A DNA stretch of 64,000 bases from Clostridiaceae bacterium (lineage in GTDB: Bacteria; Bacillota; Clostridia; Lachnospirales; Lachnospiraceae): the NCBI GenBank assembly GCA_910575795.1, contig CAJTGE010000027.1:1-64000 (forward strand), given 5' to 3'. Of this stretch, positions 1-64,000 are shown piece after piece; the stretch's first letter is position 1, and every line of letters begins with the position of its first letter. The position numbers and the translations under genes were made by a program. The notes under the pieces are model-generated. The model was given only the letters and a program-made list of their open reading frames with translations, did not search any database and had not been told where the DNA came from.

Positions 1-124
1 GTTATTCGTAATTCAATTATACCATCAAGTGCAGGTTTGTGCCTTTTTTATGGACTAAAGTATTGATTTTTCAAGGTTCAGCACACCAATCGGTGTGGGA
101 AGTTTGAGTAAAGTAACAAAAAAA

Positions 125-159
125 GGTAACAGCCTTAGCCGCTGTTACCTTTTTTTTTC
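125..159 (-). terminator. Terminator hairpin overlapping the end of the lgt-like gene
   Basis: The arms GGTAACAGC (125-133) and GCTGTTACC (141-149) form a 9-bp stem with a 7-nt loop, with A runs on the left and T runs on the right, so it could terminate in both directions. The last four sense codons and the stop codon of the lgt-like gene (stop 135-137) lie inside the hairpin, so coding sequence and terminator are shared. Confidence 0.8.
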
Positions 160-905
160 TGTATGCGCGGCGCCGCCGCAAAAAGGGCAATCCCGCCTGC
201 CAGGATAAACAGGGAGATAAACTGGGAGGTCGAGAGCCGCCCCACTGAACCGCGGATCAGATCCCCGCGCAGGAATTCCAGCGCAAAGCGCCCGATGCTG
301 TAGCAGATCAGATACAGAGCCGCCGTCTGACCATCCGCCCTAAGGCGCTTCGAGGCCGCAAGCAGAAGCAGGCAGTGGATAAAGTCCAGCCCGCTTGCCA
401 TGAGCTGCACAGGGAGCAGCGGCACGCCATTGGGCGCAAAATCGGAATTCGTAAAAACAATCGAAAAGGGCGTCTCCATCTGAAGCCCATAACAGCACCC
501 CGCCAGAAAGCAGCCGATGCGCCCAAACCCCTGCGCCAGCGCCACAGCCGGAACCACCAGATCAAAGTAAGCGAAAAAGGGAAGCTTTTTTATCCGGCAG
601 AACAGCCAGCCCCCGAGAACCCCACCGATGATGCCCCCATATACCACAAAGCCGTCCCCCAGATTTAAGAGCATCCCGGGATCCTCGAGTATCTCGTCAA
701 ATACGGTCGCATAGTACAGCAGCTTGGCGCTCACAATCCCTGACACGATCGTATAAAACGCCAGGGAAAGGATGATGTCACTGTCCATGCCCCGCTTCTT
801 TGCACGGTATTCTGTCAGCAGGTAGGCGGCTACAAAGCCAATGCCAATCATCAGCCCGTAGCCGTGTACCGTCAGCCCCCCTATTGTCAATAAATCATTT
901 TTCAT
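135..905 (-). CDS. lgt: Prolipoprotein diacylglyceryl transferase family protein (variant Lgt)
   Basis: A 256-residue polytopic membrane protein of the Lgt family, whose members transfer diacylglycerol from phosphatidylglycerol to the lipobox cysteine of prolipoproteins. The signature region is at residues 128-140 (GRIGCFLAGCCYG), and the C-terminal EFLRGD segment matches the second conserved arginine region. Two positions differ from the E. coli enzyme: the HGG motif reads YGG (residues 89-91), and the Asn of GRxGN is Cys. Such Lgt-like proteins are common in Clostridia, but whether this copy is the housekeeping enzyme or a paralogue cannot be settled here. The start is supported by GGAGGAAG upstream. 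It follows the FMN-binding gene on the same strand after about 60 bp. Confidence 0.8.
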   Translation of the reverse strand: MKNDLLTIGGLTVHGYGLMIGIGFVAAYLLTEYRAKKRGMDSDIILSLAFYTIVSGIVSAKLLYYATVFDEILEDPGMLLNLGDGFVVYGGIIGGVLGGWLFCRIKKLPFFAYFDLVVPAVALAQGFGRIGCFLAGCCYGLQMETPFSIVFTNSDFAPNGVPLLPVQLMASGLDFIHCLLLLAASKRLRADGQTAALYLICYSIGRFALEFLRGDLIRGSVGRLSTSQFISLFILAGGIALFAAAPRIQKKKGNSG

Positions 906-967
906 TTCTTCCTCCGCCCCGCAGGAGCTGTAACAGTTCCAATGATCGGAACCGGTCTGTATCGCTC

Positions 968-1414
968 CTACTGCACAACCACAATAGAAGTATCTCCCTT
1001 TTTCGCCTGTTCTATTACCGCAGCCGATAATTTTGCGAAATTCCCGCCGGAGCTGCTGGCTCCTGACACCGTGTCCACCTCCTGCGGATTCTGTGTTTCA
1101 ATGAGCTGCGCCACATAACTGCGGGTGTATTCATTGGGATATGTGCTGCCTGCAGACAGCATATTCTGCATATATGCATTATCCCACGCCTTGATATACC
1201 CGCTCGGATCCTTTGCATTAAATTCCGCATATACAATCCTGTCATTTTTTACCAGAATACAGAGGTACTCCTTCCATCCATGGGAGTAATCCGCCATTTC
1301 CGCTGTATAAAAGCCGTCCTGCATTTCCTTTGCGCCTGCCCGGCTGACCCAGACTCCCAGCAAAAGCAGCAGGGAAAGAAATACGGCGCCAAAAAAAATT
1401 CGTTTTTTCATCAT
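968..1414 (-). CDS. Secreted FMN-binding domain protein
   Basis: A 148-residue protein with an N-terminal hydrophobic signal or anchor (residues 5-24) and a single FMN-binding domain (PF04205 type). The motif DTVSGAS at 114-120 fits the consensus at which ApbE-type transferases attach FMN covalently to Ser/Thr. There is no lipobox cysteine, so it is either released or held by its N-terminal helix. Extracytoplasmic flavinylated proteins usually carry electrons in respiratory or reductase chains. No partner reductase or apbE is visible nearby, so its electron donor is unknown. The start has AGGAGG six bases upstream. It is co-directional with the lgt-like gene. Confidence 0.8.
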   Translation of the reverse strand: MMKKRIFFGAVFLSLLLLLGVWVSRAGAKEMQDGFYTAEMADYSHGWKEYLCILVKNDRIVYAEFNAKDPSGYIKAWDNAYMQNMLSAGSTYPNEYTRSYVAQLIETQNPQEVDTVSGASSSGGNFAKLSAAVIEQAKKGDTSIVVVQ

Positions 1415-1473
1415 TCCAATCCTCCTCGTCAGGAACTATATATCTCCGGCATCCCGCCGCGCCTGATTTTGTT

Positions 1474-3450
1474 TCATGACGTTAGATGTCCCGGATCCTT
1501 TACCTTCACCCGGGCCACATAGTCTTTCAGGCCCTCTGACTGAGCGAGCGAATCAGCCGCCATCTTATCCGTCTCCTGCGCCAGATCGCGGTTTGCGTCG
1601 GCGATTTCCCGGAGGGACATGAGCTGGGTGTTGACCGTCTTAACGGATCTGGTCTGCTCCTCCACCGTCACAGACAGCCTCTCGGAAATATCGCGGTACT
1701 GCTCCGTCACCTCGCGGATCTGGCCAAACGCGCCTGCCGTCTGATCCGCCGTGTCAAGCCCCTGCCGAATCACCGTTGTGGAATGCTCTATGATATCCAT
1801 GGTCTGATGCAGGGCGTCCGCCGTCTGCCTGGACAGGCGGCCAATCTGAGAGGCGACCACCATAAAGCCGCGCCCCGCCTCTCCCGCTCTCGCCGCCTCA
1901 ATCGAGGCGTTGAGTGACAGGAGGTTCGTCTGATTGGAAATGTCCTCTATCAATTTACTGATCTTTGAGATCTCCGCCACCGCGTCGTGAACTTCGTTCA
2001 TGGTCCTTAACATATCCTGCATATAGCCGGCTCCCAGAGCCGTCTTTTCCTTCGCATTCTCAGAGCATGCCTCGATCTGCCGGGCATTATCCTCGTTCTG
2101 CCGGATGGATGCCTGGATATCATCCATGCTCTTTACAAGCTGCTCAAGCAGCGCAGACTGGTTGACAGAGCCGTCATAAAGCTCCCTGGCGTAGCCTGAA
2201 ACCCCGCTGGAGTTTCGGTTCACCTCCACTGCGGAACGGCTCATCTGCGCCATGGTCTGATTCAGGGACAGGGCGATATGGCTCAGCGAATCGCGGATGG
2301 AGATAAAATCACCGTGAAATCCGTCCGGAATCTCCACCGTATAATCGCCGGCGGCCAGCGCCCCCAGGCATTCCCTGATATCCTGTATGTACAAGTTTAA
2401 GCTTTCAATCGTTTTCGCCAGCGCGGAGGTCAGAATTCTTGTCTCATCATTGCTGGCTGAAGGAACGACTTTCTCTGTCAGGTTCCCGTCCGCCAGCGCC
2501 TGCAGCCGCCCTGTTGCCAGCGACAGGGAACCTGATATTTTCCCCGCCAGGGGAATAATCAGCGCCGCTGATATAAACAGCAGAAGAAGCGTCAGTATGA
2601 TCGTCACAAGCTCTGAAAACAGTAGCGTGCCCATATAATCCACCTGCGGCACATCCACAAGAAGCGACCAGTTCGTCCCGGGAATTGGCGCATAGCCGGC
2701 ATAATGGCGCACGCCGTGCTCACGTATGATCGCAGAACCGGTCTGGAACTCCAGCGCCTTGTCAAACACTCTGGCATTCTTTTCCGAGGGATAAAGCTCA
2801 TACACATTCTGCCGGCCGGCGGCATTTTCCAGCTCGCGATCGCCGATCACGGTTCCGTCCTCATTCAGAATAATCGCAGTCCCGGTATTTCCCAGAATCA
2901 AAAGGCTTAGCACATCATTTAACAGATCATACTTATAGCTTCCCACCAGATAGCCGGTGATCCCTTCCTCATCCTTTAAAGGGACTGCCACACAGAGCTG
3001 CCAGAGGCCCTCCTGCCGGTACGGCTCTCCGATCACCGTACTGCCGGTTTTCTCTATCTGCGCATAGTATCCTGTATCCGCAACCGAATCCGGCGCCGTC
3101 TCATCCCCATAGAGCTTATGTCCCGAGGTATCGTAGGCCGCGAGCCATACAAACTCTATCAGCGTCTCTGCCTCGTCTATGCGCGCCTCCTTCTGCTCCT
3201 TTGTCACGGATTCGGACAGGAACGTATCTTCAGAAGAGAGGGTGTACATCCGCTCTGTCAGGAGATGGAGATTGGAGCTGATATTCTGGGAGGCAATCCT
3301 CGCGGTGATCCGCATGTTATCCAGCAGTATCACATTCGTGGAGCGGATGCTTCCGAATGACATGATCACTGTAATCAGCAGCGCCAGGCAGATGGAAACG
3401 AACATCACATAAAAGATGATTTTGTGGTTTAACGTACGAAACTTTTTCAT
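1474..3450 (-). CDS. Methyl-accepting chemotaxis protein (Cache-HAMP-MCP signal)
   Basis: A 658-residue transmembrane chemoreceptor. It has a first membrane helix at about residues 10-32, a periplasmic-side Cache-like sensor region to about 275, a second helix at about 280-302, a HAMP region and a cytoplasmic MCP signalling domain. The hairpin tip that contacts CheA/CheW is recognisable as TNLLSLNASIEAARAGEAGR, with NASIEA where NAAIEA is more usual. The C-terminus has no CheR-binding pentapeptide. No che or flagellar genes occur in this window, so the receptor is an outlier locus. A sigma-A-type promoter lies upstream (3491-3519). The ligand cannot be predicted. Confidence 0.93.
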   Translation of the reverse strand: MKKFRTLNHKIIFYVMFVSICLALLITVIMSFGSIRSTNVILLDNMRITARIASQNISSNLHLLTERMYTLSSEDTFLSESVTKEQKEARIDEAETLIEFVWLAAYDTSGHKLYGDETAPDSVADTGYYAQIEKTGSTVIGEPYRQEGLWQLCVAVPLKDEEGITGYLVGSYKYDLLNDVLSLLILGNTGTAIILNEDGTVIGDRELENAAGRQNVYELYPSEKNARVFDKALEFQTGSAIIREHGVRHYAGYAPIPGTNWSLLVDVPQVDYMGTLLFSELVTIILTLLLLFISAALIIPLAGKISGSLSLATGRLQALADGNLTEKVVPSASNDETRILTSALAKTIESLNLYIQDIRECLGALAAGDYTVEIPDGFHGDFISIRDSLSHIALSLNQTMAQMSRSAVEVNRNSSGVSGYARELYDGSVNQSALLEQLVKSMDDIQASIRQNEDNARQIEACSENAKEKTALGAGYMQDMLRTMNEVHDAVAEISKISKLIEDISNQTNLLSLNASIEAARAGEAGRGFMVVASQIGRLSRQTADALHQTMDIIEHSTTVIRQGLDTADQTAGAFGQIREVTEQYRDISERLSVTVEEQTRSVKTVNTQLMSLREIADANRDLAQETDKMAADSLAQSEGLKDYVARVKVKDPGHLTS

Positions 3451-3490
3451 GATAATTAAAACCTCTTAAAAGTGTATTTCATAGTAGTTA

Positions 3491-3519
3491 ATCATACCAC
3501 CAACGCAGGGATTGATCAA
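3491..3519 (-). promoter_or_regulatory. Predicted sigma-A promoter of the chemotaxis receptor gene
   Basis: On the minus strand TTGATC (3519-3514) and TATGAT (3496-3491) are separated by exactly 17 bp, about 40 bp upstream of the receptor start codon. Read by eye from the sequence; no other good candidate lies in the gap. Confidence 0.6.
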
Positions 3520-3551
3520 TCTTTATTTTGTATATTGTACCAAAATAGATA

Positions 3552-3580
3552 TTGACATCCTCCCCTTTATTCGCTAGAAT
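3552..3580 (+). promoter_or_regulatory. Predicted strong sigma-A promoter of rpsT
   Basis: A consensus -35 TTGACA (3552-3557), a 17-bp spacer and a near-consensus -10 TAGAAT (3575-3580). It is about 110 bp upstream of the rpsT start, as expected for a strongly expressed ribosomal protein gene. Confidence 0.85.
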
Positions 3581-3688
3581 ATAACAGTATGTTTACATTA
3601 AACTGTCCGTGTCCAGGTTTTGATGCAAACCAAATACAAAATTTAATCTTTTATTTTCATAATCACATATTCAATGGAGGTGTACCAA

Positions 3689-3952
3689 TTGGCAAACATT
3701 AAATCTGCTAAAAAGAGAATTTTAGTCGCAGAGACAAGAGCTGCAAGAAACAAAGCGATCCGTTCCAAGGTTAAAACCGCCTGCAAGAAGGTGGAAGCCG
3801 CGATTGCCGCAGGCGACAAGGCTGCCGCACAGGCTGCGTTATTAGCCGCCACCAGCGAGATTGACAAGGCTGCTTCCAAGGGAGTTTATCACGACAATAC
3901 CGCCTCCCGCAAGGTATCCCGTTTATCAAAGGCTGTGAATACGCTGGCTTAA
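3689..3952 (+). CDS. rpsT: 30S ribosomal protein S20
   Basis: An 87-residue basic protein beginning (M)ANIKSAKKR, the canonical S20 N-terminus. S20 binds 16S rRNA early in 30S assembly. The open frame continues upstream to an ATG at 3674, but the family N-terminus and the GGAGGTG ribosome-binding site (3676-3682) place the start at the TTG at 3689. A TTG start fits the known pattern of translational control of rpsT in other bacteria. It is monocistronic, with its own promoter at 3552 and a strong terminator at 3988. In related Clostridia rpsT often neighbours holA/comEC and gpr/spoIIP. Here those pairs are several to tens of kilobases away. Confidence 0.96.
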   Translation: MANIKSAKKRILVAETRAARNKAIRSKVKTACKKVEAAIAAGDKAAAQAALLAATSEIDKAASKGVYHDNTASRKVSRLSKAVNTLA

Positions 3953-3987
3953 GCGCATGTGAAAGCCGGATTTTTATACGAACCTGA

Positions 3988-4021
3988 AAGAGACTCTGTA
4001 TGGTGTGGCAGAGTCTCTTTT
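3988..4021 (+). terminator. rpsT terminator
   Basis: A perfect 11-bp stem, AAGAGACTCTG (3988-3998) with CAGAGTCTCTT (4009-4019), with a 10-nt loop and a short T run. It also lies just beyond the stop of the convergent TfoX-C gene and may serve both. Confidence 0.85.
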
Positions 4022-4031
4022 GGGTTGTCTG

Positions 4032-4289
4032 TCATTTCTTTAAAAAATCGCTGAACTCCTTTAAATCCTTTTTCGTCTCTTCAGAAAGGGCGTTGAATTC
4101 CATATTCCGCACCGCGCCCTCCAGGGCGTATAAATGCACCAGGCAGACGTTCGGATATGCTTCCTTCAGCTTTACAAACGCCTGCTTCGCGCCTGCCTCC
4201 ATCAGCCTTTCCGGCGAGTCAATCCCGACTGCCGTCAGCTTTCCAGCCATCTCCTTACCGATATTCATCATCAATGTTAATTCTGACAT
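4032..4289 (-). CDS. TfoX C-terminal domain protein
   Basis: An 85-residue protein matching the TfoX C-terminal domain (PF04994 type): an N-terminal helix-hairpin-helix-like stretch with GKEMAGKLTAVGIDSPERLMEAGAKQAF and a helical tail. In gamma-proteobacteria the domain is part of the competence regulator TfoX/Sxy. In Firmicutes it occurs alone and its role is not established. It is convergent with rpsT. The start is preceded by an AGGAGG-like site. The 53 bp upstream of the start lead into a miniature inverted-repeat element. Confidence 0.75.
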   Translation of the reverse strand: MSELTLMMNIGKEMAGKLTAVGIDSPERLMEAGAKQAFVKLKEAYPNVCLVHLYALEGAVRNMEFNALSEETKKDLKEFSDFLKK

Positions 4290-4341
4290 AACCGTTTTCC
4301 TCCTCTGCCCCGATATGGCCGATATTCGTTAAAGAGCGTTC

Positions 4342-4507
4342 CTAGAGCGTGTTTGAAAATTGCTTTCTGGTAGCTGTGCGTGCCACTTTGTGGGAGATTT
4401 GTGCCAAATGAACGCGGCGCAGCGGGCTGCGTTAAGTGAATTTGGCACAAATATACCGCGAAGTGGGGCGTGCAGATGCCAGGAATGAATTTTCAAACAC
4501 GCTCTAG
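4342..4507. mobile_element. Miniature inverted-repeat element with CTAG ends (166 bp)
   Basis: Perfect 20-bp terminal inverted repeats: CTAGAGCGTGTTTGAAAATT at 4342-4361 and its complement at 4488-4507. An inner inverted repeat around TTTGTGCCAAAT/ATTTGGCACAAA makes the whole unit fold into one long hairpin. There is no coding capacity. The ends start and finish with CTAG, so the target duplication is CTAG or TA. The right end supplies the TAG stop codon of the kinase gene (4504-4506). A second element of almost identical length and end design sits at 59841-60007. Confidence 0.8.
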
Positions 4508-5667
4508 TGTAAACTCTCCATCCCCATCAGGTTGTATTTCACATAATCCTCCAGGCCCACTCCCAGGCTGAACAAAATAACCCATACAATAATGCGTACG
4601 ACAAGCGCCGCCTTCTTCGGAAGCAGGAGCACCGGATACAGCCTTCTGTCCCAGTCCGCGACATTAAAGGCGATCAGCGTCGCCGCCCACAGATACAGGG
4701 ACACAGCAATCAGCTCCAAGAAAAATGTGCCCGCAGAAGAGCTGTTCTGCCTCACCATCCCCCAGCCCCCTATCAGCAAAAATGCGTACCCGGCGGCGGC
4801 CGCCGCATTTTTCCTTGATTCTCTTGTCCTGAAACCGGGAATTCCCCGGATGATACGGCCGATGCGGCCCTGCCTTTCATTCTTCCTGGGCGCTTTTTGC
4901 CATACGGGCGCTCCCTTCCATCGCGGGCCTGTCCGGCCAGCCTCTGTCTCAATTGTCCGCTTCAGCTCCTGTATTGTCTGGAACCGGTTCCTCGCGTCTA
5001 TCTCAATGCACCGCCTGATAATGGAGCAGAGCGGATCGGCGCTGTATAAACCCTGGGCCGGCAGATTTCCGGTCAGGAGCTTATTAAGCAGCGCGCCCAC
5101 CGCATAGATATCCGCTCTTGCGTCTGTCTGCATAAAGCCAAACTGCTCCGGCGCGGCATAGCCGGCTGTCCCGAGAATCACAGTGTCCTGTGTCCCGCCC
5201 TCCTTTACCAGCCGGATAATCCCAAAGTCAATGATTTTGACGACCCCGTCATTGGAAATCATAATATTTTCCGGCTTGATATCCCTGTGCACCATACCCA
5301 TATTATGGATCGCAAAAAGGCCGCTGCAGATGTCCCTGATGATATTACACGCCCTTTCCTCCTCAAAAAGGCCGTCCTTCTCCATCTGCTCCGCGAGTGT
5401 GTTTCCATTAATAAACTCTTCGATCACCATGCCTTTTTCATGGTTCCACGCTGCGTCACGGATTTCTGCAATATTCCGGTTCACCAATCCCCTGAGCCTT
5501 CCACAGGCGGCCGCCGACCGGGGATCCATATATTTCTTCACATAAATCTTCCCGTCGCTTTTTTTCTTCACAAGAAACACGCCGGTCTCCGGCTTCCCGC
5601 TAAGGCATGTCAGCTCCTCAAAGCTCTCCTCCAGGTACGCAAGCTTCCAATCCTCCCTCTCCATCAT
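4504..5667 (-). CDS. Membrane-anchored Hanks-type serine/threonine protein kinase
   Basis: About 387 residues. The kinase domain spans roughly 10-270, with HRDIKPEN at 127-134, DFG at 147-149 and APE at 172-174, so the catalytic loop, metal-binding and activation-segment residues are present. The ATP-lysine region is VKKY near 43-46. The glycine-rich loop is not well formed, although activity is still likely. A basic linker is followed by three C-terminal hydrophobic helices, and there are no PASTA repeats, unlike PrkC/StkP. The start was chosen at ATG 5667 (GGGAGA upstream) rather than the longer frame. It is divergently oriented to the HTH gene at 5782. The stop codon is provided by a miniature element, so the original C-terminus may have been altered. 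Confidence 0.88.
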   Translation of the reverse strand: MMEREDWKLAYLEESFEELTCLSGKPETGVFLVKKKSDGKIYVKKYMDPRSAAACGRLRGLVNRNIAEIRDAAWNHEKGMVIEEFINGNTLAEQMEKDGLFEEERACNIIRDICSGLFAIHNMGMVHRDIKPENIMISNDGVVKIIDFGIIRLVKEGGTQDTVILGTAGYAAPEQFGFMQTDARADIYAVGALLNKLLTGNLPAQGLYSADPLCSIIRRCIEIDARNRFQTIQELKRTIETEAGRTGPRWKGAPVWQKAPRKNERQGRIGRIIRGIPGFRTRESRKNAAAAAGYAFLLIGGWGMVRQNSSSAGTFFLELIAVSLYLWAATLIAFNVADWDRRLYPVLLLPKKAALVVRIIVWVILFSLGVGLEDYVKYNLMGMESLH

Positions 5668-5702
5668 TGACTTTTCTCCCAGATAAATGATACTATTGAA
5701 AC

Positions 5703-5747
5703 GTAACAGTTTAGACGGGCAAGAAGATGCCTTGTCTGAACTGTTCC
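5703..5747. repeat. Degenerate GTAACAG-type inverted repeat (45 bp)
   Basis: GTAACAGTTTAGAC at the left is nearly complementary to GTCTGAACTGTTCC at the right. The flanking octamers ATTGAAAC (5695-5702) and ATTTACAC (5748-5755) agree at six of eight positions, consistent with a decayed copy of the GTAA-ended miniature elements found elsewhere in the window. It lies in the divergent kinase/HTH promoter region. Confidence 0.45.
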
Positions 5748-5781
5748 ATTTACACAGATTCTTCAAACGAGGTTTTTGAGC

Positions 5782-6207
5782 ATGAAAAAAACAACCGGCG
5801 AATTATTAGAGCTGTTGAAACGCTCGCCAAACGCATCCTCCTATATTAACGGCGCGTCGGACGATCTGATACAGCCAGTTCCCCTCTCCGACTACCTGGC
5901 CCGCCTGATCCTTGAGAGACATATGAAAAAAAGCAGCCTGATCCGCCCCTCCGGCCTGGATCGCGGCTATGTATACGACATCCTGGCCGGCAAAAAGAAT
6001 CCGTCCCGCGATAAAGTCCTGGCCATCTGCTTTGCGTTTCCGCTCTCTGACGCGGAAACGCAGCAGCTTTTAAAAGCCACCGGCTACGCCCCGCTCTATG
6101 CCCGGCTCGGGCGGGACAGCGTGATTTTATTTGCCCTTCAGCACAGCCTCTCCCTGATCGAGGCAAATAACCTGCTGTACGACATGAATTACCCGATCCT
6201 GGAATAG
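5782..6207 (+). CDS. XRE-like helix-turn-helix regulator paired with the kinase
   Basis: A 141-residue protein with a helix-turn-helix of the Cro/CI type at about residues 38-95, whose recognition segment includes SGLDRGYVYDILAGKKNPSRDK. The C-terminal 45 residues form extra helices with no recognised domain. ATG 5782 was chosen over the TTG at 5776 because GAGG (5769-5772) is nine bases upstream. It is divergent from the Ser/Thr kinase with a shared 114-bp control region, which suggests that it regulates the kinase or is its substrate; that is an inference. Its 3' end overlaps the convergent holA stop by 19 bp. Confidence 0.75.
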   Translation: MKKTTGELLELLKRSPNASSYINGASDDLIQPVPLSDYLARLILERHMKKSSLIRPSGLDRGYVYDILAGKKNPSRDKVLAICFAFPLSDAETQQLLKATGYAPLYARLGRDSVILFALQHSLSLIEANNLLYDMNYPILE

Positions 6208-7190
6208 GACGCCTGTCCCTTCCCGCGCCCGACCAGCAGAAGCTCCACGGCAAGCCTTCCGTCCATACGCCCTGTCTTCACTGCCTCCTCTGCCTCCACG
6301 CATTCATTTACCAGCTCCACAAGCTCCCTCTTTGAAAATGCGCCGGCCTGTGCTGAGAGCTTCCCCGCCACAAACGGGGGAACCTTAAGCTGGGACGCAA
6401 TCTCGCCCCGCCCCTTCTTCTGCTCTGTCAGCTCTTTTACCTGCAGAAGCTGGTTAAACTGCCTGGCAATCAGAAACAGAACACGCATCGGCGGCTCTTT
6501 CAGGGACAGGAGATCCTGAAACAGGCCCATGGCCTGCTTCGTGTTTCCCGCCACCATGGCGTTCACCATCTCAAAGATACGGCTGCTCACCTGGACGCTG
6601 GTAATAGCCTTCACATCCTCCGGCGTGACCACATCCGAGCCCATGGTATACGAGATCAGCTTTTCCAGCTCCATCCAGATCTGTTCCATATCGTCCCCGG
6701 TCCGCTCTAAAAAGAGATTCATTGTCGCGCCTGTCACCTTCCGCCCGTTTCTCGCCAGGATAGAGGCCGCCCAGCGCGCAAGCTGCGCGCTGTCCTGCCG
6801 CTTCATCTCCGCCGCATACCCCAGCTCTTTTACCCGCTTATAAAGCTTACCGCGCTTATCCACCGCCTCCTCCACAAATAAAAGGCAGGTCGTCCCGGGC
6901 ATGGCCGGCAGCCAGGCGGCAAGCTCGTCCGACGCCGCTTTAAAAAAGCCGCTGTCTTCTATCAGAATCAGGCGCTTCTCACTGAAAAACGGCATGGTAT
7001 CCCCAAGGCTTATGATCTCCTTTACATCCAGCCCTTTTCCCTGGAAAGAATGGTAATTCATCGTATCCCCGCCCGTTATGGCTTCCCTTAGCTTTCTTTT
7101 ATAGCTTTGTTTTAAAAATGCCTCCTCTCCGAAGAGAAGGTACGCGGGTTTAAACTGCCGTGTTTTTATATCCTCATTTAATGTCTGCAT
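6189..7190 (-). CDS. holA: DNA polymerase III subunit delta
   Basis: A 333-residue clamp-loader delta subunit (AAA+-like fold, no Walker A, as usual for delta). It helps open the beta sliding clamp and load it on DNA. Recognisable segments are PAYLLFGEEAFLKQSYKRKL near the N-terminus, FFSEKRLILIED in the middle, and the C-terminal collar with MRVLFLIARQFNQLLQVKEL. The frame opens upstream, but ATG 7190 has AGGGAG six bases before it. It sits downstream of comEC, the usual Firmicutes order, separated by a 144-bp miniature element. The 3' end overlaps the convergent HTH gene. Confidence 0.93.
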   Translation of the reverse strand: MQTLNEDIKTRQFKPAYLLFGEEAFLKQSYKRKLREAITGGDTMNYHSFQGKGLDVKEIISLGDTMPFFSEKRLILIEDSGFFKAASDELAAWLPAMPGTTCLLFVEEAVDKRGKLYKRVKELGYAAEMKRQDSAQLARWAASILARNGRKVTGATMNLFLERTGDDMEQIWMELEKLISYTMGSDVVTPEDVKAITSVQVSSRIFEMVNAMVAGNTKQAMGLFQDLLSLKEPPMRVLFLIARQFNQLLQVKELTEQKKGRGEIASQLKVPPFVAGKLSAQAGAFSKRELVELVNECVEAEEAVKTGRMDGRLAVELLLVGRGKGQASYSRIG

Positions 7191-7211
7191 CTTCATCTCC
7201 CTGAACAAAAC

Positions 7212-7355
7212 GTAACAGTTCAGCCTTCGACTCCGCGAGGTGTTTTTTGTGAGCGAAGGTCACAGAAAACCCGAGGCTGCAAGCGCGATATTGTGCAGAA
7301 AACACAATTTCTGTGCATCATTTATTGCAGTTTAGCCGGGAGGCTGAACTGTAAC
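7212..7355. mobile_element. GTAA-ended miniature element (144 bp) with perfect 8-bp target duplication
   Basis: The ends GTAACAGTTCAGCCT (7212-7226) and AGGCTGAACTGTAAC (7341-7355) are inverted repeats with one mismatch. The octamer AACAAAAC flanks both sides (7204-7211 and 7356-7363), a perfect target-site duplication. There is no coding capacity. GTAA ends and 8-bp duplications are the hallmarks of IS66-family transposition. The comEC stop codon (7332-7334) lies inside the element. Confidence 0.85.
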
Positions 7356-9929
7356 AACAAAACCGCTCAAGCGCCGCCTGCCAACTGCCAGCCATCCGCT
7401 GATCCGCATCGTCTTCCCATCTGTCCGCGCCCGGATCGCCCCGGACCGCGCGGTATGCCACAGACTGCACCCCTGCCTGTCCAGCCGTTTAACCGTCTCC
7501 CCCGCCGGATGGCCGTAGGAATTCCCCTCCCCATAGGAGAGGATAGCCGCGGCCGGCCGGATCGCCTCTAAGAATTCCCCGCATGATGAGCCCGCGGAGC
7601 CGTGATGCGCCGCCTTTAAAATGGAAACGGCACCTTTGGAGTCTTCTCCTCCCAGCCCGGCTTTGAGAAGCCCCCTCTCCTCATCCGCGCCGATATCTCC
7701 GGTCAGAAGCATCCGAAAGCTCCCGTATTCCACAGAAAAAACAAGGCTGTGGCCATTTCGGTCCTTTGTACCGCTTTCGGAGCCGGACCGCCGGATTGCC
7801 AGATCGGCATTCTCCGTCCAGTCCGCTGTTTCCTGCGGGATCTGCGTCTCCTCCTGCGGGTGAAGGCATGTAAGCACAAGCTCCCCGGCCTTTATACGCC
7901 CGCCTCTTGCCATATAATACACCTGCATCCCCTTCGCGCGCGCCAGCATCTCCAGTTTCCCGTAAACCTCCTGTCCCCGGCCCGCCGCGGGAAGAACCAG
8001 GCAGTCCGCCGTGATGCCCGTCTCCTCCTCCAAAAGCCAGATAATCCCATTCATGTGATCCGCATCGCCGTGGCTGACAAGGATAAAATTAAGATGGCCC
8101 ACGCCCTGGCTTTTCAGGAAGGGGACAAGACGGTTTTTCCCGACGGATTTGTCCTGGCTGCTCCCGCAGTCTGACAAAATAGCCGCATCATTCGTGCGCA
8201 GCAGGACGCCGTCCCCCTGCCCCACATCCATAAACCAGATATCCAGCCCGCGCACAGGGCGTATGAACAGAAACAGCGCCGCCAGAGCGGCCCAGACGCC
8301 CCGTTTAAGCCGGGATCCCGGCTTCCGGCCGCCGCGGTTCCCGAGATACCATGCCAGGGCGCTGTAATATACCGCTGTCTGCCACCACTCCGGCCGCCCG
8401 GCCAAAATGGATGAAAACGGCAGGGACAGCGATACGCGGCAAAGCATGCGGTAAAGCGCAAGGATGTAATGCCCCGGCCCGGCCGATGCGCAGGCCGCCC
8501 ACCGCAGCGCCTCTGCAAACACCCCTCCCGGAAACGCCGGAAAAAGATCCGCCAAAAGTCCCCCAAGCATCCACAGCCCCGCTGCCAGAATCCCGGAAGC
8601 GGCGGCATATGACATGAGCGGCAGCACCAAAAGATTCAGGAATATCCCCCATGGCGGGAACGAAAAAAAGTGGTATAAAAGAGCCGGGAGCGTCGCGAGC
8701 TGAACCGCAAAGCTGACGCCGAGAGATTCGCCCAGGGAGCCTTTCAGGCCGGCGAAGAGAGCCCCCGCGCTTCCCCGGGCCCCGTTCCCGGAAGGCGCGC
8801 CCTTCTTTTCATTCTCCCCTTCTTCCGGCCCTTTTTCCCTCCGGAGCTCTTTCTCCCTGTCCTTTTTCAACTGCGCCCGAAGGCCGATGGCGGCCACGGC
8901 CCCATACGAGAGCTGGAGCCCCCCGCTTGTCAGAAGAAGCGGCGAATCCCATGAAAGCAGCAAAAGCGACAGCGCCATGGCCGAGAGCAGATCATACGTC
9001 CTCCCAAGCTGCATGGCCGCAAACGAGCAGAGCAGCATAAAGACTGCGCGGTATACGGAAGGGCCAAACCCGGTCACTCCTGCGTAGAATACAAGCGCCG
9101 CGCCGGAGCAGAGCCCCGCCCCCGCAAAGCCCGCCCCGGCTTTGCGCAGAAGCCCGAAAAGTCCCATGCCGATCAGGGATACATGCAGGCCGCTTACAGC
9201 CAGGATGTGGGCAATCCCGCTGTCTTCAAAAAGCTTCTCATCCTCCTCTGGCAGCATGCTCCGATCTCCCAGAAGGACGGCGCGGTAAATCCCCTGATCC
9301 TTTGGCCCGAACACGGCCTCCACCGCAAGGCCCGCCGCCCTTTTAAAGCTCTGCGCCTGATGATAAAACAGGGGCGCCTCCCCGTCCTCCCCCTCTGCTT
9401 CCCGCGCCTTTAAAACGCAGAAAATCTTCTGCGAGCGGTAATACAGGCGGGCGTCAAACTGGCCGGGATTGCGCGCTTCCTTATAAAGCTCCAGCTTTCC
9501 CATGGCCTTAAGGCGGGCCGATTCCTCAAAACCGCCCTCCGGCGCGCTGACCATCAGGCGCTTCTGCCTGTATGTCCGCCCGCCCGCATAAACCGTGGCG
9601 TCCGACAAAAGGACGCTGCAAAAGCCGTTTTTCTCTGAGACGCGGACAATCCGCCCTTCCGCCCTGGCGTAGGGTATGGCTCCCTCCCTCTCAAGGCGCG
9701 CCTCCAGAGGGTTCGGCCGAAGCTCCGCGCCCATCCGCAGCGCCCCGGCCGCGAAACACAGGGCCAAAAGAAGCCGTCCGGGCGCGCATTGTTTTCTGCA
9801 TATGCAGAGCAGATAAAAGACAGCCGGCAGCAATACGCCGGACGCCATGCGCCCCGTATTTCCATTTGCCATATTGCAGAACCAGTACGCTGCGACCTCT
9901 CCAAGTACAAAAGCCCCTGTTATCCACAA
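7332..9929 (-). CDS. comEC: DNA uptake channel protein ComEC/Rec2
   Basis: An 865-residue polytopic protein that forms the transmembrane channel for incoming single-stranded DNA in natural transformation. Order: N-terminal hydrophobic helices and an extracytoplasmic DUF4131-like domain, the competence membrane domain from about 220 (starting near AHILAVSGLHVSL), and a C-terminal metallo-beta-lactamase-like domain with MDVGQGDGVLL and HGDADHMNG. The start is uncertain: the TTG at 9929 is used, although GGAGGG overlaps the upstream stop and is somewhat far. The last six residues and the stop are encoded by an inserted miniature element, so the native C-terminus is slightly changed. No other competence genes are present here. 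Confidence 0.92.
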   Translation of the reverse strand: MWITGAFVLGEVAAYWFCNMANGNTGRMASGVLLPAVFYLLCICRKQCAPGRLLLALCFAAGALRMGAELRPNPLEARLEREGAIPYARAEGRIVRVSEKNGFCSVLLSDATVYAGGRTYRQKRLMVSAPEGGFEESARLKAMGKLELYKEARNPGQFDARLYYRSQKIFCVLKAREAEGEDGEAPLFYHQAQSFKRAAGLAVEAVFGPKDQGIYRAVLLGDRSMLPEEDEKLFEDSGIAHILAVSGLHVSLIGMGLFGLLRKAGAGFAGAGLCSGAALVFYAGVTGFGPSVYRAVFMLLCSFAAMQLGRTYDLLSAMALSLLLLSWDSPLLLTSGGLQLSYGAVAAIGLRAQLKKDREKELRREKGPEEGENEKKGAPSGNGARGSAGALFAGLKGSLGESLGVSFAVQLATLPALLYHFFSFPPWGIFLNLLVLPLMSYAAASGILAAGLWMLGGLLADLFPAFPGGVFAEALRWAACASAGPGHYILALYRMLCRVSLSLPFSSILAGRPEWWQTAVYYSALAWYLGNRGGRKPGSRLKRGVWAALAALFLFIRPVRGLDIWFMDVGQGDGVLLRTNDAAILSDCGSSQDKSVGKNRLVPFLKSQGVGHLNFILVSHGDADHMNGIIWLLEEETGITADCLVLPAAGRGQEVYGKLEMLARAKGMQVYYMARGGRIKAGELVLTCLHPQEETQIPQETADWTENADLAIRRSGSESGTKDRNGHSLVFSVEYGSFRMLLTGDIGADEERGLLKAGLGGEDSKGAVSILKAAHHGSAGSSCGEFLEAIRPAAAILSYGEGNSYGHPAGETVKRLDRQGCSLWHTARSGAIRARTDGKTMRISGWLAVGRRRLSGFVVTVQPPG

Positions 9930-9959
9930 AAATGGCCGTTTGATGTTCCTTTTCCCTCC

Positions 9960-10910
9960 TTAATCCTGAATATATTTCTCCTCCCGCCCAAGCGGCGACG
10001 CCAGGGATATCGCATTGCGGTACATAACGTCCGCCGATCCGGCCACGGTTATCTGCACCTTTGTCACGGTCTGCAGCTCGGTCAGGGAATTCACAAGCGC
10101 ATAGACCGGGATATACTCCGCCATATCCGGGTTGCCGTTTAAGAAGCTGCCGTCTAGGTTGACGTAGCACACGCCGTCCGTCAGAGACACATTCAGGATC
10201 TTTGTATCCTTTGGCAGAACGGCCCCTGCGCCGCCCTGCGGGCCGGCCAGAAGCTGCTCCACGACCAGCTTTTCCATGGAAGTGCTGATATTGTGGACCA
10301 GCTCCCGCGTCTCAGGGACGAGACTGTCCCCCGCCTCATTCGCGAAATAGAGCTTCAGTTCCACGCGCTCAAAGGAGTTGACATCCGAGACGCTCTCCAC
10401 GAAATCCGATCCGGAAAAGGCTCCGACCGGATTCCCGTGGCTGTCCCACAGCGGCTGGCCGTCACAGTTGATGCTGATATAGTCAATGCCCGGTATCTGG
10501 GTAAAGGTCTTGGCAAGCGCCGCCCTGCAGAGAATCTCCCTGGAGGGCTTAGCCGCGCTGTATTCGCGGTTAAAATTCAGATAAAGGATGTTGTCCTCCT
10601 TCTGGATCCCCAGAAGCGCTGTCCGATCTCCCAGAATCGCCTGATAATCCGGGTAATCCGGCGCCTTTAAAATCTGCTGCGCCAGCTCGCCCAGCAGAAG
10701 ATCCGGATCGTCTGTCTGCGTCTTGTAGCTGGCCGCCGCCAGTTTTGTCCGGTTGGAATTTAAGTAATAAATCTGATAGACCCCGTCCGCCGGCTCCTCC
10801 TGCGCGCCCGTTTCCTTACAGGCCGAAAAAAGGAGGCCCATGAGGATACACAGCGCGCACAATACCGGACGGATGTCCGCTCTCCCCTTTTGTCTCTTCT
10901 CCTGCTTCAA
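9960..10910 (-). CDS. GerMN domain lipoprotein
   Basis: A 316-residue predicted lipoprotein: a basic N-terminus, a hydrophobic segment and lipobox LFSAC (Cys at about 31). Two GerMN domains follow, one around 60-160 and one around 190-300 (the second with LPKDTKILNVSLTDGVCYVNL). GerM in Bacillus subtilis acts in spore germination and septal peptidoglycan during sporulation. A histidine-kinase/GerMN-lipoprotein arrangement resembling LpqB/MtrB or LytH-type loci is known in Gram-positives. Translation probably begins at TTG 10910 with GAGGG upstream. It lies 18 bp downstream of the kinase gene, and its stop overlaps the comEC ribosome-binding site, so the three are likely one operon. Confidence 0.85.
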   Translation of the reverse strand: MKQEKRQKGRADIRPVLCALCILMGLLFSACKETGAQEEPADGVYQIYYLNSNRTKLAAASYKTQTDDPDLLLGELAQQILKAPDYPDYQAILGDRTALLGIQKEDNILYLNFNREYSAAKPSREILCRAALAKTFTQIPGIDYISINCDGQPLWDSHGNPVGAFSGSDFVESVSDVNSFERVELKLYFANEAGDSLVPETRELVHNISTSMEKLVVEQLLAGPQGGAGAVLPKDTKILNVSLTDGVCYVNLDGSFLNGNPDMAEYIPVYALVNSLTELQTVTKVQITVAGSADVMYRNAISLASPLGREEKYIQD

Positions 10911-10927
10911 ACGCCGTCCCTCTTTTC

Positions 10928-12403
10928 CTATGGAATGTAGTTTAACGGAATACGCACCGTAAACGTAGTCCCGTCGCCTTCCCTGCTCAGAAGCTTGATC
11001 GCGCCCTGGTGCAGCATCACAATGCTCTTCGTGATCGAAAGCCCGAGGCCCGTCCCGCCCGTCTCCCTGGAGCGCGCCTTATCCACCCGGTAAAACCGTT
11101 CAAATACCTTGGACTGGAATTCCTCCGGAATGCCCACGCCATTGTCAATCACTTTGACATAGAAAAATTTATGATCTGCATCAAGAATGACGCGCACCCA
11201 GCCGTCCTCATGGTTATATTTGACCGCATTCTCCACCAGATTCGTAAGCGCCAGGGACAGCTTCACCTCGTCCACATCCGCCGTCACTTCGCGGATGCTC
11301 TCATAGATCAGCTCGATATTGCGCTTTTTGGCAATGGGCCTGACACGCTTTAGGATCTGTTCCAGCAGCGCATTGACCGAGGCGGAGCTGATATTCAGAT
11401 CCGGGGACGATTTATCCATCTTAACCAGCGTCAGCAGATCGTCGATGATCTTATTTTCCCGGTCGATTTCATCCGAAATATCGACCATAAACTCCCGGTA
11501 CAGCTCCACCGGCGCGTCCTCCATGGCCATCAGCGAGTCGGCGAGGACGCGGATCGATGTGATGGGCGTTTTCAGCTCATGGGAGACATTGGAAACGAAT
11601 TCCTGCCTCGACTGATCCACATCTTTCAGCCGGCGGATCGTCTCGCGCACGGAGCCCGATATGTCGCGCGTCTCCAGATAATCATTGACCTCAATCTCCT
11701 GATCCAGATTTCCCTCCGCCACCAGGCCAAGCTGCTGGGAAAGGCGCTTAAAGGGTTTTAGAAGCTGCGCCACCGCGAAAAAATCGGCGGCGGCCACAAG
11801 ACAGGCCAGAAGAAGCTGGAAAAATCCCGCCCTGTGGTTTACATTTTCCACCAAAAGGGCCACGCTCTCCGTTGAGGCCGTCATAAGAAGCGCTCCTTCC
11901 ACCGGATCGCCCTCCGGCTTCTTACCGCCTGCCCCCGGGGCGTCCGCCTTTCCGTAGATTGGCAGCGTCAGATAAAAATAATCCTTTTCCTCATTAAGGC
12001 GGCTTCCCGACTCGCCGTCAAGCGCCTTTAAAACCTCCTCCACCACACAGAACCGCCCCTTTGCCACCTCAAAGGTGTCCCGGATAATGCGGTAGCTGCT
12101 GTCAATCACCACGATCCGCCCGTTGAACAGATCGGCTGTCACATTCAGCTCCGCGTCCAGGGACGGATTTCCCGTATTGCTGAGCGCGCCGTTAATATAA
12201 TCGGAGCTGCGCATCCGGTTCGCGAGCATCAGGCATTTATTCTGCGCCTCAATCATGCTCTCCTCGATCCGGCTCTTCCTGAAAAAACCGGACATAAACC
12301 GCGCCTGCACCAGGAGCGGGAGCAGCGTCAGCACCAGAATACAGATCAAAAGCGGCGCGCGCATCCCCACAGAGCGGGTAAAATTCCATTTCCATTTTGT
12401 CAT
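10928..12403 (-). CDS. Transmembrane sensor histidine kinase (HAMP-HisKA-HATPase)
   Basis: A 491-residue sensor kinase. It has helix one at about 15-33, an extracytoplasmic sensor to about 190, helix two at about 195-215 and HAMP to about 265. The H-box is FVSNVSHELKTPITSIR (phospho-acceptor His in SHELKTP). The ATPase domain has N-box NLVENAVKYN, G1 DNGVGIP, F-box ERFYRVD and G2 GGTGLGLSI. All catalytic motifs are intact. No response regulator is adjacent, so it is an orphan within the window. Its start lies nine bases after the degV stop and the GerMN lipoprotein follows, suggesting envelope sensing. Confidence 0.92.
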   Translation of the reverse strand: MTKWKWNFTRSVGMRAPLLICILVLTLLPLLVQARFMSGFFRKSRIEESMIEAQNKCLMLANRMRSSDYINGALSNTGNPSLDAELNVTADLFNGRIVVIDSSYRIIRDTFEVAKGRFCVVEEVLKALDGESGSRLNEEKDYFYLTLPIYGKADAPGAGGKKPEGDPVEGALLMTASTESVALLVENVNHRAGFFQLLLACLVAAADFFAVAQLLKPFKRLSQQLGLVAEGNLDQEIEVNDYLETRDISGSVRETIRRLKDVDQSRQEFVSNVSHELKTPITSIRVLADSLMAMEDAPVELYREFMVDISDEIDRENKIIDDLLTLVKMDKSSPDLNISSASVNALLEQILKRVRPIAKKRNIELIYESIREVTADVDEVKLSLALTNLVENAVKYNHEDGWVRVILDADHKFFYVKVIDNGVGIPEEFQSKVFERFYRVDKARSRETGGTGLGLSITKSIVMLHQGAIKLLSREGDGTTFTVRIPLNYIP

Positions 12404-12412
12404 GCCGCGCCT

Positions 12413-13273
12413 CTATTCCATCCGCTTCGCCGCGGCAATCGCCAGGGAACCGGGGCCGATATGGCATGCAATGCTTAAGGACAGCGGATCCACATGGATA
12501 TCCGCCCCCGGAAACAGCAGGGCCAGCTCCTCTTTCAGGGCCATCGCCGCCTCCCCGTTCTGCGTGTGCGCAATCTCTAAGTGAACGCGGCTGCCGTCCG
12601 TATCTCCCCACCGCGTCTCCAGGTCATGCCGGATCGCGGCAATCATCATGGATTTCGCCTGCTTCATGGTCCTCGCCTTTGCAAACGCGTCCAGCTTTTC
12701 CCCCTGGATGCTTAAGACAGGCTTGATGCGCAGAAGCGTTCCCAGCGCGGCGGCGGCGGGCGTGATCCGTCCTCCCTTTTTTAAATATTTCAGGGTGTCA
12801 ACCGTGATGTAGATCGTGGCGTCCATGCCGCTTTCCTCCAGCTTGTCCCGGATTTCGGCCGCTCCCATGCCGGAATCCGCCATCATCAGCGCGTCCAGCA
12901 CGGACTGGCGCTGCGTCACGGAAATTCGGTGGTTATCCGCCACCCAGACGCGCCCGTCATACTCCTCCGCCAGCATGGAAGCTGTCTGGCAGGAGCCGGA
13001 TAAGCCACTGGACATCGGGATATGGACAATCTCGTCATACTCCTCCAGTATCTGATCCCAGAGCTCCAGTATCGCCTCGGGCGACGGCTGGGAGGTGGCA
13101 ATATCCCCGCCCCCGGAAAGTCGTTCATAAAATTCCGGCTGGGTGAGCGTAATATCCTCCAGATACTCCTGCCCGTCAATCATAAACGGCATGGGAAGCA
13201 CAAAAATGCCCAGCCGCTTCCCCTCTGCCTGCGTAATCCCGCTGTTGCTGTCTGTCACTACCGCAATTTTCAT
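12413..13273 (-). CDS. DegV family fatty-acid-binding protein
   Basis: A 286-residue protein of the DegV/FakB family. It begins MKIAVVTDSNSGITQ, with the conserved SxSGxxG-type lipid carboxylate motif seen as MSSGLSGSC around residue 88, and ends in the second EDD domain. FakB proteins bind fatty acids and present them to the kinase FakA for phosphorylation and phospholipid synthesis. No fakA is nearby. It is the first gene of a tightly spaced run (degV, histidine kinase, GerMN lipoprotein, comEC). A GGAGGAAG ribosome-binding site precedes the ATG. Confidence 0.9.
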   Translation of the reverse strand: MKIAVVTDSNSGITQAEGKRLGIFVLPMPFMIDGQEYLEDITLTQPEFYERLSGGGDIATSQPSPEAILELWDQILEEYDEIVHIPMSSGLSGSCQTASMLAEEYDGRVWVADNHRISVTQRQSVLDALMMADSGMGAAEIRDKLEESGMDATIYITVDTLKYLKKGGRITPAAAALGTLLRIKPVLSIQGEKLDAFAKARTMKQAKSMMIAAIRHDLETRWGDTDGSRVHLEIAHTQNGEAAMALKEELALLFPGADIHVDPLSLSIACHIGPGSLAIAAAKRME

Positions 13274-13374
13274 TTCTTCCTCCAGATCATAGCCGTCTCA
13301 CGGTTCAGAAAACCCGAACCGCTGCGAACCGTTTACTCTTTTAACTTACGCGCCCTTCTGCCCAGGCAGGCCGC

Positions 13375-15126
13375 TCAAGGCTGTTCCGCTGCGCCGGACG
13401 AGGTGTACAGGTGATAATAAACGCCTCTTCTCTCCATCAGCGCTTCATGGTTTCCCTCCTCGACAATCCGGCTTCCGGACAGCACCAGGATCCGGTCCGC
13501 CCCGCGGATGGTCGTCAGCCGGTGGGCGATGGTCAGCGTCGTCCGCCCCGCCGCCAGCTTATCAAGGGATTCTGACACCACGTGCTCGCTCTCATTATCC
13601 AACGCCGCCGTGGCCTCGTCAAGCAGCAGCACCTTCGGCTCTTTGAGAAATACCCTTGCAATGCTGATCCGCTGCTTCTGCCCTCCTGACAGCTTCACGC
13701 CGCGCTCGCCTACATAGGTATCATACCCATCTTTCAGAGCTTTAATAAATTCATGCGCGCCGGCAAGCTTTGCAGCCCCTATCACCTCGTCCTTCGACGC
13801 GCCTGGACGGCCATAAGCGATATTGTCATAAACGCTGCCGGAAAACAGATACACATCCTGCTGGACCACGCCGATACGGCTTCGCAGGCTCTCAAGCGTC
13901 GCCTTCCTGATATTCTGCCCGTCCAGCAGGATCTCCCCCCGCGTGGGATCATAAAAGCGGGGGATCAAGCTGCACAGCGTCGTCTTTCCGCCGCCGGACG
14001 GCCCCACCAGAGCGACCTTCTCTCCCGGCCGGATCGTCAGATCAATATCAGACAGCACAGGCGATCCGTCGTCCGGGTATTCAAACGATACATGGCGGAA
14101 TGTGATCTCTCCCTTTACGTCTGTCAGAGGGCGCGCGTCCTCCTCATCGAAAATATCGACATTCGCGTCCATCAGCTCCGTAAAGCGCTCAATCCCTGTC
14201 ATCCCCCGCTGGAACTGCTCCGCAAATTCAATGATGCGCCGGATGGTCGCCAGAAGCGTGGTCACATACATCGTATAAGCCACCAGATCCGCCGGTAAAA
14301 TGAGCCCTTTGATCATAAACAGGCCGCCGGCCAGAATCACCACCACATACATCAGTCCGTCAAACATACGGATCGTATTCTGAAATGCCGCCATGTATTT
14401 ATACGTCTGCCGCTTGATATGCAGAAATTCCTGGTTGTCCCGGCTGAATTTTCCAAGCTCCACCTTTTCGTTTGCAAAGGCGCGGACCACCTTATTCCCC
14501 AAAAGGCTGTCCTCGATGCGGGCGTTCAGCTCGCCGATATGGTTGCGCTGGTTGCGGAATGCCTTGCGCACCTGGAGGTTAAAATACGAGCACGAGATCG
14601 CCATCACCGGAATCAGCACGAATATGATCACCGTCAGAAGCACATTGATCCGCGCAAGAACCACAAAGGCCACGGCGGCCTTCAAAAATGCGATAAAGAA
14701 CTCCTCCGGGCAGTGATGCGCAAACTCCGTCACGTCAAACAGATCGCTCGTGATGCGCGACATGATCTGCCCGACCTTGGTATTATTGAAATAATTGTCC
14801 GAGAGCTTCTGCAGGTGCGCGAACGCGTCCTCCCGCATGTCCGTCTCGATCGAGGCCCCCATCACGTGGCCGTTATAGGCCATATAGAAGCTCGCTATGC
14901 CGTCTATCACACGCAGGATGAAGTATACGGCGCTGATACTCACAATCATGCGCACAGTGAGCGCAGAGAGATCCTGCATGCCCACGTTCGTGATATAGCG
15001 CAGGATCATCGGCAGCACCAGCTCGCAGACCGTGGTGAGCGCCGCGCAAAAAAGATCCAGCGCCATAATCCATATATATTTCCTGTAGTATGGGATAAAT
15101 CGTTTTAAAAGCGCGCCTGTCTTCAT
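13375..15126 (-). CDS. ABC exporter half-transporter (type I, fused TMD-NBD)
   Basis: A 583-residue half-transporter: six membrane helices over about 1-310 (ABC_membrane domain) and an ATPase domain from about 330. Walker A is GPSGGGKTT, the signature is LSGGQKQR and Walker B is VLLLDEATAALD, with an H-loop at AHRLTT; all are intact. It should work as a homodimer exporting lipid, peptide or drug; the substrate is unknown. The start is ATG 15126, directly after AGGAGG, not the longer frame. It is separate from degV by 101 bp containing small GGTTC inverted repeats, and it is preceded by the nested miniature elements. Confidence 0.93.
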   Translation of the reverse strand: MKTGALLKRFIPYYRKYIWIMALDLFCAALTTVCELVLPMILRYITNVGMQDLSALTVRMIVSISAVYFILRVIDGIASFYMAYNGHVMGASIETDMREDAFAHLQKLSDNYFNNTKVGQIMSRITSDLFDVTEFAHHCPEEFFIAFLKAAVAFVVLARINVLLTVIIFVLIPVMAISCSYFNLQVRKAFRNQRNHIGELNARIEDSLLGNKVVRAFANEKVELGKFSRDNQEFLHIKRQTYKYMAAFQNTIRMFDGLMYVVVILAGGLFMIKGLILPADLVAYTMYVTTLLATIRRIIEFAEQFQRGMTGIERFTELMDANVDIFDEEDARPLTDVKGEITFRHVSFEYPDDGSPVLSDIDLTIRPGEKVALVGPSGGGKTTLCSLIPRFYDPTRGEILLDGQNIRKATLESLRSRIGVVQQDVYLFSGSVYDNIAYGRPGASKDEVIGAAKLAGAHEFIKALKDGYDTYVGERGVKLSGGQKQRISIARVFLKEPKVLLLDEATAALDNESEHVVSESLDKLAAGRTTLTIAHRLTTIRGADRILVLSGSRIVEEGNHEALMERRGVYYHLYTSSGAAEQP

Positions 15127-15225
15127 TGTGTTCCTCCTGTGTGAAATGGCTGGGGGTGGTTTTTGTCCATTTAAGTATTGTATCACATACAGGGCGCGAT
15201 TTCACTAACTTTTCATAAATTAGGG

Positions 15226-15515
15226 GTTACAGTTCACGGGGCGGGAAAAACTGGCAGAAAACAGACGTCAGGCTCGCTTGCAAGGCGGTTTTCTGCCTGT
15301 TTCCCCATCGGGCGGACGCCCGATGCTTCTTGTCCGGCTATGCCGGACAAGAAGATGGCCGTAACAGTTCAGACAACCTGAACTGTTACGGCATCTGCCC
15401 ATGAAAATCGCTTCGCGATGGGGCAGATGCCTGCTGCCGCCACGTTTTCGTACGGTCAGCGCAGCAGGTGCGCAGACCTATCTGAACTGTTACAGATGGC
15501 CCCGTGAATCGTAAC
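15226..15515. mobile_element. Outer GTTAC/GTAAC miniature element, interrupted by a younger one
   Basis: The terminal repeats GTTACAGTTCACGGGGC (15226-15242) and GCCCCGTGAATCGTAAC (15499-15515) are inverted with two mismatches. The flanking octamers AATTAGGG (15218-15225) and AATTTGGG (15516-15523) match at seven of eight bases. Removing the inner 133-bp element and one copy of its 8-bp duplication leaves a 149-bp unit. The interior holds strong hairpins such as TTGTCCGGC/GCCGGACAA. The drifted duplication shows that this insertion is older than the inner one. Confidence 0.75.
15361..15493. mobile_element. 133-bp GTAA-ended miniature element, copy A
   Basis: It starts GTAACAGTTCAG and ends CTGAACTGTTAC, flanked on both sides by AGATGGCC (15353-15360 and 15494-15501), a perfect 8-bp duplication. 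Internal structure: hairpin I at element bases 1-29, hairpin II GCATCTGCCC/GGGCAGATGC with inner ATCGC/GCGAT, and hairpin III with CTGCTG/CAGCAG arms. There is no reading frame. Nearly identical copies lie at 42757 and 61150. The proposed transposase source is an IS66-family element elsewhere in the genome. Confidence 0.92.
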
Positions 15516-15533
15516 AATTTGGGGAATATACTC

Positions 15534-15672
15534 TTGCCGGAGGCGAAAAATTGTGATATAGTTAGTATAGAAAAGGGAAAGCCAGAGAAGCGGCCTACCC
15601 TTAATATGATGCTATTACGGATTATACATCAATCCGCAAGCCGTCACTATTGGTGGTAGTGGCGGCTATTTT
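15534..15672 (+). ncRNA. Candidate antisense RNA (antitoxin) with promoter
   Basis: On the plus strand TTGCCG (15534-15539), a 17-bp spacer and TATAGT (15557-15562) would start a transcript of about 100 nt. It would end at the hairpin GCCGTCACTA/TAGTGGCGGC (about 15639-15665) followed by ATTTT. The 3' end overlaps the last codons of the small toxin-like gene on the opposite strand. This is the TxpA/RatA-type arrangement, in which the antitoxin RNA pairs with the 3' part of the toxin mRNA. The RNA is inferred from promoter and terminator only. Confidence 0.55.
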
Positions 15673-15758
15673 CTGCCCTTAAAGATTGTATAGCACAATC
15701 CAATGAGGGCGCAAATGAATATTCCAGTCTGGATCAGATCCTGATATGTAATATACAT
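15666..15758 (-). CDS. Small holin-like toxin (type I toxin-antitoxin)
   Basis: A 30-residue peptide: a polar start MYITYQDLIQ, one hydrophobic helix (about residues 11-25) and a basic tail FKGRK. This matches the short holin-like toxin pattern of Firmicutes type I systems (TxpA/BsrG-like, Hol_Tox). The ATG at 15758 has a strong AAAGGAGGG site upstream. A promoter (TTGTCG-17 bp-TATAGT, 15878-15850 on the minus strand) gives a structured leader of roughly 85 nt. An antisense RNA candidate overlaps the 3' end. Expected action is membrane insertion and depolarisation when the antitoxin is lost; this is inferred from family resemblance. Confidence 0.7.
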   Translation of the reverse strand: MYITYQDLIQTGIFICALIGLCYTIFKGRK

Positions 15759-15849
15759 TGGCAATCCCTCCTTTCTTTCGTCTGGAGGGGCAGCCCCTCC
15801 GAAGATGGAGGGTAAGCCGCCTTGTGGCTCTCTGTTTTCCCATACGTTT

Positions 15850-15878
15850 ACTATATCATATGTCCTACAATCCGACAA
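15850..15878 (-). promoter_or_regulatory. Predicted promoter of the small toxin gene
   Basis: Minus-strand TTGTCG (15878-15873) and TATAGT (15855-15850) are spaced by 17 bp. The same -10 hexamer and near-identical -35 drive the antisense RNA candidate at 15534. The leader between promoter and ATG has a CCCTCC/GGAGGG hairpin. Confidence 0.55.
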
Positions 15879-15898
15879 TACAATTGGATAAAACGGTG

Positions 15899-15930
15899 AA
15901 AAAAGAACGGAAGCAAGCTCCGCTCTTTTT
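15899..15930 (-). terminator. Terminator after the MFS gene
   Basis: Minus-strand stem AAGAGCGGA/TTCCGTTCTT-type (nine pairs including one G-T) with a GCTTGC loop, followed by TTTTTT. The complementary strand also has a T run, so it may act in both directions between the MFS gene and the toxin promoter. Confidence 0.7.
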
Positions 15931-16033
15931 CCCGGTCTTCTTATTTTTTAGACATGAATCTTGAATCAACCGAACTTGACATCCGTGTCAGCCGCGCGTC
16001 TGCGAAATGCCGCCGGTTTTCAGAAAGATCCGA

Positions 16034-17320
16034 TTATTTTTCCATCCCTGCCGCCAAACGGGCCTTCCGGTTTAAGTTCAGCAAAAGGAACGCGGACACA
16101 AAGCCAATGGCAGAGAGTACGGACATGGCAATAAAGCAGTTCATATATCCCTTTAATGGCGTGGCGGTTCCCGCATATTTATCCACCATGCTGCCGGAAA
16201 GCGTATAGAGGAAAATCTCCGGCGCATAGGTACACAGGGATATCACGCCCGAGGCGGTTCCTGCCAGGCGTTTGGGAACCATGACCTCATCGATCGTCGC
16301 AAAATACAGCGCCTTGATTGCATAGAGGCAGAGGCCGTACACGACAAAGGTCGCGACGATCAGCGGAATGGACGACTTCCCGGCCGGGATCACCACATAA
16401 GCCAGGGCAAAGACGGTCATGCCGATAAAACCGAACTGGATGAACTTGATGCGGCTGCCCAGCTTATCTGCGATATAGCCGGCCGCAAACGCGCCTAACA
16501 TCATCATCATATAGGTGCGCACTACGGAGAGCGTTGCAACTGTGGAATCCGGAATCTCAAAAGCAGCGGAAAGATAAGCCGTAACATAACCGTGGAAAAT
16601 CAGGGCAGAGTAGTTACAGATACCTAACAGGCCGCACAGCCACACGCGCGGCATCTTCACAACCTCCATAAAATCCTTCATGTTTAATGGATTTGCTTTG
16701 GCCGCCGTTTCCTCTGCGGCCTTTGGCGCCGGCTTGTCGTTTTCCATGAACACAAGGCAGAGTACGCCGGCTATAAGCATCAGGACCGAGTAGTACATGA
16801 TCGCGTTCTGCATTCCGCCGATGCTGTCCGCGGCCCATGAAAAGACAGCCACAGAGCCAAAGGCGGCGATGGTGCCGATAAGGCCCCGCCCGCCCTCAAG
16901 CAGGCCAAATAGACGCCCCTGTTCCTCCGCCTCGCCCAGACGGTTGATGGATTTTACCATAGCGGCCCAGAAGGTGAATACGGTAGTGATGGCGAAAATC
17001 GCATGGATCACCACCAGCCATATAAAGCTGGGCATGGTCCAGAACCAGAAGCCGGCCAGCGCCGTACCGATACAGGAGAAGACAATCAGCGTCTTGCAAC
17101 TGAACTTATCGGCCAGGATGCCTCCGGGGAAATAACAGATAAAGTTGACGATACCATAAGCGGACATGATCAGCCCTAACTGCGTGGCGTTTGCGCCTGT
17201 GGCCTCCATCAGGGGAGCCATGTACGTTTCCCGAAGATACGGGAGCTTGGTAATGATTCCTCCCGCAAACGCTACCAGGATGAGCGTCATCCACTTGTTG
17301 CCTGCGCGTGCTTTTGTCAT
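16034..17320 (-). CDS. Major facilitator superfamily transporter
   Basis: A 428-residue MFS permease with 12 predicted helices and the motif-A-like loop GGILADKFSCKT between helices 2 and 3 (a second version, AGYIADKLGSR, sits at about 265-275). The arrangement resembles phosphate-ester or organic-anion antiporters of the UhpC/GlpT branch, but the substrate is not readable from sequence. It lies 94 bp downstream of the nucleotidyltransferase/choline-kinase fusion on the same strand. It may import choline or a related amino-alcohol or phosphodiester for that enzyme, playing the role LicB plays in classical lic loci. That pairing is an inference. AGGAGGT precedes the ATG. Confidence 0.85.
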   Translation of the reverse strand: MTKARAGNKWMTLILVAFAGGIITKLPYLRETYMAPLMEATGANATQLGLIMSAYGIVNFICYFPGGILADKFSCKTLIVFSCIGTALAGFWFWTMPSFIWLVVIHAIFAITTVFTFWAAMVKSINRLGEAEEQGRLFGLLEGGRGLIGTIAAFGSVAVFSWAADSIGGMQNAIMYYSVLMLIAGVLCLVFMENDKPAPKAAEETAAKANPLNMKDFMEVVKMPRVWLCGLLGICNYSALIFHGYVTAYLSAAFEIPDSTVATLSVVRTYMMMMLGAFAAGYIADKLGSRIKFIQFGFIGMTVFALAYVVIPAGKSSIPLIVATFVVYGLCLYAIKALYFATIDEVMVPKRLAGTASGVISLCTYAPEIFLYTLSGSMVDKYAGTATPLKGYMNCFIAMSVLSAIGFVSAFLLLNLNRKARLAAGMEK

Positions 17321-17414
17321 TGTGATACCTCCTTTTTATATGATGTACTCCCGAAATTTCAGCGCGGCGGGATTCCGGGGTACATGAATCACATACTCTG
17401 ACGCGTCAATACGG

Positions 17415-19199
17415 TCAGAGCCGTTCCTCTTTATCAGCGGCCGGGACTCCATCCGGCCAGAGAGTCACGACATATTCATAAAATTGTTTCGCATACTGGT
17501 ACTGCCGCATCTCATATGCGCCGTACCGGACTCCCATCCGGCTCTTATACTCACACCAGTTGGTCCATAAAAGCCCGGCGGCGGCCACATAGCAGTAGAT
17601 CTTCTGCCGGATGATTTCCGGGCAGAGGCCGTCAAAATAAAAATCAATGGTCTGATCGATCTGCTCCTTATCATAATAGGCATAGATACAGAACATGGCA
17701 ATATCCAGGTGCGGATCGCTCACCCCGGAATACTCCCAGTCAATCAGGCGCACCTGCTCGCTCCCGTCCTCCTGGCGCACAAACAGGAAATTGTCATACA
17801 CAGAATCGATGTGGGAGAGGCATTCCTCCCTTGGGCAGGCTTCAACACGGCGCAGCAGCTCGTCAACATGGCGGCGCGTTAAGTCATAGTCGGCAAAGGG
17901 CATGGAATCCTGCCTCAGCTCCTCATAGTAATCCAACTGGGCGCGCAGATCAAAGCGGAATTCCAACTGTAGCTGCTGCTGGTGGAAACGCCGCAGATGG
18001 CGCATGCAGGCCGCTACCTCTTTCGGGTTTTCCGGATCGCACGCCCGGGCCTCGGTCCAGAACTCCGTAACCTTGTAGCCAGTCTCCGGATTTAAGTAAA
18101 TCACCTTGTCGGAAATATCCATCCCTGTGCTGGCCAGGGCCTTGTAGACCGCGCTCTCCTTCTGGCGGCTCACCAGCTTTCTGGTACCCTCTCCGGGGGA
18201 ACGCATCAGATATTCTTTTCCTTTGCAGGAGAAATGCATCAGATGATTGGTCATGCCGCTTGACAGGGCGTGGATATCCGTAACCTCCCCGGCCGGGACA
18301 TCAAACAGCTCGCAGATAAGGGCCATGCGCCGGCTCTCCAGATGCTTTGACTCGCTGTCCAGAACGCGCAGATCCTCATATGTATTCACCGGCACGACCA
18401 GCATCCCGGTAATCACATTGGCATAGCCCGCCAACTGACTGCCAGGCCCGATAAGAGCTCTCTCCCATCCGGCATGCCGATACTCCGGGTCAGCGCAGAG
18501 CTTTTCCAGATTGGCGCGCGCCATGGCCGCGTCATCGGCGCACAGATAAGCAATCCCGCACATCGCATTGCCGCCGTCCGCCTCCACCAGCTCCATCTCC
18601 CGTGTCACGCGGACGATACTGCTGTCGTCATAATAGCTGCGCACCGCATACCAAGAGCTGTACTCCGAACGGCTGAACAGGCTCTCGCCGCACCACACAT
18701 TCCCGTCAATCACATAACAGTTATTCAGAAGGTCAGCCGCGCAGTTCAGGGAATGAAGGCTGTCTCCCTCCGCCCACCGCGGGTTATCGATCAGCTCCAC
18801 ATTATAAAGGCCGGTCAGATATTCAAATTTCTCCTTCTGATACCCGACCACCACAGCGATATTGTAGATACCGGTGCGGTGAAGCTGATTAATCAGCCGC
18901 TCGATCAGGGATTCCCCGCCGATGGTCATGAGCGCCTTGGGCGTGCTGTTGATCGGCACCATCCGCTTTCCCGGCCCGGCCGCAAGGATAACAGCCTGGC
19001 GGGGCGCATTGCGCCGGAACATTTCGATCGTCTTTGGCGTGAGGAAATAGTCCTCTGCCAGATACCCCTCCCCGATCAGATACTTTAATGAAGCGCTGAC
19101 AAGCCCAAGCGGATACCCCGTCTGCGCGGCCACCTCCCTCTGGGTGGCACAGTGCCCCCGTACCACTGTGGACAATACAACATAGTCAATTTTTTTCAC
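17415..19199 (-). CDS. wHTH-nucleotidyltransferase-choline/ethanolamine kinase fusion (LicC-LicA-like)
   Basis: A 594-residue three-part protein. Residues about 1-65 form a winged helix (TQREVAAQTGYPLGLVSASL). About 70-300 is a sugar-phosphate nucleotidyltransferase domain beginning RQAVILAAGPGKRM with PKALMTIGGESLI, as in LicC-type CTP:phosphocholine cytidylyltransferases. About 305-590 is a choline/ethanolamine kinase-like fold with catalytic loop LSHIDSVYDNFLF (HxDxxxxN-type) and LIDWEYSG for metal binding. It would phosphorylate an amino-alcohol and activate it to a CDP derivative for surface decoration. The GTG start at 19199 has AAAGGAG upstream and the longer frame is rejected. The HTH suggests self-regulation. 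Substrate is inferred from family only. Confidence 0.85.
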   Translation of the reverse strand: MKKIDYVVLSTVVRGHCATQREVAAQTGYPLGLVSASLKYLIGEGYLAEDYFLTPKTIEMFRRNAPRQAVILAAGPGKRMVPINSTPKALMTIGGESLIERLINQLHRTGIYNIAVVVGYQKEKFEYLTGLYNVELIDNPRWAEGDSLHSLNCAADLLNNCYVIDGNVWCGESLFSRSEYSSWYAVRSYYDDSSIVRVTREMELVEADGGNAMCGIAYLCADDAAMARANLEKLCADPEYRHAGWERALIGPGSQLAGYANVITGMLVVPVNTYEDLRVLDSESKHLESRRMALICELFDVPAGEVTDIHALSSGMTNHLMHFSCKGKEYLMRSPGEGTRKLVSRQKESAVYKALASTGMDISDKVIYLNPETGYKVTEFWTEARACDPENPKEVAACMRHLRRFHQQQLQLEFRFDLRAQLDYYEELRQDSMPFADYDLTRRHVDELLRRVEACPREECLSHIDSVYDNFLFVRQEDGSEQVRLIDWEYSGVSDPHLDIAMFCIYAYYDKEQIDQTIDFYFDGLCPEIIRQKIYCYVAAAGLLWTNWCEYKSRMGVRYGAYEMRQYQYAKQFYEYVVTLWPDGVPAADKEERL

Positions 19200-19337
19200 G
19201 CAATTCTCCTTTCCGTTTACAGAATCCCGATGCCCTCCCCCGGCAGAAGGAACAACAGACGTCAAAGCGCCTGATATCAGCATGGCGGTTCCTCTGTTTC
19301 ATCAAATATTGGAAAATTCTTTCCTTAATATATGAAT

Positions 19338-19366
19338 ATTCTACTAAAAAATAGAATAAATTTCAA
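19338..19366 (-). promoter_or_regulatory. Predicted promoter of the LicC-LicA-like fusion
   Basis: Minus-strand TTGAAA (19366-19361) and TAGAAT (19343-19338) with a 17-bp spacer in an AT-rich gap, about 140 bp upstream of the GTG start. Confidence 0.6.
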
Positions 19367-19451
19367 CAAAAATATTAGTTTTATGTAAAATCCGATAACA
19401 GATTATAACCGTCCAGATAACCTGGGAACGGCTTCCGGGAACATGCAGAAA

Positions 19452-19477
19452 AAGCCGCCCGGACAGCCGGGCGGCTT
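19452..19477 (-). terminator. Terminator after the coiled-coil protein gene
   Basis: A perfect 11-bp stem AAGCCGCCCGG/CCGGGCGGCTT with a 4-nt loop; on the minus strand it is followed by TTTTTC. It lies 31 bp beyond the stop at 19509. Confidence 0.85.
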
Positions 19478-19508
19478 ATGTGTATCAAACCGGAATCAGA
19501 CGCCCGCC

Positions 19509-20057
19509 TTACGTGAAAACCGTATGGCTCTTTCTGTATCCGTCGTTATCCTTCTGCTTTAATTCTCTCTCTACCTGCGCGAGCTGTGATTTTAAGCGCT
19601 CCGCCTTTTTCGGATCCTTTTCTGTTGCGACCTTTTGCTCCAGCTCCTTTTTCTTCTTTTTCAGCTTCTCGATCTCCCGGTCCACCTTATCCGTGTTTCC
19701 CGTACATTTTTCCACCTTCTTCTGAGACGCTTTTCCGGATTTTTCCGCTTCCTTCGATTCTTTCTCCTCTTTCGGCGAATCCGCTTTCTTCATCTCATCC
19801 GCCTCAGGCGGCTCTGTCTTTTGGCCGGGAATATACGTATCCCTGTCCGGCTTGGGCGGCGTTTTGCTGTCCGCGGCAGAGCTTCCCCCTTCATCCCCCA
19901 TCCTGTCCTTACGCCCCGGCGCCAGCTCGCTCACTCCGTCGCGGCCCTCAAGCGGCTTCTCCCTGGCCTCTTCCTGTTCCTTCAGCCTCTGTTCGCGCAT
20001 CCTCTCCAACTGGGCATACTGCTCCATCCGGCTGTTTTGCATATTCTGAATCCTCAT
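19509..20057 (-). CDS. Uncharacterised charged coiled-coil protein
   Basis: A 182-residue, very hydrophilic protein of unknown function. The N-terminal 35 residues (MRIQNMQNSRMEQYAQLERM onward) and the C-terminal 60 residues (DREIEKLKKKKKELEQKV onward) look like amphipathic coiled coils. The middle is low-complexity, rich in Pro, Glu, Lys and Ser. There is no signal peptide or membrane segment. The start at 20057 is supported by AAGGAGG seven bases upstream; the longer frame adds only arginine-rich residues. It is monocistronic with its own terminator. No domain is recognised; a structural or flagellar-accessory role would be a guess. Confidence 0.6.
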   Translation of the reverse strand: MRIQNMQNSRMEQYAQLERMREQRLKEQEEAREKPLEGRDGVSELAPGRKDRMGDEGGSSAADSKTPPKPDRDTYIPGQKTEPPEADEMKKADSPKEEKESKEAEKSGKASQKKVEKCTGNTDKVDREIEKLKKKKKELEQKVATEKDPKKAERLKSQLAQVERELKQKDNDGYRKSHTVFT

Positions 20058-20212
20058 ACGCATCCTCCTTGTAAACTCCGGGATCCGGCGGCCATATCCC
20101 CGGATACCCCGCCGCACCCTAAACTACGGTTTACCTGTATTCTAACGGTTTCACAGGAGGCTATCAACCGAATTGATGCAGAATGCGGGCGGGGTGTTGT
20201 AAAAAACATGCT

Positions 20213-21484
20213 CTAATATCCAATTAAAATATTTACGAAAAACCGCTCCCCTCTCACAAAAATCTCCGCCGTCCCGCCGCAGCCCGCAGCGGCCCGCCTG
20301 ATATTCGCAATCCCTGTCCCCGGGCGAAACGGCGTTTCCCCGCTGAAACCGTTTTCAACGGATAAAAGCCACATCCTCCCCTGGAAGACGCTTTTCACCG
20401 TGATCTCCCTGTGCGCCTTCAGCTCCCGGCAGGCGCATATCGCGTTGTCCAGCGCATTGGACAGGATCGTACACAGCTCCATATCGCCCGCGTTTTCCGG
20501 AAACGGCGCTTTGAGTGAGACGGTAAGGACAATGCCGCATTTCCCCGCCAGGGCCGCCTTCTCCTCCAGGAGGACGTCGATGACCGGGTTCCCGCTTACG
20601 TACGGAAAGGAAAGGCCCGACGAAACGCCTTCTATCTCTCCCAGGTATGCACTGGCCCTGTCAAACTCTTTTTTTTCGAGCAGGCCCCTGACGACGGCCA
20701 TATGATTTTTGATATCATGCCGTAAAGAGCGCGTCGAGTCGTAAAACCCTCTGGCCTCCTCCACATATTTTCTCTGGAAATTAATCCGCTGCTCTGACAC
20801 AGCCAGCCGCGCGCCGAGAAACGCGCTTTCAGACAGCATCGTCCTGAGATGAAGGACGCTTAACAGGCTGGCCGCGCCCGCAAGCTGAATTATAAGAAGC
20901 CGCGCATCCGTCCGGAAAAAGGCGGCGCTGATCCGCTCTGTGGACATCGTATTTCCGTAAAATGAATGCACGATCCACTCGCCTGTCACGGCAATCGCGG
21001 CAACCGGGACGAGCAAAGGAGCATGAAACGTATCCTGACATATCTCGCGGGCGCGGCCGGACACACAGCGCGCGGCGCGGCTGCACAGCAGTGAAAGCCC
21101 CAGGGCGGCCAGATCCGAGCTGATCATAAAAAGCCGGCCCGCTGTCAGGGACATGGCGTCCAATAAATACGGGGCCAGAAGCATGCTGGCGGAATTTGAC
21201 GCGCCGTAGCAGAGCTGTACCATAGCCCCTGTCAGCAGCGCGCAGAAAAATGAATGCTTCCTCTCCGCCCCTTTTCCCAGGACGCCGTACAGGCAGAGCA
21301 CGGCCGTAAAAACAGCCCCCCTCATCCATAACGGAACCGGCAGCCAGCAGGCCCCGTAACCGCACAGCCAGAATAAAAAACGCCAGGCCAGGGAGGCCCG
21401 TCCCCCCGTCGCCTGGCCAAAGCATACAAATCCTGCCGCCATCTCAAAGCCCGCTGAGATAAACGGATATACCTCCTCAATCAT
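20213..21484 (-). CDS. AgrC-like (GHKL) sensor histidine kinase
   Basis: About 423 residues. The N-terminal half has six or so hydrophobic helices (about 1-215). A cytoplasmic segment carries the H-box SLRHDIKNHM, characteristic of HPK10 peptide-sensing kinases. The C-terminal GHKL ATPase has ILSNALDNAICAC (N-box) and GTGIANIRRAA (G-box). It is partnered by the overlapping LytTR regulator (21477-22193). AgrC-type kinases usually sense secreted peptides, but no agrB/agrD-like gene is visible next to it. The ATG at 21484 follows GAGG and overlaps the regulator stop, implying translational coupling. Confidence 0.88.
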   Translation of the reverse strand: MIEEVYPFISAGFEMAAGFVCFGQATGGRASLAWRFLFWLCGYGACWLPVPLWMRGAVFTAVLCLYGVLGKGAERKHSFFCALLTGAMVQLCYGASNSASMLLAPYLLDAMSLTAGRLFMISSDLAALGLSLLCSRAARCVSGRAREICQDTFHAPLLVPVAAIAVTGEWIVHSFYGNTMSTERISAAFFRTDARLLIIQLAGAASLLSVLHLRTMLSESAFLGARLAVSEQRINFQRKYVEEARGFYDSTRSLRHDIKNHMAVVRGLLEKKEFDRASAYLGEIEGVSSGLSFPYVSGNPVIDVLLEEKAALAGKCGIVLTVSLKAPFPENAGDMELCTILSNALDNAICACRELKAHREITVKSVFQGRMWLLSVENGFSGETPFRPGTGIANIRRAAAGCGGTAEIFVRGERFFVNILIGY

Positions 21485-22193
21485 CACACCATTCCTCTAT
21501 ATAGCTAAAATATTCTTTGTTAAACGTTTCACTGTATGTGCGCGAAATCGGAATCACATCCCGGTTGTCCATCATAAGCTCTTTTCCATGTGCGACCCCC
21601 GCTATATGGTCGCTGTTTACAATATAACTCCTGTGGCACCTGCAGAAGCGACCGTCCAGCCGTTCCCGCATACGCTTGAGCTGATCGTAATACTCGATAT
21701 CCCTTCCATCCGTCAGGCGCAGATGGATCTTACGGTTTATCACCTCAGCGTATATAATATCATGAAACAGAATCACGCTCCATTCCCCGTCATGGCGTAT
21801 CAGCATACGCCCCTCGTAACGGTTGCGGAAGGACATAAGGATCCGCTTCATCGTATGCTTAAATTCCTCCTCATCAAGGGGCTTTAAAAGATAGTCAAAG
21901 GTTTCCACCTTAAAGGCCCGGTACACATCCTCCTCCGAAACGGTGATAAACACAACATGGCCCTTAAAGCCCTTTGCGCGCATTCGTTTTGCCGTCTCAA
22001 CCCCGTCCGGGCCCTTCATCTTGATATCCAGAAAGATAACGTCAAACTTCTCTCCGCTCTCAAGCATCTTAAGCCCGCTCTCATATTGCAGCAGGGAGAG
22101 ATCCATATGGTTGGCCGCCATATAGTTTTTTATCTTTTCTGATATCAGCTCAAGCATGTACGCCTCATCGTCGCATATCCCAATCCGGATCAT
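21477..22193 (-). CDS. LytTR family response regulator
   Basis: A 238-residue AgrA-like regulator. The receiver domain (about 1-125) has the acidic pair in ICDDEAY, the phospho-acceptor Asp in VIFLDIKM and Lys in YLLKPLDEEEF. The LytTR DNA-binding domain (about 135-235) has RCHRSYIVNSDHIAGV. It is the first gene of the two-component operon and its last codons overlap the kinase start. LytTR regulators bind direct imperfect repeats upstream of peptide, biofilm or competence genes. The target here is unknown. An AGGAGA site precedes the ATG. Confidence 0.92.
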   Translation of the reverse strand: MIRIGICDDEAYMLELISEKIKNYMAANHMDLSLLQYESGLKMLESGEKFDVIFLDIKMKGPDGVETAKRMRAKGFKGHVVFITVSEEDVYRAFKVETFDYLLKPLDEEEFKHTMKRILMSFRNRYEGRMLIRHDGEWSVILFHDIIYAEVINRKIHLRLTDGRDIEYYDQLKRMRERLDGRFCRCHRSYIVNSDHIAGVAHGKELMMDNRDVIPISRTYSETFNKEYFSYIEEWCDD

Positions 22194-22233
22194 TTTATTC
22201 TCTCCTTTTCATGTGTGATTGCATGCGGCAGCA

Positions 22234-22262
22234 TTGATTTTGCCCATAAAATCGCTTATACT
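22234..22262 (+). promoter_or_regulatory. Predicted promoter of the TIM-barrel gene
   Basis: TTGATT (22234-22239) and TATACT (22257-22262) with a 17-bp spacer, about 50 bp upstream of the ATG at 22315, in the divergent gap with the LytTR operon. Confidence 0.65.
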
Positions 22263-22314
22263 ATATATCATAAAACGATGGAGCGGGGGCGATGCCCTCA
22301 AAAAAGGAGGCACT

Positions 22315-23001
22315 ATGGCAAATTTTAACACAGATTCCCAGTCACAGGCGATCCCGGAATATGCCAGCAAGCTGCGCCACAATATCATCCGGATTCCTGA
22401 AGAGGCCCGGCGGGCCAGCGGCATCCTGATCTTCGGACGCCGCCTTAAAGCCATGATCTTTTCCACGGATCCGGCCATAATCCGCAACTGCGATGCGGAC
22501 GCGGTGTTCGCTGTGTATCCCTTTACCCCGCAGCCCGCCATCTCTGAAGCCATCATCAAATATTCGTACATCCCGGTATTCTGCGGGGTCGGCGGCGGAA
22601 CCACGCAGGGGCTGCGCACCGTAGGGCTTGCAAAGGATGTGGAGTCCCAGGGCGCGCTCGGCGTCGTATTAAACGCCCCGGTATCCAATATCAATATCCG
22701 CGCCGTATCCATGGCCGTGGATATCCCGGTCGTGATCACGGTCATAAACGAGGACACGGACATCCAGGCCAGGCTTAACGCGGGCGCATCCATCCTCAAT
22801 GTGGCCGCATCCATCCGCACCCCGGATCTGGTGCGCCGTATCCGCTCCGGTTTCCCCAATGTCCCCATCATCGCCACCGGAGGCCCCACGGGTGAAACCA
22901 TCGCGGCCACCGTGGCCGCAGGTGCGAACGCCATAACCTACACGCCGCCCTCGACAAAGGAGCTCTTCTCCGGGCTCATGGACAGCTACCGGGATGCCTG
23001 A
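22315..23001 (+). CDS. Predicted beta/alpha-barrel protein
   Basis: A 228-residue cytoplasmic protein with the alternation expected of a TIM barrel and a C-terminal phosphate-binding-like stretch IIATGGPTGETIAATVAAGA. That stretch resembles the GG-loop of barrel enzymes such as NanE-like epimerases or thiazole synthase. An earlier glycine-rich loop, VFCGVGGGTTQGLR, lies around residue 85. Proteins of this kind are annotated only as barrel-domain proteins in Clostridia, and the reaction is unknown. Start at 22315 after AAAAGGAGG; the open frame upstream is not coding-like. It is transcribed alone and divergently from the AgrC/LytTR pair. Confidence 0.7.
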   Translation: MANFNTDSQSQAIPEYASKLRHNIIRIPEEARRASGILIFGRRLKAMIFSTDPAIIRNCDADAVFAVYPFTPQPAISEAIIKYSYIPVFCGVGGGTTQGLRTVGLAKDVESQGALGVVLNAPVSNINIRAVSMAVDIPVVITVINEDTDIQARLNAGASILNVAASIRTPDLVRRIRSGFPNVPIIATGGPTGETIAATVAAGANAITYTPPSTKELFSGLMDSYRDA

Positions 23002-23064
23002 CCCTGTTTAAATAACCCGACGCTCCGCCGGCCTGCTTTCGCAGCAGCGCAGAGGAAACATGAT

Positions 23065-23736
23065 CTAACTTTCCGTATAGCGGCACGCCGGAAAGCCGCT
23101 GCAGCCCCAGAACGCGCCATACCGGCCGTTCCTCTGCTTCAGCGTCTGCCCGCACCGGGGACAGAGCCTGAGAGTTCCGCCCGCGCCGCAGCGCAGCTCC
23201 TTTCCGAGCTCCTCAAATACCATGCGGTTCATATGGCAATCGTTCAGCGCGCGGTGCGCCCCTTCGGCCGGGATATGGTAATGCTTTGCCAGATCCGTAA
23301 GCCTGTGGCGGGAAAGATCCGGCAGGCATCTCCGTGAAAGGGGCAGCGTATCGATATAGTCATTATCCAGAGTCCTGCCGTAAAATGCTTCGGCGGCCCT
23401 GTACAGGAATTTCATGTCAAATGTATGGATATTGTGCCCAACTAAAATGTGATCCCCGATAAAATCAAGAAATGCCCCGAATACAGCGTCAAGCGGCGGC
23501 GCATCGGCCACCATCCCGTCTGTGATCCCATTTACCATGCTCGCCTGACGCGGGATTGGGCGAAACGGGTTGACAAGCTGTGAAAATTCGTCCACAGCCT
23601 GCCCGCCCCGCACCTTTACCGCCGAGAGCTCTATGATGTCGTCCTGCATCGGGGAAATCCCGGTTGTCTCCAGATCAAACACAACATAATCCGGCGTGTA
23701 CTTCTCAAGCTTCCTTCCGCATCGTTTTCCCAGCAT
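23065..23736 (-). CDS. DEDDh 3'-5' exonuclease with C-terminal zinc ribbon
   Basis: A 223-residue protein. The exonuclease domain (about 15-175) resembles DnaQ/PolC epsilon: VVFDLETTG carries the first DE pair, GHNIHTFDMKF the second Asp and HRALNDC the final His and Asp. A C-terminal ribbon (about 185-223) has CPRCGQTL and GCSGFPACRYTES, like the topoisomerase I C4 zinc finger that contacts single-stranded DNA. The combination suggests a DNA-processing nuclease in repair. Start at 23736 after GGAAGGA; the longer frame runs back through a perfect hairpin and is rejected. Confidence 0.85.
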   Translation of the reverse strand: MLGKRCGRKLEKYTPDYVVFDLETTGISPMQDDIIELSAVKVRGGQAVDEFSQLVNPFRPIPRQASMVNGITDGMVADAPPLDAVFGAFLDFIGDHILVGHNIHTFDMKFLYRAAEAFYGRTLDNDYIDTLPLSRRCLPDLSRHRLTDLAKHYHIPAEGAHRALNDCHMNRMVFEELGKELRCGAGGTLRLCPRCGQTLKQRNGRYGAFWGCSGFPACRYTES

Positions 23737-23757
23737 GGATCCTTCCTCTTTTTGTAT

Positions 23758-23904
23758 AGTGAACGCCAAAAAATTTTTGTTTTTGGCGTTCACTGCGCCG
23801 ATTTTGCGTTGCGTGAAACGCAACATTTACCTTTGCAAAATCGTGCGCATCCCCCGGAGGGCTTATAGTAAACGACAAATTGTTTTGTCGTTTACTATAA
23901 GCCC
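23758..23904. repeat. Cluster of three long hairpins
   Basis: Hairpin 1 (23758-23794) pairs AGTGAACGCCAAAAA with its complement. Hairpin 2 (23795-23848) is nested: GCGCCGATTTTGC with GCAAAATCGTGCGC, and GTTGCG/CGCAAC inside. Hairpin 3 (23859-23904) is a perfect 21-bp stem starting GGGCTTATAGTAAACG. The palindrome TTCCGGTCCGCGGACCGGAA follows at about 23907. Hairpins 1 and 3 share the pattern TATAGT-AACG-CAAA in their left arms, so they look like diverged copies of one unit. No gene is present. It lies between glyS and the exonuclease. Confidence 0.75.
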
Positions 23905-23952
23905 TGTTCCGGTCCGCGGACCGGAAACGTTTAAGCGCGCCTTAAATATGCA

Positions 23953-25341
23953 TTAGAAGCGGAATTTATCCTCAAACCAGCTCTTAAGCTCCGCCACCGG
24001 CACGCGCACCTGCTCCATGGAATCACGGAAGCGCACAGTCACCGCGCCGTCCGTCTCGGAGTCAAAGTCATATGTCACGCAGAACGGCGTGCCGATCTCA
24101 TCCTGCCTTCTGTAGCGCTTTCCGATATTGCCCCTGTCGTCAAACTCGCAGTTGTAATATTTGCAAAGCTCTGCGTAAACCTTTTCCGCTCCCTCATTCA
24201 GCTTTTTGGACAGCGGCAGCACGCCGATCTTCACCGGGGCGATCGCGGGGTGGAAATGGAGCACGGTTCTCACATCGCCCTCGCCGATCTCCTCCTCGTC
24301 GTACGCGGCGCATAAAAACGCCAGTGTCACGCGGTCAGCCCCCAGGGACGGCTCAATGACATACGGGATATATTTTTCCTTCTTCTCATCGTCAAAATAG
24401 GCCATATCCTGACCGGAGGTGTTCTGGTGCTGCGTCAGATCATAGTCCGTGCGGTCCGCAATCCCCCAGAGCTCGCCCCAGCCGAAGGGGAAGAGGAATT
24501 CAATGTCCGTGGTTGCCTTGGAATAGAAGGCCAGCTCCGCCGGATCGTGATCCCGCAGGCGCATCTCCTCTTCCCTGATGCCCAGAGCCATCAGCCAGTC
24601 GCGGCAGAAGCCCCTCCAATACTCGAACCACTCGAGATCCTTGCCCGGCTCACAGAAAAATTCCAGCTCCATCTGCTCGAATTCCCTTGTGCGGAATGTG
24701 AAATTGCCCGGCGTAATCTCATTTCTAAAGGACTTCCCGATCTGGGCGATTCCAAAGGGAACCTTCTTCCTGGACGTCCTCTGCACATTCTTAAAGTTGA
24801 CGAAAATGCCCTGCGCCGTCTCGGGCCTTAAATACACGGTATTCTTCGCATCCTCCGTCACGCCCTGGAAGGTCTTGAACATCAGGTTAAACTGGCGGAT
24901 CTCGGTAAAATCATGCTTTTTGCAGCTCGGGCAGCAGATATTGTGCTCGTCGATATACTTCTTCATCTCCTCCTGGGACCAGCCGTCCACGGAGCCCTCG
25001 ATCGAAATATTATTTTCCGCCATATAATCCTCAATCAGTTTATCCGCCCGGAAGCGCTCTTTACACGACTTACAGTCCATCAGCGGATCAGAAAAGCCGC
25101 CCAGATGGCCCGAAGCGACCCAGGTCTGCGAATTCATCAGGATCGCACAGTCCACGCCCACATTGTAAGGGCTCTCCTGCACGAATTTCTGCCACCAGGC
25201 TTTTTTTACATTGTTCTTCAGCTCCACGCCGAGGTTTCCGTAATCCCATGTATTGGCAAGCCCGCCGTAAATCTCCGATCCCGGATATACAAAGCCTCTC
25301 GACTTCGCCAGAGCCACTATCTTTTCCATCGTCTTTTCCAT
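23953..25341 (-). CDS. glyS: Glycyl-tRNA synthetase (dimeric class II)
   Basis: A 462-residue glycine-tRNA ligase of the alpha2 type. It charges tRNA-Gly with glycine. Class II motifs are visible: motif 2 with [21 protein letters not shown], motif 3 with [13 protein letters not shown], and the N-terminal [14 protein letters not shown] characteristic of GlyRS. The C-terminal anticodon-binding domain begins around [19 protein letters not shown]. It lies 26 bp downstream of a lipoprotein gene on the same strand and probably shares its promoter. No T-box was recognised upstream. Confidence 0.97.
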
Positions 25342-25367
25342 CGTCTTTGTCCTCCTGTTTTCTGCAG

Positions 25368-26024
25368 CTATTTAAATACAATAAACGCCTTCCCGCCGTC
25401 CGGTACTGACGCCGTGTGCGCATCCTTTTTTTCCACGCCCTCTGTCATGTAAAGGATCTCTCCGGAGCACACCAGCGTGGCGCCGCCCTCGACGGAAACC
25501 ACCATGCCCTTTTCAGACTCCGCTATCTCCTCCGCCGACACGGCGCTCTTATCTTCCTTCACAAATGCCGCGGCCGTCAGCCATCCCGCCTCGGCCGCGT
25601 CCGGAACCTTCTTAACCTCCAGGGCTGTGAGCGTGTTGCTCGTATCCTCATTCTCATCCGTACCGCCAAATGCGATCAGATCCCTGGCCGTCGCAAAATC
25701 AAATACAGCCTTCATCGTGCCGTCCTCGGCCTTCACGCTCTGCAGCGCCGCCGGGAGCTTCTGGCCGCCTCCCTTATTCACAGCCAGCGCCTCGGCGCCG
25801 TTTAACTGATTAAAACGGATCACCGCCGCTTCCAGAAACTGCCTTAAATCCTTTTCATCCACATCGTCTCCGGCATACTCCTTCACAAGCGCGCTGGAGA
25901 CCGCGCCGTCCCGCGCTACGTAGACGCAGCTCACGGACGGATTAAACCCGCCGCGCCCCGAGCAGCCCGTAAGCAACGCCCCGGTAAGCAACGCCCCTGC
26001 CAGAAGCCGCCCAAATCCTCTCAT
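25368..26024 (-). CDS. Uncharacterised lipoprotein co-transcribed with glyS
   Basis: A 218-residue predicted lipoprotein with signal segment [15 protein letters not shown] (Cys at about 21). The mature part has no recognised domain, although its length and the strand-rich pattern after residue 60 are reminiscent of GerMN-like proteins. There are no catalytic motifs. AGGAGG lies upstream of the ATG. The strong promoter at 26098-26126 would drive this gene and then glyS, an unusual pairing of an envelope protein with an aminoacyl-tRNA synthetase. The function is unknown. Confidence 0.75.
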
Positions 26025-26097
26025 ACCTACTCCTCCTCAAACCATATGCAGCAGCCCTGTGAAAATGTTTCTGCTGTTACATCTGTATCAGATTTTT

Positions 26098-26126
26098 AGT
26101 ATACTCATTTTTTTCCTGTATTTCAA
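26098..26126 (-). promoter_or_regulatory. Predicted promoter of the lipoprotein-glyS unit
   Basis: Minus-strand TTGAAA (26126-26121), 17-bp spacer, TATACT (26103-26098), about 75 bp before the lipoprotein start. Confidence 0.7.
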
Positions 26127-26174
26127 GAGCTACCGTGAAATTTTATGCGGGCGCGGGCGTATGGTATAAAAGAA

Positions 26175-26217
26175 AAGAAGAATCCCCTGACGGTGTTGCA
26201 CCACGGTCAGGGGATTC
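26175..26217 (-). terminator. queA terminator
   Basis: A perfect 12-bp stem GAATCCCCTGAC (26180-26191)/GTCAGGGGATTC (26206-26217), with a secondary GGTG/CACC pairing in the loop. Reading leftward it is followed by TTCTTTTCTTTT. It lies 130 bp past the queA stop; the sequence between them holds no gene. Confidence 0.75.
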
Positions 26218-26348
26218 GTTCATTCGTCAACATAGACTCATTATCTCTTTTTGCCTACTGGCATTATAGCATACGCAATTCCGGTTTGCAAAATACTTTC
26301 CTTATTTCTGTATCATTTCCCCGCGCCCCGCAAATGTGCGGTTTTGCG

Positions 26349-27374
26349 TTACAAAATCATCATCGCGTCCCCAAAGCTGAAAAAGCGGTACCTCTCCCGT
26401 ATCGCCTCCTGATAGGCATCCAGGATATGTTCGCGTCCTGCCAGCGCGGACACCAGCATAACCAGCGTGGACTCCGGCAGATGGAAATTGGTGATCAGGC
26501 AGTCCGTGGCCTTAAACTGATAGCCCGGATAAATAAAGATATCCGTCCACCCGCTTCCCTCCCGCACAGCGCCGTCCGCGCCGGCGGCTGATTCCAGCGT
26601 GCGGCAGCTCGTGGTCCCCACACAGAACACCCGTTTTCCCTGCTCCCTTGTCTCATTGATCACACGGGCCGCCTCTTCGCTGACGCTGTAATATTCGGAA
26701 TGCATATGGTGATCCAGCACATTCTCCGTCTTGACCGGGCGGAAGGTTCCAAGACCCACATGGAGCGTGACGCGGACAATCCGCACGCCCAGGTCCGAAA
26801 TCTCCCGGAGAAGCTCCTCCGTAAAATGAAGCCCCGCCGTCGGGGCCGCCGCCGAGCCCTCGTTTTTCGCATATACAGTCTGATAGCGGTTCTTATCCTC
26901 CAGGCGGTGCGTGATATACGGCGGCAGGGGCATCTGCCCCAGCCTGTCAAGGATTTCCTCAAAAATCCCCTCATACGAAAACTGAATCAGCCGATTCCCA
27001 TCCTCTGCCACATCCAGGATCGTCCCCTTTAAAAGGCCGCCCCCAAAGACAATGACCGTCCCCTTCCTCGCCTTTTTTCCGGGCTTTACCAGCGTCTCCC
27101 AGATATCGTCCTCCCTCCGCTTTAAAAGGAGCAGTTCAATCCTGGCCCCTGTCTCCTCGCGGCTGCCAATCAGGCGCGCAGGGATCACCTTTGTATCATT
27201 GATCACCAGGCAGTCCCCTTTTTCCAGATAGGAAACGACATCCCGAAATACCCTGTGCTCCACAGCCCCGGTCCGTTTATCCAGCACAAGCAGCCTGGAA
27301 GAGGCGCGATCCTTAAGCGGATCCTGCGCGATCAGCTCCTGCGGCAGCTCATAATAAAAATCTTTTACCTGCAT
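26349..27374 (-). CDS. queA: S-adenosylmethionine:tRNA ribosyltransferase-isomerase
   Basis: A 341-residue QueA, of the normal family length. It transfers and isomerises the ribosyl group of SAM onto preQ1 at position 34 of certain tRNAs to make epoxyqueuosine. Family landmarks are [12 protein letters not shown] at the start, [18 protein letters not shown]-like [43 protein letters not shown] and the C-terminal [16 protein letters not shown]. The start at 27374 fits the family and has TGGAGAT upstream; the longer frame adds a non-homologous leader. The usual partner tgt is not in this window. Confidence 0.96.
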
Positions 27375-27422
27375 ACGTATTATATCTCCATTTCTCCCAA
27401 ATCCCACGCCGGATCCGCTGTT

Positions 27423-28196
27423 TTAATCCTGCATATAATCCGGCCCTTTTTTCATAAAATCCATCCGCTCCCGCAGCGCCGGATCCGCCGCTGCCGCCTC
27501 CTCCAGCCTCCGGTCAATCTGGTGGATCAGCAGCCGGACATCCTCATTTGCAAACATCCTCTCCTGAAACGCCGCCAGCTCCTCTGTCATCTCTCCGTCA
27601 TAAATCCGGTACTGCCCGTCCCCGCACCGCTCTGCGTAAACATACACAAGGCTGGGGGCCGGCGTCTCCACGCCCGTATAATGGATCTCATAAGAGACAT
27701 AGACCATATAATCGCCCTCGGAAAGCCCCGGCGCTGTGTAGCAGGAAATATTCTGATAGCCGTCTATATACGCGCTCTGCTGTTCAAACTGCCGCTTAAA
27801 CCGCTCCTCGCCGCTCGTATCCTGTGAAGTGAACAGATGCAGAAACGTAGGCATGTCACATTCCAAAATGGACAGGAAATACTGTTCCATAAGCTGATTG
27901 ATCTCCGGAACCGTATCCTGCGACAGAATGCTTCCCCCAAAGTCCAGAATATACTCCTTTGTATCCGGTTCGGGCTCCGGCGCTCCTGTCTCCTCCTCTG
28001 TCTCTGTAAGAACCGGCGTCCCGCCCGTCCCAGAGCCCGTACCCTGGAAAAAATCTTCCGGCAGGGCGTCCGCCACCAGCACTGCGATCGCCACAAAAAA
28101 AATCACACAGGGAACCAGAAGAAGCAGTACATAGCGGCGTACTTCCCGCCCCGTCAGCTTCTGCCTGTCCGCGCCCTTTTTCCTGCTCCTCGCCAT
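27423..28196 (-). CDS. Uncharacterised membrane-anchored extracytoplasmic protein
   Basis: A 257-residue protein with a basic cytoplasmic head, a single hydrophobic helix (about 25-47), a Thr/Glu/Pro-rich linker and an extracytoplasmic domain of about 150 residues whose helix-then-strand pattern (INQLMEQYFLSILECDMPTFLHLF) resembles NTF2/cystatin-like folds. Such proteins are widespread in Lachnospiraceae and have no assigned role. ATG 28196 has GGGAGGGAG upstream. It lies 48 bp before queA and may be co-transcribed with it. Confidence 0.7.
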   Translation of the reverse strand: MARSRKKGADRQKLTGREVRRYVLLLLVPCVIFFVAIAVLVADALPEDFFQGTGSGTGGTPVLTETEEETGAPEPEPDTKEYILDFGGSILSQDTVPEINQLMEQYFLSILECDMPTFLHLFTSQDTSGEERFKRQFEQQSAYIDGYQNISCYTAPGLSEGDYMVYVSYEIHYTGVETPAPSLVYVYAERCGDGQYRIYDGEMTEELAAFQERMFANEDVRLLIHQIDRRLEEAAAADPALRERMDFMKKGPDYMQD

Positions 28197-28325
28197 CCCG
28201 CTCCCTCCCGGCCCCGCAGGCCATTCCAACGACATTTCCACATACAGGTAAACAGCCTGCCCTTTGCATGCTTTATTCTAACAAAATTCAATCTAAAAAG
28301 CAATAAAATACATTTGAGAAAAGAC

Positions 28326-28354
28326 TTGCTAAATGAAACGAAATGTAGTATGAT
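28326..28354 (+). promoter_or_regulatory. Predicted promoter of the tRNA-Arg gene
   Basis: TTGCTA (28326-28331), 17-bp spacer and TATGAT (28349-28354), ending nine bases before the mature tRNA. Confidence 0.65.
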
Positions 28355-28363
28355 AATGGAGAC

Positions 28364-28435
28364 GCGTCTGTAGCTCAGTGGATAGAGCGCCGGCCTCCGG
28401 AGCCTGAGGCGTAGGTTCGATTCCTATCAGACGCA
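28364..28435 (+). tRNA. tRNA-Arg (anticodon CCG)
   Basis: A cloverleaf of 72 nt without encoded CCA. Acceptor stem GCGTCTG/CAGACGC, D-arm GCTC..GAGC, anticodon loop CTCCGGA giving CCG (codon CGG), and T-arm GTAGG/CCTAT around TTCGATT. The anticodon stem has one C-U mismatch at the 28-42 pair. A T run follows directly. It is a single tRNA, not in a cluster. Confidence 0.95.
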
Positions 28436-28529
28436 TTTTCAGCCAGACGGCATGGTCCCTGTGAAGGGTACTGTGCCGTTTCTTAGTGTTGCAGGATAAC
28501 GTTTGTCCAGAAAAGGAGTATATCACAGA

Positions 28530-28586
28530 TGGGTGTATACGTAAATCCCGCGGCTGACGGATTTGCCGAGATCGTGGATGCTTGAA
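28530..28586 (+). pseudogene. Possible start fragment of an AAA-ATPase-like gene
   Basis: An 18-codon frame preceded by AAAAGGAG, beginning MGVYVNP and stopping after EIVDA. The first dozen residues resemble the N-terminus of the DUF-type AAA-ATPase family common in Clostridia (MGxYxNPxxxGF), but no continuation is present. The rest of the interval to 28690 contains no supported gene. Next to a tRNA, a degraded insertion is plausible. This call is tentative. Confidence 0.3.
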
Positions 28587-28693
28587 ATGATCCACGCGGC
28601 CGAAACCTCTCCAAAAAATTAGAATGACGGACAGGCCCTGCGCTATGTTGTTATTATGGCCTATCTCAGCCGGATTGAACGACACAACACACA

Positions 28694-28722
28694 TTGACAA
28701 AGACTCCCTCTTCCATTACAAT
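28694..28722 (+). promoter_or_regulatory. Predicted promoter of mntP
   Basis: A consensus -35 TTGACA (28694-28699), 17-bp spacer and TACAAT (28717-28722). The leader to the ATG (about 58 nt) includes a GC-rich hairpin GGCCGCG/CGCGGCC followed by GGGCTTTTT, which could act as a short attenuator. No yybP-ykoY riboswitch motif was recognised. Confidence 0.75.
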
Positions 28723-28786
28723 CAGATCGATAACAAATCCGCCTGGCCGCGGCGCGGCCGGCAGGGCTTTTTCAGGAGGAATCATT

Positions 28787-29347
28787 ATGTCTCTGCCCGA
28801 GCTTTTTATCATTGCGGTCGGCCTGTCCATGGACGCCTTTGCGGTGGCTGTCTGCAAGGGCCTTTCCATGCAGCGTATGAACCGCGCGCACGCCGTGGTG
28901 ATCGGCCTCTATTTCGGCTTCTTCCAGGCCATTATGCCGCTTGCCGGCTACTATCTCGGCTACCATTTCAAGGATGCCATCACTTCCGTCGATCACTGGA
29001 TCGCGTTTATCCTTCTCTTCATCATCGGCGCAAATATGATTAAAGAAGCGCTGGCTTCCGGGGAGGATGAGCGGCTTGACCCGTCCATTGATGTAAAAAG
29101 CATGCTGATCCTCGCCGTGGCAACCAGCATTGACGCTTTGGCCGTGGGAGTCACCTTCGCTTTTCTGAAAGTGCGGATCGCCGCCGCTGTCTCCTTTATC
29201 GGAATCGTCACCTTCCTCCTCTCCATTGCCGGAGTGTGGGCCGGGAATCTGTTCGGCGCAAAATACAAGGCCAGGGCGGAGATCGCCGGCGGGATCATCC
29301 TGATCCTGATGGGCGCTAAAATTCTAATCGAGCATCTTTTCTTTTAA
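28787..29347 (+). CDS. mntP: Manganese efflux pump MntP
   Basis: A 186-residue six-helix membrane protein of the MntP (DUF204) family that exports Mn(II). Both family aspartates in membrane motifs are present: [13 protein letters not shown] in helix 1 and [12 protein letters not shown] in helix 4, consistent with the internal two-fold repeat. The start at 28787 has AGGAGG nine bases upstream; an upstream extension of the frame runs through the promoter and is rejected. It is transcribed from its own promoter. Confidence 0.95.
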
Positions 29348-29515
29348 CATCAGAAGACAGGCGGAAAAATTTTTTCATTTTCCCCCTTATCAAATCACCT
29401 TTTTTGTAGGATAATAGACAGGAAGTTTTTTTATTTCCCGTAACGCTTCAGTCCGCCCGGGCCGTTTAACCGTTACGGCCCCGCTTATTACATAGAGAGA
29501 TGAGGATGGAACAGA

Positions 29516-30994
29516 ATGAAAACAGGATTTGACAACAACCGGTATTTAAAAATGCAGTCTGACCATATCCGGGAACGGATTAACCAGTTTGGGGATAAGC
29601 TCTATCTGGAATTCGGAGGCAAACTGTTTGACGATTATCACGCATCGCGCGTCCTGCCGGGCTTTGCGCCGGACAGCAAGCTTTCGATGCTTTTGCAGCT
29701 CGCCGATCAGTCTGAGATTGTGATTGTCATCAGCGCTGCGGATATTGAAAAAAATAAGATCCGCTCGGATCTCGGGATCACCTATGACGTTGATGTCCTC
29801 CGCCTCATCCAGTCTTTTACGGATAAGGGCCTGTATGTGGGAAGCGTGGTCATCACACATTATTCCGGGCAGGCCAGCGCGGATCTGTTTAAGCACAAGC
29901 TGGAGCACATGGGAGTCCGCGTGTACCGCCACTATACCATTGACGGCTATCCCAGCAACGTGGCGCTGATCGTCAGCGACGAGGGCTACGGCAAGAATGA
30001 TTATATCGAAACCACCAAGCCCCTGGTGATTGTGACTGCCCCCGGACCCGGCAGCGGCAAGATGGCCACCTGCCTCTCCCAGCTCTACCATGAGAATAAA
30101 CGCGGAATCAAAGCCGGGTACGCCAAGTTTGAGACCTTCCCTATCTGGAACATCCCGCTCAAGCATCCGGTCAATCTGGCCTATGAAGCGGCCACGGCCG
30201 ATTTAAATGATGTCAACATGATTGACCCCTTCCATCTCGAGGCGTACGGCGAGACGACGGTCAATTACAACCGCGATATTGAGATATTTCCGGTGCTCAG
30301 CGCTATCTTTGAGGGCATTTACGGGGAGAATCCCTATAAATCGCCCACGGACATGGGCGTCAACATGGCCGGGAAATGCATCATCGACGATGAAGCCTGC
30401 TGCGAAGCCTCCAGGCAGGAGATCATCCGCCGCTATTACCACGCCCTCAACCGCGTGGCACGCGAGGACGCCGGGCGCGACGAGGTCTATAAGATTGAGC
30501 TTTTGATGAAACAGGCCAAAATCTCGCCGGAGATGCGCCGCGTCGTTCCCGCCGCGCTGGAGCGCGCTGCGCGCAAGGGGAGCCCCGCCGCGGCGATCGA
30601 GCTTCCGGACGGCTCGATCACAACCGGGAAAACGTCAAACCTCCTCGGCGCGTCCGCGGCCCTGCTTTTAAATGCCGTCAAACAACTGGGGCATATCCCC
30701 CACGACACGCACCTGATCTCCCCCAGCGCCATCGAGCCCATCCAGACCCTGAAAGTGGACTATCTGGGCAGCAAAAACCCGCGGCTCCATACGGATGAGG
30801 TCCTGATCGCCCTCTCCATGTGCGCCGCCACGGACCAAAACGCACAGATCGCGCTGGAACAGCTCTCCAAGCTCAAGGGATGCCAGGTCCATGCGTCAGT
30901 GATGCTGACCGATGTGGATATCAAGACCTTTAAAAAGCTGGGGATTGAACTGACGTCTGAACCGGTGTATGAGCATAACCGGCTGTATCACTAA
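29516..30994 (+). CDS. DUF1846 family protein
   Basis: A 492-residue cytoplasmic protein matching the DUF1846 family over its whole length, beginning KTGFDNNRYLKMQSDHI and containing VTAPGPGSGKMATCLSQLYH, a P-loop-like stretch around residue 175. Family members are conserved in Firmicutes, with solved structures but no established activity. GAGGATGG lies upstream of the ATG. It is monocistronic, with a terminator at 31078. The 168-bp upstream gap holds imperfect GTAACG/CGTTAC inverted repeats (29441-29477). Confidence 0.9.
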   Translation: MKTGFDNNRYLKMQSDHIRERINQFGDKLYLEFGGKLFDDYHASRVLPGFAPDSKLSMLLQLADQSEIVIVISAADIEKNKIRSDLGITYDVDVLRLIQSFTDKGLYVGSVVITHYSGQASADLFKHKLEHMGVRVYRHYTIDGYPSNVALIVSDEGYGKNDYIETTKPLVIVTAPGPGSGKMATCLSQLYHENKRGIKAGYAKFETFPIWNIPLKHPVNLAYEAATADLNDVNMIDPFHLEAYGETTVNYNRDIEIFPVLSAIFEGIYGENPYKSPTDMGVNMAGKCIIDDEACCEASRQEIIRRYYHALNRVAREDAGRDEVYKIELLMKQAKISPEMRRVVPAALERAARKGSPAAAIELPDGSITTGKTSNLLGASAALLLNAVKQLGHIPHDTHLISPSAIEPIQTLKVDYLGSKNPRLHTDEVLIALSMCAATDQNAQIALEQLSKLKGCQVHASVMLTDVDIKTFKKLGIELTSEPVYEHNRLYH

Positions 30995-31077
30995 AAAGAC
31001 ATGCGGATCGCCGGGCAGGCAGAACGCCTCCCGCGCGCCGCTTGACCGGCCTGTTCCTCTGCGCGGCCTGTATTAAA

Positions 31078-31115
31078 AAACGGCGGGATCTTCAGAATCT
31101 CCGCCGTTTCTGTTT
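31078..31115. terminator. Bidirectional terminator between DUF1846 gene and ftsH
   Basis: Stem AAACGGCGG (31078-31086)/CCGCCGTTT (31101-31109), with As on one side and CTGTTTT on the other. The two genes are convergent. Confidence 0.75.
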
Positions 31116-31134
31116 TACAATGTGGCGTATTTTT

Positions 31135-33204
31135 TTACCATTCGTTCCCCGGCTCCGCCCCGCGGGCATCCTCTTTGGATTCCGGATCGCCTTCCCGCGC
31201 ATCCTCCTGTCCCGGCCCGGATACAGCTTCCGCTTCCTCAGACGGTTGTTCCTCATCCTTTTTGGGGGAATCTTTTGATTCTTCCGAGTTTTCCGTCTTT
31301 TCCGAATTGTTTGCCGGCTCCGGGATCCCCTTTACCTCGCGGAAAATCTTCATAAACTCTTTGCCTGTGATCGTTTCCTTTTCGATCAGGAAGGCCGCAA
31401 TCTTGTCAAGGGCGTCCCGGTTCTCCGAAAGCAGGCGTTTTGCCTCCTCATAGGATTCCTTTAAGATCGCCATAACCTCCCTGTCAATATCGGCCGCTGT
31501 CACATCGCTGCAGTTTAACACGGTACGGCCGTTTAAATACTGGTTTTCTTTTGATTCCAGTCCCATGAGGCCAAATTTCTTGGACATGCCGTACTGGGTG
31601 ATCATCGCCCGGGCGATCCGCGTCGCCTTCTCGATATCATTTGCCGCGCCGGTGGTCACGGTCTCAAAAACCAGCTCCTCAGCCGCCCGTCCCGCCAGAT
31701 AACCGATCAGCATGGCGCGGATCTCTTTTTCGGTATTTAAGTATTTCTCCTCCTCCGGAACCTGCATGACGTAACCTAAAGCCCCCATGGTCCTGGGAAC
31801 GATGGTGATCTTCTGCACCGGCTCCGCGTCCTTCTGGAGGGCGCTGACAAGGGCGTGGCCGACTTCATGGTAGGATACAATCCTGCGCTCCTCTTTGCTC
31901 AGGATGCGGTCCTTCTTCTCCTTGCCCACCAATACAAGCTCAACCGCCTCAAACAGATCCTTCTGTGAAACGGCGGTTCTGCCCTTTTTGACGGCATTGA
32001 TGGCCGCCTCATTCATCATATTGGCCAGATCCGCGCCCACCGCGCCGGAGGTGGCCAGTCCAATTTCTTCAAAGTTCACCGTCTCGTCCAGCTTGACATC
32101 CTTGGAATGCACTTTAAGGATCTCGACGCGGCCCTTCAGATCCGGCTTATCCACAATCACCCGCCGGTCAAAACGGCCCGGGCGCAGAAGCGCCGGATCG
32201 AGGATCTCCGGCCGGTTCGTGGCCGCCATCACCAGAAGGCCCTTGGAGGAGTCAAAGCCGTCCATCTCGGATAAGAGCTGGTTTAAGGTCTGCTCGCGCT
32301 CGTCATTTCCGCCCAGGCGGGAATCACGGCTTTTTCCGATAGCGTCCACCTCGTCAATAAAAATAATACACGGGGCGGACTGCTGGGCCTGTTTAAACAA
32401 GTCGCGGACACGCGAAGCGCCGACACCGACAAACATCTCCACAAAGTCCGAGCCGGACAGGGAATAAAAGGGAACCTTCGCCTCCCCGGCCACCGCCTTG
32501 GCTAAAAGCGTCTTTCCCGTTCCGGGAGGGCCCACGAGCAGCGCGCCCTTGGGGAGCTTCGCGCCGATCGTGGTATATTTTCCCGGATTGTGCAGAAAAT
32601 CCACGATCTCTGTCAGCGATTCCTTTGCCTCGTCCTCCCCGGCCACATCCTTAAACGTCACGCCCGTCTCCTTCTGTACATAGACCTTGGCGTTGCTTTT
32701 CCCGACTCCCATGATGCCGCCTCCGCCGCCCATGCGCTTCATCATAAAATTCAGAAACAGAACCATGAGCCCGATCGGAAGCACCCACTGAACCAGGAAC
32801 ACGATCAGCAGATCCGACGCGTTCGCCTGCGCCTGCTCATACCTGGCAACCCCGGCCTCCTCCAGCTTCTTCAGTAAATCCGGGTCATTCATCGGAACGG
32901 TATAATATTCAATCCCAATCAGCCCGCCGTAGCGGCTCTGGCTTCCTGTATATCTCTTTGAATCCTTTTTGGGGGTGATCTGAAGCTTATTTCCGTTTAC
33001 GACAACCGATTCCACTTCGCCGTCCTTCAGCATCTCGATAAACTCGCTGTAAGGGACCTGCTCCGTCCGGCTCTGCTGCCATAAGCTGTGCATCCCGCCA
33101 ACGCATAGCAGGGTGAACAGCATCGTAATGAAAAGTACCAGGTAGCTCTGATTGCCGCGGGGTGGCTTTCCATTCTTGTTATTCTGGTTGTTGTTATTGT
33201 CCAT
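31135..33204 (-). CDS. ftsH: ATP-dependent zinc metalloprotease FtsH
   Basis: A 689-residue membrane protease that degrades misfolded or regulatory membrane and cytosolic proteins. It has helix one at about 18-38, a small extracytoplasmic domain, and helix two at about 135-155. The AAA+ domain has Walker A GPPGTGKT, Walker B IIFIDEVDA and SRH with RPGRFDR. The M41 peptidase domain has zinc motif HEVGH. After the protease domain there is an unusually long acidic, Glu/Ser/Pro-rich tail of about 55 residues. It is monocistronic with a predicted promoter at 33252-33280. There is no nearby tilS or hpt, its usual neighbours. Confidence 0.97.
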   Translation of the reverse strand: MDNNNNQNNKNGKPPRGNQSYLVLFITMLFTLLCVGGMHSLWQQSRTEQVPYSEFIEMLKDGEVESVVVNGNKLQITPKKDSKRYTGSQSRYGGLIGIEYYTVPMNDPDLLKKLEEAGVARYEQAQANASDLLIVFLVQWVLPIGLMVLFLNFMMKRMGGGGGIMGVGKSNAKVYVQKETGVTFKDVAGEDEAKESLTEIVDFLHNPGKYTTIGAKLPKGALLVGPPGTGKTLLAKAVAGEAKVPFYSLSGSDFVEMFVGVGASRVRDLFKQAQQSAPCIIFIDEVDAIGKSRDSRLGGNDEREQTLNQLLSEMDGFDSSKGLLVMAATNRPEILDPALLRPGRFDRRVIVDKPDLKGRVEILKVHSKDVKLDETVNFEEIGLATSGAVGADLANMMNEAAINAVKKGRTAVSQKDLFEAVELVLVGKEKKDRILSKEERRIVSYHEVGHALVSALQKDAEPVQKITIVPRTMGALGYVMQVPEEEKYLNTEKEIRAMLIGYLAGRAAEELVFETVTTGAANDIEKATRIARAMITQYGMSKKFGLMGLESKENQYLNGRTVLNCSDVTAADIDREVMAILKESYEEAKRLLSENRDALDKIAAFLIEKETITGKEFMKIFREVKGIPEPANNSEKTENSEESKDSPKKDEEQPSEEAEAVSGPGQEDAREGDPESKEDARGAEPGNEW

Positions 33205-33251
33205 ATGTGCTCTCCATTCTGAATAGACATAAAACGCCGCTATTCTATACC

Positions 33252-33280
33252 ATTATAGTGTGACGTTCCGCATAAATCAA
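33252..33280 (-). promoter_or_regulatory. Predicted ftsH promoter
   Basis: Minus-strand TTGATT (33280-33275), 17-bp spacer and consensus TATAAT (33257-33252), about 48 bp from the ATG. Confidence 0.75.
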
Positions 33281-33308
33281 GAACTGAAATATTAAAATGT
33301 TATAAACA

Positions 33309-33337
33309 GCAACAGTCCGGGATATCTGAACTGTTAC
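33309..33337. repeat. 29-bp solo hairpin of the GTAA-ended element family
   Basis: It starts GCAACAGT and ends ACTGTTAC. The flanking octamers TATAAACA (33301-33308) and CATAAACA (33338-33345) match at seven of eight positions. Its length equals the first hairpin of the 133-bp elements. It lies between ftsH and the aminopeptidase gene. Confidence 0.55.
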
Positions 33338-33375
33338 CATAAACACCCAATGGATACACACATTCATGCAGTTTT

Positions 33376-35187
33376 TCAGACAACCAGTTTCGTAATCTCC
33401 CTCACTGCGCCTTTAAGCCATTCTCTCTCCTCCTCTTCCAGGAAAGGCGCGATTTTTCTGTAGACCTCTGCATGGTACGCATTCAGACGTTCCACATCCT
33501 TCTCATCCATAAACCTGACATCAATTGCATCCAGATCGATGGGTGCCCAGGTCAGGAATTCAAAACGCAGGAACTGCCCGTACTGATTCGTTTCATCCGG
33601 AACGCAGAGAATCATGTTCTCTGTCCTGGCGCCAAACCTGCCTTCCACATACAGTCCCGGCTCGACAGAGCAGATCATGCCGGGTTCAATCACTGCGCTG
33701 TCCTCGCGTTCCGGCACGATCTTCCACCGCAGCCCGTTCGGACGCTCATGAACATTCAGCAGATAGCCGACGCCATGGCCGGTCCCATGGTTAAAATCCA
33801 TCCCTCTCTGCCAGAAGGCTTCCCGAATCGTATAATCCAGGTTCATCCCACGGCACCCGTAGAGGAATTTCATGCTTCCGGCTTTCAGCATGCTCATAGC
33901 GACAATCGTATAAATCTCTTTCTCCTCCTCAGTCAGCGGCCCCAGGGCATAGGTTCTGGTGATATCCGTCGTCCCTTCATAATAGTGCCCGCCGGAATCA
34001 ACTAAAAGCAGGCTCTCCGGCCGCAGCGCGCTGCATGCCCCGTCACACGGATGGTAATGGCACATGGCGGCATTTTCCTTATAAGCGGCGATGGTGACAA
34101 AGCTGGGGCCGAGATAGCCCTCCTGCTCTGCCCGCAGAGCCTCTATCTTCCCCGCCGCCGTCATTTCTGTCATATCGCATGTTCCGATCTGTTTCTTCAG
34201 CCAATACATGAATTTTGTCGCCGCAACGCCGTCTTTCAGATGAGCCCTTTTCATGTTTTCGATTTCCGTCTCATTTTTTACGGCTTTTGCCGCCGCACAC
34301 GGATTGATGACCGCGGATCGGATCCGGCAGTTAGAGCGGATGCTCTCACAGACCAGGTAACTTGTCTTTTTCTGTTCCAGCAGCACTGTGCGGCCCTTTA
34401 GGTTTGCAATATCGCTGTAAAATGCCTCATAAGGCTTTACCGCCGCCTGGTTTTCTTCCAGGCTGGCTTTCGCATCCTCCTGCAGCGCCGCAAGCTGGAC
34501 ATACAGCACGGCTGTATCCATTCCAATCAGCGCATTCGCTAAAAAAACCGGATTATTCACAATGTCGCCGCCGCGCAGGTTAAACAGCCAGGCAATCTCA
34601 TCTAATGCGGTCATCACATGGAGATCCGCCCCCTGCTCCTTCATGGCTTTTCTGAGATCCGCCAGCTTTTCCCGGCAGGATTTACCTGCATAACAATCCT
34701 TCAGCCTCCAGATCGGGGCGCAGGAAAGGGCCGGGCGATCGCTCCAGACATCCCCTGCCAAATCCCTGCCGCAGGAAAGGGTGACTTTCTTTGGCGCCAG
34801 CCTTTCCAGAAGAAGGCGCCCGGTCTCTCCATCCACTACTCTTCCGTCAAAGCCCAGGCATCCTCCCTCCGGAAGACGATCCTCCAGAAATTCCTCCACG
34901 GCAGGCGTCCCCGGGGTTCCTGCCCTAAACAGCGTTACACAGGAACCGGCCAGCTCCTTTTCCGCCTGAACAAAATAGCGGCCGTCTGTCCACAGGCCCG
35001 CTTCATCCATTGTAATAACCGCTGTTCCCGCCGTTCCTGAAAATCCTGTCAAAAACTGGCGGCATTTAAAATACTCTCCCACGTACTCTGAGCCGTGGAA
35101 ATCGGAGGTAGGCGCCAGATAAGCGTCTATCCCCTCTTCCCTCATCAGAGCGCGAAGGGCCTCAATTCTTCCATTCGTCTGATTCAC
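33376..35187 (-). CDS. M24B family Xaa-Pro aminopeptidase
   Basis: A 603-residue aminopeptidase P-like enzyme of the long, three-domain type (two creatinase-like N-terminal domains, about 1-320, then a pita-bread metallopeptidase domain). The dinuclear metal ligands are visible: Asp in LLVDSGG, Asp in TTDITRT, His in NHGTGHGVG, Glu in SVEPGLY and Glu in RTENMIL. It removes N-terminal residues from peptides with proline at position two and acts in the cytoplasm. It lies 55 bp downstream of the AbgT transporter gene and is likely co-expressed with it under the LacI-type regulator at 37141. Confidence 0.93.
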   Translation of the reverse strand: MNQTNGRIEALRALMREEGIDAYLAPTSDFHGSEYVGEYFKCRQFLTGFSGTAGTAVITMDEAGLWTDGRYFVQAEKELAGSCVTLFRAGTPGTPAVEEFLEDRLPEGGCLGFDGRVVDGETGRLLLERLAPKKVTLSCGRDLAGDVWSDRPALSCAPIWRLKDCYAGKSCREKLADLRKAMKEQGADLHVMTALDEIAWLFNLRGGDIVNNPVFLANALIGMDTAVLYVQLAALQEDAKASLEENQAAVKPYEAFYSDIANLKGRTVLLEQKKTSYLVCESIRSNCRIRSAVINPCAAAKAVKNETEIENMKRAHLKDGVAATKFMYWLKKQIGTCDMTEMTAAGKIEALRAEQEGYLGPSFVTIAAYKENAAMCHYHPCDGACSALRPESLLLVDSGGHYYEGTTDITRTYALGPLTEEEKEIYTIVAMSMLKAGSMKFLYGCRGMNLDYTIREAFWQRGMDFNHGTGHGVGYLLNVHERPNGLRWKIVPEREDSAVIEPGMICSVEPGLYVEGRFGARTENMILCVPDETNQYGQFLRFEFLTWAPIDLDAIDVRFMDEKDVERLNAYHAEVYRKIAPFLEEEEREWLKGAVREITKLVV

Positions 35188-35242
35188 AGCCTCTCCTCAC
35201 ATTTCTTTATCCAAAACAACGCACACCGCATGTCAGTATCCG

Positions 35243-36802
35243 CTACAGAAACATGCCGACTCCCGGCCCAAGCGGTAACTTGCACACAATCCAAAGTATC
35301 AGCAGGATGCTCCAGCCGATTAAAAAGCACACGCTGTATGGCAGCATGGTAGACACCAGTGTGCCGATGCCGGCCTCTTTATCATATTTTTTCATAAATA
35401 CAATAATCATGGCAAAATAGGACATCATAGGCGTAATCACATTTGTACATGAGTCGCCGATCCGGTAAGCGACCTGCGCAAACTCCGGCGTATAGCCTAA
35501 AAGCATAAACATCGGGACAAATACGGGCGCGATCAGGGCCCATTTTGCCGAAGCAGAACCCATGAACAGATTGATAAATGCGGCAAACAGAACAAACAGG
35601 ATCATCGTCGGGATCGTCCCAATACCGGAATTCTGGAAGAAATCCGCGCCCTTGAGAGCAATGATTGTCCCAAGCTTCGTATAACCAAAATAATTAATAA
35701 ACTGCGCGGCCACAAACGTCAGGGCAATGTAGGAGCTCATGCTGGCCATCGCCCGTCCCATGGCGGCGCACACATCTTTCTCGCCGTGGTATTTTCCGGT
35801 CAGCTTGCCATAAACAACGGACGGAATAAAGAAAACAGCGGTAATAATCGGGATAATGCCGTCCATCAGCGGCGAGTTGCCCAAAAGAGTTCCGTCCTCC
35901 GCGCGCATGACGGAATTCGCCGGAAGGGAGAACGCTGCAATAGCGGCAACCAGGAGCAGCATCGTCAGACCTGCTGCCTTTAACGCCTTCTTCTCTTCCG
36001 CAGTCACCCGGTACTCCGCCATCTCATCCCCGCCGGATTCCCCGCGGTACTCGCCAAATCTGGGAGCGACTACTTTTTCTGTGATAACCGTGCCAAGAGC
36101 GGTAATCAGGAACGTCGATACAATCATAAAATACCAGTTCCCGGTAGGCTCTACCGTATAAGACGGATCCACCATCTTGACCGCCTCATTGGTAATCCCG
36201 CACAGGAGCGGATCCAGCGTGCCGATCAGAAGGTTTGCGGAGAAACCTCCGGAAACACCGGCAAAGGCCGCGGCCATACCCACAACCGGATGCCTGCCAT
36301 AAGCCATGAACATCAGCGCGGCGATCGGAATCAGAACGATATATCCGACTGCGTCTGCCAGGTTCGACATAACTCCAAGAAATACAACCATCGGGGTGAT
36401 TAGCCTGGCCGGAGTCACCGCGACCGCTCCCTTCAGCGCGCCTCCGATCAGGCCGCTGTCCTCCAGTAATCCGATGCCGAACATCGCAACCAGCACCACG
36501 CCCAGCGGCGCAAAGCCGGTAAAATTGGAAATTGCATGTGTAATCATATACACAAAGCCTTCTCCGTTCAGAAGGCTGACAGCGTTTACTGTCTGCAACT
36601 CTACGATCCCCTTGCTTCGGTTTACCAGCTCTCCCGTAGCGGACACCCCGGCCATCTCACAGACTGCTGACACAAGGATGACTCCCAAAACCAGAATCGC
36701 AAATATGCTGATCGGGTGCGGGAGCCTGTTCCCCACGCGCTCAATCCCGTTCAGCCACCGGTTTAAAAACGATGTTTTCCTGTTTTCGTTTGCTTTACCC
36801 AT
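35243..36802 (-). CDS. AbgT family transporter
   Basis: A 519-residue membrane protein of the AbgT family with the expected multi-helix architecture, two re-entrant hairpins and the C-terminal SYFAMIIVFMKKYDKEAGIGTLVSTMLPY. E. coli AbgT takes up p-aminobenzoyl-glutamate, while other family members are proton-driven sulfonamide exporters. Its neighbour is a peptidase rather than an Abg hydrolase, so the cargo could be a peptide or acyl-amino acid; this is inferred. GGAGGAAAGG precedes the ATG. The 340-bp divergent gap to the regulator holds two operators, one within 55-75 bp of this start. Confidence 0.9.
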   Translation of the reverse strand: MGKANENRKTSFLNRWLNGIERVGNRLPHPISIFAILVLGVILVSAVCEMAGVSATGELVNRSKGIVELQTVNAVSLLNGEGFVYMITHAISNFTGFAPLGVVLVAMFGIGLLEDSGLIGGALKGAVAVTPARLITPMVVFLGVMSNLADAVGYIVLIPIAALMFMAYGRHPVVGMAAAFAGVSGGFSANLLIGTLDPLLCGITNEAVKMVDPSYTVEPTGNWYFMIVSTFLITALGTVITEKVVAPRFGEYRGESGGDEMAEYRVTAEEKKALKAAGLTMLLLVAAIAAFSLPANSVMRAEDGTLLGNSPLMDGIIPIITAVFFIPSVVYGKLTGKYHGEKDVCAAMGRAMASMSSYIALTFVAAQFINYFGYTKLGTIIALKGADFFQNSGIGTIPTMILFVLFAAFINLFMGSASAKWALIAPVFVPMFMLLGYTPEFAQVAYRIGDSCTNVITPMMSYFAMIIVFMKKYDKEAGIGTLVSTMLPYSVCFLIGWSILLILWIVCKLPLGPGVGMFL

Positions 36803-36856
36803 TTTTCCTTTCCTCCGTAAAACGAAATATCCTGCCAGTTCCCTAACTACCTATAT

Positions 36857-36874
36857 AACTTTTACGTATAAGTA
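36857..36874. promoter_or_regulatory. Operator-like palindrome 1 (proximal to abgT-type gene)
   Basis: AACTTTTACGTATAAGTA, an 18-bp near-palindrome built on AACTTwwACGTwTAAGTT. It is 55 bp upstream of the transporter start. The central ACGT and even symmetry suit a LacI-family repressor. Confidence 0.65.
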
Positions 36875-36932
36875 TTAAAAAATAAAAACAAATTTATTCC
36901 TTAATTTGTCTGTATCCTTACAATCCAGTATT

Positions 36933-36950
36933 AACTTAAACGTATAAGTT
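36933..36950. promoter_or_regulatory. Operator-like palindrome 2
   Basis: AACTTAAACGTATAAGTT, the same 18-bp pattern, centred 76 bp from palindrome 1 (about seven helical turns). This spacing would allow looping between two repressor dimers. Confidence 0.65.
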
Positions 36951-37083
36951 ATTCACACTGTTAGCATAACTCATAAAGCCCGTTTTTTCAAGTGTTTTCC
37001 GGGTTAAAATAAAATCTTGTAACATATTACAGAATTTTTCTTTACTTTTTTGGCAATATTATATAAACTTAAAAGAAGAAATG

Positions 37084-37112
37084 GCAACAGCCCAGAGTGA
37101 CTGGACTGTTGC
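37084..37112. repeat. 29-bp hairpin of the GTAA-ended element family, at the LacI gene start
   Basis: GCAACAGCCCAG and CTGGACTGTTGC pair over 12 positions around a 5-nt loop. The flanking octamers AAGAAATG and AGAAAATG agree at six of eight. It lies just upstream of the chosen start and creates the spurious upstream extension of the reading frame. Confidence 0.45.
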
Positions 37113-37140
37113 AGAAAATGACGCCAGAAGGGAAAAAGGC

Positions 37141-38160
37141 ATGAAGAAAAGCGTGACTGCAAAGGATATTGCAAAGCTCTGCGGAGTTTCACAGGCCACG
37201 GTATCTTATATTATCAACAACCGGAGCGACCAGAAAATCAGCAGCGAAACCCGGCGTAAGGTGATGGAAACGATCGAGGCGCTTCATTATTACCCGAACG
37301 CCTCTGCCCGGAACATGCGCACAAAAAACTGTACCTCTATTGGCATTGTCTGCGCCCGCGATTACAGCCGCCAGGCCTTTTTGGACGCCTTAACAGGAAT
37401 CAGCGGCTTCCTTTCAAGGCTGGACTACACCATTACCATATTTAATGAGGAGGACGCCGCGTCAATGCAGGAGGAGCACCAATATGTAAAAAGCTATTTT
37501 TCCGGCTTAATTGACGGGCTGATTTATATCTCCAACCGCGACCATGACGCTTTTATCCGCCCGGCGCTGGCTCACAGCATTCCTTATGTGGTTCTCTGCA
37601 TGGACGGGGTTTTCTCCGGTAAATCCCCTACTCCCCACGCCTTTGATCTGGCGCTGCGGGATTGCGCCCGTTTTTGCCGGGATAAGGGGCTTCGTGATAT
37701 CCGGTATTTCTCCATTGATAATGACGGGCTCTTTGTCAATAATAAATACCCGGTATTTTTAAACGCCCTGACGGAAATCTATCCCGAGGCCCGCCTCTCC
37801 CATGTCGTCTGCGCATCCACTGACCGGAATCTGGAGGAGATGCAGGCATTTCTGTCTGATTACATGGAACACAATATCTTCCAACTGGCCATCTCCCAGA
37901 ACTACGATATCGGCCTGATCCTTCAGCGGGAGATCCTCAAACGCGGCTTCTCCATCCCGCAGAAAATAAAAAATCTGTTTTTAAACCATGTGAATTTCTA
38001 CGAAATGGCCTACCCGTCCATCAGCGGTATCCACGTTCCCTATACGGAAATGGGCGAATATGCCGCAAAGCTCATCATGGCGGTTATCGCCGGAACCGAA
38101 GACTGCTTTCCATATCAGGAATTCCAGTGCAGGGTAGTCCACCGGGAGTCAACCATATAG
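37141..38160 (+). CDS. LacI family transcriptional regulator
   Basis: A 339-residue regulator. The LacI-type HTH at residues 5-30 contains TAKDIAKLCGVSQATVSYIIN, followed by the hinge YYPNASARNMRTK and a periplasmic-binding-protein-like sensor domain. The start is at ATG 37141 (AGAAGGGA upstream); the frame extends upstream through a repeat hairpin and is rejected. It is divergent from the AbgT-peptidase genes, with two matching palindromes between them, so it probably represses that pair and perhaps itself. The inducer is likely the transported compound or peptide. Confidence 0.9.
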   Translation: MKKSVTAKDIAKLCGVSQATVSYIINNRSDQKISSETRRKVMETIEALHYYPNASARNMRTKNCTSIGIVCARDYSRQAFLDALTGISGFLSRLDYTITIFNEEDAASMQEEHQYVKSYFSGLIDGLIYISNRDHDAFIRPALAHSIPYVVLCMDGVFSGKSPTPHAFDLALRDCARFCRDKGLRDIRYFSIDNDGLFVNNKYPVFLNALTEIYPEARLSHVVCASTDRNLEEMQAFLSDYMEHNIFQLAISQNYDIGLILQREILKRGFSIPQKIKNLFLNHVNFYEMAYPSISGIHVPYTEMGEYAAKLIMAVIAGTEDCFPYQEFQCRVVHRESTI

Positions 38161-38316
38161 AGCAAGGCGGCGCACAGATAACATTTCAGGTGTGTGAACC
38201 AAAATGTTCAGGCAGCCTGCCATTGTAATCTTCGGCAGGCGCATATGCCCGGTTACAGTCTTTTCCTGTCATAAATTCACTTTCCCGGCCTCATACTAAG
38301 CATGAGGTGAATAGCT

Positions 38317-38517
38317 ATGAATAAAAAAGACTCGTACACACAGGCAGGTTTGGAGGATCGCTTCTGTAATACCAGTGAAGAGGATGAGGCGCTCTATAAT
38401 CTCGATATCTGCTCCGCAACGGACTGCACCGGCCTCATTCCGGCCATGCCGCAGTCCGCAAATGAGATTACTTCTTATGAAGAGCTCTACCATTTTCTTC
38501 CCCGGGCAAAGGACTGA
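38317..38517 (+). CDS. Small acidic protein of unknown function
   Basis: A 66-residue acidic protein with two cysteines close together (DICSATDCTG) and a C-terminal EELYHFLPRAKD. GAGGTGA sits seven bases before the ATG, and a strong terminator follows at 38588, so it looks like a complete small transcription unit. There is no signal peptide or recognised domain. Its position next to a spore-surface collagen-like gene suggests a spore or envelope link, but that is only positional. I recognise no homologue with a known role. Confidence 0.6.
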   Translation: MNKKDSYTQAGLEDRFCNTSEEDEALYNLDICSATDCTGLIPAMPQSANEITSYEELYHFLPRAKD

Positions 38518-38585
38518 TAGGAATCCTGATTCCATGCGCCCCAAAAGGGAAAACCGGGAACCGTTTCAGACGCCTTTCCGGCTAT

Positions 38586-38636
38586 GAAAAAGGACGCCGC
38601 CCACTGAAAGTGTTTTCAGCGGGCGGCGTTCTTTTT
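38586..38636 (+). terminator. Terminator after the small acidic protein gene
   Basis: A long stem GACGCCGCCC-CTGAAA with TTTCAG-GGGCGGCGTT (one internal mismatch) followed by CTTTTT. Confidence 0.85.
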
Positions 38637-38767
38637 ATGCGCTCTGTTTTAAAGCCCGCAGCACCGCGGGATGATGAGGAGAGAAAAATTTCCCCGGGTT
38701 ATTGCACCGGCACGCCGTCCCGTCAATCTTTCCGCCGGGCCTTCTCTTAAAACCCAGAGCAGGCCGC

Positions 38768-38795
38768 ACAAAACTTGTTCCACTTTCATATGATA
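38768..38795 (+). promoter_or_regulatory. Candidate sigma-K-type promoter of the collagen-like gene
   Basis: ACA (38768-38770), a 16-bp gap and CATATGATA (38787-38795) fit the sigma-K consensus AC-N16-CATANNNTA. This would give late mother-cell expression, as expected for an exosporium protein. The element is short and could occur by chance. Confidence 0.45.
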
Positions 38796-38920
38796 TGTTA
38801 GCTGGAGAAAACAAGACGTAAATCCCTGCTATTGGATAACAGCCGAAAAGAAGCGAGTCCGACGGCAGTGATTACCCGCTTCTCTTCAGTAACGAATCTT
38901 TTTTGAAGGAGCGTATCTTT

Positions 38921-40882
38921 ATGATGAATTATCCAAATGGAATGAATCGGAGATTTTGTCCCGGTACGAATATGGGAAACTCCTGCGGCCAGGCTCCCGG
39001 CCTCCCCTCTGCCCCGGCGCGCTGCGGTCCCTGTAACTGCAGGCCCGTAAACTGCTACTGCCAGGGAGCGACCGGACCCACGGGACCCCAGGGTGTCCCG
39101 GGTATGATGGGGCCACGGGGCGCTACCGGGCCTACCGGACCCATGGGACCTCAGGGCATCCCGGGTATGATGGGGCCTCCGGGCGTAACCGGGCCTACCG
39201 GACCGACTGGACCGATAGGTCCGCAGGGCGTCCAGGGATTTCAGGGCGCTACTGGCGCAATGGGACCTCAGGGCGTTCAGGGTCTTCAGGGACCGGCCGG
39301 CGCTACCGGGCCCACCGGCGCGACGGGCGCTGACGGCGGTATTGGACCCACCGGACCCACGGGCGCAAACGGCGTAACCGGAGCGACTGGACCTATGGGA
39401 CCGGCCGGGGCAAACGGGGCTCAGGGGCCGCAAGGACCGACCGGAGCTACCGGCTCCGCTGGGGCGGCAGGTCCTGCCGGAGCGACAGGACCCACGGGAC
39501 CCACAGGCGCTACCGGGCCTGCCGGACCCATGGGCGCTGCCGGACCTACCGGCGCAAACGGGCCTACAGGCGCTACTGGAGCTACCGGAGCAAACGGGCC
39601 TATTGGCGCTACTGGAGCTACCGGCGCAAACGGGCCTGTTGGCGCTACTGGGCCCACCGGCGCGAACGGGGCTACCGGACCTGCGGGCGTTTCCGATACA
39701 CTTGCAGTTGGTACGACCACCACTGGCGCGCCTGGTACGAATGCATCTGTCATCGATTCTACTGGCGCGCCAAACCACGTATTTGATTTTATTATTCCCA
39801 GGGGCGCTGACGGAGTTACCGGGCCTACCGGACCCACCGGCGCGGCAGGCGTTGCCGGACCTGCAGGCGCTACCGGACCCACCGGCGCAAACGGCATTAC
39901 CGGGCCCACCGGTGCAGCGGGACCTGCGGGCGCTACCGGGCCTACCGGACCTACCGGCGCGGCGGGCGTTGCCGGACCTGCGGGCGCTACAGGACCCACC
40001 GGCGCAAACGGCGTTACCGGGCCCACCGGTGCAGCGGGACCTGCGGGCGCTACCGGGCCTACCGGACCTACCGGCGCGGCGGGCGTTGCCGGACCTGCGG
40101 GCGCTACAGGACCCACCGGCGCAAACGGCGTTACCGGGCCCACCGGTGCAGCGGGACCTGCGGGCGCTACCGGGCCTACCGGACCCACCGGCGCGGCGGG
40201 CGTTGCCGGACCTGCAGGCGCTACCGGACCCACCGGCGCAAACGGCGTTACCGGGCCCACCGGTGCAGCGGGACCTGCGGGCGCTACCGGGCCTACCGGA
40301 CCCACCGGCGCGGCGGGCGTTGCCGGACCTGCAGGCGCTACCGGACCTACCGGCGCAAACGGTGTTACCGGGCCCACCGGTGCAGCGGGACCTGCGGGCG
40401 CTACCGGAGCGACGGGCACGGCCGGGGCTACCGGCGCTACCGGGCCTACCGGACCTGCAAATGGTCTGAATGCTTATGCAAGTTTATACAGCACAACACC
40501 TCAGACCCTGAATCTGACTTTAGGAGGAACCACACAAATTCCGCTTGACTCTACCGGCCCGGTACAGGGAGCGACCTATGTGCCGGCAAACAGTATCACA
40601 GTGGCAACTCCCGGCACTTATGAGATCAATTATTCCACTACGCTGACAGCGGCATTGGCAACCACCGTCACCCTTGCCGTGAGAATCAACGGGACCAATA
40701 TCCCCAGCGCAACGATTTCCAGGGCGCTGGCAGTAGGAACCAGCTCCGTGTTTAATGGAAGTACCATTGTGACTTTAACGGCAGGAAACTTTATCGATAT
40801 GGCGCTTTCGGCTCTTCTGGCAGTAGGGATCACGCTTGGCAGCGGGGTCAACGCCACGCTGAGCGTTAAAAAGCTGAACTGA
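38921..40882 (+). CDS. Collagen-like spore-surface protein (BclA-like)
   Basis: A 653-residue protein: a Cys- and Pro-rich N-terminal leader of about 50 residues, then a long Gly-X-Y collagen region (mostly [12 protein letters not shown]) to about 525. The region is broken once by a non-collagen insert around residues 262-290 ([19 protein letters not shown] onward, ending FDFIIPRG). A C-terminal beta-rich domain of about 140 residues follows, like the trimerising globular head of BclA. Within the collagen part a 39-residue (117-bp) unit is repeated about five times (39840-40400). ATG 38921 follows AAGGAG. A sigma-K-like promoter precedes it, supporting an exosporium filament role. Confidence 0.88.
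39837..40405 (+). repeat. 117-bp tandem repeats inside the collagen-like gene
   Basis: About five head-to-tail copies of a 117-bp unit encoding 13 Gly-X-Y triplets (starting [18 protein letters not shown]). Copies differ by a few silent changes and one Ile/Val change in the first copy. Near identity at the DNA level makes the copy number likely to vary by slippage or recombination, changing filament length. Confidence 0.9.
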
Positions 40883-40937
40883 TTTTCTTACAGATTAACC
40901 CATTGCGGACACTGCCGCAGTTTCTCCTCTTTACGCC

Positions 40938-40981
40938 AGACAGGGCGCTGCACGGTTATTCGTGCAGCGCCCTGTCTTTTT
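40938..40981. terminator. Strong terminator after the collagen-like gene
   Basis: A perfect 17-bp stem AGACAGGGCGCTGCACG/CGTGCAGCGCCCTGTCT with a 6-nt loop and T run. It is also 19 bp beyond the stop of the convergent trpB-like gene and may serve both. Confidence 0.95.
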
Positions 40982-40999
40982 CCGCCATTTGACCGCGCT

Positions 41000-42370
41000 C
41001 TACTCCGTCTTTGGAAGCGCGTCTGTCGCTTTTTTCAATTCTTCATCTGACGGGATGTAATCTTTCATTTCCCCATCGTTAAATCGCTGGTAAGCCACCA
41101 TATCAAAATAACCCGTTCCGGTTAATCCGAACACGATATTCTTCGCTTCACCTGTTTCTTTACACGCAAGGGCCTCGTCCATCGCTGCCTTAATCGCATG
41201 GCTGCTCTCCGGGGCCGGAAGGATTCCCTCTACCTTTGCAAATGCCTGCGCCGCCTTAAATACCTCAGTCTGCTCTGCGCTTCTGGCCTCAAGAAGACCC
41301 TGAGCATAGAGCTCTGAAACCGTGGAGCTCATGCCGTGATAGCGCAGTCCGCCCGCGTGATTCGCGGAAGGGATAAACCCGCTTCCCAGCGTATACATCT
41401 TTGCCAGGGGGCAAACCTTTCCCGTATCGCAGAAATCATATGCATAAACACCCCTTGTCAGGCTCGGGCATGAGGCCGGCTCAACGGCAATAATACGGTA
41501 ATCCGCCTCGCCCCGGAGCATCTCGCCCGCAAACGGCGAGATCAGCCCTCCCAGATTCGAGCCGCCGCCCGCGCAGCCGATAATGATATCTGCCTGAATG
41601 CCATATTTATCGAGAGCCGCCTTTGTCTCAAGCCCGATCACAGACTGGTGCAGGAGCACCTGGGCCAGCACGGAACCGAGCACGTAGCGGTAGCCCTCCT
41701 GGCTCACAGCCGCCTCCACCGCCTCGGAAATCGCGCAGCCAAGACTTCCCGATGTGCCCGGAAATTCTGCGTTCATCTTCCGGCCCACTTCCGTCTCCAT
41801 GGACGGCGACGGCGTCACTTTGGCCCCATAGGTCCGCATCACCTCGCGGCGGAAGGGCTTCTGCTCATAGGAACACTTTACCATATAAACCTGGCAGTCC
41901 AGGTCAAAATAGGAGCATGCCATAGACAGCGCGGTTCCCCACTGGCCAGCCCCGGTCTCGGTCGTGACGCCCTTAAGGCCCTGTTCTTTTGCATAATAAG
42001 CCTGCGCAATCGCGGAATTGAGCTTATGGCTTCCCGATGTGTTGTTGCCCTCGAATTTATAATAGATATGCGCCGGGGTGCCAAGCTTTTTCTCCAGACA
42101 GTAAGCCCTCACAAGCGGCGACGGGCGGTACATCTTGTAGAAATCCCGGATTTCCTGCGGGATATCGAAAAACGGAGTCGTATCATCCAGCTCCTGCTTT
42201 GCCAGCTCCTCACAGAAAATGCCGGAAAGCTCCTCAAGCGTAATGGGCTTTAAGGTCCCCGGGTTCAAAAGCGGCGCGGGCTTTTTCTTCATATCAGCCC
42301 GCACATTATACCACTGCTTTGGCATTTCCTGTTCTTCCAGATAAATTTTGTAGGGGATGCTTTCCTGCAT
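41000..42370 (-). CDS. trpB: TrpB-like pyridoxal-phosphate enzyme (TrpB2 type)
   Basis: A 456-residue PLP-dependent beta-family enzyme of the TrpB2 (long, stand-alone) type. The PLP lysine is in NNTSGSHKLN, and the phosphate-binding loop is GCAGGGSNLGG. TETGAGQWG is the COMM-like region. Tryptophan synthase beta condenses indole with serine. TrpB2 proteins lack the TrpA contact surface and often occur, as here, without trpA or other trp genes, so they may salvage free indole. GGAAGG precedes the ATG. It is expressed from a promoter at 42689-42717 with a leader holding an intrinsic terminator, so attenuation is likely. Confidence 0.9.
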   Translation of the reverse strand: MQESIPYKIYLEEQEMPKQWYNVRADMKKKPAPLLNPGTLKPITLEELSGIFCEELAKQELDDTTPFFDIPQEIRDFYKMYRPSPLVRAYCLEKKLGTPAHIYYKFEGNNTSGSHKLNSAIAQAYYAKEQGLKGVTTETGAGQWGTALSMACSYFDLDCQVYMVKCSYEQKPFRREVMRTYGAKVTPSPSMETEVGRKMNAEFPGTSGSLGCAISEAVEAAVSQEGYRYVLGSVLAQVLLHQSVIGLETKAALDKYGIQADIIIGCAGGGSNLGGLISPFAGEMLRGEADYRIIAVEPASCPSLTRGVYAYDFCDTGKVCPLAKMYTLGSGFIPSANHAGGLRYHGMSSTVSELYAQGLLEARSAEQTEVFKAAQAFAKVEGILPAPESSHAIKAAMDEALACKETGEAKNIVFGLTGTGYFDMVAYQRFNDGEMKDYIPSDEELKKATDALPKTE

Positions 42371-42557
42371 GTCTACCTTCCTTTCTTCCTCTTATGGACT
42401 CGGGCGGGGGAACGCGTTCCCTGCCCGCGCGCCGTATGAGCGGCATATTTCCTCCGCACGGGCCTGTGCAACCGGGCAGGGAAGGTTACTTCCCCTGCCC
42501 GCCGCGCCGGGCGTCCGCCGCCTTGCTGACATATTTCCTCTGGACGCCCGTGTGCAT

Positions 42558-42595
42558 AAAAAAAGCTTCCGTCCCATTCGATACAGGACAGAAGC
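42558..42595 (-). terminator. Leader terminator (attenuator) upstream of the trpB-like gene
   Basis: On the minus strand GCTTCTGTCC and GGGACGGAAGC pair around a 10-nt loop and are followed by seven Ts. It sits about 190 nt before the start codon and about 90 nt after the predicted transcription start, so it would stop transcription before the gene unless an alternative fold forms. No T-box consensus or Trp-rich leader peptide was found. Confidence 0.65.
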
Positions 42596-42688
42596 GGATT
42601 GCAACAGTTCCGGTTGCCGCGGCTCTCCGGGCATATTTCAAGCAGCTACTCGTTCCGAATCTCCGGTTCCATTTTCTAAGTTGTTGAC

Positions 42689-42717
42689 AGCATACCGTAA
42701 TTTGCAGAAAAAGTCAA
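42689..42717 (-). promoter_or_regulatory. Predicted promoter of the trpB-like gene
   Basis: Minus-strand TTGACT (42717-42712), 17-bp spacer, TATGCT (42694-42689). The transcribed leader would be about 310 nt. Confidence 0.6.
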
Positions 42718-42756
42718 GGGGTCTGTGAATCTTCCCAAAAACGGACTGCCGCCCCA

Positions 42757-42889
42757 GTAACCGTTCAGACAACCTGAACGGTTACTGCATCTGCCCATGA
42801 AAATCGCTTCGCGATGGGGCAGATGCCTGCTGCCGCTACGTTTTCGTACGGTCAGCGCAGCAGGTGCGCAGACCTATCTGAACTCTTAC
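42757..42889. mobile_element. 133-bp GTAA-ended miniature element, copy B
   Basis: The same length and structure as copy A. Perfect 8-bp duplication CCGCCCCA at 42749-42756 and 42890-42897. In its first hairpin, A-T of the other copies is replaced by C-G on both arms (GTAACCG with CGGTTAC), a paired change that keeps the stem. The far terminal arm reads CTGAACTCTTAC instead of CTGAACTGTTAC. It lies between the trpB-like promoter and the XRE gene. Confidence 0.92.
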
Positions 42890-42937
42890 CCGCCCCATGT
42901 CTTCGCTCTTATCCATCCTTAAGAAAGCCATGCCTGT

Positions 42938-43300
42938 TCAAGACACCTTGGAATTATTTCCGCGCGCGGAAGCAGATGATTCTTTTTTTGCATTCTGACG
43001 GATAAAAATTTTGCCCTGCTCTAAATAAAATTCTCTCTGATCCTCTGACAGGGAACGGAAAATATGGATTAGAAGCTCTTCATCATGTGAAAGGGAGGAC
43101 GCCGCGGAATGATCAAGCAGATAATCCGTGGTGACATGAAAAAAGTCTGCTATGCATATCAACGTATGGTAATCCGGCTCTCTTCTGCATTGAATATAGT
43201 TTCCCAGCGCCGAAGGGGACATATCTAAGCTTTCCGCCAGTTGCTTCTGCGTAATCTCATGCTGCTCTAATAATTCTTTTATGATTTCGCCAAGTTTCAT
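42938..43300 (-). CDS. XRE family transcriptional regulator
   Basis: A 120-residue protein with a Cro/CI-type HTH at residues 5-60 (ITQKQLAESLDMSPSALGNYIQCRREPD) and a C-terminal helical extension ending in a polar tail. It is similar to small stand-alone repressors of Clostridia. It is divergent from the glycosyltransferase gene at 43463 across 160 bp, so it may control it. A GGAGAT site precedes the ATG. No prophage genes are adjacent. Confidence 0.85.
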   Translation of the reverse strand: MKLGEIIKELLEQHEITQKQLAESLDMSPSALGNYIQCRREPDYHTLICIADFFHVTTDYLLDHSAASSLSHDEELLIHIFRSLSEDQREFYLEQGKIFIRQNAKKESSASARGNNSKVS

Positions 43301-43393
43301 GATCGATCTCCATTCATGAGGATGAAGTAAACGGGATAAGATTTTAATCTTATCCTAAAGACGTCAGTATTTGCCGAAAATACACATATCGAA

Positions 43394-43421
43394 TTAACAA
43401 AACACGCAATATGTTTATAAT
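43394..43421 (+). promoter_or_regulatory. Predicted promoter of the glycosyltransferase gene
   Basis: TTAACA (43394-43399), 16-bp spacer, TATAAT (43416-43421), about 40 bp upstream of the start. Confidence 0.6.
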
Positions 43422-43462
43422 GTATGTAGAGAAATAATTTTTATGAGAGGAATCATGAATCA

Positions 43463-44405
43463 ATGAGAAAAATCAGTATAATTATTCCCTGCTATAATGT
43501 GGCATCGTATGTTGACCGATGTATCCGGTCGATCACCGTACAGAGCATGGGGATGGAACACTTAGAGATTATCTGCATTGACGACGCTTCTACTGACGAT
43601 ACATGGGAGCATCTCAAGAAGTGGGAACAGGCTTTCCCTGAGAATGTATTATTGATCCGCCAGAATGTGAACAGACGGCAGGGCGCCGCCAGAAATCTCG
43701 GCCTTCAGTACGCGTCTGCCGACTGGATTGCGTTCGTGGACGCGGATGACTGGCTGGAGCCTGACTGTTTTGAACAAATGTACGCGCCGGTGGGAAGCTA
43801 TGCCTGCGATGTGGTGGTCTGCGGCATAGCGGCTGATAACTCGGAATCTATGGTTTACCTGAAAGAAGAGGAGAAAAGCTGCGGAAACGATCGCTATATC
43901 CTGTCCGACACGCCGGAGAGTAAAAAGAAAATGCTCATCAGCAAGGGATTAAATGTTTTTGCCTGGGCAAAGATCATCCGGAAAAGACTTCTGCTGGAGC
44001 ATCAGCTCTTTTTTCCGGAGGGCCTGGTCTATGAAGACAACTACTGGCATCCATTACTGCATATCTATGCGGATTACATATATGTGATAGGAAAAAAACT
44101 GTATCATTACTTTATGCGCGCTTCGTCTACTGTTCATACCGTCAACACCGATCATCATCTGGACCGAATCACGATACAGATGATGAAATGGGAGGATTAT
44201 GGAAGGCGCGCAGCCGTCCTTCTCACATTACCAATTACAGTTGGAGGTAATCTGTGAGAGGATTCCTGACTATACAATGGATGCTTTTGCAACTGTTTTT
44301 TCAAATTTTTCGGACATTGACAGAGTTTGCTTTGAAGCCCTGCATCATTCTCTGGATCAGGCGGGATTTCAGGCATTTGTAAAGCAGGTCCGGCAGATTG
44401 TATGA
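43463..44405 (+). pseudogene. Family 2 glycosyltransferase, apparently frameshifted near its 3' end
   Basis: The first frame (43463-44257) encodes an N-terminal GT-A domain: IIIPCYNVASYVDRCI, the donor-binding IDDAS and the metal-binding VDADDWLEPDCF (DxD-type). It then shows VYEDNYWHPLL, typical of capsule or teichoic-acid side-chain transferases. It runs into unrelated residues after WEDYGRR and stops. A second frame (44199-44405) continues with a plausible C-terminal helical region (RIPDYTMDAFATVFS onward) and stops normally. A one- or two-base shift or a small deletion around 44200 would explain both. It could still be translated as a 264-residue truncated enzyme. Confidence 0.7.
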
Positions 44406-44498
44406 AAGACAGCGCGCATGCCCCTGCCTTTCAAATTGTCTCACTGTCGTTTTGCCGGAATACAACTGATTCAACGGCCGAAACGGCGGGCTTTTTGC

Positions 44499-46037
44499 TC
44501 ACCGCGGCCGCAGAACCATATCCAGAAGCTCGGCGAGCGGCTCCATGGCGTTTCTCGCCTCCTCGTATGTATTATTCTGCGCCCCGACCTCGATGAGGGC
44601 CGAGCACGGCCGCAGATGCTGATTATAGCGAAGCCCCTTTAAATAGATATTCCTCGTAAAGCCCGGATAGACGGCGTCTGCGCAGAGCTTCATCTGGAAG
44701 CTGAAGGCCAGGTTCTGCGTCCGGTACGGATTCCTTAAATATTCGATCGGGCCGTCCGGCGTCTCGCTGGTGCCGTTAAAAAACATGATGGTAGCCGTCT
44801 TCTTTCCATTTATATCTGTCAGCAGATGCGTGCTCTCCCGCACGCCGTCCCTGTGGATATCGAGCACCACCTGTATGGACGGGTATTTCTGCAAAATAGC
44901 CGTGACGCCCTCCAGCGCATAGCTGTACGCCCGGCTGCGATCGAGCTTCCCGTTTTTCAGATCATAAACCGAGACGTCGTGGTACACCCTGTACCCTTTT
45001 TGCTCCAGAAGCTCGGTCAGATAATTTCCCACCCCCACAATCGTGGCCTGCTTTTTCTGTTCGCTGTAATCCGAAAAATGCTCCTGGGAATGCGTGTGGT
45101 AGATAAGAATCTGCGGCCCGTTCTCCTGCTCCTCCTGCGCATTTACCGGCTTCAGTGAAAAATCCTCTTCCAGAAAATCCTTTGCCCGCATCAGCTCCCG
45201 CCCGGCCGCCGCCGTTGGGTGGACCGTATAAAAATGCTTCATCAGGAAATCATAATCCGCCAGTTGTTCGGACAGATACTCGATTGCTCCCTGAGACTGA
45301 AACAGCTCCTTTCCCGCCACGGTTCCCCCCGCCGCCCGGGCCGCGCTTTCTCCGGCGGACTGTGTTCCCGCCTGATCTGCCGCCCCTCTGTCCGCCGCGC
45401 TTTCTTTGGCGGCTCCCGGCTCATTTTCCTTTGCACCGGGACTTCCCGCGGCATTTTCGGCCCCGGACGTCCTCTCCCGGCCCGCCGCGCCGGCTGCCCC
45501 GTATGCCGGATCGCTCTCCCCTGCCGGGTAATTTTCCGCCAGTAAAACTCCGTTTCCCGTTCCTGTTCCTGCTTCTCTTCCCGCTCCCGCGCCTTCGTCA
45601 GCCAGCAGGGCGCTTCCCTCCAGATCGCGGATCAGGTATTCATATTCCTTTAATAGCGCGGCGCTCTCCAGATATCCATGGTATGAGGGATCGATCTCCC
45701 CGGGCAGGCCCGCGTCCTGTTTTCCCTCCGCATTGCGGTAATAAGGAACCTGCTTTAAGATAAACCGGGCAAGCCAGCCGGAGAATTCCTCATCCGTTCC
45801 ATCCCCGGACTGAGGGGAGCCGTACCACGTTTTCCACAAAAAGAGCGCCGCCTCCCGCTCCCAGGCATCTCCCGCCCCGGCCCGGACATTTGATTTAAAC
45901 ATTAAAAGAAGCGCGCCCGCGCAAAGAAGAAGGAGGCATATAGCGGACAGCCCCGCGCCTCCTCCTCTCCTGCCTCTGTGAAACGCCCTCTCCCATCTCC
46001 AAAAACCGACCGTTCTCATCCTCACCCCGCCTTGCAT
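44499..46037 (-). CDS. spoIIP: Stage II sporulation protein P
   Basis: A 512-residue membrane-anchored amidase/endopeptidase that, with SpoIIM and SpoIID, degrades peptidoglycan during forespore engulfment. N-terminal helix at about 32-50, then a long low-complexity linker (Gly, Ala, Glu; about 150-250) and the amidase-3-like catalytic domain from about 300. The catalytic motifs are ILIYHTHSQEHF, VVLDIHRDG and ALIEVGAQNN. ATG 46037 has AGAGG five bases upstream. It lies 35 bp downstream of gpr, the conserved clostridial pair. Confidence 0.94.
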   Translation of the reverse strand: MQGGVRMRTVGFWRWERAFHRGRRGGGAGLSAICLLLLCAGALLLMFKSNVRAGAGDAWEREAALFLWKTWYGSPQSGDGTDEEFSGWLARFILKQVPYYRNAEGKQDAGLPGEIDPSYHGYLESAALLKEYEYLIRDLEGSALLADEGAGAGREAGTGTGNGVLLAENYPAGESDPAYGAAGAAGRERTSGAENAAGSPGAKENEPGAAKESAADRGAADQAGTQSAGESAARAAGGTVAGKELFQSQGAIEYLSEQLADYDFLMKHFYTVHPTAAAGRELMRAKDFLEEDFSLKPVNAQEEQENGPQILIYHTHSQEHFSDYSEQKKQATIVGVGNYLTELLEQKGYRVYHDVSVYDLKNGKLDRSRAYSYALEGVTAILQKYPSIQVVLDIHRDGVRESTHLLTDINGKKTATIMFFNGTSETPDGPIEYLRNPYRTQNLAFSFQMKLCADAVYPGFTRNIYLKGLRYNQHLRPCSALIEVGAQNNTYEEARNAMEPLAELLDMVLRPR

Positions 46038-46072
46038 AGTTTCCTCTTACTATTCTATGCAAAGACGGCGGT

Positions 46073-47167
46073 TTATAGTAAACGGCTGCCATAAAGCGCC
46101 TGATGGATTCCCTCCGAAACGGTAAAGCTCAGCTCCTTCACCCGCTCGTCAATGTCCTGCGGCGTGACGTACATCGGCCCGAACTCCGGCTCCATAAGCT
46201 CGCGGATCAGCTCGTACTGGCTCTCTGCGTCGAGTTCCTCAATGTATTTCCCATAATTGACCGTGTCTTCTGACATCGAAAGCGTCCGGATCAGCGCGTC
46301 CACGGTCCCGTGGACAATGGCCGCCGCCCCGACTACGGTCGGGATCCCCAGCGCCGCGACGGGAACGCCTATCGTCTCCCGCGTCATGCTGTGGCGGTTA
46401 TTGCCCACGCCGGAGCCCGGGTGGATGCCCGTGTCGGTCAGTTGGATCGTGGAGGCCAGACGGCGCACATTCCGCGCAGCCAGGGCGTCAATAGCCAGTA
46501 CCATATCCGGCCTGGTTTCCCTCACCACTCCTTTCACAATCTCCGCCGTCTCCATCCCGGTCTGGGCCATGACGCCGGGGACGATCCCGCTTAACACCGG
46601 AAGGCCGTTCTTTTCACAGAAATCCCCGCCGTATTCGGTCAGAAAATGGCGCGTCATCTGCAGGTTATCCACCACCCGCGGCCCCAGGGAATCCGGCGTC
46701 ACCTGCATATTGCCAAGTCCCACCACCAGAACAGAAGCCTTTTCCTTCTTCTCCGGGCACATCTTCTCTATCATCATGCGAAGCTGATTTCCCAGCTCCT
46801 TTGACACCTCCTCGTGGTACCCCTCATCCCGCTTCTCCATGTCCGGGACATCCAGAGTCAGGTACGTGCCCATGGGTTTTCCCATCACGCGGGCGCCGTC
46901 CTCATTTAAAATAGATACCTCTGTCATGCGGATGTGGCTGTCCCTGTGATGCCATTCCCTCAGGGAAACCCCCCGGATCTCCCCGCCGTCCCCCGCAAAG
47001 CTTTCCTGTTCCTCCACCGCTAAGTCCGTGCGGACTTCAAACTTCGGCAGCGGCAGCTCCGACTGCGCAAGCCGCCCCCGCCCGCTGTTCCCGCCGCCAT
47101 CCCCGCCCCGCTTTTGGCTGAAACCCTGGCTGTGAGTTTTGCTATGATTTTGGCTGTGACGCTTCAT
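46073..47167 (-). CDS. gpr: Spore germination protease GPR
   Basis: A 364-residue A25-family aspartic-type protease that degrades small acid-soluble proteins at germination. It is made as a zymogen in the forespore. Family landmarks are FEVRTDLAVEEQE after the pro-region, VVGLGNMQVTPDSLGPRVVD and VLAIDALAARNVRRLASTIQLTDTGIHPGSGVGNNR (in shorter pieces; this includes the catalytic Asp region). The pro-region is basic and His/Gly-rich. ATG 47167 follows GGAGGG. First gene of the gpr-spoIIP pair. Confidence 0.95.
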   Translation of the reverse strand: MKRHSQNHSKTHSQGFSQKRGGDGGGNSGRGRLAQSELPLPKFEVRTDLAVEEQESFAGDGGEIRGVSLREWHHRDSHIRMTEVSILNEDGARVMGKPMGTYLTLDVPDMEKRDEGYHEEVSKELGNQLRMMIEKMCPEKKEKASVLVVGLGNMQVTPDSLGPRVVDNLQMTRHFLTEYGGDFCEKNGLPVLSGIVPGVMAQTGMETAEIVKGVVRETRPDMVLAIDALAARNVRRLASTIQLTDTGIHPGSGVGNNRHSMTRETIGVPVAALGIPTVVGAAAIVHGTVDALIRTLSMSEDTVNYGKYIEELDAESQYELIRELMEPEFGPMYVTPQDIDERVKELSFTVSEGIHQALYGSRLL

Positions 47168-47199
47168 ATTTTCCCTCCAGACATTTTTTATACGATCAC

Positions 47200-47228
47200 G
47201 CAACCGCTCAGACAACTCAAACGGTTAC
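47200..47228. repeat. 29-bp hairpin related to the miniature elements
   Basis: GCAACCGCTCAG, loop ACAAC and TCAAACGGTTAC. It has the same length and loop as hairpin I of the 133-bp elements. The flanks show no clear 8-bp duplication. It lies just upstream of gpr. Confidence 0.45.
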
Positions 47229-47419
47229 GCTTATTGTCCGCAGAGAGCGTATATTTTATGAGCGTTCATTTCTAAAAAAATGCCTGCTGGCCATGCCGAC
47301 GGCGCAGACTGCCATTCCGGTTGGGATGAAAACAAGATAAACCGCAGGGCGGAACCGTTTTCCTCCAGAACATACATAGACACCGCAGGCCACGCCTTTA
47401 ATCAGCCTCCATGACAAAT

Positions 47420-47716
47420 TTATCGTTTGCCAGCCGAAAAGACCGCCGCTTCCTTCACCCATTCCATCAGCTCATCATCAATCTCCTCCGTCCCGGAAAC
47501 CAGGACATGGTGGGTCCAACGTCCGGGATATGGCTCAACCACCGCATCTATGCGCGTGGACTCCAAACGGTATCCCAACCCGAAAGTCACAACAATATAA
47601 ACCTCCGGCCGCTCCTTCGCTTTCCGTACCGGAAGGAAAGAAACAAAAGCAAAATTATGTCTGTTAGAAAAAGTAATCTGCGTTTTCTGCACCTTTACCT
47701 TCACACCATCTGCCAC
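47420..47716 (-). CDS. DUF5655 domain protein, possibly 5'-truncated
   Basis: About 98 residues matching the DUF5655 domain: VKVQKTQITFSNRHNFAFVSFLP, TFGLGYRLESTRIDAVVEPYPGRWTHHVL and a C-terminal helix ending KR. The function is unknown. The reading frame remains open and homologous-looking for about 25 codons upstream (LPLYEAFEQKVF) before an in-frame TAG, with no normal start codon, so the natural start appears lost and only the GTG at 47716 remains. It marks the left edge of the degraded, AT-richer region. Confidence 0.6.
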   Translation of the reverse strand: MADGVKVKVQKTQITFSNRHNFAFVSFLPVRKAKERPEVYIVVTFGLGYRLESTRIDAVVEPYPGRWTHHVLVSGTEEIDDELMEWVKEAAVFSAGKR

Positions 47717-47820
47717 GGAAAAAACTTTCTGTTCAAAAGCCTCATACAGAGGCAGCGCTTCCGGCTGCTGGTGGAACGGATGCAGTTCAATCTAATTCAC
47801 CATGGGAGTAATTTTGCTGT

Positions 47821-48048
<228 letters not shown>

Positions 48049-48317
48049 CCTTCAACTGTAAAATGCCCGGTCCCACCATCGGCATTTTTACAGCATTATT
48101 TCATGTGATTTCTTCCATTCGTATAATTCCTTCTCATGACTGCCATTCATTTACCTCATCATATATTTTTTTCACAAAAAAGTACAATGCCGGTTGCTTT
48201 ATGCGCTATAATTAAAACGCATACTAAAATCTCGTTAAAAGGAAGATTATTATTGTATCTTTAAAAAGAAATCAAATACTTTACTGAACCGCTTTCTGAT
48301 GCAGATACGTGCGGAAG

Positions 48318-48913
48318 TCAATCATGGCGAAAAGCAAAAATAAAGAACAGGATCTGTACTAATTTAATGTAGTCGCTTTGTACAGGTCCTGTGTTTATGC
48401 GTATTTCGGCATAATCCAGAACTTCATCGCCGGATAGCTGATCACCACAATAACGGTTACGGCGGGAATCCCAGCCGGTGTCACAGTCCGGCTGATGATA
48501 GATGCGGTTACACTTGCAATTGCGGATCTCTTTTTCCAGACATTTGCAGGTTCGTTTTTTTCGTGCCTGTGCAGCCGTGTAAACAGGCGTACCATCCCCG
48601 GCTTTTACAGAACACTGGACAGCTTGATATTTGCAGCCCTCCAGCTTTGCAATCTGCTCATCGGTCAGCTCGGAGTGTTCAATGTGCCTGCTCACCCGGT
48701 TCAAAAGGGATATGTCCTCAAGCTCAAATCTGTCAAACGTCTGGTACAGCATTTCGTCAATCTCAATATTCTGCTGCTTTCCACGACCATCCTTAAAAGA
48801 GAGGTAATAATGCCCTTGGTTATCGTCAAAGTGTACGGATTATACTTGACCTTTTTTTGGTTTGGATGCATTTCAAGCATTATAATTTCCTTCAAATCAA
48901 TGCTTTTTGACAA
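48318..48913 (-). pseudogene. Remnant of an ICE sigma-like gene fused to a transposase fragment
   Basis: The upstream part (about 48877-48660), after one frameshift, reads KVKYNPYTL then GHYYLSFKDGRGKQQNIEID, FDRFELEDISLLN and RHIEHSEL. This is the pattern of the sigma-70-like regulator carried by Tn916/Tn1549-type elements. It then runs into CNRIYHQPDCDTGWDSRRNRY, which resembles the DDE transposase segment QPDCxxGWDS. Neither part is complete. Its start overlaps the C45 hydrolase stop by 17 bp. Confidence 0.55.
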
Positions 48914-49967
48914 CTGCCTGCCCTCTTATTTTTAAGTCATGCAGTCGGTTGTCCATCACAAATTTCTTTTTTCTTGGGTCGCCCTCTGCACGGTAGACAA
49001 TTAAGCTCTCTAAGTCAAATACGGAACTCCAGGCCGTTTCAAAGTCTGGCTCATTGTCATACTGGCACATAAAGCCATAATCGCCCTTTAAAAGCTGCTT
49101 GGTGGTTTCAATATAATCCTCTTTTATCCGTCCCGAAACAAAACTGTCTATGACAACTTGATACCGTTTATGGGAATCATAATCATCCCCATTTGCATCA
49201 TCGTATGATTTCATTTCTTCAGATGTAAAACTGTTGACAGCACAAATAATTCTTCCATTATCAAAACTTTCTGCATCTCGGATTTTTTTTATGGATGGCG
49301 TACATTCAGCCACTGCCATATCGCCGCTTTTATCTGCAAGCAGAATATTACAGTTAGAAGCGATTGGAAGTTCCATTAATAGGGAAACTGCCTGCTCCGT
49401 ATTATCTGCTTTTTCGAGCAGATACCGCACGATGAAACAGGAATTAAATCCCGCCTGTATCTTATCAAGGCTGGTCATTACAAAAGTCATTGCAGCCGCA
49501 AGCCCATGTTCATTTATTCCCTCCTCCCCGTTAATAAAAGAGGATGTCGTAATATTAAATCTATTTCTGTTCTTCGGGGCATAGATTTCACTTTTGCTCC
49601 CCTCCCGCAGATAAGGCGGCAAGTCATTGTTTCTGCCATATAGGATTCTTCCGCCCTTTGCATATGCGAAAGCAGTGCATCCCCGAACTTCAACGGGAAT
49701 ATTGCTCTCCAAGTTATACATGCAGCATCCCATACATAGCATCCAAGAAGCAAAACGCAGATAATCCGCACCTATGGCGTCGCTCACCCCTCTGATTTCC
49801 TCGCATACCTCTGGGAAATATGTTCTTAATGCCGCTTCGCTCCGTTTCCCATGTTCCAGTTGAACTTCATCCAAATGGAGCGGGAAAGAAACCTGACATT
49901 TTTTGAATATCTTTCCACGCTTCACACCCATTTCATAATGGTCTCCCTTTAACCTTAAATGATACAC
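48897..49967 (-). CDS. C45 family autoproteolytic acyltransferase/hydrolase
   Basis: A 356-residue Ntn-hydrolase of the acyl-CoA:6-aminopenicillanate acyltransferase-like C45 family. The expected autocatalytic cleavage precedes the nucleophile Cys in VRGCTAFAYAKG (about residue 95), followed by GRNNDLP and NEHGLAAAMTF, conserved in the family. Members hydrolyse or transfer acyl groups on amides; the natural substrate here is unknown. It lies three bases after the AraC/GyrI regulator gene, so the two form an operon. Base composition is more AT-rich than the left part of the window. Confidence 0.85.
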   Translation of the reverse strand: MYHLRLKGDHYEMGVKRGKIFKKCQVSFPLHLDEVQLEHGKRSEAALRTYFPEVCEEIRGVSDAIGADYLRFASWMLCMGCCMYNLESNIPVEVRGCTAFAYAKGGRILYGRNNDLPPYLREGSKSEIYAPKNRNRFNITTSSFINGEEGINEHGLAAAMTFVMTSLDKIQAGFNSCFIVRYLLEKADNTEQAVSLLMELPIASNCNILLADKSGDMAVAECTPSIKKIRDAESFDNGRIICAVNSFTSEEMKSYDDANGDDYDSHKRYQVVIDSFVSGRIKEDYIETTKQLLKGDYGFMCQYDNEPDFETAWSSVFDLESLIVYRAEGDPRKKKFVMDNRLHDLKIRGQAVVKKH

Positions 49968-49970
49968 CGT

Positions 49971-50834
49971 TTAATCATCCTCCTTACTGACTGCAATCCA
50001 TACTTCGGAATGTCCGTGTACTGGCTGTCCGCTGCAAATCGGATACACTTCAATATCTGGCAGCTCTGCATATTTATACCCGGAGAACGGCAGCCATTCC
50101 ATATAGAACCGCCTGAACACACTCTGCACATCTTCCTTAAAACGCCCATCATTGTCAAATATTACCCATGTAGCCGCAGGGATTTCCAATCCATACATGC
50201 CCGCAGGGGCAGGGGAATTTGCAGCAACGCCGATGTAGTAATAAATTTCTTTCAGGTTTTTATATACGCTGATTCCTAAAATTCCTCCCGGCTCTCCATT
50301 AGACAGCCCGCATATTTCCAAAAATTGTTTTCCCTGCAATGACGCTTTCCAAAATGCTGGGACAATCCTTAAATTTTCTTCCATATCCGAAGTCAAAGGG
50401 ATACGGATGCCCACAATACGCAGGGGCGGCTTTTCCGCAATGCGATATGTCATAGCGCTTCCTCCTGTGATTTCAATCTTAAACTGAATTGACGGATATG
50501 CTTGCAGGACACTTCCCCCTAGCTTAGCTGCCGTTGGCGTGATGCCATGAACATTCTGAAAAGCCCGATTAAAAGCAGTCGGAGAGGAATATCCATATTT
50601 TAATGCAACGTCTATTACCCTGCTGTCTGCCCGCTGCAATTCAAATGCCGCCTGCGTCATTTTTCGGCGGCGTATGTATTCCGCCAAAGAAACACCCGAA
50701 ACATAGGAAAAAACACGCTGGAAATAATAGGGGGAACAACACGCAATGCGGGCTGCTTCATCATACGATATTTCCTTATCCAGATTATCTTCTATGTAAT
50801 CAATGGCTTTTCCAAGCTTTTTCAACCATTCCAT
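49971..50834 (-). CDS. AraC family regulator with GyrI-like effector domain
   Basis: A 287-residue regulator. It has an N-terminal AraC double HTH (about 8-105; SYDEAARIACCSPYYFQRVFSYVSG and ALKYGYSSPTAFNRAF) followed by a GyrI/SOUL-like ligand-binding domain (about 125-285) ending HGHSEVWIAV. This SoxS-Rob/BmrR-like layout usually senses hydrophobic cations or drugs. It is immediately upstream of the C45 hydrolase, with a 3-bp gap, implying that the hydrolase is its target. AGGAGG precedes the ATG. Confidence 0.9.
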   Translation of the reverse strand: MEWLKKLGKAIDYIEDNLDKEISYDEAARIACCSPYYFQRVFSYVSGVSLAEYIRRRKMTQAAFELQRADSRVIDVALKYGYSSPTAFNRAFQNVHGITPTAAKLGGSVLQAYPSIQFKIEITGGSAMTYRIAEKPPLRIVGIRIPLTSDMEENLRIVPAFWKASLQGKQFLEICGLSNGEPGGILGISVYKNLKEIYYYIGVAANSPAPAGMYGLEIPAATWVIFDNDGRFKEDVQSVFRRFYMEWLPFSGYKYAELPDIEVYPICSGQPVHGHSEVWIAVSKEDD

Positions 50835-50952
50835 CCTTTTACCTCCTTGCCGTTAAGGATAGCTTAATCCGATTTATATTTCCTCTCTTTTTCTGCTATC
50901 TTTTGTAAACACAAGTAATTTCTCACTCCTATCAATCGTTTCTGCCTTTCTG

Positions 50953-52293
50953 TCAAAAATAATTGTACTGTTTTCGATGCCTGCACAGCAGATATATCGT
51001 CAGCATAAGCGTGAGCAGTTCCGCAAGCGGGACTGCAAGCCATACGCCTGTCACCTCTAAAAATCTCGGCAACGCCAAAAGGAACACCGTAATAAATCCA
51101 AACGTCCGCAGGAAAGATATGGCGGCAGACGCTTTCCCATTGGATAATGCCGTAAATAATGCGGATGAAAAAATATTGCATCCAGAGAACATAAAGCTGA
51201 ATGAAAAAATGCTAAATCCATTCTTTGTAATCTCAAAAACATTCCTGTTATTCTCCGCAAATACCTTGGCAATACTTTCCCCGCCAAGCAAAGAAAACAG
51301 AAATACAAATATGGAAATCCCCACTATAAAGCAGGAGCAACTACGGACGGTCTTTTTTAGCTGTTTTACATTCCCGCTCCCATAGTTATAGCTTACGACG
51401 GGGGCTGTACCCATAGAAAAGCCAATATAAAGCGTTGTTAAAAGGAACTGCGAATAGATAAGTACCGTAATCGCAGCTACGCCGTCCTCGCCCAGCAGCT
51501 TCATCATTGTTACATTAAACAGAAATGTCGTTACGGCAGCCGAACACTGGCTTACCATTTCCGACGCGCCATTGGAACAGCTTTTAAGCAAAACAGATGC
51601 GTCCATGTCAGGCTTGCAAAAGTGCAATTCACTTCTTTTCATCAGAAAAAAAATTGTACCGATGATTGACGGTATCATATATCCGATGCCTGTCCCAATA
51701 GCAGCTCCCTTGATTCCCATTTGCAGTAAAATGATAAAGACATAATCAAAAACAATATTGGCAATCCCCGCCAGAACAGCAAGCACTAAGCCTAATGTCG
51801 GTTTCCCCGCCGTCACAAACAGATTCTGATACAGCACCTGCATCATGTTAAAAGCGGCGAAAATGAGCTGTGTCGTCAGATAATCCCTGCAATATGGGAA
51901 CAATATTTCACTTGCACCCAATCCCCAGATAATTTCATCCAAAAAGAAAATCCCTGCCGCTGTAATCAGCAGACCGATAACCGCCCCTGCCACGACAATC
52001 AACGTGAAATTGCTTCGGGCTTCCTCTGTGTTTCCATTCCCCATTTTCTTCGCAACAACCGCACTTCCGCCTGTCGCAAGCATCGTCCCCAGACCGACAA
52101 TCAGATTGATGACGGGGCAGACGATATTGATGGACGACAAAGCGTTCGTGTCTACAAACCGTGCGACGAAAATTGTGTCTACAATGGTGTATAATCCCAT
52201 AAACAGCATCATCACCATGCTTGGGAAAGCAAATCGGATAAGTGATAGGGCGTTAAAGCTCTCTGCCAATGGGTTTTTCTGTGTTTCGCTCAT
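50953..52293 (-). CDS. MATE family efflux transporter
   Basis: A 446-residue transporter with 12 helices in two MATE bundles; the first helix region includes FPSMVMMLFMGLYTIVDTIFVARFV and the fifth segment KMGNGNTEEA. It exports drugs or metabolites using a Na+ or H+ gradient. ATG 52293 is chosen because AAGGAGG lies upstream; it overlaps the AraC-GNAT gene by 41 bp, so translation is coupled. The upstream regulator is therefore its likely activator, and together they look like an inducible efflux unit. Confidence 0.92.
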   Translation of the reverse strand: MSETQKNPLAESFNALSLIRFAFPSMVMMLFMGLYTIVDTIFVARFVDTNALSSINIVCPVINLIVGLGTMLATGGSAVVAKKMGNGNTEEARSNFTLIVVAGAVIGLLITAAGIFFLDEIIWGLGASEILFPYCRDYLTTQLIFAAFNMMQVLYQNLFVTAGKPTLGLVLAVLAGIANIVFDYVFIILLQMGIKGAAIGTGIGYMIPSIIGTIFFLMKRSELHFCKPDMDASVLLKSCSNGASEMVSQCSAAVTTFLFNVTMMKLLGEDGVAAITVLIYSQFLLTTLYIGFSMGTAPVVSYNYGSGNVKQLKKTVRSCSCFIVGISIFVFLFSLLGGESIAKVFAENNRNVFEITKNGFSIFSFSFMFSGCNIFSSALFTALSNGKASAAISFLRTFGFITVFLLALPRFLEVTGVWLAVPLAELLTLMLTIYLLCRHRKQYNYF

Positions 52294-53140
52294 TCCTTGT
52301 TTCCTCCTTGTTCTCTGGAAGAAGCACGAAACGCTGCGTCGGGTAGCCATATTCCACAAGCAGTTCCCGTTCTGCAAATCCAAGACGGCGGTATTCTTCC
52401 CGCCAGCCCGTATCTGCCTTATCGCCTGCACGGTATGTCGTCAAGGTAATCTCTTTCCCGCAAAGCAGTTCCTCTGCCAGCTTATCAATGAACAGCTTTG
52501 TAATGCCGAGATGCCGATACTGCGGATGGACAGCCAGAAAGTCTATGCTGCCTGTGTCGGGCGAAAATCCCATCACGCCAATAGCCATATCGTCATCCCG
52601 TAAAATCAAAGCCTTTTTATCCGCAATATACTGATGCAGATTTGCGGCGTAATCTTCCTTATCCAGACATGGATAGCCGTCAATCGTAAGGCTTACCAGT
52701 TCCATCCAGTCATCCGCATCTTCGGGCGTGGCAAATTTTATATTGTCTTTTGTCAAATCCATTTTTACAAGCTCCTCCTTCAGATAAATTTCCAGCTGTA
52801 ACGGGTAGAAGTTTTCCGTTTCCCGAAATTCCGCAGGGGAAGTCTTATACATCGCCTTAAAAATATCCGTAAATGCCTGCTGGCTTTCATACCCGCTCAT
52901 AAGGGCAATCTCGATAATCGGTTTTGCCGAAAACACCAGAAGTTTTGCCGCTTCTGTAAGCTGCCGCCGTTTTGCGTAGTCGTGGATAGTCAAGCCGGCT
53001 GTCTTTGTAAAAATCCGATGCAGGTGGTATTTGGAATAGTGCAGTGCCGATGCCACCATATCTAAATCCATCTTTTCGTGCAGATGTTCTTCGATATAGC
53101 GGATAGCCTGTGAAACAATTCGTACTGTCTGACCTTGCAT
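52253..53140 (-). CDS. AraC HTH-GNAT acetyltransferase fusion regulator
   Basis: A 295-residue fusion. An N-terminal AraC DNA-binding domain (about 5-105; MDLDMVASALHYSKYHLHRIFTK, in two parts, and IALMSGYESQQAFTDIF) is followed by a GNAT fold (about 130-285) with the acetyl-CoA loop region VHPQYRHLGITKLFIDKL. The acetyltransferase half may sense or modify the same compound that MATE exports. ATG 53140 follows AAAGGAGG. It is the first gene of the unit with MATE. Similar AraC-GNAT proteins exist in Clostridia without known ligands. Confidence 0.88.
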   Translation of the reverse strand: MQGQTVRIVSQAIRYIEEHLHEKMDLDMVASALHYSKYHLHRIFTKTAGLTIHDYAKRRQLTEAAKLLVFSAKPIIEIALMSGYESQQAFTDIFKAMYKTSPAEFRETENFYPLQLEIYLKEELVKMDLTKDNIKFATPEDADDWMELVSLTIDGYPCLDKEDYAANLHQYIADKKALILRDDDMAIGVMGFSPDTGSIDFLAVHPQYRHLGITKLFIDKLAEELLCGKEITLTTYRAGDKADTGWREEYRRLGFAERELLVEYGYPTQRFVLLPENKEETRNERNTEKPIGREL

Positions 53141-53374
53141 TTTGCTCCCTCCTTTCTTCATTCTCGCCCACGCTTTATGGGCATAGAGGCACACCCTTGT
53201 GGTGTTTCCTTTTTTCCGCACTTTTTAAGCATTATGATATGCCTGTGTGGGATTTCAATGAAATATTGTAACACACGGAGTTTTCTATCTTTTCATCATT
53301 CTTGCTATGTTTTTGACAGTTGTTTTCTATCCTTACTATTGCATTTCATTGTGCGCCTTATCATAACACTTAAC

Positions 53375-54106
53375 TCACCTTTCCTTTAAAATTACATTCT
53401 TACAGTCTATTTCTTTTCTTATCCACTCCCGCATTACATTCAACTGATATTCGGTGTGAAACCAATGCTCACAATTCTCAGCAACAGTAAGATTACAGCT
53501 AAATTTTTTCGTAAACTGTTCTACAAGGCAACGGTCAATCAGATTATCATTTTCCCCATACAATATTTTAGTCGGAAAGTCCCATTGTCTAATTGGATGC
53601 TCTAATACATACTTCCAATATTCCCATGAAAGCGTCTGCCCGAAGTCAGTTGGAATCAGACGCTGCTTTTCTAACTGATTTTGTGATACACCTGCCCATT
53701 CCATCATCTTTGACATGAGTTCTTTCATATCCAGAACAGGAGAAACAAACAGACAGTTTTTTAACGGCTCATTCCCAAAACTTAACATACTGAACCATGC
53801 GCCGATGCTGCTCGCATATAAAGAAATCTGCTTCCACCTATCTTTGACAAAATCCATAATCCCAGATAACTCTGGCACAATGCTCCAAGGCTCAAATTCT
53901 ACTGCCCCATTTACCCGCTCCCCATGTTTCGGCAAATCTACGCTAAGAACCTGCCACCCGAAACAGCAAGCCACGTCTGCGAATACTGCCGCTTCTTCTT
54001 TACATCCTCCCTGACCATGTACATAAAAATATAGCTTTCTTGATGGAAGACCCCAAAGAAAAGCAGGTATTCCATTTATTTCAAATTCCTTTTTCATTCT
54101 CGCCAT
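53375..54106 (-). CDS. Alpha/beta hydrolase
   Basis: A 243-residue soluble alpha/beta hydrolase. The oxyanion region is YFYVHGQGG, the nucleophile elbow ASSIGAW (Ser), the acid Asp in LYGENDN and the His in ENCEHWFH. It is likely an esterase or lipase-like enzyme with unknown substrate. It is divergent from a TetR regulator with two identical-type operators in between, so its expression is probably repressed by that protein. No signal peptide. Confidence 0.87.
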   Translation of the reverse strand: MARMKKEFEINGIPAFLWGLPSRKLYFYVHGQGGCKEEAAVFADVACCFGWQVLSVDLPKHGERVNGAVEFEPWSIVPELSGIMDFVKDRWKQISLYASSIGAWFSMLSFGNEPLKNCLFVSPVLDMKELMSKMMEWAGVSQNQLEKQRLIPTDFGQTLSWEYWKYVLEHPIRQWDFPTKILYGENDNLIDRCLVEQFTKKFSCNLTVAENCEHWFHTEYQLNVMREWIRKEIDCKNVILKER

Positions 54107-54149
54107 CCATTCTTTCCCCTTTCAAAATACTACTAAAAATAGTATAAAC

Positions 54150-54164
54150 ACTAATATCATTAGT
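54150..54164. promoter_or_regulatory. TetR operator 1
   Basis: ACTAATATCATTAGT, a perfect 6+6 palindrome around three bases, 44 bp upstream of the hydrolase start. Confidence 0.7.
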
Positions 54165-54223
54165 ATTCTATCTGATCATACTCTCACTGTCAATAACTAA
54201 TGGCAGAAAATCTAATAATAATA

Positions 54224-54252
54224 TTGACTTTACTAATCTCATTAGTTAAAAT
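54224..54252 (+). promoter_or_regulatory. tetR-type promoter with operator 2 in its spacer
   Basis: TTGACT (54224-54229), 17-bp spacer, TAAAAT (54247-54252). The spacer contains ACTAATCTCATTAGT (54232-54246), the same palindrome as operator 1, so repressor binding would block RNA polymerase directly. The two operator centres are 82 bp apart. Confidence 0.75.
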
Positions 54253-54284
54253 AGTTAGAAAATATCTTTGCGAGAGGTAAACTT

Positions 54285-54863
54285 ATGCGGATAACAAAAG
54301 CTGATGTAATACAAACTGCTGCGGATATAGCGGATAAAAACGGCTTAAGCAATGTTTCTTTAAAAGTCGTTGCCGAAAGCCTTAATATCCGTACCCCGTC
54401 ATTATATAACCACATAGACAGCCTTGAAGCCATGCTTAGGGAAATCGCCCATAATGGTATGAAAACCATGAATGAACGGATGATGCAGGCAGCTATCGGC
54501 AAAATTGGGGACGATGCAATAAAAAGCGCAGGCATCACATACCTTAACTACATGATTGAACATCCTGGAATTTATGAAACAATACAATGGGTAACCTGGC
54601 ATGGCACTGAGGAAACAGAGAAAATATTTGATAACTACCTTTCACTTTTAAAAACGCTCGCCCTTTCATGCAATTTTAATCCAGTAAACATTGATGAAAT
54701 TTTAAACTTATTGACAGGCGTTCTTCACGGCTACACAACCTTGCAACTGCGATATGCGTTTACCAAACCTGATGAAGTCAGGACATCCTTATCCACCGCC
54801 CTTGATACCGTACTGGCAGGGCTGCATCAAAAGTATGACCAACATGAAAAGGAACATTTATGA
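54285..54863 (+). CDS. TetR/AcrR family regulator
   Basis: A 192-residue TetR-type repressor with HTH at about 10-50 (KNGLSNVSLKVVAESLNIRT then PSLYNHIDS) and a C-terminal domain containing QWVTWHGTEE, as in the WHG-domain subgroup. It probably controls itself and the divergent hydrolase through the ACTAAT/ATTAGT palindromes. The stop overlaps the start of the next gene (ATGA). A GCGAGAGG site precedes the ATG. Confidence 0.9.
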   Translation: MRITKADVIQTAADIADKNGLSNVSLKVVAESLNIRTPSLYNHIDSLEAMLREIAHNGMKTMNERMMQAAIGKIGDDAIKSAGITYLNYMIEHPGIYETIQWVTWHGTEETEKIFDNYLSLLKTLALSCNFNPVNIDEILNLLTGVLHGYTTLQLRYAFTKPDEVRTSLSTALDTVLAGLHQKYDQHEKEHL

Positions 54864-55441
54864 TGGCAAATAACATATGTTACTTATACAATGCCCAAGC
54901 AGGCATTGAACTGATTTTCTGCAGAGACTCAACTATATCTATATCTTACCCGTTACATAATCACGTTTCCGTACTAACAATCGGCATCATATTGGATGGC
55001 TCGCTTGTCCTTACAACGAATAAGGAAACAAGGGTTTATAAACAAAACGAAACATTTACAATATTCCCATATGTGCCACATAGCATTTCGGCACATAACA
55101 GCTATACCCTGCTTACCCTGTTCATTGATAAGAATGCTGTAAATGACGCATCTGTTACCACCATACAAAAACGTATCGGACTTCTTCTGATGCAGGCTCT
55201 GAATATGGGAAAAATTAACCAATATCAGATATTACAGCTATTAAACTGTTTGGATAAAATTGCGGATTCTTCCACTTGGCAGCTTAAAAACCATCCCCCA
55301 TATATCCACAACTTAAAAAAGCAGTTGGAATTATACCCAGAATGCAAACTTTCTGTCGAGGAATTGGCACAAAATCAATGGATTAAAAATAAATATAAGC
55401 AAAAAGAGTGGTATTTAAAATGGAGCAGGAAATCAAATTAG
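54860..55441 (+). pseudogene. Truncated AraC family regulator
   Basis: The frame keeps an N-terminal cupin-like sensor (YPLHNHVSVLTIGIILDGSL, FPYVPHSISAH) and a linker. The DNA-binding region is cut after the first helix (LYPECKLSVEELAQN) and replaced by lysine-rich unrelated residues. The protein should bind ligand but not DNA. It overlaps the TetR stop by four bases, so it would be co-translated. The end abuts an OmpR fragment, which points to a deletion joining two genes. Confidence 0.7.
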
Positions 55442-55669
55442 CATTTATTGAATTTGAAATTCTGTGCCTGTTGACAGGCAATCCCGGAAGAGTTTTTAGC
55501 AAAGAACAAATATATACTATTGTCTGGAATGAACTGTATTATAGTGATTATAATATTGTTTGAGCTATATCTGCAATATAAGGGAAAAATAGAAGATAAG
55601 CCAAGTGAACCCATTTATATAGAGACAATTTGGGGCATAGGCTGTCGTTTCAACCAATATCTGAAATAA
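55420..55669 (+). pseudogene. C-terminal DNA-binding fragment of an OmpR-type response regulator
   Basis: Frame one reads FEILCLLTGNPGRVFSKEQIY then WNELYYSDYNIV and meets TGA at 55561. The next frame gives NIREKIEDKPSEPIYIETIW then GIGCRFN, the normal end of an OmpR winged helix. One lost base explains the shift. The receiver domain is absent. The following 360 bp (55670-56028) contain only short frames and no supported gene. Confidence 0.8.
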
Positions 55670-56028
55670 GACATGAAACCAGAATACTACATAAAACGCA
55701 TCATGGAAATGTGCACAACAGGCTATGGAATCCTCTCCATCCCCACCTTATTTAAAAAATATTTCCTGTCTGTTGTCCCCTCCTTTTTATGCCTGTTGAC
55801 TGGTTCTTTCCAGTGTTTGTTGAATGCACCATATAGTAACCGCTGCTTTGTTAAAGTAAAAGCATATAGCGATATTATTTTGGGGGCTAAATAACCTGAT
55901 TGTAGCAGAATATTGCTGCCCAAAAAGCAAATCAGGTATCGTTTATGCATAGCAACTGTCACTTTTTTAAGCTAAAGTCAACAAAGCTTGGAAAGAACCT
56001 GTTGAGCGCTTGCTTTTATTCTATCATT

Positions 56029-56619
56029 TCAACGCTTATCTATGATTTTATCAACTAACCCAAAATTCATTGCCTCAGTTGCCGACATATAGTTATCGCG
56101 TTCTGTTGCAAGGGCAATTTCCTCAATGCTTTTTCCAGTATTCCCTGCTAAAATAGAGTTTAGGCGTTCTTTACTTTTTTGTATATGGTCGGATGTTATT
56201 TTTATATCTGTTGCCTGTCCTTGAATACCATTTCCATGAATTGCTGGCTGGTGTATCATTATTTCTGCGTTTGGCAAAGCGATACGTTTTCCTTTCGTTC
56301 CACCAGCTAATAAAAAAGCTCCAAAGCTGGCGGCAAGACCAATACAAATAGTTGAAACATCACATTTTATATATTGCATTGTATCATAAATAGCAAAACC
56401 GGCTGATACAGAACCTCCGGGACTGTTTATATATAACTGTATATCTTTTTCGGGGTCTTGCGCTTCTAAAAACAACATTTGAGCAATAATCAGACTGGCC
56501 GACATATCGCTTACTTCTTCCCCCAAAAAAACAATTCTATCGGATAGTAACCGTGAAAAAATATCATAACTTCTTTCTCCACGGCTTGTCTGTTCAATTA
56601 CATAAGGTATCGTACTCAT
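56029..56619 (-). CDS. clpP: Accessory ATP-dependent Clp protease proteolytic subunit
   Basis: A 196-residue ClpP with an intact triad: Ser98 in [14 protein letters not shown], His123 in MIHQPAI and Asp175 in [12 protein letters not shown] replaces the usual SMG. The N-terminus ([24 protein letters not shown]) keeps the axial-loop region for ClpX/ClpA-type partners. It is in a region of mobile remnants, next to an AraC-type gene rather than tig/clpX, so it is probably a second, acquired ClpP and not the housekeeping one. It overlaps the AraC stop by four bases. Confidence 0.93.
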
Positions 56620-57035
56620 GCAGCATTCTCCATAATTCGTGTAATAAATTTGTAACTAAAGATATAAGAACAACACATAGAAATTCTGTTTTGTTTTGGC
56701 ATAAAGATTCCAATATCCCTATAAATTTTAGGTGGATATAAATATATTTGTTTAAAAGCAAACGAAAATGACTGTTGTGTATCATATCCAGCTTCATACG
56801 CAATTTGCATTATTGGCTTATCTGTTCTTACCAGCTTTTCAGCAGCAACAGTGAGTCTGCGGTTTCGTAAATATTTATACATGGTAATTCCTGTATACTC
56901 TGTAAAAATGCGATTAAGATAGAATTTGGAATAACCAATATTTTTTGATATATTATCTAAGCTGATTTCTTTCTCTAAATTCTTCTCAATATAATCTATG
57001 ACTTTTTTTACAACTTCTTTTTGGTCTTTCATCAT
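56616..57035 (-). CDS. Short AraC-type DNA-binding protein coupled to clpP
   Basis: A 139-residue protein consisting essentially of an AraC DNA-binding domain (about 8-105; [20 protein letters not shown] and [18 protein letters not shown]) plus about 30 residues without a ligand domain. It is similar to SoxS/MarA-like stand-alone activators. The stop overlaps the clpP start (ATGA), so both are made together and it may activate its own operon. GGAGGG lies upstream of the ATG. Confidence 0.85.
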
Positions 57036-57166
57036 ACCCTCCTTGCGCTCTTATCTATTATAGCAAGTTTAAATATACGTGTCTTAATAAAAAATGCTAT
57101 TTTGGTATCAATTTTAAAATTTATACTCTTTGATATGAGGAATGAGAGAATACCTACTGTTATCCC

Positions 57167-58018
57167 TTGCACAAGAGTATCTTTATCCCTGCAATGAGTG
57201 CAATTCCTAAAATGCGTATCATAAAAATCCTCCTACTTGTTTTCCTACTGGATATCAATAAAAAAACTTTAATGTGGTATGATGAAATTGGTTTGCTGAA
57301 ACCTGCCTGTATTAAAGAAAACGGCTATCGGTATTACAGCTACCAGCAGAGTGCAGCATTGGAAACAATTTTAATGCTGCGGGAAATGAATGTATCTCTT
57401 GATGAAATCAAACAATTTATGGAAAATCGCACCATTGATAATTTTGGTTCTCTTTTGCAGGAAAAAATTATAGAGTTAAATCGAACAATTTCCCATTAAA
57501 AATCTATACAAAAAATCCTAATCAATCATAAGCAGAATATGGATATGCTTCGTTCTTTGGATATAGCAGAAATCAGCCTTGTGGAAAAACAAAGCTGCTA
57601 TTTGGTGGTTGTTGATACGGCTGAAAACTTACCACTTGAACAAGAAATCGAAAAGGTTATTTCTGAAACAAAAAAATATCAGCTTCGCCGTCTGCACGAT
57701 GCTTCTTATGGCCCTATGCTCCCGTCGGAGAATTTGTATCAAGGAAATTTTAGCGAATATACTGCCCTTTATATCGAAATGTCTTTTCCGGTTTCTAAAA
57801 AGGGGCTTCACTTGCAGCCTGCCGGAACATATCTAAGGGCTTTCTGTAAGGGAAATTGGGACAAACTTCCCAAAAGATACAAAGAAATCCCTGCCTATGC
57901 GAAAAAGCAAGGATTAACTTTATGCGGCTATGCTTATGAAACAGGTATCAATGAGCTGGTTATTGACAGTATAGATGATTATATCACTCAAATTGAAATT
58001 CCTATTAAGCCGGAATAA
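57167..58018 (+). pseudogene. MerR-family regulator with GyrI-like domain, broken
   Basis: The DNA-binding part survives from KKTLMWYDEIGLLKPACIKE through RYYSYQQSAALETILMLREM, but the first HTH helix is replaced by unrelated hydrophobic residues. An in-frame TAA (57497-57499) interrupts the coiled coil. The C-terminal effector domain (57539-58018) is otherwise open and resembles a BmrR/GyrI-like binding domain (YGPMLPSENLYQGNFSEYTALYIEM in pieces). At least two lesions, so inactive. Confidence 0.8.
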
Positions 58019-58094
58019 TGGAAGGCTGTCTGTCAAGTTCTTGCGTGTTACTTTACCGCACATGAGCATTCGCGCCAGATTGCGATAGGTAAGC

Positions 58095-58238
58095 CTACAG
58101 TTTCAAATGCTTCAGCTCCGTATCGGCCCTTGCGTAGATCTCTGTAGTTTTGATATCACTGTGGCCCAGAAAGTCACAGATATAGATCAGGTTTACACCT
58201 GCCTGCAACAGATGGACCGCCTTGGAATGGCACAGCAT
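58095..58238 (-). pseudogene. C-terminal fragment of a tyrosine recombinase
   Basis: The frame reads CHSKAVHLLQAGVNLIYICD then FLGHSDIKTTEIYARADTE, the last third of a phage-type integrase with the GHS box and the catalytic Tyr in TTEIYAR. The box II region reads CHSKA where RHSKA is expected. The rest of the gene is gone. Confidence 0.8.
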
Positions 58239-58328
58239 ATTTGGGATTAAGGTGGGCAGAAAAGATAAATCGTTAAGAGAGGTTTAAGGACGTTTGCTAC
58301 ACTTAAGAAGCATTTCACAACAAATAGG

Positions 58329-58357
58329 TTGTTTAAATGATTTAGACAAACTATAAT
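58329..58357 (+). promoter_or_regulatory. Predicted promoter of the lipoprotein pair
   Basis: TTGTTT (58329-58334), 17-bp spacer, TATAAT (58352-58357), 35 bp upstream of the first lipoprotein start. Confidence 0.6.
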
Positions 58358-58391
58358 ATCTGTTATTTCTATGATAACAAGGAGGTAATTT

Positions 58392-58943
58392 ATGAAACTA
58401 AAAAAAGTAATGATATTACTCGGTACTGTCTGTATATTGAATACAATGGTTACAGGATGTGGTTCCGGTTCTATTGCTAAGACAGAAGAAAACCAGGCAG
58501 ACGAAGCATTATTAGAGGAATTAAATGATGCGCCGTCAAAAGAGATTGATGGGAACACGGATGGACTGCAGGAAAATACAGCAGGTAAATGGCAGGTACT
58601 AGAGCCGGATGTCGCTGCTGCTGTTGATGCGGATTTTCTGGGTAAGGTCTGGAAGATTGAAGAAGACTCATTTTTCATTGCCGAAAAGAAAGTAAAAATT
58701 CTTGATGACGGTTCCTTATCATACAGTTCTCCAAGCTCCAATGCTGATCTCCCTGATTCCCGGTTGATTCATGTAATTTTGGAAGATGATACCCGTTTTT
58801 ATTTAAAAGCCACTGATGGAAATGGAGAAAGCTCTGAGGACACAAAAGCTGAATTTCAGGACTTGAAGGTACATATGTCTGTTGAAATGAAGGGCAGCTT
58901 TAAAAATGATAAATTTTATGCCACGGAAATACGATTCTTTTAG
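58392..58943 (+). CDS. Uncharacterised lipoprotein 1
   Basis: A 183-residue lipoprotein: signal peptide with lipobox MVTGC (Cys at about 23), an acidic linker and a C-terminal beta-rich domain from about 80 (DFLGKVWKIEEDSFFIAEKK onward) that resembles the small OB/DUF5666-like folds in which a metal- or ligand-binding barrel is predicted. AAGGAGG precedes the ATG. It is followed after 18 bp by a second lipoprotein with a related fold, so the two may act together at the cell surface. The function is unknown. Confidence 0.75.
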   Translation: MKLKKVMILLGTVCILNTMVTGCGSGSIAKTEENQADEALLEELNDAPSKEIDGNTDGLQENTAGKWQVLEPDVAAAVDADFLGKVWKIEEDSFFIAEKKVKILDDGSLSYSSPSSNADLPDSRLIHVILEDDTRFYLKATDGNGESSEDTKAEFQDLKVHMSVEMKGSFKNDKFYATEIRFF

Positions 58944-58961
58944 AAAGTGAGGGAAAAAATT

Positions 58962-59492
58962 ATGAAAAGGAAATTGATACTGATGTTTATGATAGCTTTA
59001 GCTATGGGGATGATCGGATGCTCATCGGAACCAAAAGAGGATGAAATATCTGTGGAGAATGATTCCCCGAAAGAAACGGTTCAGGAAGAAGCGGCAGACG
59101 TAACAACCGTAGATGCAAAAACTACAGAAACAGAAGCAAAAGTTACAGAATCGTCAAAGCCAGAGATTACAGAAGAAACCAGAAAATCCACTTCGGAAGC
59201 CGAAGAAATTCCGGCCGAAGAAATCCCAGCGGGCGATCCCATAGCAGGAATTATTGAAAAGTATGAAGAAAACAAACTTACACTCAGGACTCCTGAGGAC
59301 GATATGCTCTATTATTTTTTTACAGAAAATACCCCGATATTAGAAGGGTATTCCACGGAAAGTGCTCATGAGGCAAAAGGAGGTTCCACGATTGCCGTGG
59401 GCGATAAAGTGGAGATCAGTTACCGGGGGACACTTGACAATGAAGAACATCCAACTCAAGCTGTGAAAATTGTAATAATCACAGGTGAATAA
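58962..59492 (+). CDS. Uncharacterised lipoprotein 2
   Basis: A 176-residue lipoprotein with lipobox MIGC (Cys at about 20), a long Glu/Thr-rich low-complexity linker (about 25-90) and a C-terminal beta-rich domain (AGIIEKYEENKLTLRT, VGDKVEISYRGTL) similar in style to that of lipoprotein 1. The start at 58962 is placed after GTGAGGG; the open frame begins slightly earlier. Second gene of the pair. No terminator was identified within 50 bp of the stop. Confidence 0.75.
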   Translation: MKRKLILMFMIALAMGMIGCSSEPKEDEISVENDSPKETVQEEAADVTTVDAKTTETEAKVTESSKPEITEETRKSTSEAEEIPAEEIPAGDPIAGIIEKYEENKLTLRTPEDDMLYYFFTENTPILEGYSTESAHEAKGGSTIAVGDKVEISYRGTLDNEEHPTQAVKIVIITGE

Positions 59493-59610
59493 TTTTGCAA
59501 AATCATTGTGTATTCACGGTTAAATCTAAAAGAAGCTGTAAAAAAACAGCTCCAGTGCACAGGAGGAATCTTAAAAAGTAGGATTCCTCCTGTCTTTCTA
59601 TAATCTCACA

Positions 59611-60300
59611 TTATTCTGTTACAGCCAGTATCTCCCCGACAAAGTTATAAATGATTTTGATTTCCTGAAACTTCTCCCCGCCAACCTTTTTCACCTCACC
59701 CACCAGAATCCGGCTGATAAGGCGGTTTAAGATACCCTCGTCCAGTTCCCGGACTGTGGCGTACTGCCGAATTTCCCGAATAAAGGGGCGTACATCACTC
59801 TCCTGCTCGTTGGAGCGGCGCAGGGAGAGTGCCAATCCTTCTAGTGCAGCATTGCATTAATTCGCGAGTAAAAATCGCTTGATATTCGTGTCATCTGTGC
59901 GTCTGCGAAGCGACGTCGTAGTGGAGCCTACGGCTAGCTTCGCAGGCGTGCAGAGGGCGCGGATAGCGAGTGGTGTTTACTCGAGAATTAATACAATGCT
60001 GTACTAGTGCAGCGTTGCCGCCGTCAGCTTCACAAAACGCTGCTCGGACAGGATTCCCTTTGCCTTGTCGGAATACAGGTTCAGGAACATCTCGTCAATC
60101 TCCTGGTTCCTTGCTTCCAGCCGTTCCCGTTCCTTCTCCATCTCCGAAGCGTCCGCCAGATACCGCCGCTCCATGCGGCTGCTAATCCGTGCGCTCCCCC
60201 ATGAGTAATAATTCACGTCACATTCCGTATTGCCCTTTACCCGTGTGATGGGGATTTTGTCCTCCATAAGCTGTTTGGCAATCCTCATACCCCCCAGCCG
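59611..60300 (-). pseudogene. Large serine recombinase C-terminal part, split by a miniature element
   Basis: The upstream piece (60300-60008) has QLMEDKIPITRVKG and a coiled coil ending LSEQRFVKLTAA, the mid-to-late region of an ICE/transposon recombinase. The downstream piece (59835-59611) has DVRPFIREIRQYATVRELDE and NRLISRILVGEVKK, then KIIYNFVGEI, the usual C-terminus (DUF4368-like). Between them lies the CTAG-ended element at 59841-60007. The catalytic N-terminal resolvase domain is absent. Inactive. Confidence 0.82.
59841..60007. mobile_element. Miniature inverted-repeat element with CTAG ends (167 bp)
   Basis: The left end CTAGTGCAGCATTGCATTAA and the right end (60007 leftward) CTAGTACAGCATTGTATTAA match at 18 of 20. 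The interior has further inverted stretches around GTGCGTCTGCGAAGC. It is inserted in the recombinase pseudogene. Length, CTAG boundaries and the inner CTGTGCGT/GGCGTGCAG pair are shared with the element at 4342, although the terminal repeats differ in sequence. Confidence 0.8.
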
Positions 60301-60309
60301 TTTAAGGCA

Positions 60310-60556
60310 AGGTCAATGCGCTCATTTCAGACAGTATCTGGGAAGGCATGACGGATATTATCGGGAAAGGGACAGAGCTTGATGACAGTGAGGGCGTACA
60401 GGCCCAAGGAGGGCGAAAGAGCTGTCAGATAAGCTGACGGAATACAAGCCGCTTGCAAAGATTGAGGAACTGGCAGAGAAAAAGGCGGTTATCGAGCAGA
60501 GGGATAAGTCAGTCCCGGAAAATGGGACAGAGAAAAAATCAGAGAGGGAGACATAA
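60310..60556 (+). pseudogene. C-terminal fragment of an ICE mobilisation gene
   Basis: One frame gives MTDIIGKGTELDDSEGVQAQ before a stop. Another frame from about 60414 gives AKELSDKLTEYKPLAKIEEL and ends in a charged tail just before the TTRAP gene. In Tn1549-like elements the gene at this place is a relaxase or PcfB-like protein; I cannot tell which from so short a piece. Confidence 0.4.
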
Positions 60557-60559
60557 GCT

Positions 60560-60763
60560 ATGGATAAATTTACAGTGGAAGAAATCCATTTGATGTGTGT
60601 GTTTGAGGGGAAGGACAGGACGGGCATGATTGCCGACATACAGAACGTGATCCCCCATATACAGGACAGTGATATGGCGGAGCTTGCCGGACAGGTCATA
60701 GGGAATCTGAAAGCCATGAGCGATGCGGAATTTGCAGAGGCGGCATTGGAAGCGGCGGAGTGA
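60560..60763 (+). CDS. Transposon-transfer assisting protein (TTRAP family)
   Basis: A 67-residue acidic helical protein beginning MDKFTVEEIHLMCVFEGKDR and ending in an Ala/Glu-rich helix, the pattern of the TTRAP family carried by Clostridia conjugative transposons, where it is named for its association with transfer genes. AGGGAG lies upstream. It is intact, while its neighbours are broken, so it is probably a leftover of the same element. Confidence 0.75.
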   Translation: MDKFTVEEIHLMCVFEGKDRTGMIADIQNVIPHIQDSDMAELAGQVIGNLKAMSDAEFAEAALEAAE

Positions 60764-60800
60764 TTAACGCAAATCTTTTATAGCATTATTCGACATAACG

Positions 60801-60809
60801 TGCTATAAT
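60801..60809 (+). promoter_or_regulatory. Extended -10 promoter of the small peptide gene
   Basis: TGC followed by TATAAT (60804-60809) forms an extended -10 (TGnTATAAT); no good -35 is seen at the right distance. The transcript would have a leader of about 65 nt. Confidence 0.5.
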
Positions 60810-60880
60810 CCTCTTAGTCAGATTAGAGCGAGTAGGAATAGTCTGCGATTGTCCTTTCTGGAAACGGAAAGGAGGTCGGT

Positions 60881-60964
60881 ATGAACACACTTGAGATACT
60901 TACACTGCTGTTGGTCATTTTCGCAGCATTAACATACTTAGACAACAGAAACAACCGCAAGTAA
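60881..60964 (+). CDS. Small single-helix membrane peptide, toxin-like
   Basis: A 27-residue peptide: MNTLEILTLLLVIF at the start, one hydrophobic helix (about 4-20) and a polar basic end NRNNRK. GGAAAGGAGG sits upstream of the ATG. It has its own extended -10 promoter and a perfect 16-bp terminator that begins in the stop codon. The layout matches type I toxins or small membrane regulators of Firmicutes mobile elements, but no antisense RNA promoter was recognised, so the toxin label is tentative. Confidence 0.55.
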   Translation: MNTLEILTLLLVIFAALTYLDNRNNRK

Positions 60965-61016
60965 CGGAAAAGGCTATCTTCTACTGCAACAGGGATAGCC
61001 TTTTCCGTTGATTTTT
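60963..61016 (+). terminator. Terminator of the small peptide gene
   Basis: A perfect 16-bp stem AACGGAAAAGGCTATC (60963-60978)/GATAGCCTTTTCCGTT (60994-61009) followed by GATTTTT. The stop codon overlaps its left arm. Confidence 0.92.
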
Positions 61017-61149
61017 AACGCATTATAAGTTTCCGGTTGTACAACCGTCGGACGTTCCAATATCCTTCGGATTCTAAGATAATTATAAACCAACACTGCG
61101 AATTTTGCAAGAGGGTTTAGGAAATGGTGGGCTTCGGCACCCCTGTTTT

Positions 61150-61282
61150 GTAACAGTTCAGATAACCTGAACTGTTACGGCATCTGCCAATGAAAATCGC
61201 TTCGCGATGGGGCAGATGCCTGCTGCCGCCACGTTTTCGTACGGTCAGCGCAGCAGGTGCGCAGACCTATCTGAACTGTTAC
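61150..61282. mobile_element. 133-bp GTAA-ended miniature element, copy C
   Basis: Nearly identical to copy A (loop ATAAC instead of ACAAC and GCCAATG instead of GCCCATG in hairpin II). Perfect 8-bp duplication CCTGTTTT at 61142-61149 and 61283-61290. Its presence inside the remnant-rich region shows that the family moved after that region was acquired. Confidence 0.92.
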
Positions 61283-61341
61283 CCTGTTTTTTCGCGGTTT
61301 TTAGACTATATCATATGGCATTGGATATAACCGGAAGCAAA

Positions 61342-62109
61342 TTAAATATAAAGCTCATTCCCTTTCCTTGTTGAACAGGCTTTTTTCATTGCCAATGCCG
61401 CAACAGAAACCATAGCCCCATTTACTTTGCGGGATGACTGCGGGCATTGTACGACACAGCGCATACAGGAAATACATTTTTTACTGTCCGTAACTTTTGG
61501 ATTTTCTTTGCTGATTGCCTGTGCAGGGCACTGTCTGGCGCAAAGACCACAGTCTGTGCAGTTATTGTCCGCTTTGGGTATTAAGCCGATTCCGGCCGCT
61601 TTCTTGTAGGGGCGGTTTCCCGGAATCTGCGGTGTGGAAAGACCGGTCAGGTTATTGTTTATTTTCTCTGATATTTTTTTCGCAAAGCCGCTTAATTCTT
61701 TTTTATCCTTAGTGTCCGGTCTGCCTGTAGCGTACTGGTGCATAATAGAATGTTCTGCGATGGCGGCAATGGCAGCAATTACCTGAAAGCCGCTTTTTTC
61801 AGCAGCATCGATTAATTCAATCAGGGTATCCTCATATGCCCTGTTACCATATACGCAGACAATTACACAGGGGGTATGACTGCCATGAATATTTGAGATT
61901 CTCTGAGTGGCAAGGCTTGGAACACGTCCGCCAAAAGACGGAGCCGCAATAAGCGCAATATCATCTTTTTCAAAACTAAGCGAGGAATAATCGGTTTCTG
62001 CATTGGACAAATCAATTTTATTTACAGGCAGTCCCCATGTATTTGTTATGGCATCTGCAACCTTTTTCGTTCCTCCTGTCGGACTAAAAATAATCTGTGA
62101 AACTTTCAT
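61342..62109 (-). CDS. Flavodoxin/4Fe-4S ferredoxin fusion (EFR1-type)
   Basis: A 255-residue redox protein. The N-terminal flavodoxin-like domain (about 1-155) has the phosphate loop FSPTGGTKKVAD. The C-terminal domain holds two 4Fe-4S motifs, CTDCGLCARQCP and CISCMRCVVQCP. Such fusions move electrons between flavin and iron-sulphur carriers in anaerobes. It is divergent from an Rrf2 regulator whose ligand is often an Fe-S cluster, so the pair may respond to redox or iron-sulphur status. AGGAGG precedes the ATG. Confidence 0.9.
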   Translation of the reverse strand: MKVSQIIFSPTGGTKKVADAITNTWGLPVNKIDLSNAETDYSSLSFEKDDIALIAAPSFGGRVPSLATQRISNIHGSHTPCVIVCVYGNRAYEDTLIELIDAAEKSGFQVIAAIAAIAEHSIMHQYATGRPDTKDKKELSGFAKKISEKINNNLTGLSTPQIPGNRPYKKAAGIGLIPKADNNCTDCGLCARQCPAQAISKENPKVTDSKKCISCMRCVVQCPQSSRKVNGAMVSVAALAMKKACSTRKGNELYI

Positions 62110-62116
62110 GCCTATT

Positions 62117-62178
62117 CCTCCTGTAAATCTAAAATTTACACTATTATAACAGGCGCATGGTGTAGTGTCAAGATTTAC
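62117..62178. promoter_or_regulatory. Operator-like inverted repeats between ferredoxin and Rrf2 genes
   Basis: TGTAAATCTAAAATTTACA (about 62120-62138) is a compact palindrome, and CTGTAAATCT there is also complementary to AGATTTACAG about 45 bp to the right. The position in the divergent gap suits binding by the Rrf2 protein. Confidence 0.5.
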
Positions 62179-62225
62179 AGCAATAAAAATATATGCTACA
62201 ATCTAACGTGGAAAGGAGTAATGTC

Positions 62226-62666
62226 ATGCATATCAGTACAAAATGTTCGGTTGCGATTCACTGCCTTATTTTTATTTATGAATATGGGGATAAGCAGAAG
62301 GTAACCAGTGAACTTCTGGCGTTATCAACCGGGATCAATCCTGTCACAATCCGCAATATTATAAGTTCATTGAAAAAGGATGGCATAATATCTGTGAAAT
62401 TCGGGACAGGCGGAACAACTCTGAACTGTCCGCCGGATGAAGTGACCTTATACCGTATATGTAAAGCGATAGAGCCAGCTTTTAGTTCCAAACTTATAGG
62501 CATTCATTCACTGCCTTCGCAGCTATGCCCCATAGGAAAAAATATCCATAATGTATTGGACTGCTCTTATGAGAAAATAAGAAATGACCTATGCCAAAGT
62601 TTAGAAAGCATCACATTAGGAAATATCATATCCGATTATCACCGTATTGAGCATAAGCCAGATTAA
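62226..62666 (+). CDS. Rrf2 family transcriptional regulator
   Basis: A 147-residue Rrf2-type regulator with a winged HTH at about 5-75 (ISTKCSVAIHCLIFIYEYG, TGINPVTIRNIISSLKKDGII). There is only one cysteine-containing loop, near LPSQLCPIG, instead of the three-cysteine cluster of IscR, so Fe-S binding is uncertain. This looks like the YwnA-like subgroup. ATG 62226 has AAAGGAG seven bases before it. It is divergent from, and the probable regulator of, the flavodoxin/ferredoxin gene. Confidence 0.88.
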   Translation: MHISTKCSVAIHCLIFIYEYGDKQKVTSELLALSTGINPVTIRNIISSLKKDGIISVKFGTGGTTLNCPPDEVTLYRICKAIEPAFSSKLIGIHSLPSQLCPIGKNIHNVLDCSYEKIRNDLCQSLESITLGNIISDYHRIEHKPD

Positions 62667-63138
62667 TATTTATGCCTAAAAGGATATTGAGATAAAATGT
62701 AGGGAGTGGGTGGGATTCCGCCGCCTTCGGCATTGTGGGCAATGTGTATAACTCCCCGTCTTATGGAGCTGTGGGCAATACTGTTTGCAGGATGTGGGAA
62801 AGCTGTCTTTTGCTTTTCCATAAGCTGTGAATGGTGTGTCCATAGCGGAATGGGGAGTTATGCACATTTCCATGATGCTTTTTTTGCTTTTAAAGCCCTT
62901 TTCAGACAGAGAATTACCGGGAAGGGTTATTATCCCGATCTGGCTGTTCCTGTGCGCTTTTTGGCGGCTCTGTGCGCCCTAAATACTGGTTCAGGTTCTC
63001 CAGTTTCCTGTTCAGCAATTTCCAAGAAGGACATACCCCTGCGCAATTAATTTGCACAGGGGTATTTTCCGTTCCGAATAATGTGCGGAACCGTATTCCC
63101 GCAATGTGGCGGGAAATCTATAATGGATTCTTTTTCTG
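62667..63138. other. Gene-poor stretch with inverted repeats
   Basis: No convincing gene. TATAACTCCCC (about 62748) and GGGGAGTTAT (about 62849) form a distant inverted repeat. A minus-strand run near 62940-63020 translates as RKLENLNQYLGRTEPPKSA and may be the end of a lost mobilisation gene. A terminator-like hairpin ATACCCCTG/CAGGGGTAT with TTTT lies at 63034-63068. Confidence 0.5.
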
Positions 63139-63650
63139 CTAAAAAAATCTGCAAATCGAATGCTCTTTTAATCTGAAGAACAACACCTGATCTTCGATGC
63201 CTCTACCCGGAACACCATAATCCAGTATAGGAGGCAACCCTGTTTTGATATCTTTTCCAAAAATAATGACTCCTGATGCCGGTGCTCCTCCAAGCAAGGT
63301 CATACTTATCGCAAGATCAATCATTTTATCATCAAGGCTAATCCATGAGTGATCAAAGTACAATCCTTGCCCAAGCACCTCGCCTATACATAGATCAGGT
63401 TTGTATCCGAATCTCAGACAGGCACACATATAATGCAGCACATGAAGCGTGGCAGGCGCCTCACCATTGTTTTCTCTCCATGTACCTGTACATATTTGCC
63501 AGAACATCCCCGATATCTTCTTTATAGCCGTTCGCTTTAACTGCATATCTTATTTGCTCCGGAACACTCATTGTGTCCTTTCTTAAACAGCAATTCTTAT
63601 ATTTCTTTCCGCTTCCACATGGGCACGGATTATTTCTTCCTAATTTTCAT
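63139..63650 (-). pseudogene. SEC-C motif protein, frameshifted
   Basis: The upstream frame carries the zinc-binding SEC-C motif [18 protein letters not shown] followed by [20 protein letters not shown], then meets a stop. The next frame continues [20 protein letters not shown] and CIGEVLGQGLYFDHSWISLD to the C-terminus at 63139. One extra base near 63477 explains the break. A second shift near 63640 separates a possible ATG from the motif. SEC-C proteins bind zinc and often accompany toxin or secretion modules; here it is likely inactive. Confidence 0.75.
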
Positions 63651-63664
63651 CATGCGCCCCTTCT

Positions 63665-64000
63665 TTATTGTTTTATAAACGGCACAATCACATCGTAGAA
63701 CTTCTTCGTCCAATCAGCGTGGAAGTTCGCCATCTGGAGCCAATCGGTCTCATTCTCGATGCTGACGTTATTAAGCTGAATGAAGACCTTGGACGATTTG
63801 ATGTCGTCACCACGGTTCCACTGAAGCGTCGTGCCCAGAGCGGATTCGATCTCAGACTTATGTGTATAGAGACTGTCAAAGGCATCCTTGTTTTCTTGCT
63901 TATTGCCTCTGCCAAATACGACCTCTGCCCGCGCTGCATCAAAGTTTGCTACGCAACAAAGATAGAAACCACCTATACCATAGAAGCCATTGATCCAGTT
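63665..64000 (-). CDS. DUF4268 domain protein, partial at window edge
   Basis: A 111-residue C-terminal portion open to the right edge. The frame reads GFYGIGGFYLCCVANFDAAR, HKSEIESALGTTLQWNRGDD, KVFIQLNNVSIENETDWLQM and ends DVIVPFIKQ, typical of DUF4268 proteins, which carry a nuclease-like fold and are found in defence or mobile contexts. No start lies inside the window, so it shows only as an open frame. The N-terminal part and function cannot be judged here. Confidence 0.75.
   Translation of the reverse strand, partial: NWINGFYGIGGFYLCCVANFDAARAEVVFGRGNKQENKDAFDSLYTHKSEIESALGTTLQWNRGDDIKSSKVFIQLNNVSIENETDWLQMANFHADWTKKFYDVIVPFIKQ

Follow-up and report, generated by a model that had tools for sequence, protein, structure and literature searches.

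Two short inverted-repeat elements, one inside the other, occupy positions 15218-15523 of the 64,000-nucleotide stretch of DNA analyzed here (the window). The locus raises the questions of whether a single family of miniature elements inserted into itself at different times, as the first-pass annotation proposed, or whether distinct elements arrived in succession, and of what moved them. We favor, with a probability of about 0.86, two successive insertions of different non-autonomous MITEs, a 149-bp element first and a 133-bp element later; an IS66-family transposase from the divergent, ISBst12-like branch presumably mobilized both in trans.

Anatomy of the nested locus

The outer element (15226-15515) measures 149 bp without its insert and has 17-bp inverted ends with two mismatches (88% complementary); the octamers that flank it, AATTAGGG and AATTTGGG, match at seven of eight positions. 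The inner element (15361-15493) is 133 bp long, has 13-bp inverted ends that are 100% complementary, and lies between two identical octamers AGATGGCC (8/8). Read from left to right, the locus consists of AATTAGGG, the end GTTACAGTTCACGGGGC, the outer interior, AGATGGCC, the 133-bp element, a second AGATGGCC, the remainder of the outer end, and AATTTGGG (Table 1). Both the imperfect outer ends with their 7/8 octamers and the perfectly duplicated inner copy within them, as described in the first-pass annotation, were thereby confirmed at the positions given there. A 29-bp palindrome in the left part of the inner element contains a second, inverted copy of the inner-element end sequence.

Table 1. 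Coordinates of the nested elements and the genes on either side (window positions)
Feature	Position	Strand	Remark
Transporter-like gene	13375-15186	minus	named by reading the translation
Left outer target-site duplication AATTAGGG	15218..15225	.	7/8 versus 15516-15523
Left outer terminal inverted repeat GTTACAGTTCACGGGGC	15226..15242	+	arm pairs with 15499-15515; same end type in own-genome relatives
Outer element, left part (three-hairpin family by prediction, 149 bp without insert)	15226..15360	+	
Left inner target-site duplication AGATGGCC	15353..15360	.	belongs to the outer element
Inner 133-bp element, perfect 13-bp inverted ends GTAACAGTTCAGA	15361..15493	+	arms 15361-15373 / 15481-15493
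29-bp palindrome, left of inner element	15361..15389	+	arms 15358-15372 / 15378-15392
Right inner target-site duplication AGATGGCC	15494..15501	.	8/8
Outer element, right remainder	15502..15515	+	right end = 15499-15501 plus this part
Right outer target-site duplication AATTTGGG	15516..15523	.	
Transporter-like gene	16034-17320	minus	named by reading the translation

Both elements have the size and ends of MITEs and, at 149 and 133 bp, are too short for a transposase gene. Inverted 17-mer pairs with at most two mismatches, a span of 100-599 bp, and flanking octamers matching at 7/8 or better occur four times in the window, the 15226/15515 pair included, and not once in any of eight first-order Markov re-samplings of it.

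Elsewhere in the window, a long array of 9-bp-based repeats at about 39069-40600 has, at the nucleotide level, the look of a collagen-like coding repeat. G+C drops from about 0.54 to 0.38-0.45 across 48001-64000, which is possibly an acquired island.

Two repeat families with one type of end

The inner element belongs to an abundant family. In its own genome, a 6.2-Mb draft assembly of 273 contigs, this family occupies at least 40 places (40 of 148 candidates scored), which range from 75 to 100% in identity and include that of the window; a search with the inner element plus its octamers returned at least 48 matches, eight of which are short opposite-strand matches of the palindrome. The 30 best of the 40 places yielded an alignment of 27 copies including the window's, after three (L028, L029, and L030) that failed the end pattern were dropped. 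Among the 26 other copies, the target duplication is a perfect 8 bp in 16 and matches at 7/8 or better in 23; in the manner of MITEs, the family thus combines many dispersed copies with a target duplication of constant length. Two further copies lie in the window itself (42757-42889 and 61150-61282), both with perfect 8-bp duplications. The inner element had no match in a plasmid search, one exact pattern of it had none in IMG/VR, and the whole locus stretch had none in a phage search.

Of the outer family, eight other near-full-length copies in this genome have 86-91% identity to the window's element, similar recognizable ends, and lengths of 140-155 bp, a range into which the 149 bp that the first-pass annotation had given for the uninterrupted outer element fits well. 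The octamers of nine other own-genome copies match at 8/8 in four cases, at 7/8 in one, and at 2-5 of 8 in four, i.e., a duplication of at least 7/8 accompanies five of the nine, again a MITE-like trait. Beyond its own genome, the left part of the element has matches in 9 of 98 genomes (own included), and the core pattern was found in at least 116 stretches of named genomes, with Enterocloster, Hungatella, Lachnoclostridium, and Eisenbergiella among the genera of the 80 stretches listed; the window's own genome is presumably that of a gut bacterium of this kind (Lachnospiraceae). The 80 stretches contain 85 cores. An end pair was obtained for 55 of them, with octamers matching at 7/8 or better in 23 and less well in 32, pairs having been picked partly by octamer match, which favors high values; the other 30 cores gave no end pair, some because they lie at a stretch edge. 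In one named genome (L323, 5500-6080), an outer-type element carries the core three times in tandem with a 145-bp period.

The nesting had originally been read as a sign that one family was active over time. This was not borne out, as the outer and inner interiors are unrelated: the two parts match each other within the stretch at their ends only, and own-genome searches with them returned different places. By sequence comparison they are two families, which have the end type GTWACNNTTCA and the 8-bp duplication in common and nothing else. Forty genome stretches (about 0.8 Mb) and the window were scanned for pairs of such ends no more than 5 kb apart whose octamers match at 7/8 or better, which gave 11 candidates of 80-537 bp, five of them in the window (raw counts without a shuffled control). 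None is longer than 537 bp, and the scanned DNA therefore holds no autonomous element; ends of this kind seem to be common to several short families. Short inverted-end elements were also noted at 7212-7355 of the window, with flanking octamers AACAAAAC matching at 8/8, and at 59847-60001, with octamers matching at 7/8.

The outer family is predicted to fold into three hairpins, with a long stem that varies strongly in sequence yet stays paired. The fold predicted from 57 distinct aligned copies comprises 53 pairs, 30 of which show changes on both sides; 96.4% of its cells are paired, whereas 200 column shuffles averaged 83.2% and never exceeded 84.1%. These figures refer to a fold predicted from the same alignment without a slid control and are inflated by related copies. 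Since the two arms of a long palindrome can also be corrected against one another, the paired changes are suggestive only. At the locus, Rfam gave nothing above the gathering score, and its loose-threshold matches to CRISPR-DR29 (21.4 bits versus 39) and Pseudomon-groES (17.9 versus 50) were taken as chance. That the outer family is a widespread gut-Clostridia element, spread by ISBst12-like transposases, whose fold is selected either for folded-strand transposition or for an RNA role is a tentative proposal that we consider doubtful.

A candidate mover in a divergent IS66 branch

IS66 transposases gave 19 matches in the own genome. Ordinary IS66 elements were rejected as movers, because a GTAAGCG end stands beside the gene in each of the eight best of these matches (L110-L117); the link drawn here therefore concerns the divergent branch only. 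In one of the eight (L116, contig C22), a GTTAC end is present as well, 39 bp beyond the GTAAGCG end, and thus looks like the remnant of another element. At L129 (4862-4901), a stretch that ends in GTTACTTTTCACGGG extends 39 bp past the GTAAGCG end of an IS66 element; this IS66 element has perhaps inserted into another element with such ends.

The divergent branch was approached from a transposase fragment on contig C11 of the own genome, with the end GTTACTTTTCACGGGTC lying 67 bp past the stop codon. A search of 195 genomes with this fragment yielded seven with a match, its own included. An end of the GTTACTKTWCA type lies 58-106 bp past the transposase stop at the starting locus and at all five of the others with 3' sequence, six genomes in total; the seventh locus runs off its contig. 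One of them is a complete element (L240) of 2358 bp with similar ends on both sides and an 8/8 duplication GCCGGAAT, and another (L239) has both ends, identical over 20 bases, between flanking octamers that do not match. The other four loci have no matched octamer pair besides chance-level candidates in L244.

The full-length proteins of these two candidate movers, L239 and L240, match the IS66-type DDE transposase family PF03050 with 64.4 and 90.5 bits, respectively (cut-off, 23.1), and score 137 and 162 bits against the NCBIfam IS66 equivalog, below its 180-bit cut-off. The ISBst12 group is characterized by a lone transposase gene that lacks the companion genes usual in IS66 elements; upstream of the transposase, L239 and L240 each have a small extra ORF (100 and 89 aa) with no Pfam match. 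The outer element thus shares its type of end with elements bearing IS66-like transposases, as MITEs do with their movers; the inner ends agree less exactly, at 11 of 13 positions with the nearest autonomous end (GTTACTGTTCAGA, in L240).

Comparable features are found in the ISBst12 group. In the accessible part of its description, ISDge4 has the ends GTGACTACTCAGCA and GTAACTGCTCAGCA and an 8-bp repeat (PMC12898284); the elements studied here resemble this group, as far as that part goes, in having similar ends (compare GTAACTGCTCAGCA), an 8-bp target duplication, and an IS66-type transposase in their likely autonomous partners. They differ from it in that the window elements are too short to encode a transposase and in that the partners have the small extra upstream ORF and fall below the NCBIfam IS66 cut-off.

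It is on these grounds that the ISBst12-like branch probably moved both elements: its transposase would mobilize the two MITEs in trans, acting on ends of the same kind. The own draft genome supplies some reason to consider instead another DDE transposase that makes 8-bp duplications and stands outside this branch. A search of its 273 contigs for ISBst12-like transposases found a single match, a decayed C-terminal piece, and no intact element, and the transposase search covered the IS66 type. We nevertheless regard such a mover as quite unlikely, since the same type of end recurs shortly past the stop of an ISBst12-like transposase in six genomes (the starting locus and 5/5 others) and bounds one element on both sides within an 8/8 duplication.

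Order of insertion and place among known repeats

In the succession that we favor, the 149-bp element would have entered between the two transporter-like genes, duplicating 8 bp. One letter of this outer duplication would have changed afterwards, and the 133-bp element of the other family would then have entered near the right end of the outer element, duplicating 8 bp of it. The relative age order that the first-pass annotation had read from the nesting is supported by uninterrupted relatives as well as by divergence. All eight other near-full-length outer copies in the own genome lack the inner element; at the corresponding point, four of them have AGATGAGCC once and four have variants thereof, where the window has AGATGGCC twice. 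The distance of inner copies to a leave-one-out consensus ranges from 0 to 10 of 133 positions (median, 3.8%), and the window's copy, at 0/133, is the least diverged of the 27 aligned, with a consensus that leans toward it because it was built from the best matches to that very copy. Between the window's outer copy and the consensus of the eight others, 11 of 149 positions differ, an ordinary figure among these relatives, whose own counts run from 7 to 16. This contrast (0/133 versus 11/149; Fisher p about 0.001), together with the mutated outer octamer, agrees with the order demanded by the nesting itself, although consensus distances could be biased by subfamilies and by the choice of copies, and both consensuses are drawn toward the window's own copies. 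We take the order of insertion, like the anatomy, the copy numbers, and the existence of uninterrupted relatives, as shown by the data.

The same data bear on whether the 290-bp composite could have moved here as a single element after receiving its insert elsewhere. The outer ends are still recognizable, so such a composite could in principle move. This course of events is very improbable, however, because no composite with matched octamers other than the window's was reported among the loci scanned (the window, L032-L050, and L268-L347, with cores too near a locus end skipped) and because the outer duplication is already mutated, whereas the inner copy shows no difference from its consensus, so that the insert looks younger than the arrival of the outer element. 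The view that the outer arms pair by chance and merely frame an ordinary inner insertion, as might be argued from the 7/8 octamers and the two mismatches in the arms, can be dismissed with near certainty, refuted as it is by dispersed relatives (in the own genome, eight near-full-length ones that resemble the outer element in ends and length, and five of nine with duplications of their own), by outer matches in 9/98 genomes (own included) and in named genomes, and by the lack of any comparable pair in eight resampled windows.

Related genomes were also inspected for sites that the elements never entered. Among the matches listed for eight genomes of the genus, own included, the exact empty site joining 15217 to 15524 was not found. 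Of these genomes, only G002 shows listed matches to the left and to the right of the intergenic region: the left match stops at window position 15217, the next starts at 16035, and the 119 bp between them did not align. Without 15218-16034, this genome has neither element, but the right flank is missing too, and G002 thus speaks neither for nor against the join of 15217 to 15524. For two other outer copies, G002 offers partial empty sites. At one (L036), alignment of the left flank continues as far as the element and one related octamer, GACAGTTT, remains, with a noisy right side; at the other (L032), alignment is clean on the right, and mismatches and another small insert occur on the left. 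As a substitute empty site, paralogs of the right flank (L224-L227) were rejected: the similarity of L224 begins at about 15518 and does not include the left side, and the other copies begin further in. A repeated module at about 15518-15885, which has relatives both in the own genome and elsewhere in the genus, contains a 30-codon hydrophobic ORF, MYITYQDLIQTGIFICALIGLCYTIFKGRK, on the minus strand (15666-15758); we take it to resemble the small holin-like type I toxins of bacteria.

Nesting of small elements in prokaryotes is already published and well known. By their general description, the BOX, RUP, and SPRITE repeats of Streptococcus pneumoniae have other ends and other movers than the window elements. 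In the accessible part of their description, these pneumococcal repeats resemble the window elements in being short, structured, dispersed, and inserted into one another (PMC3049150). For the MITEs and other small mobile repeats of Haloquadratum walsbyi, the accessible part of the source tabulates 192 cases of a mobile element inserted in another and describes MITEs that share only their ends and duplication length with their movers (PMC3119063). In these traits they resemble the window elements; they differ in being archaeal, and the comparison is one of description. Within the accessible parts of the open-access papers listed on IS66-type MITEs, on MITEs and repeats in these bacteria, and on nested repeats (including PMC3281130 and PMC9769881), no description of either family was found.

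To conclude, the novelty of these findings is modest and lies in two many-copy families whose ends are like those of a little-studied IS66 branch. The locus records two transposition events in a clean order, and it connects both abundant repeat families with a plausible mover from this poorly studied branch.
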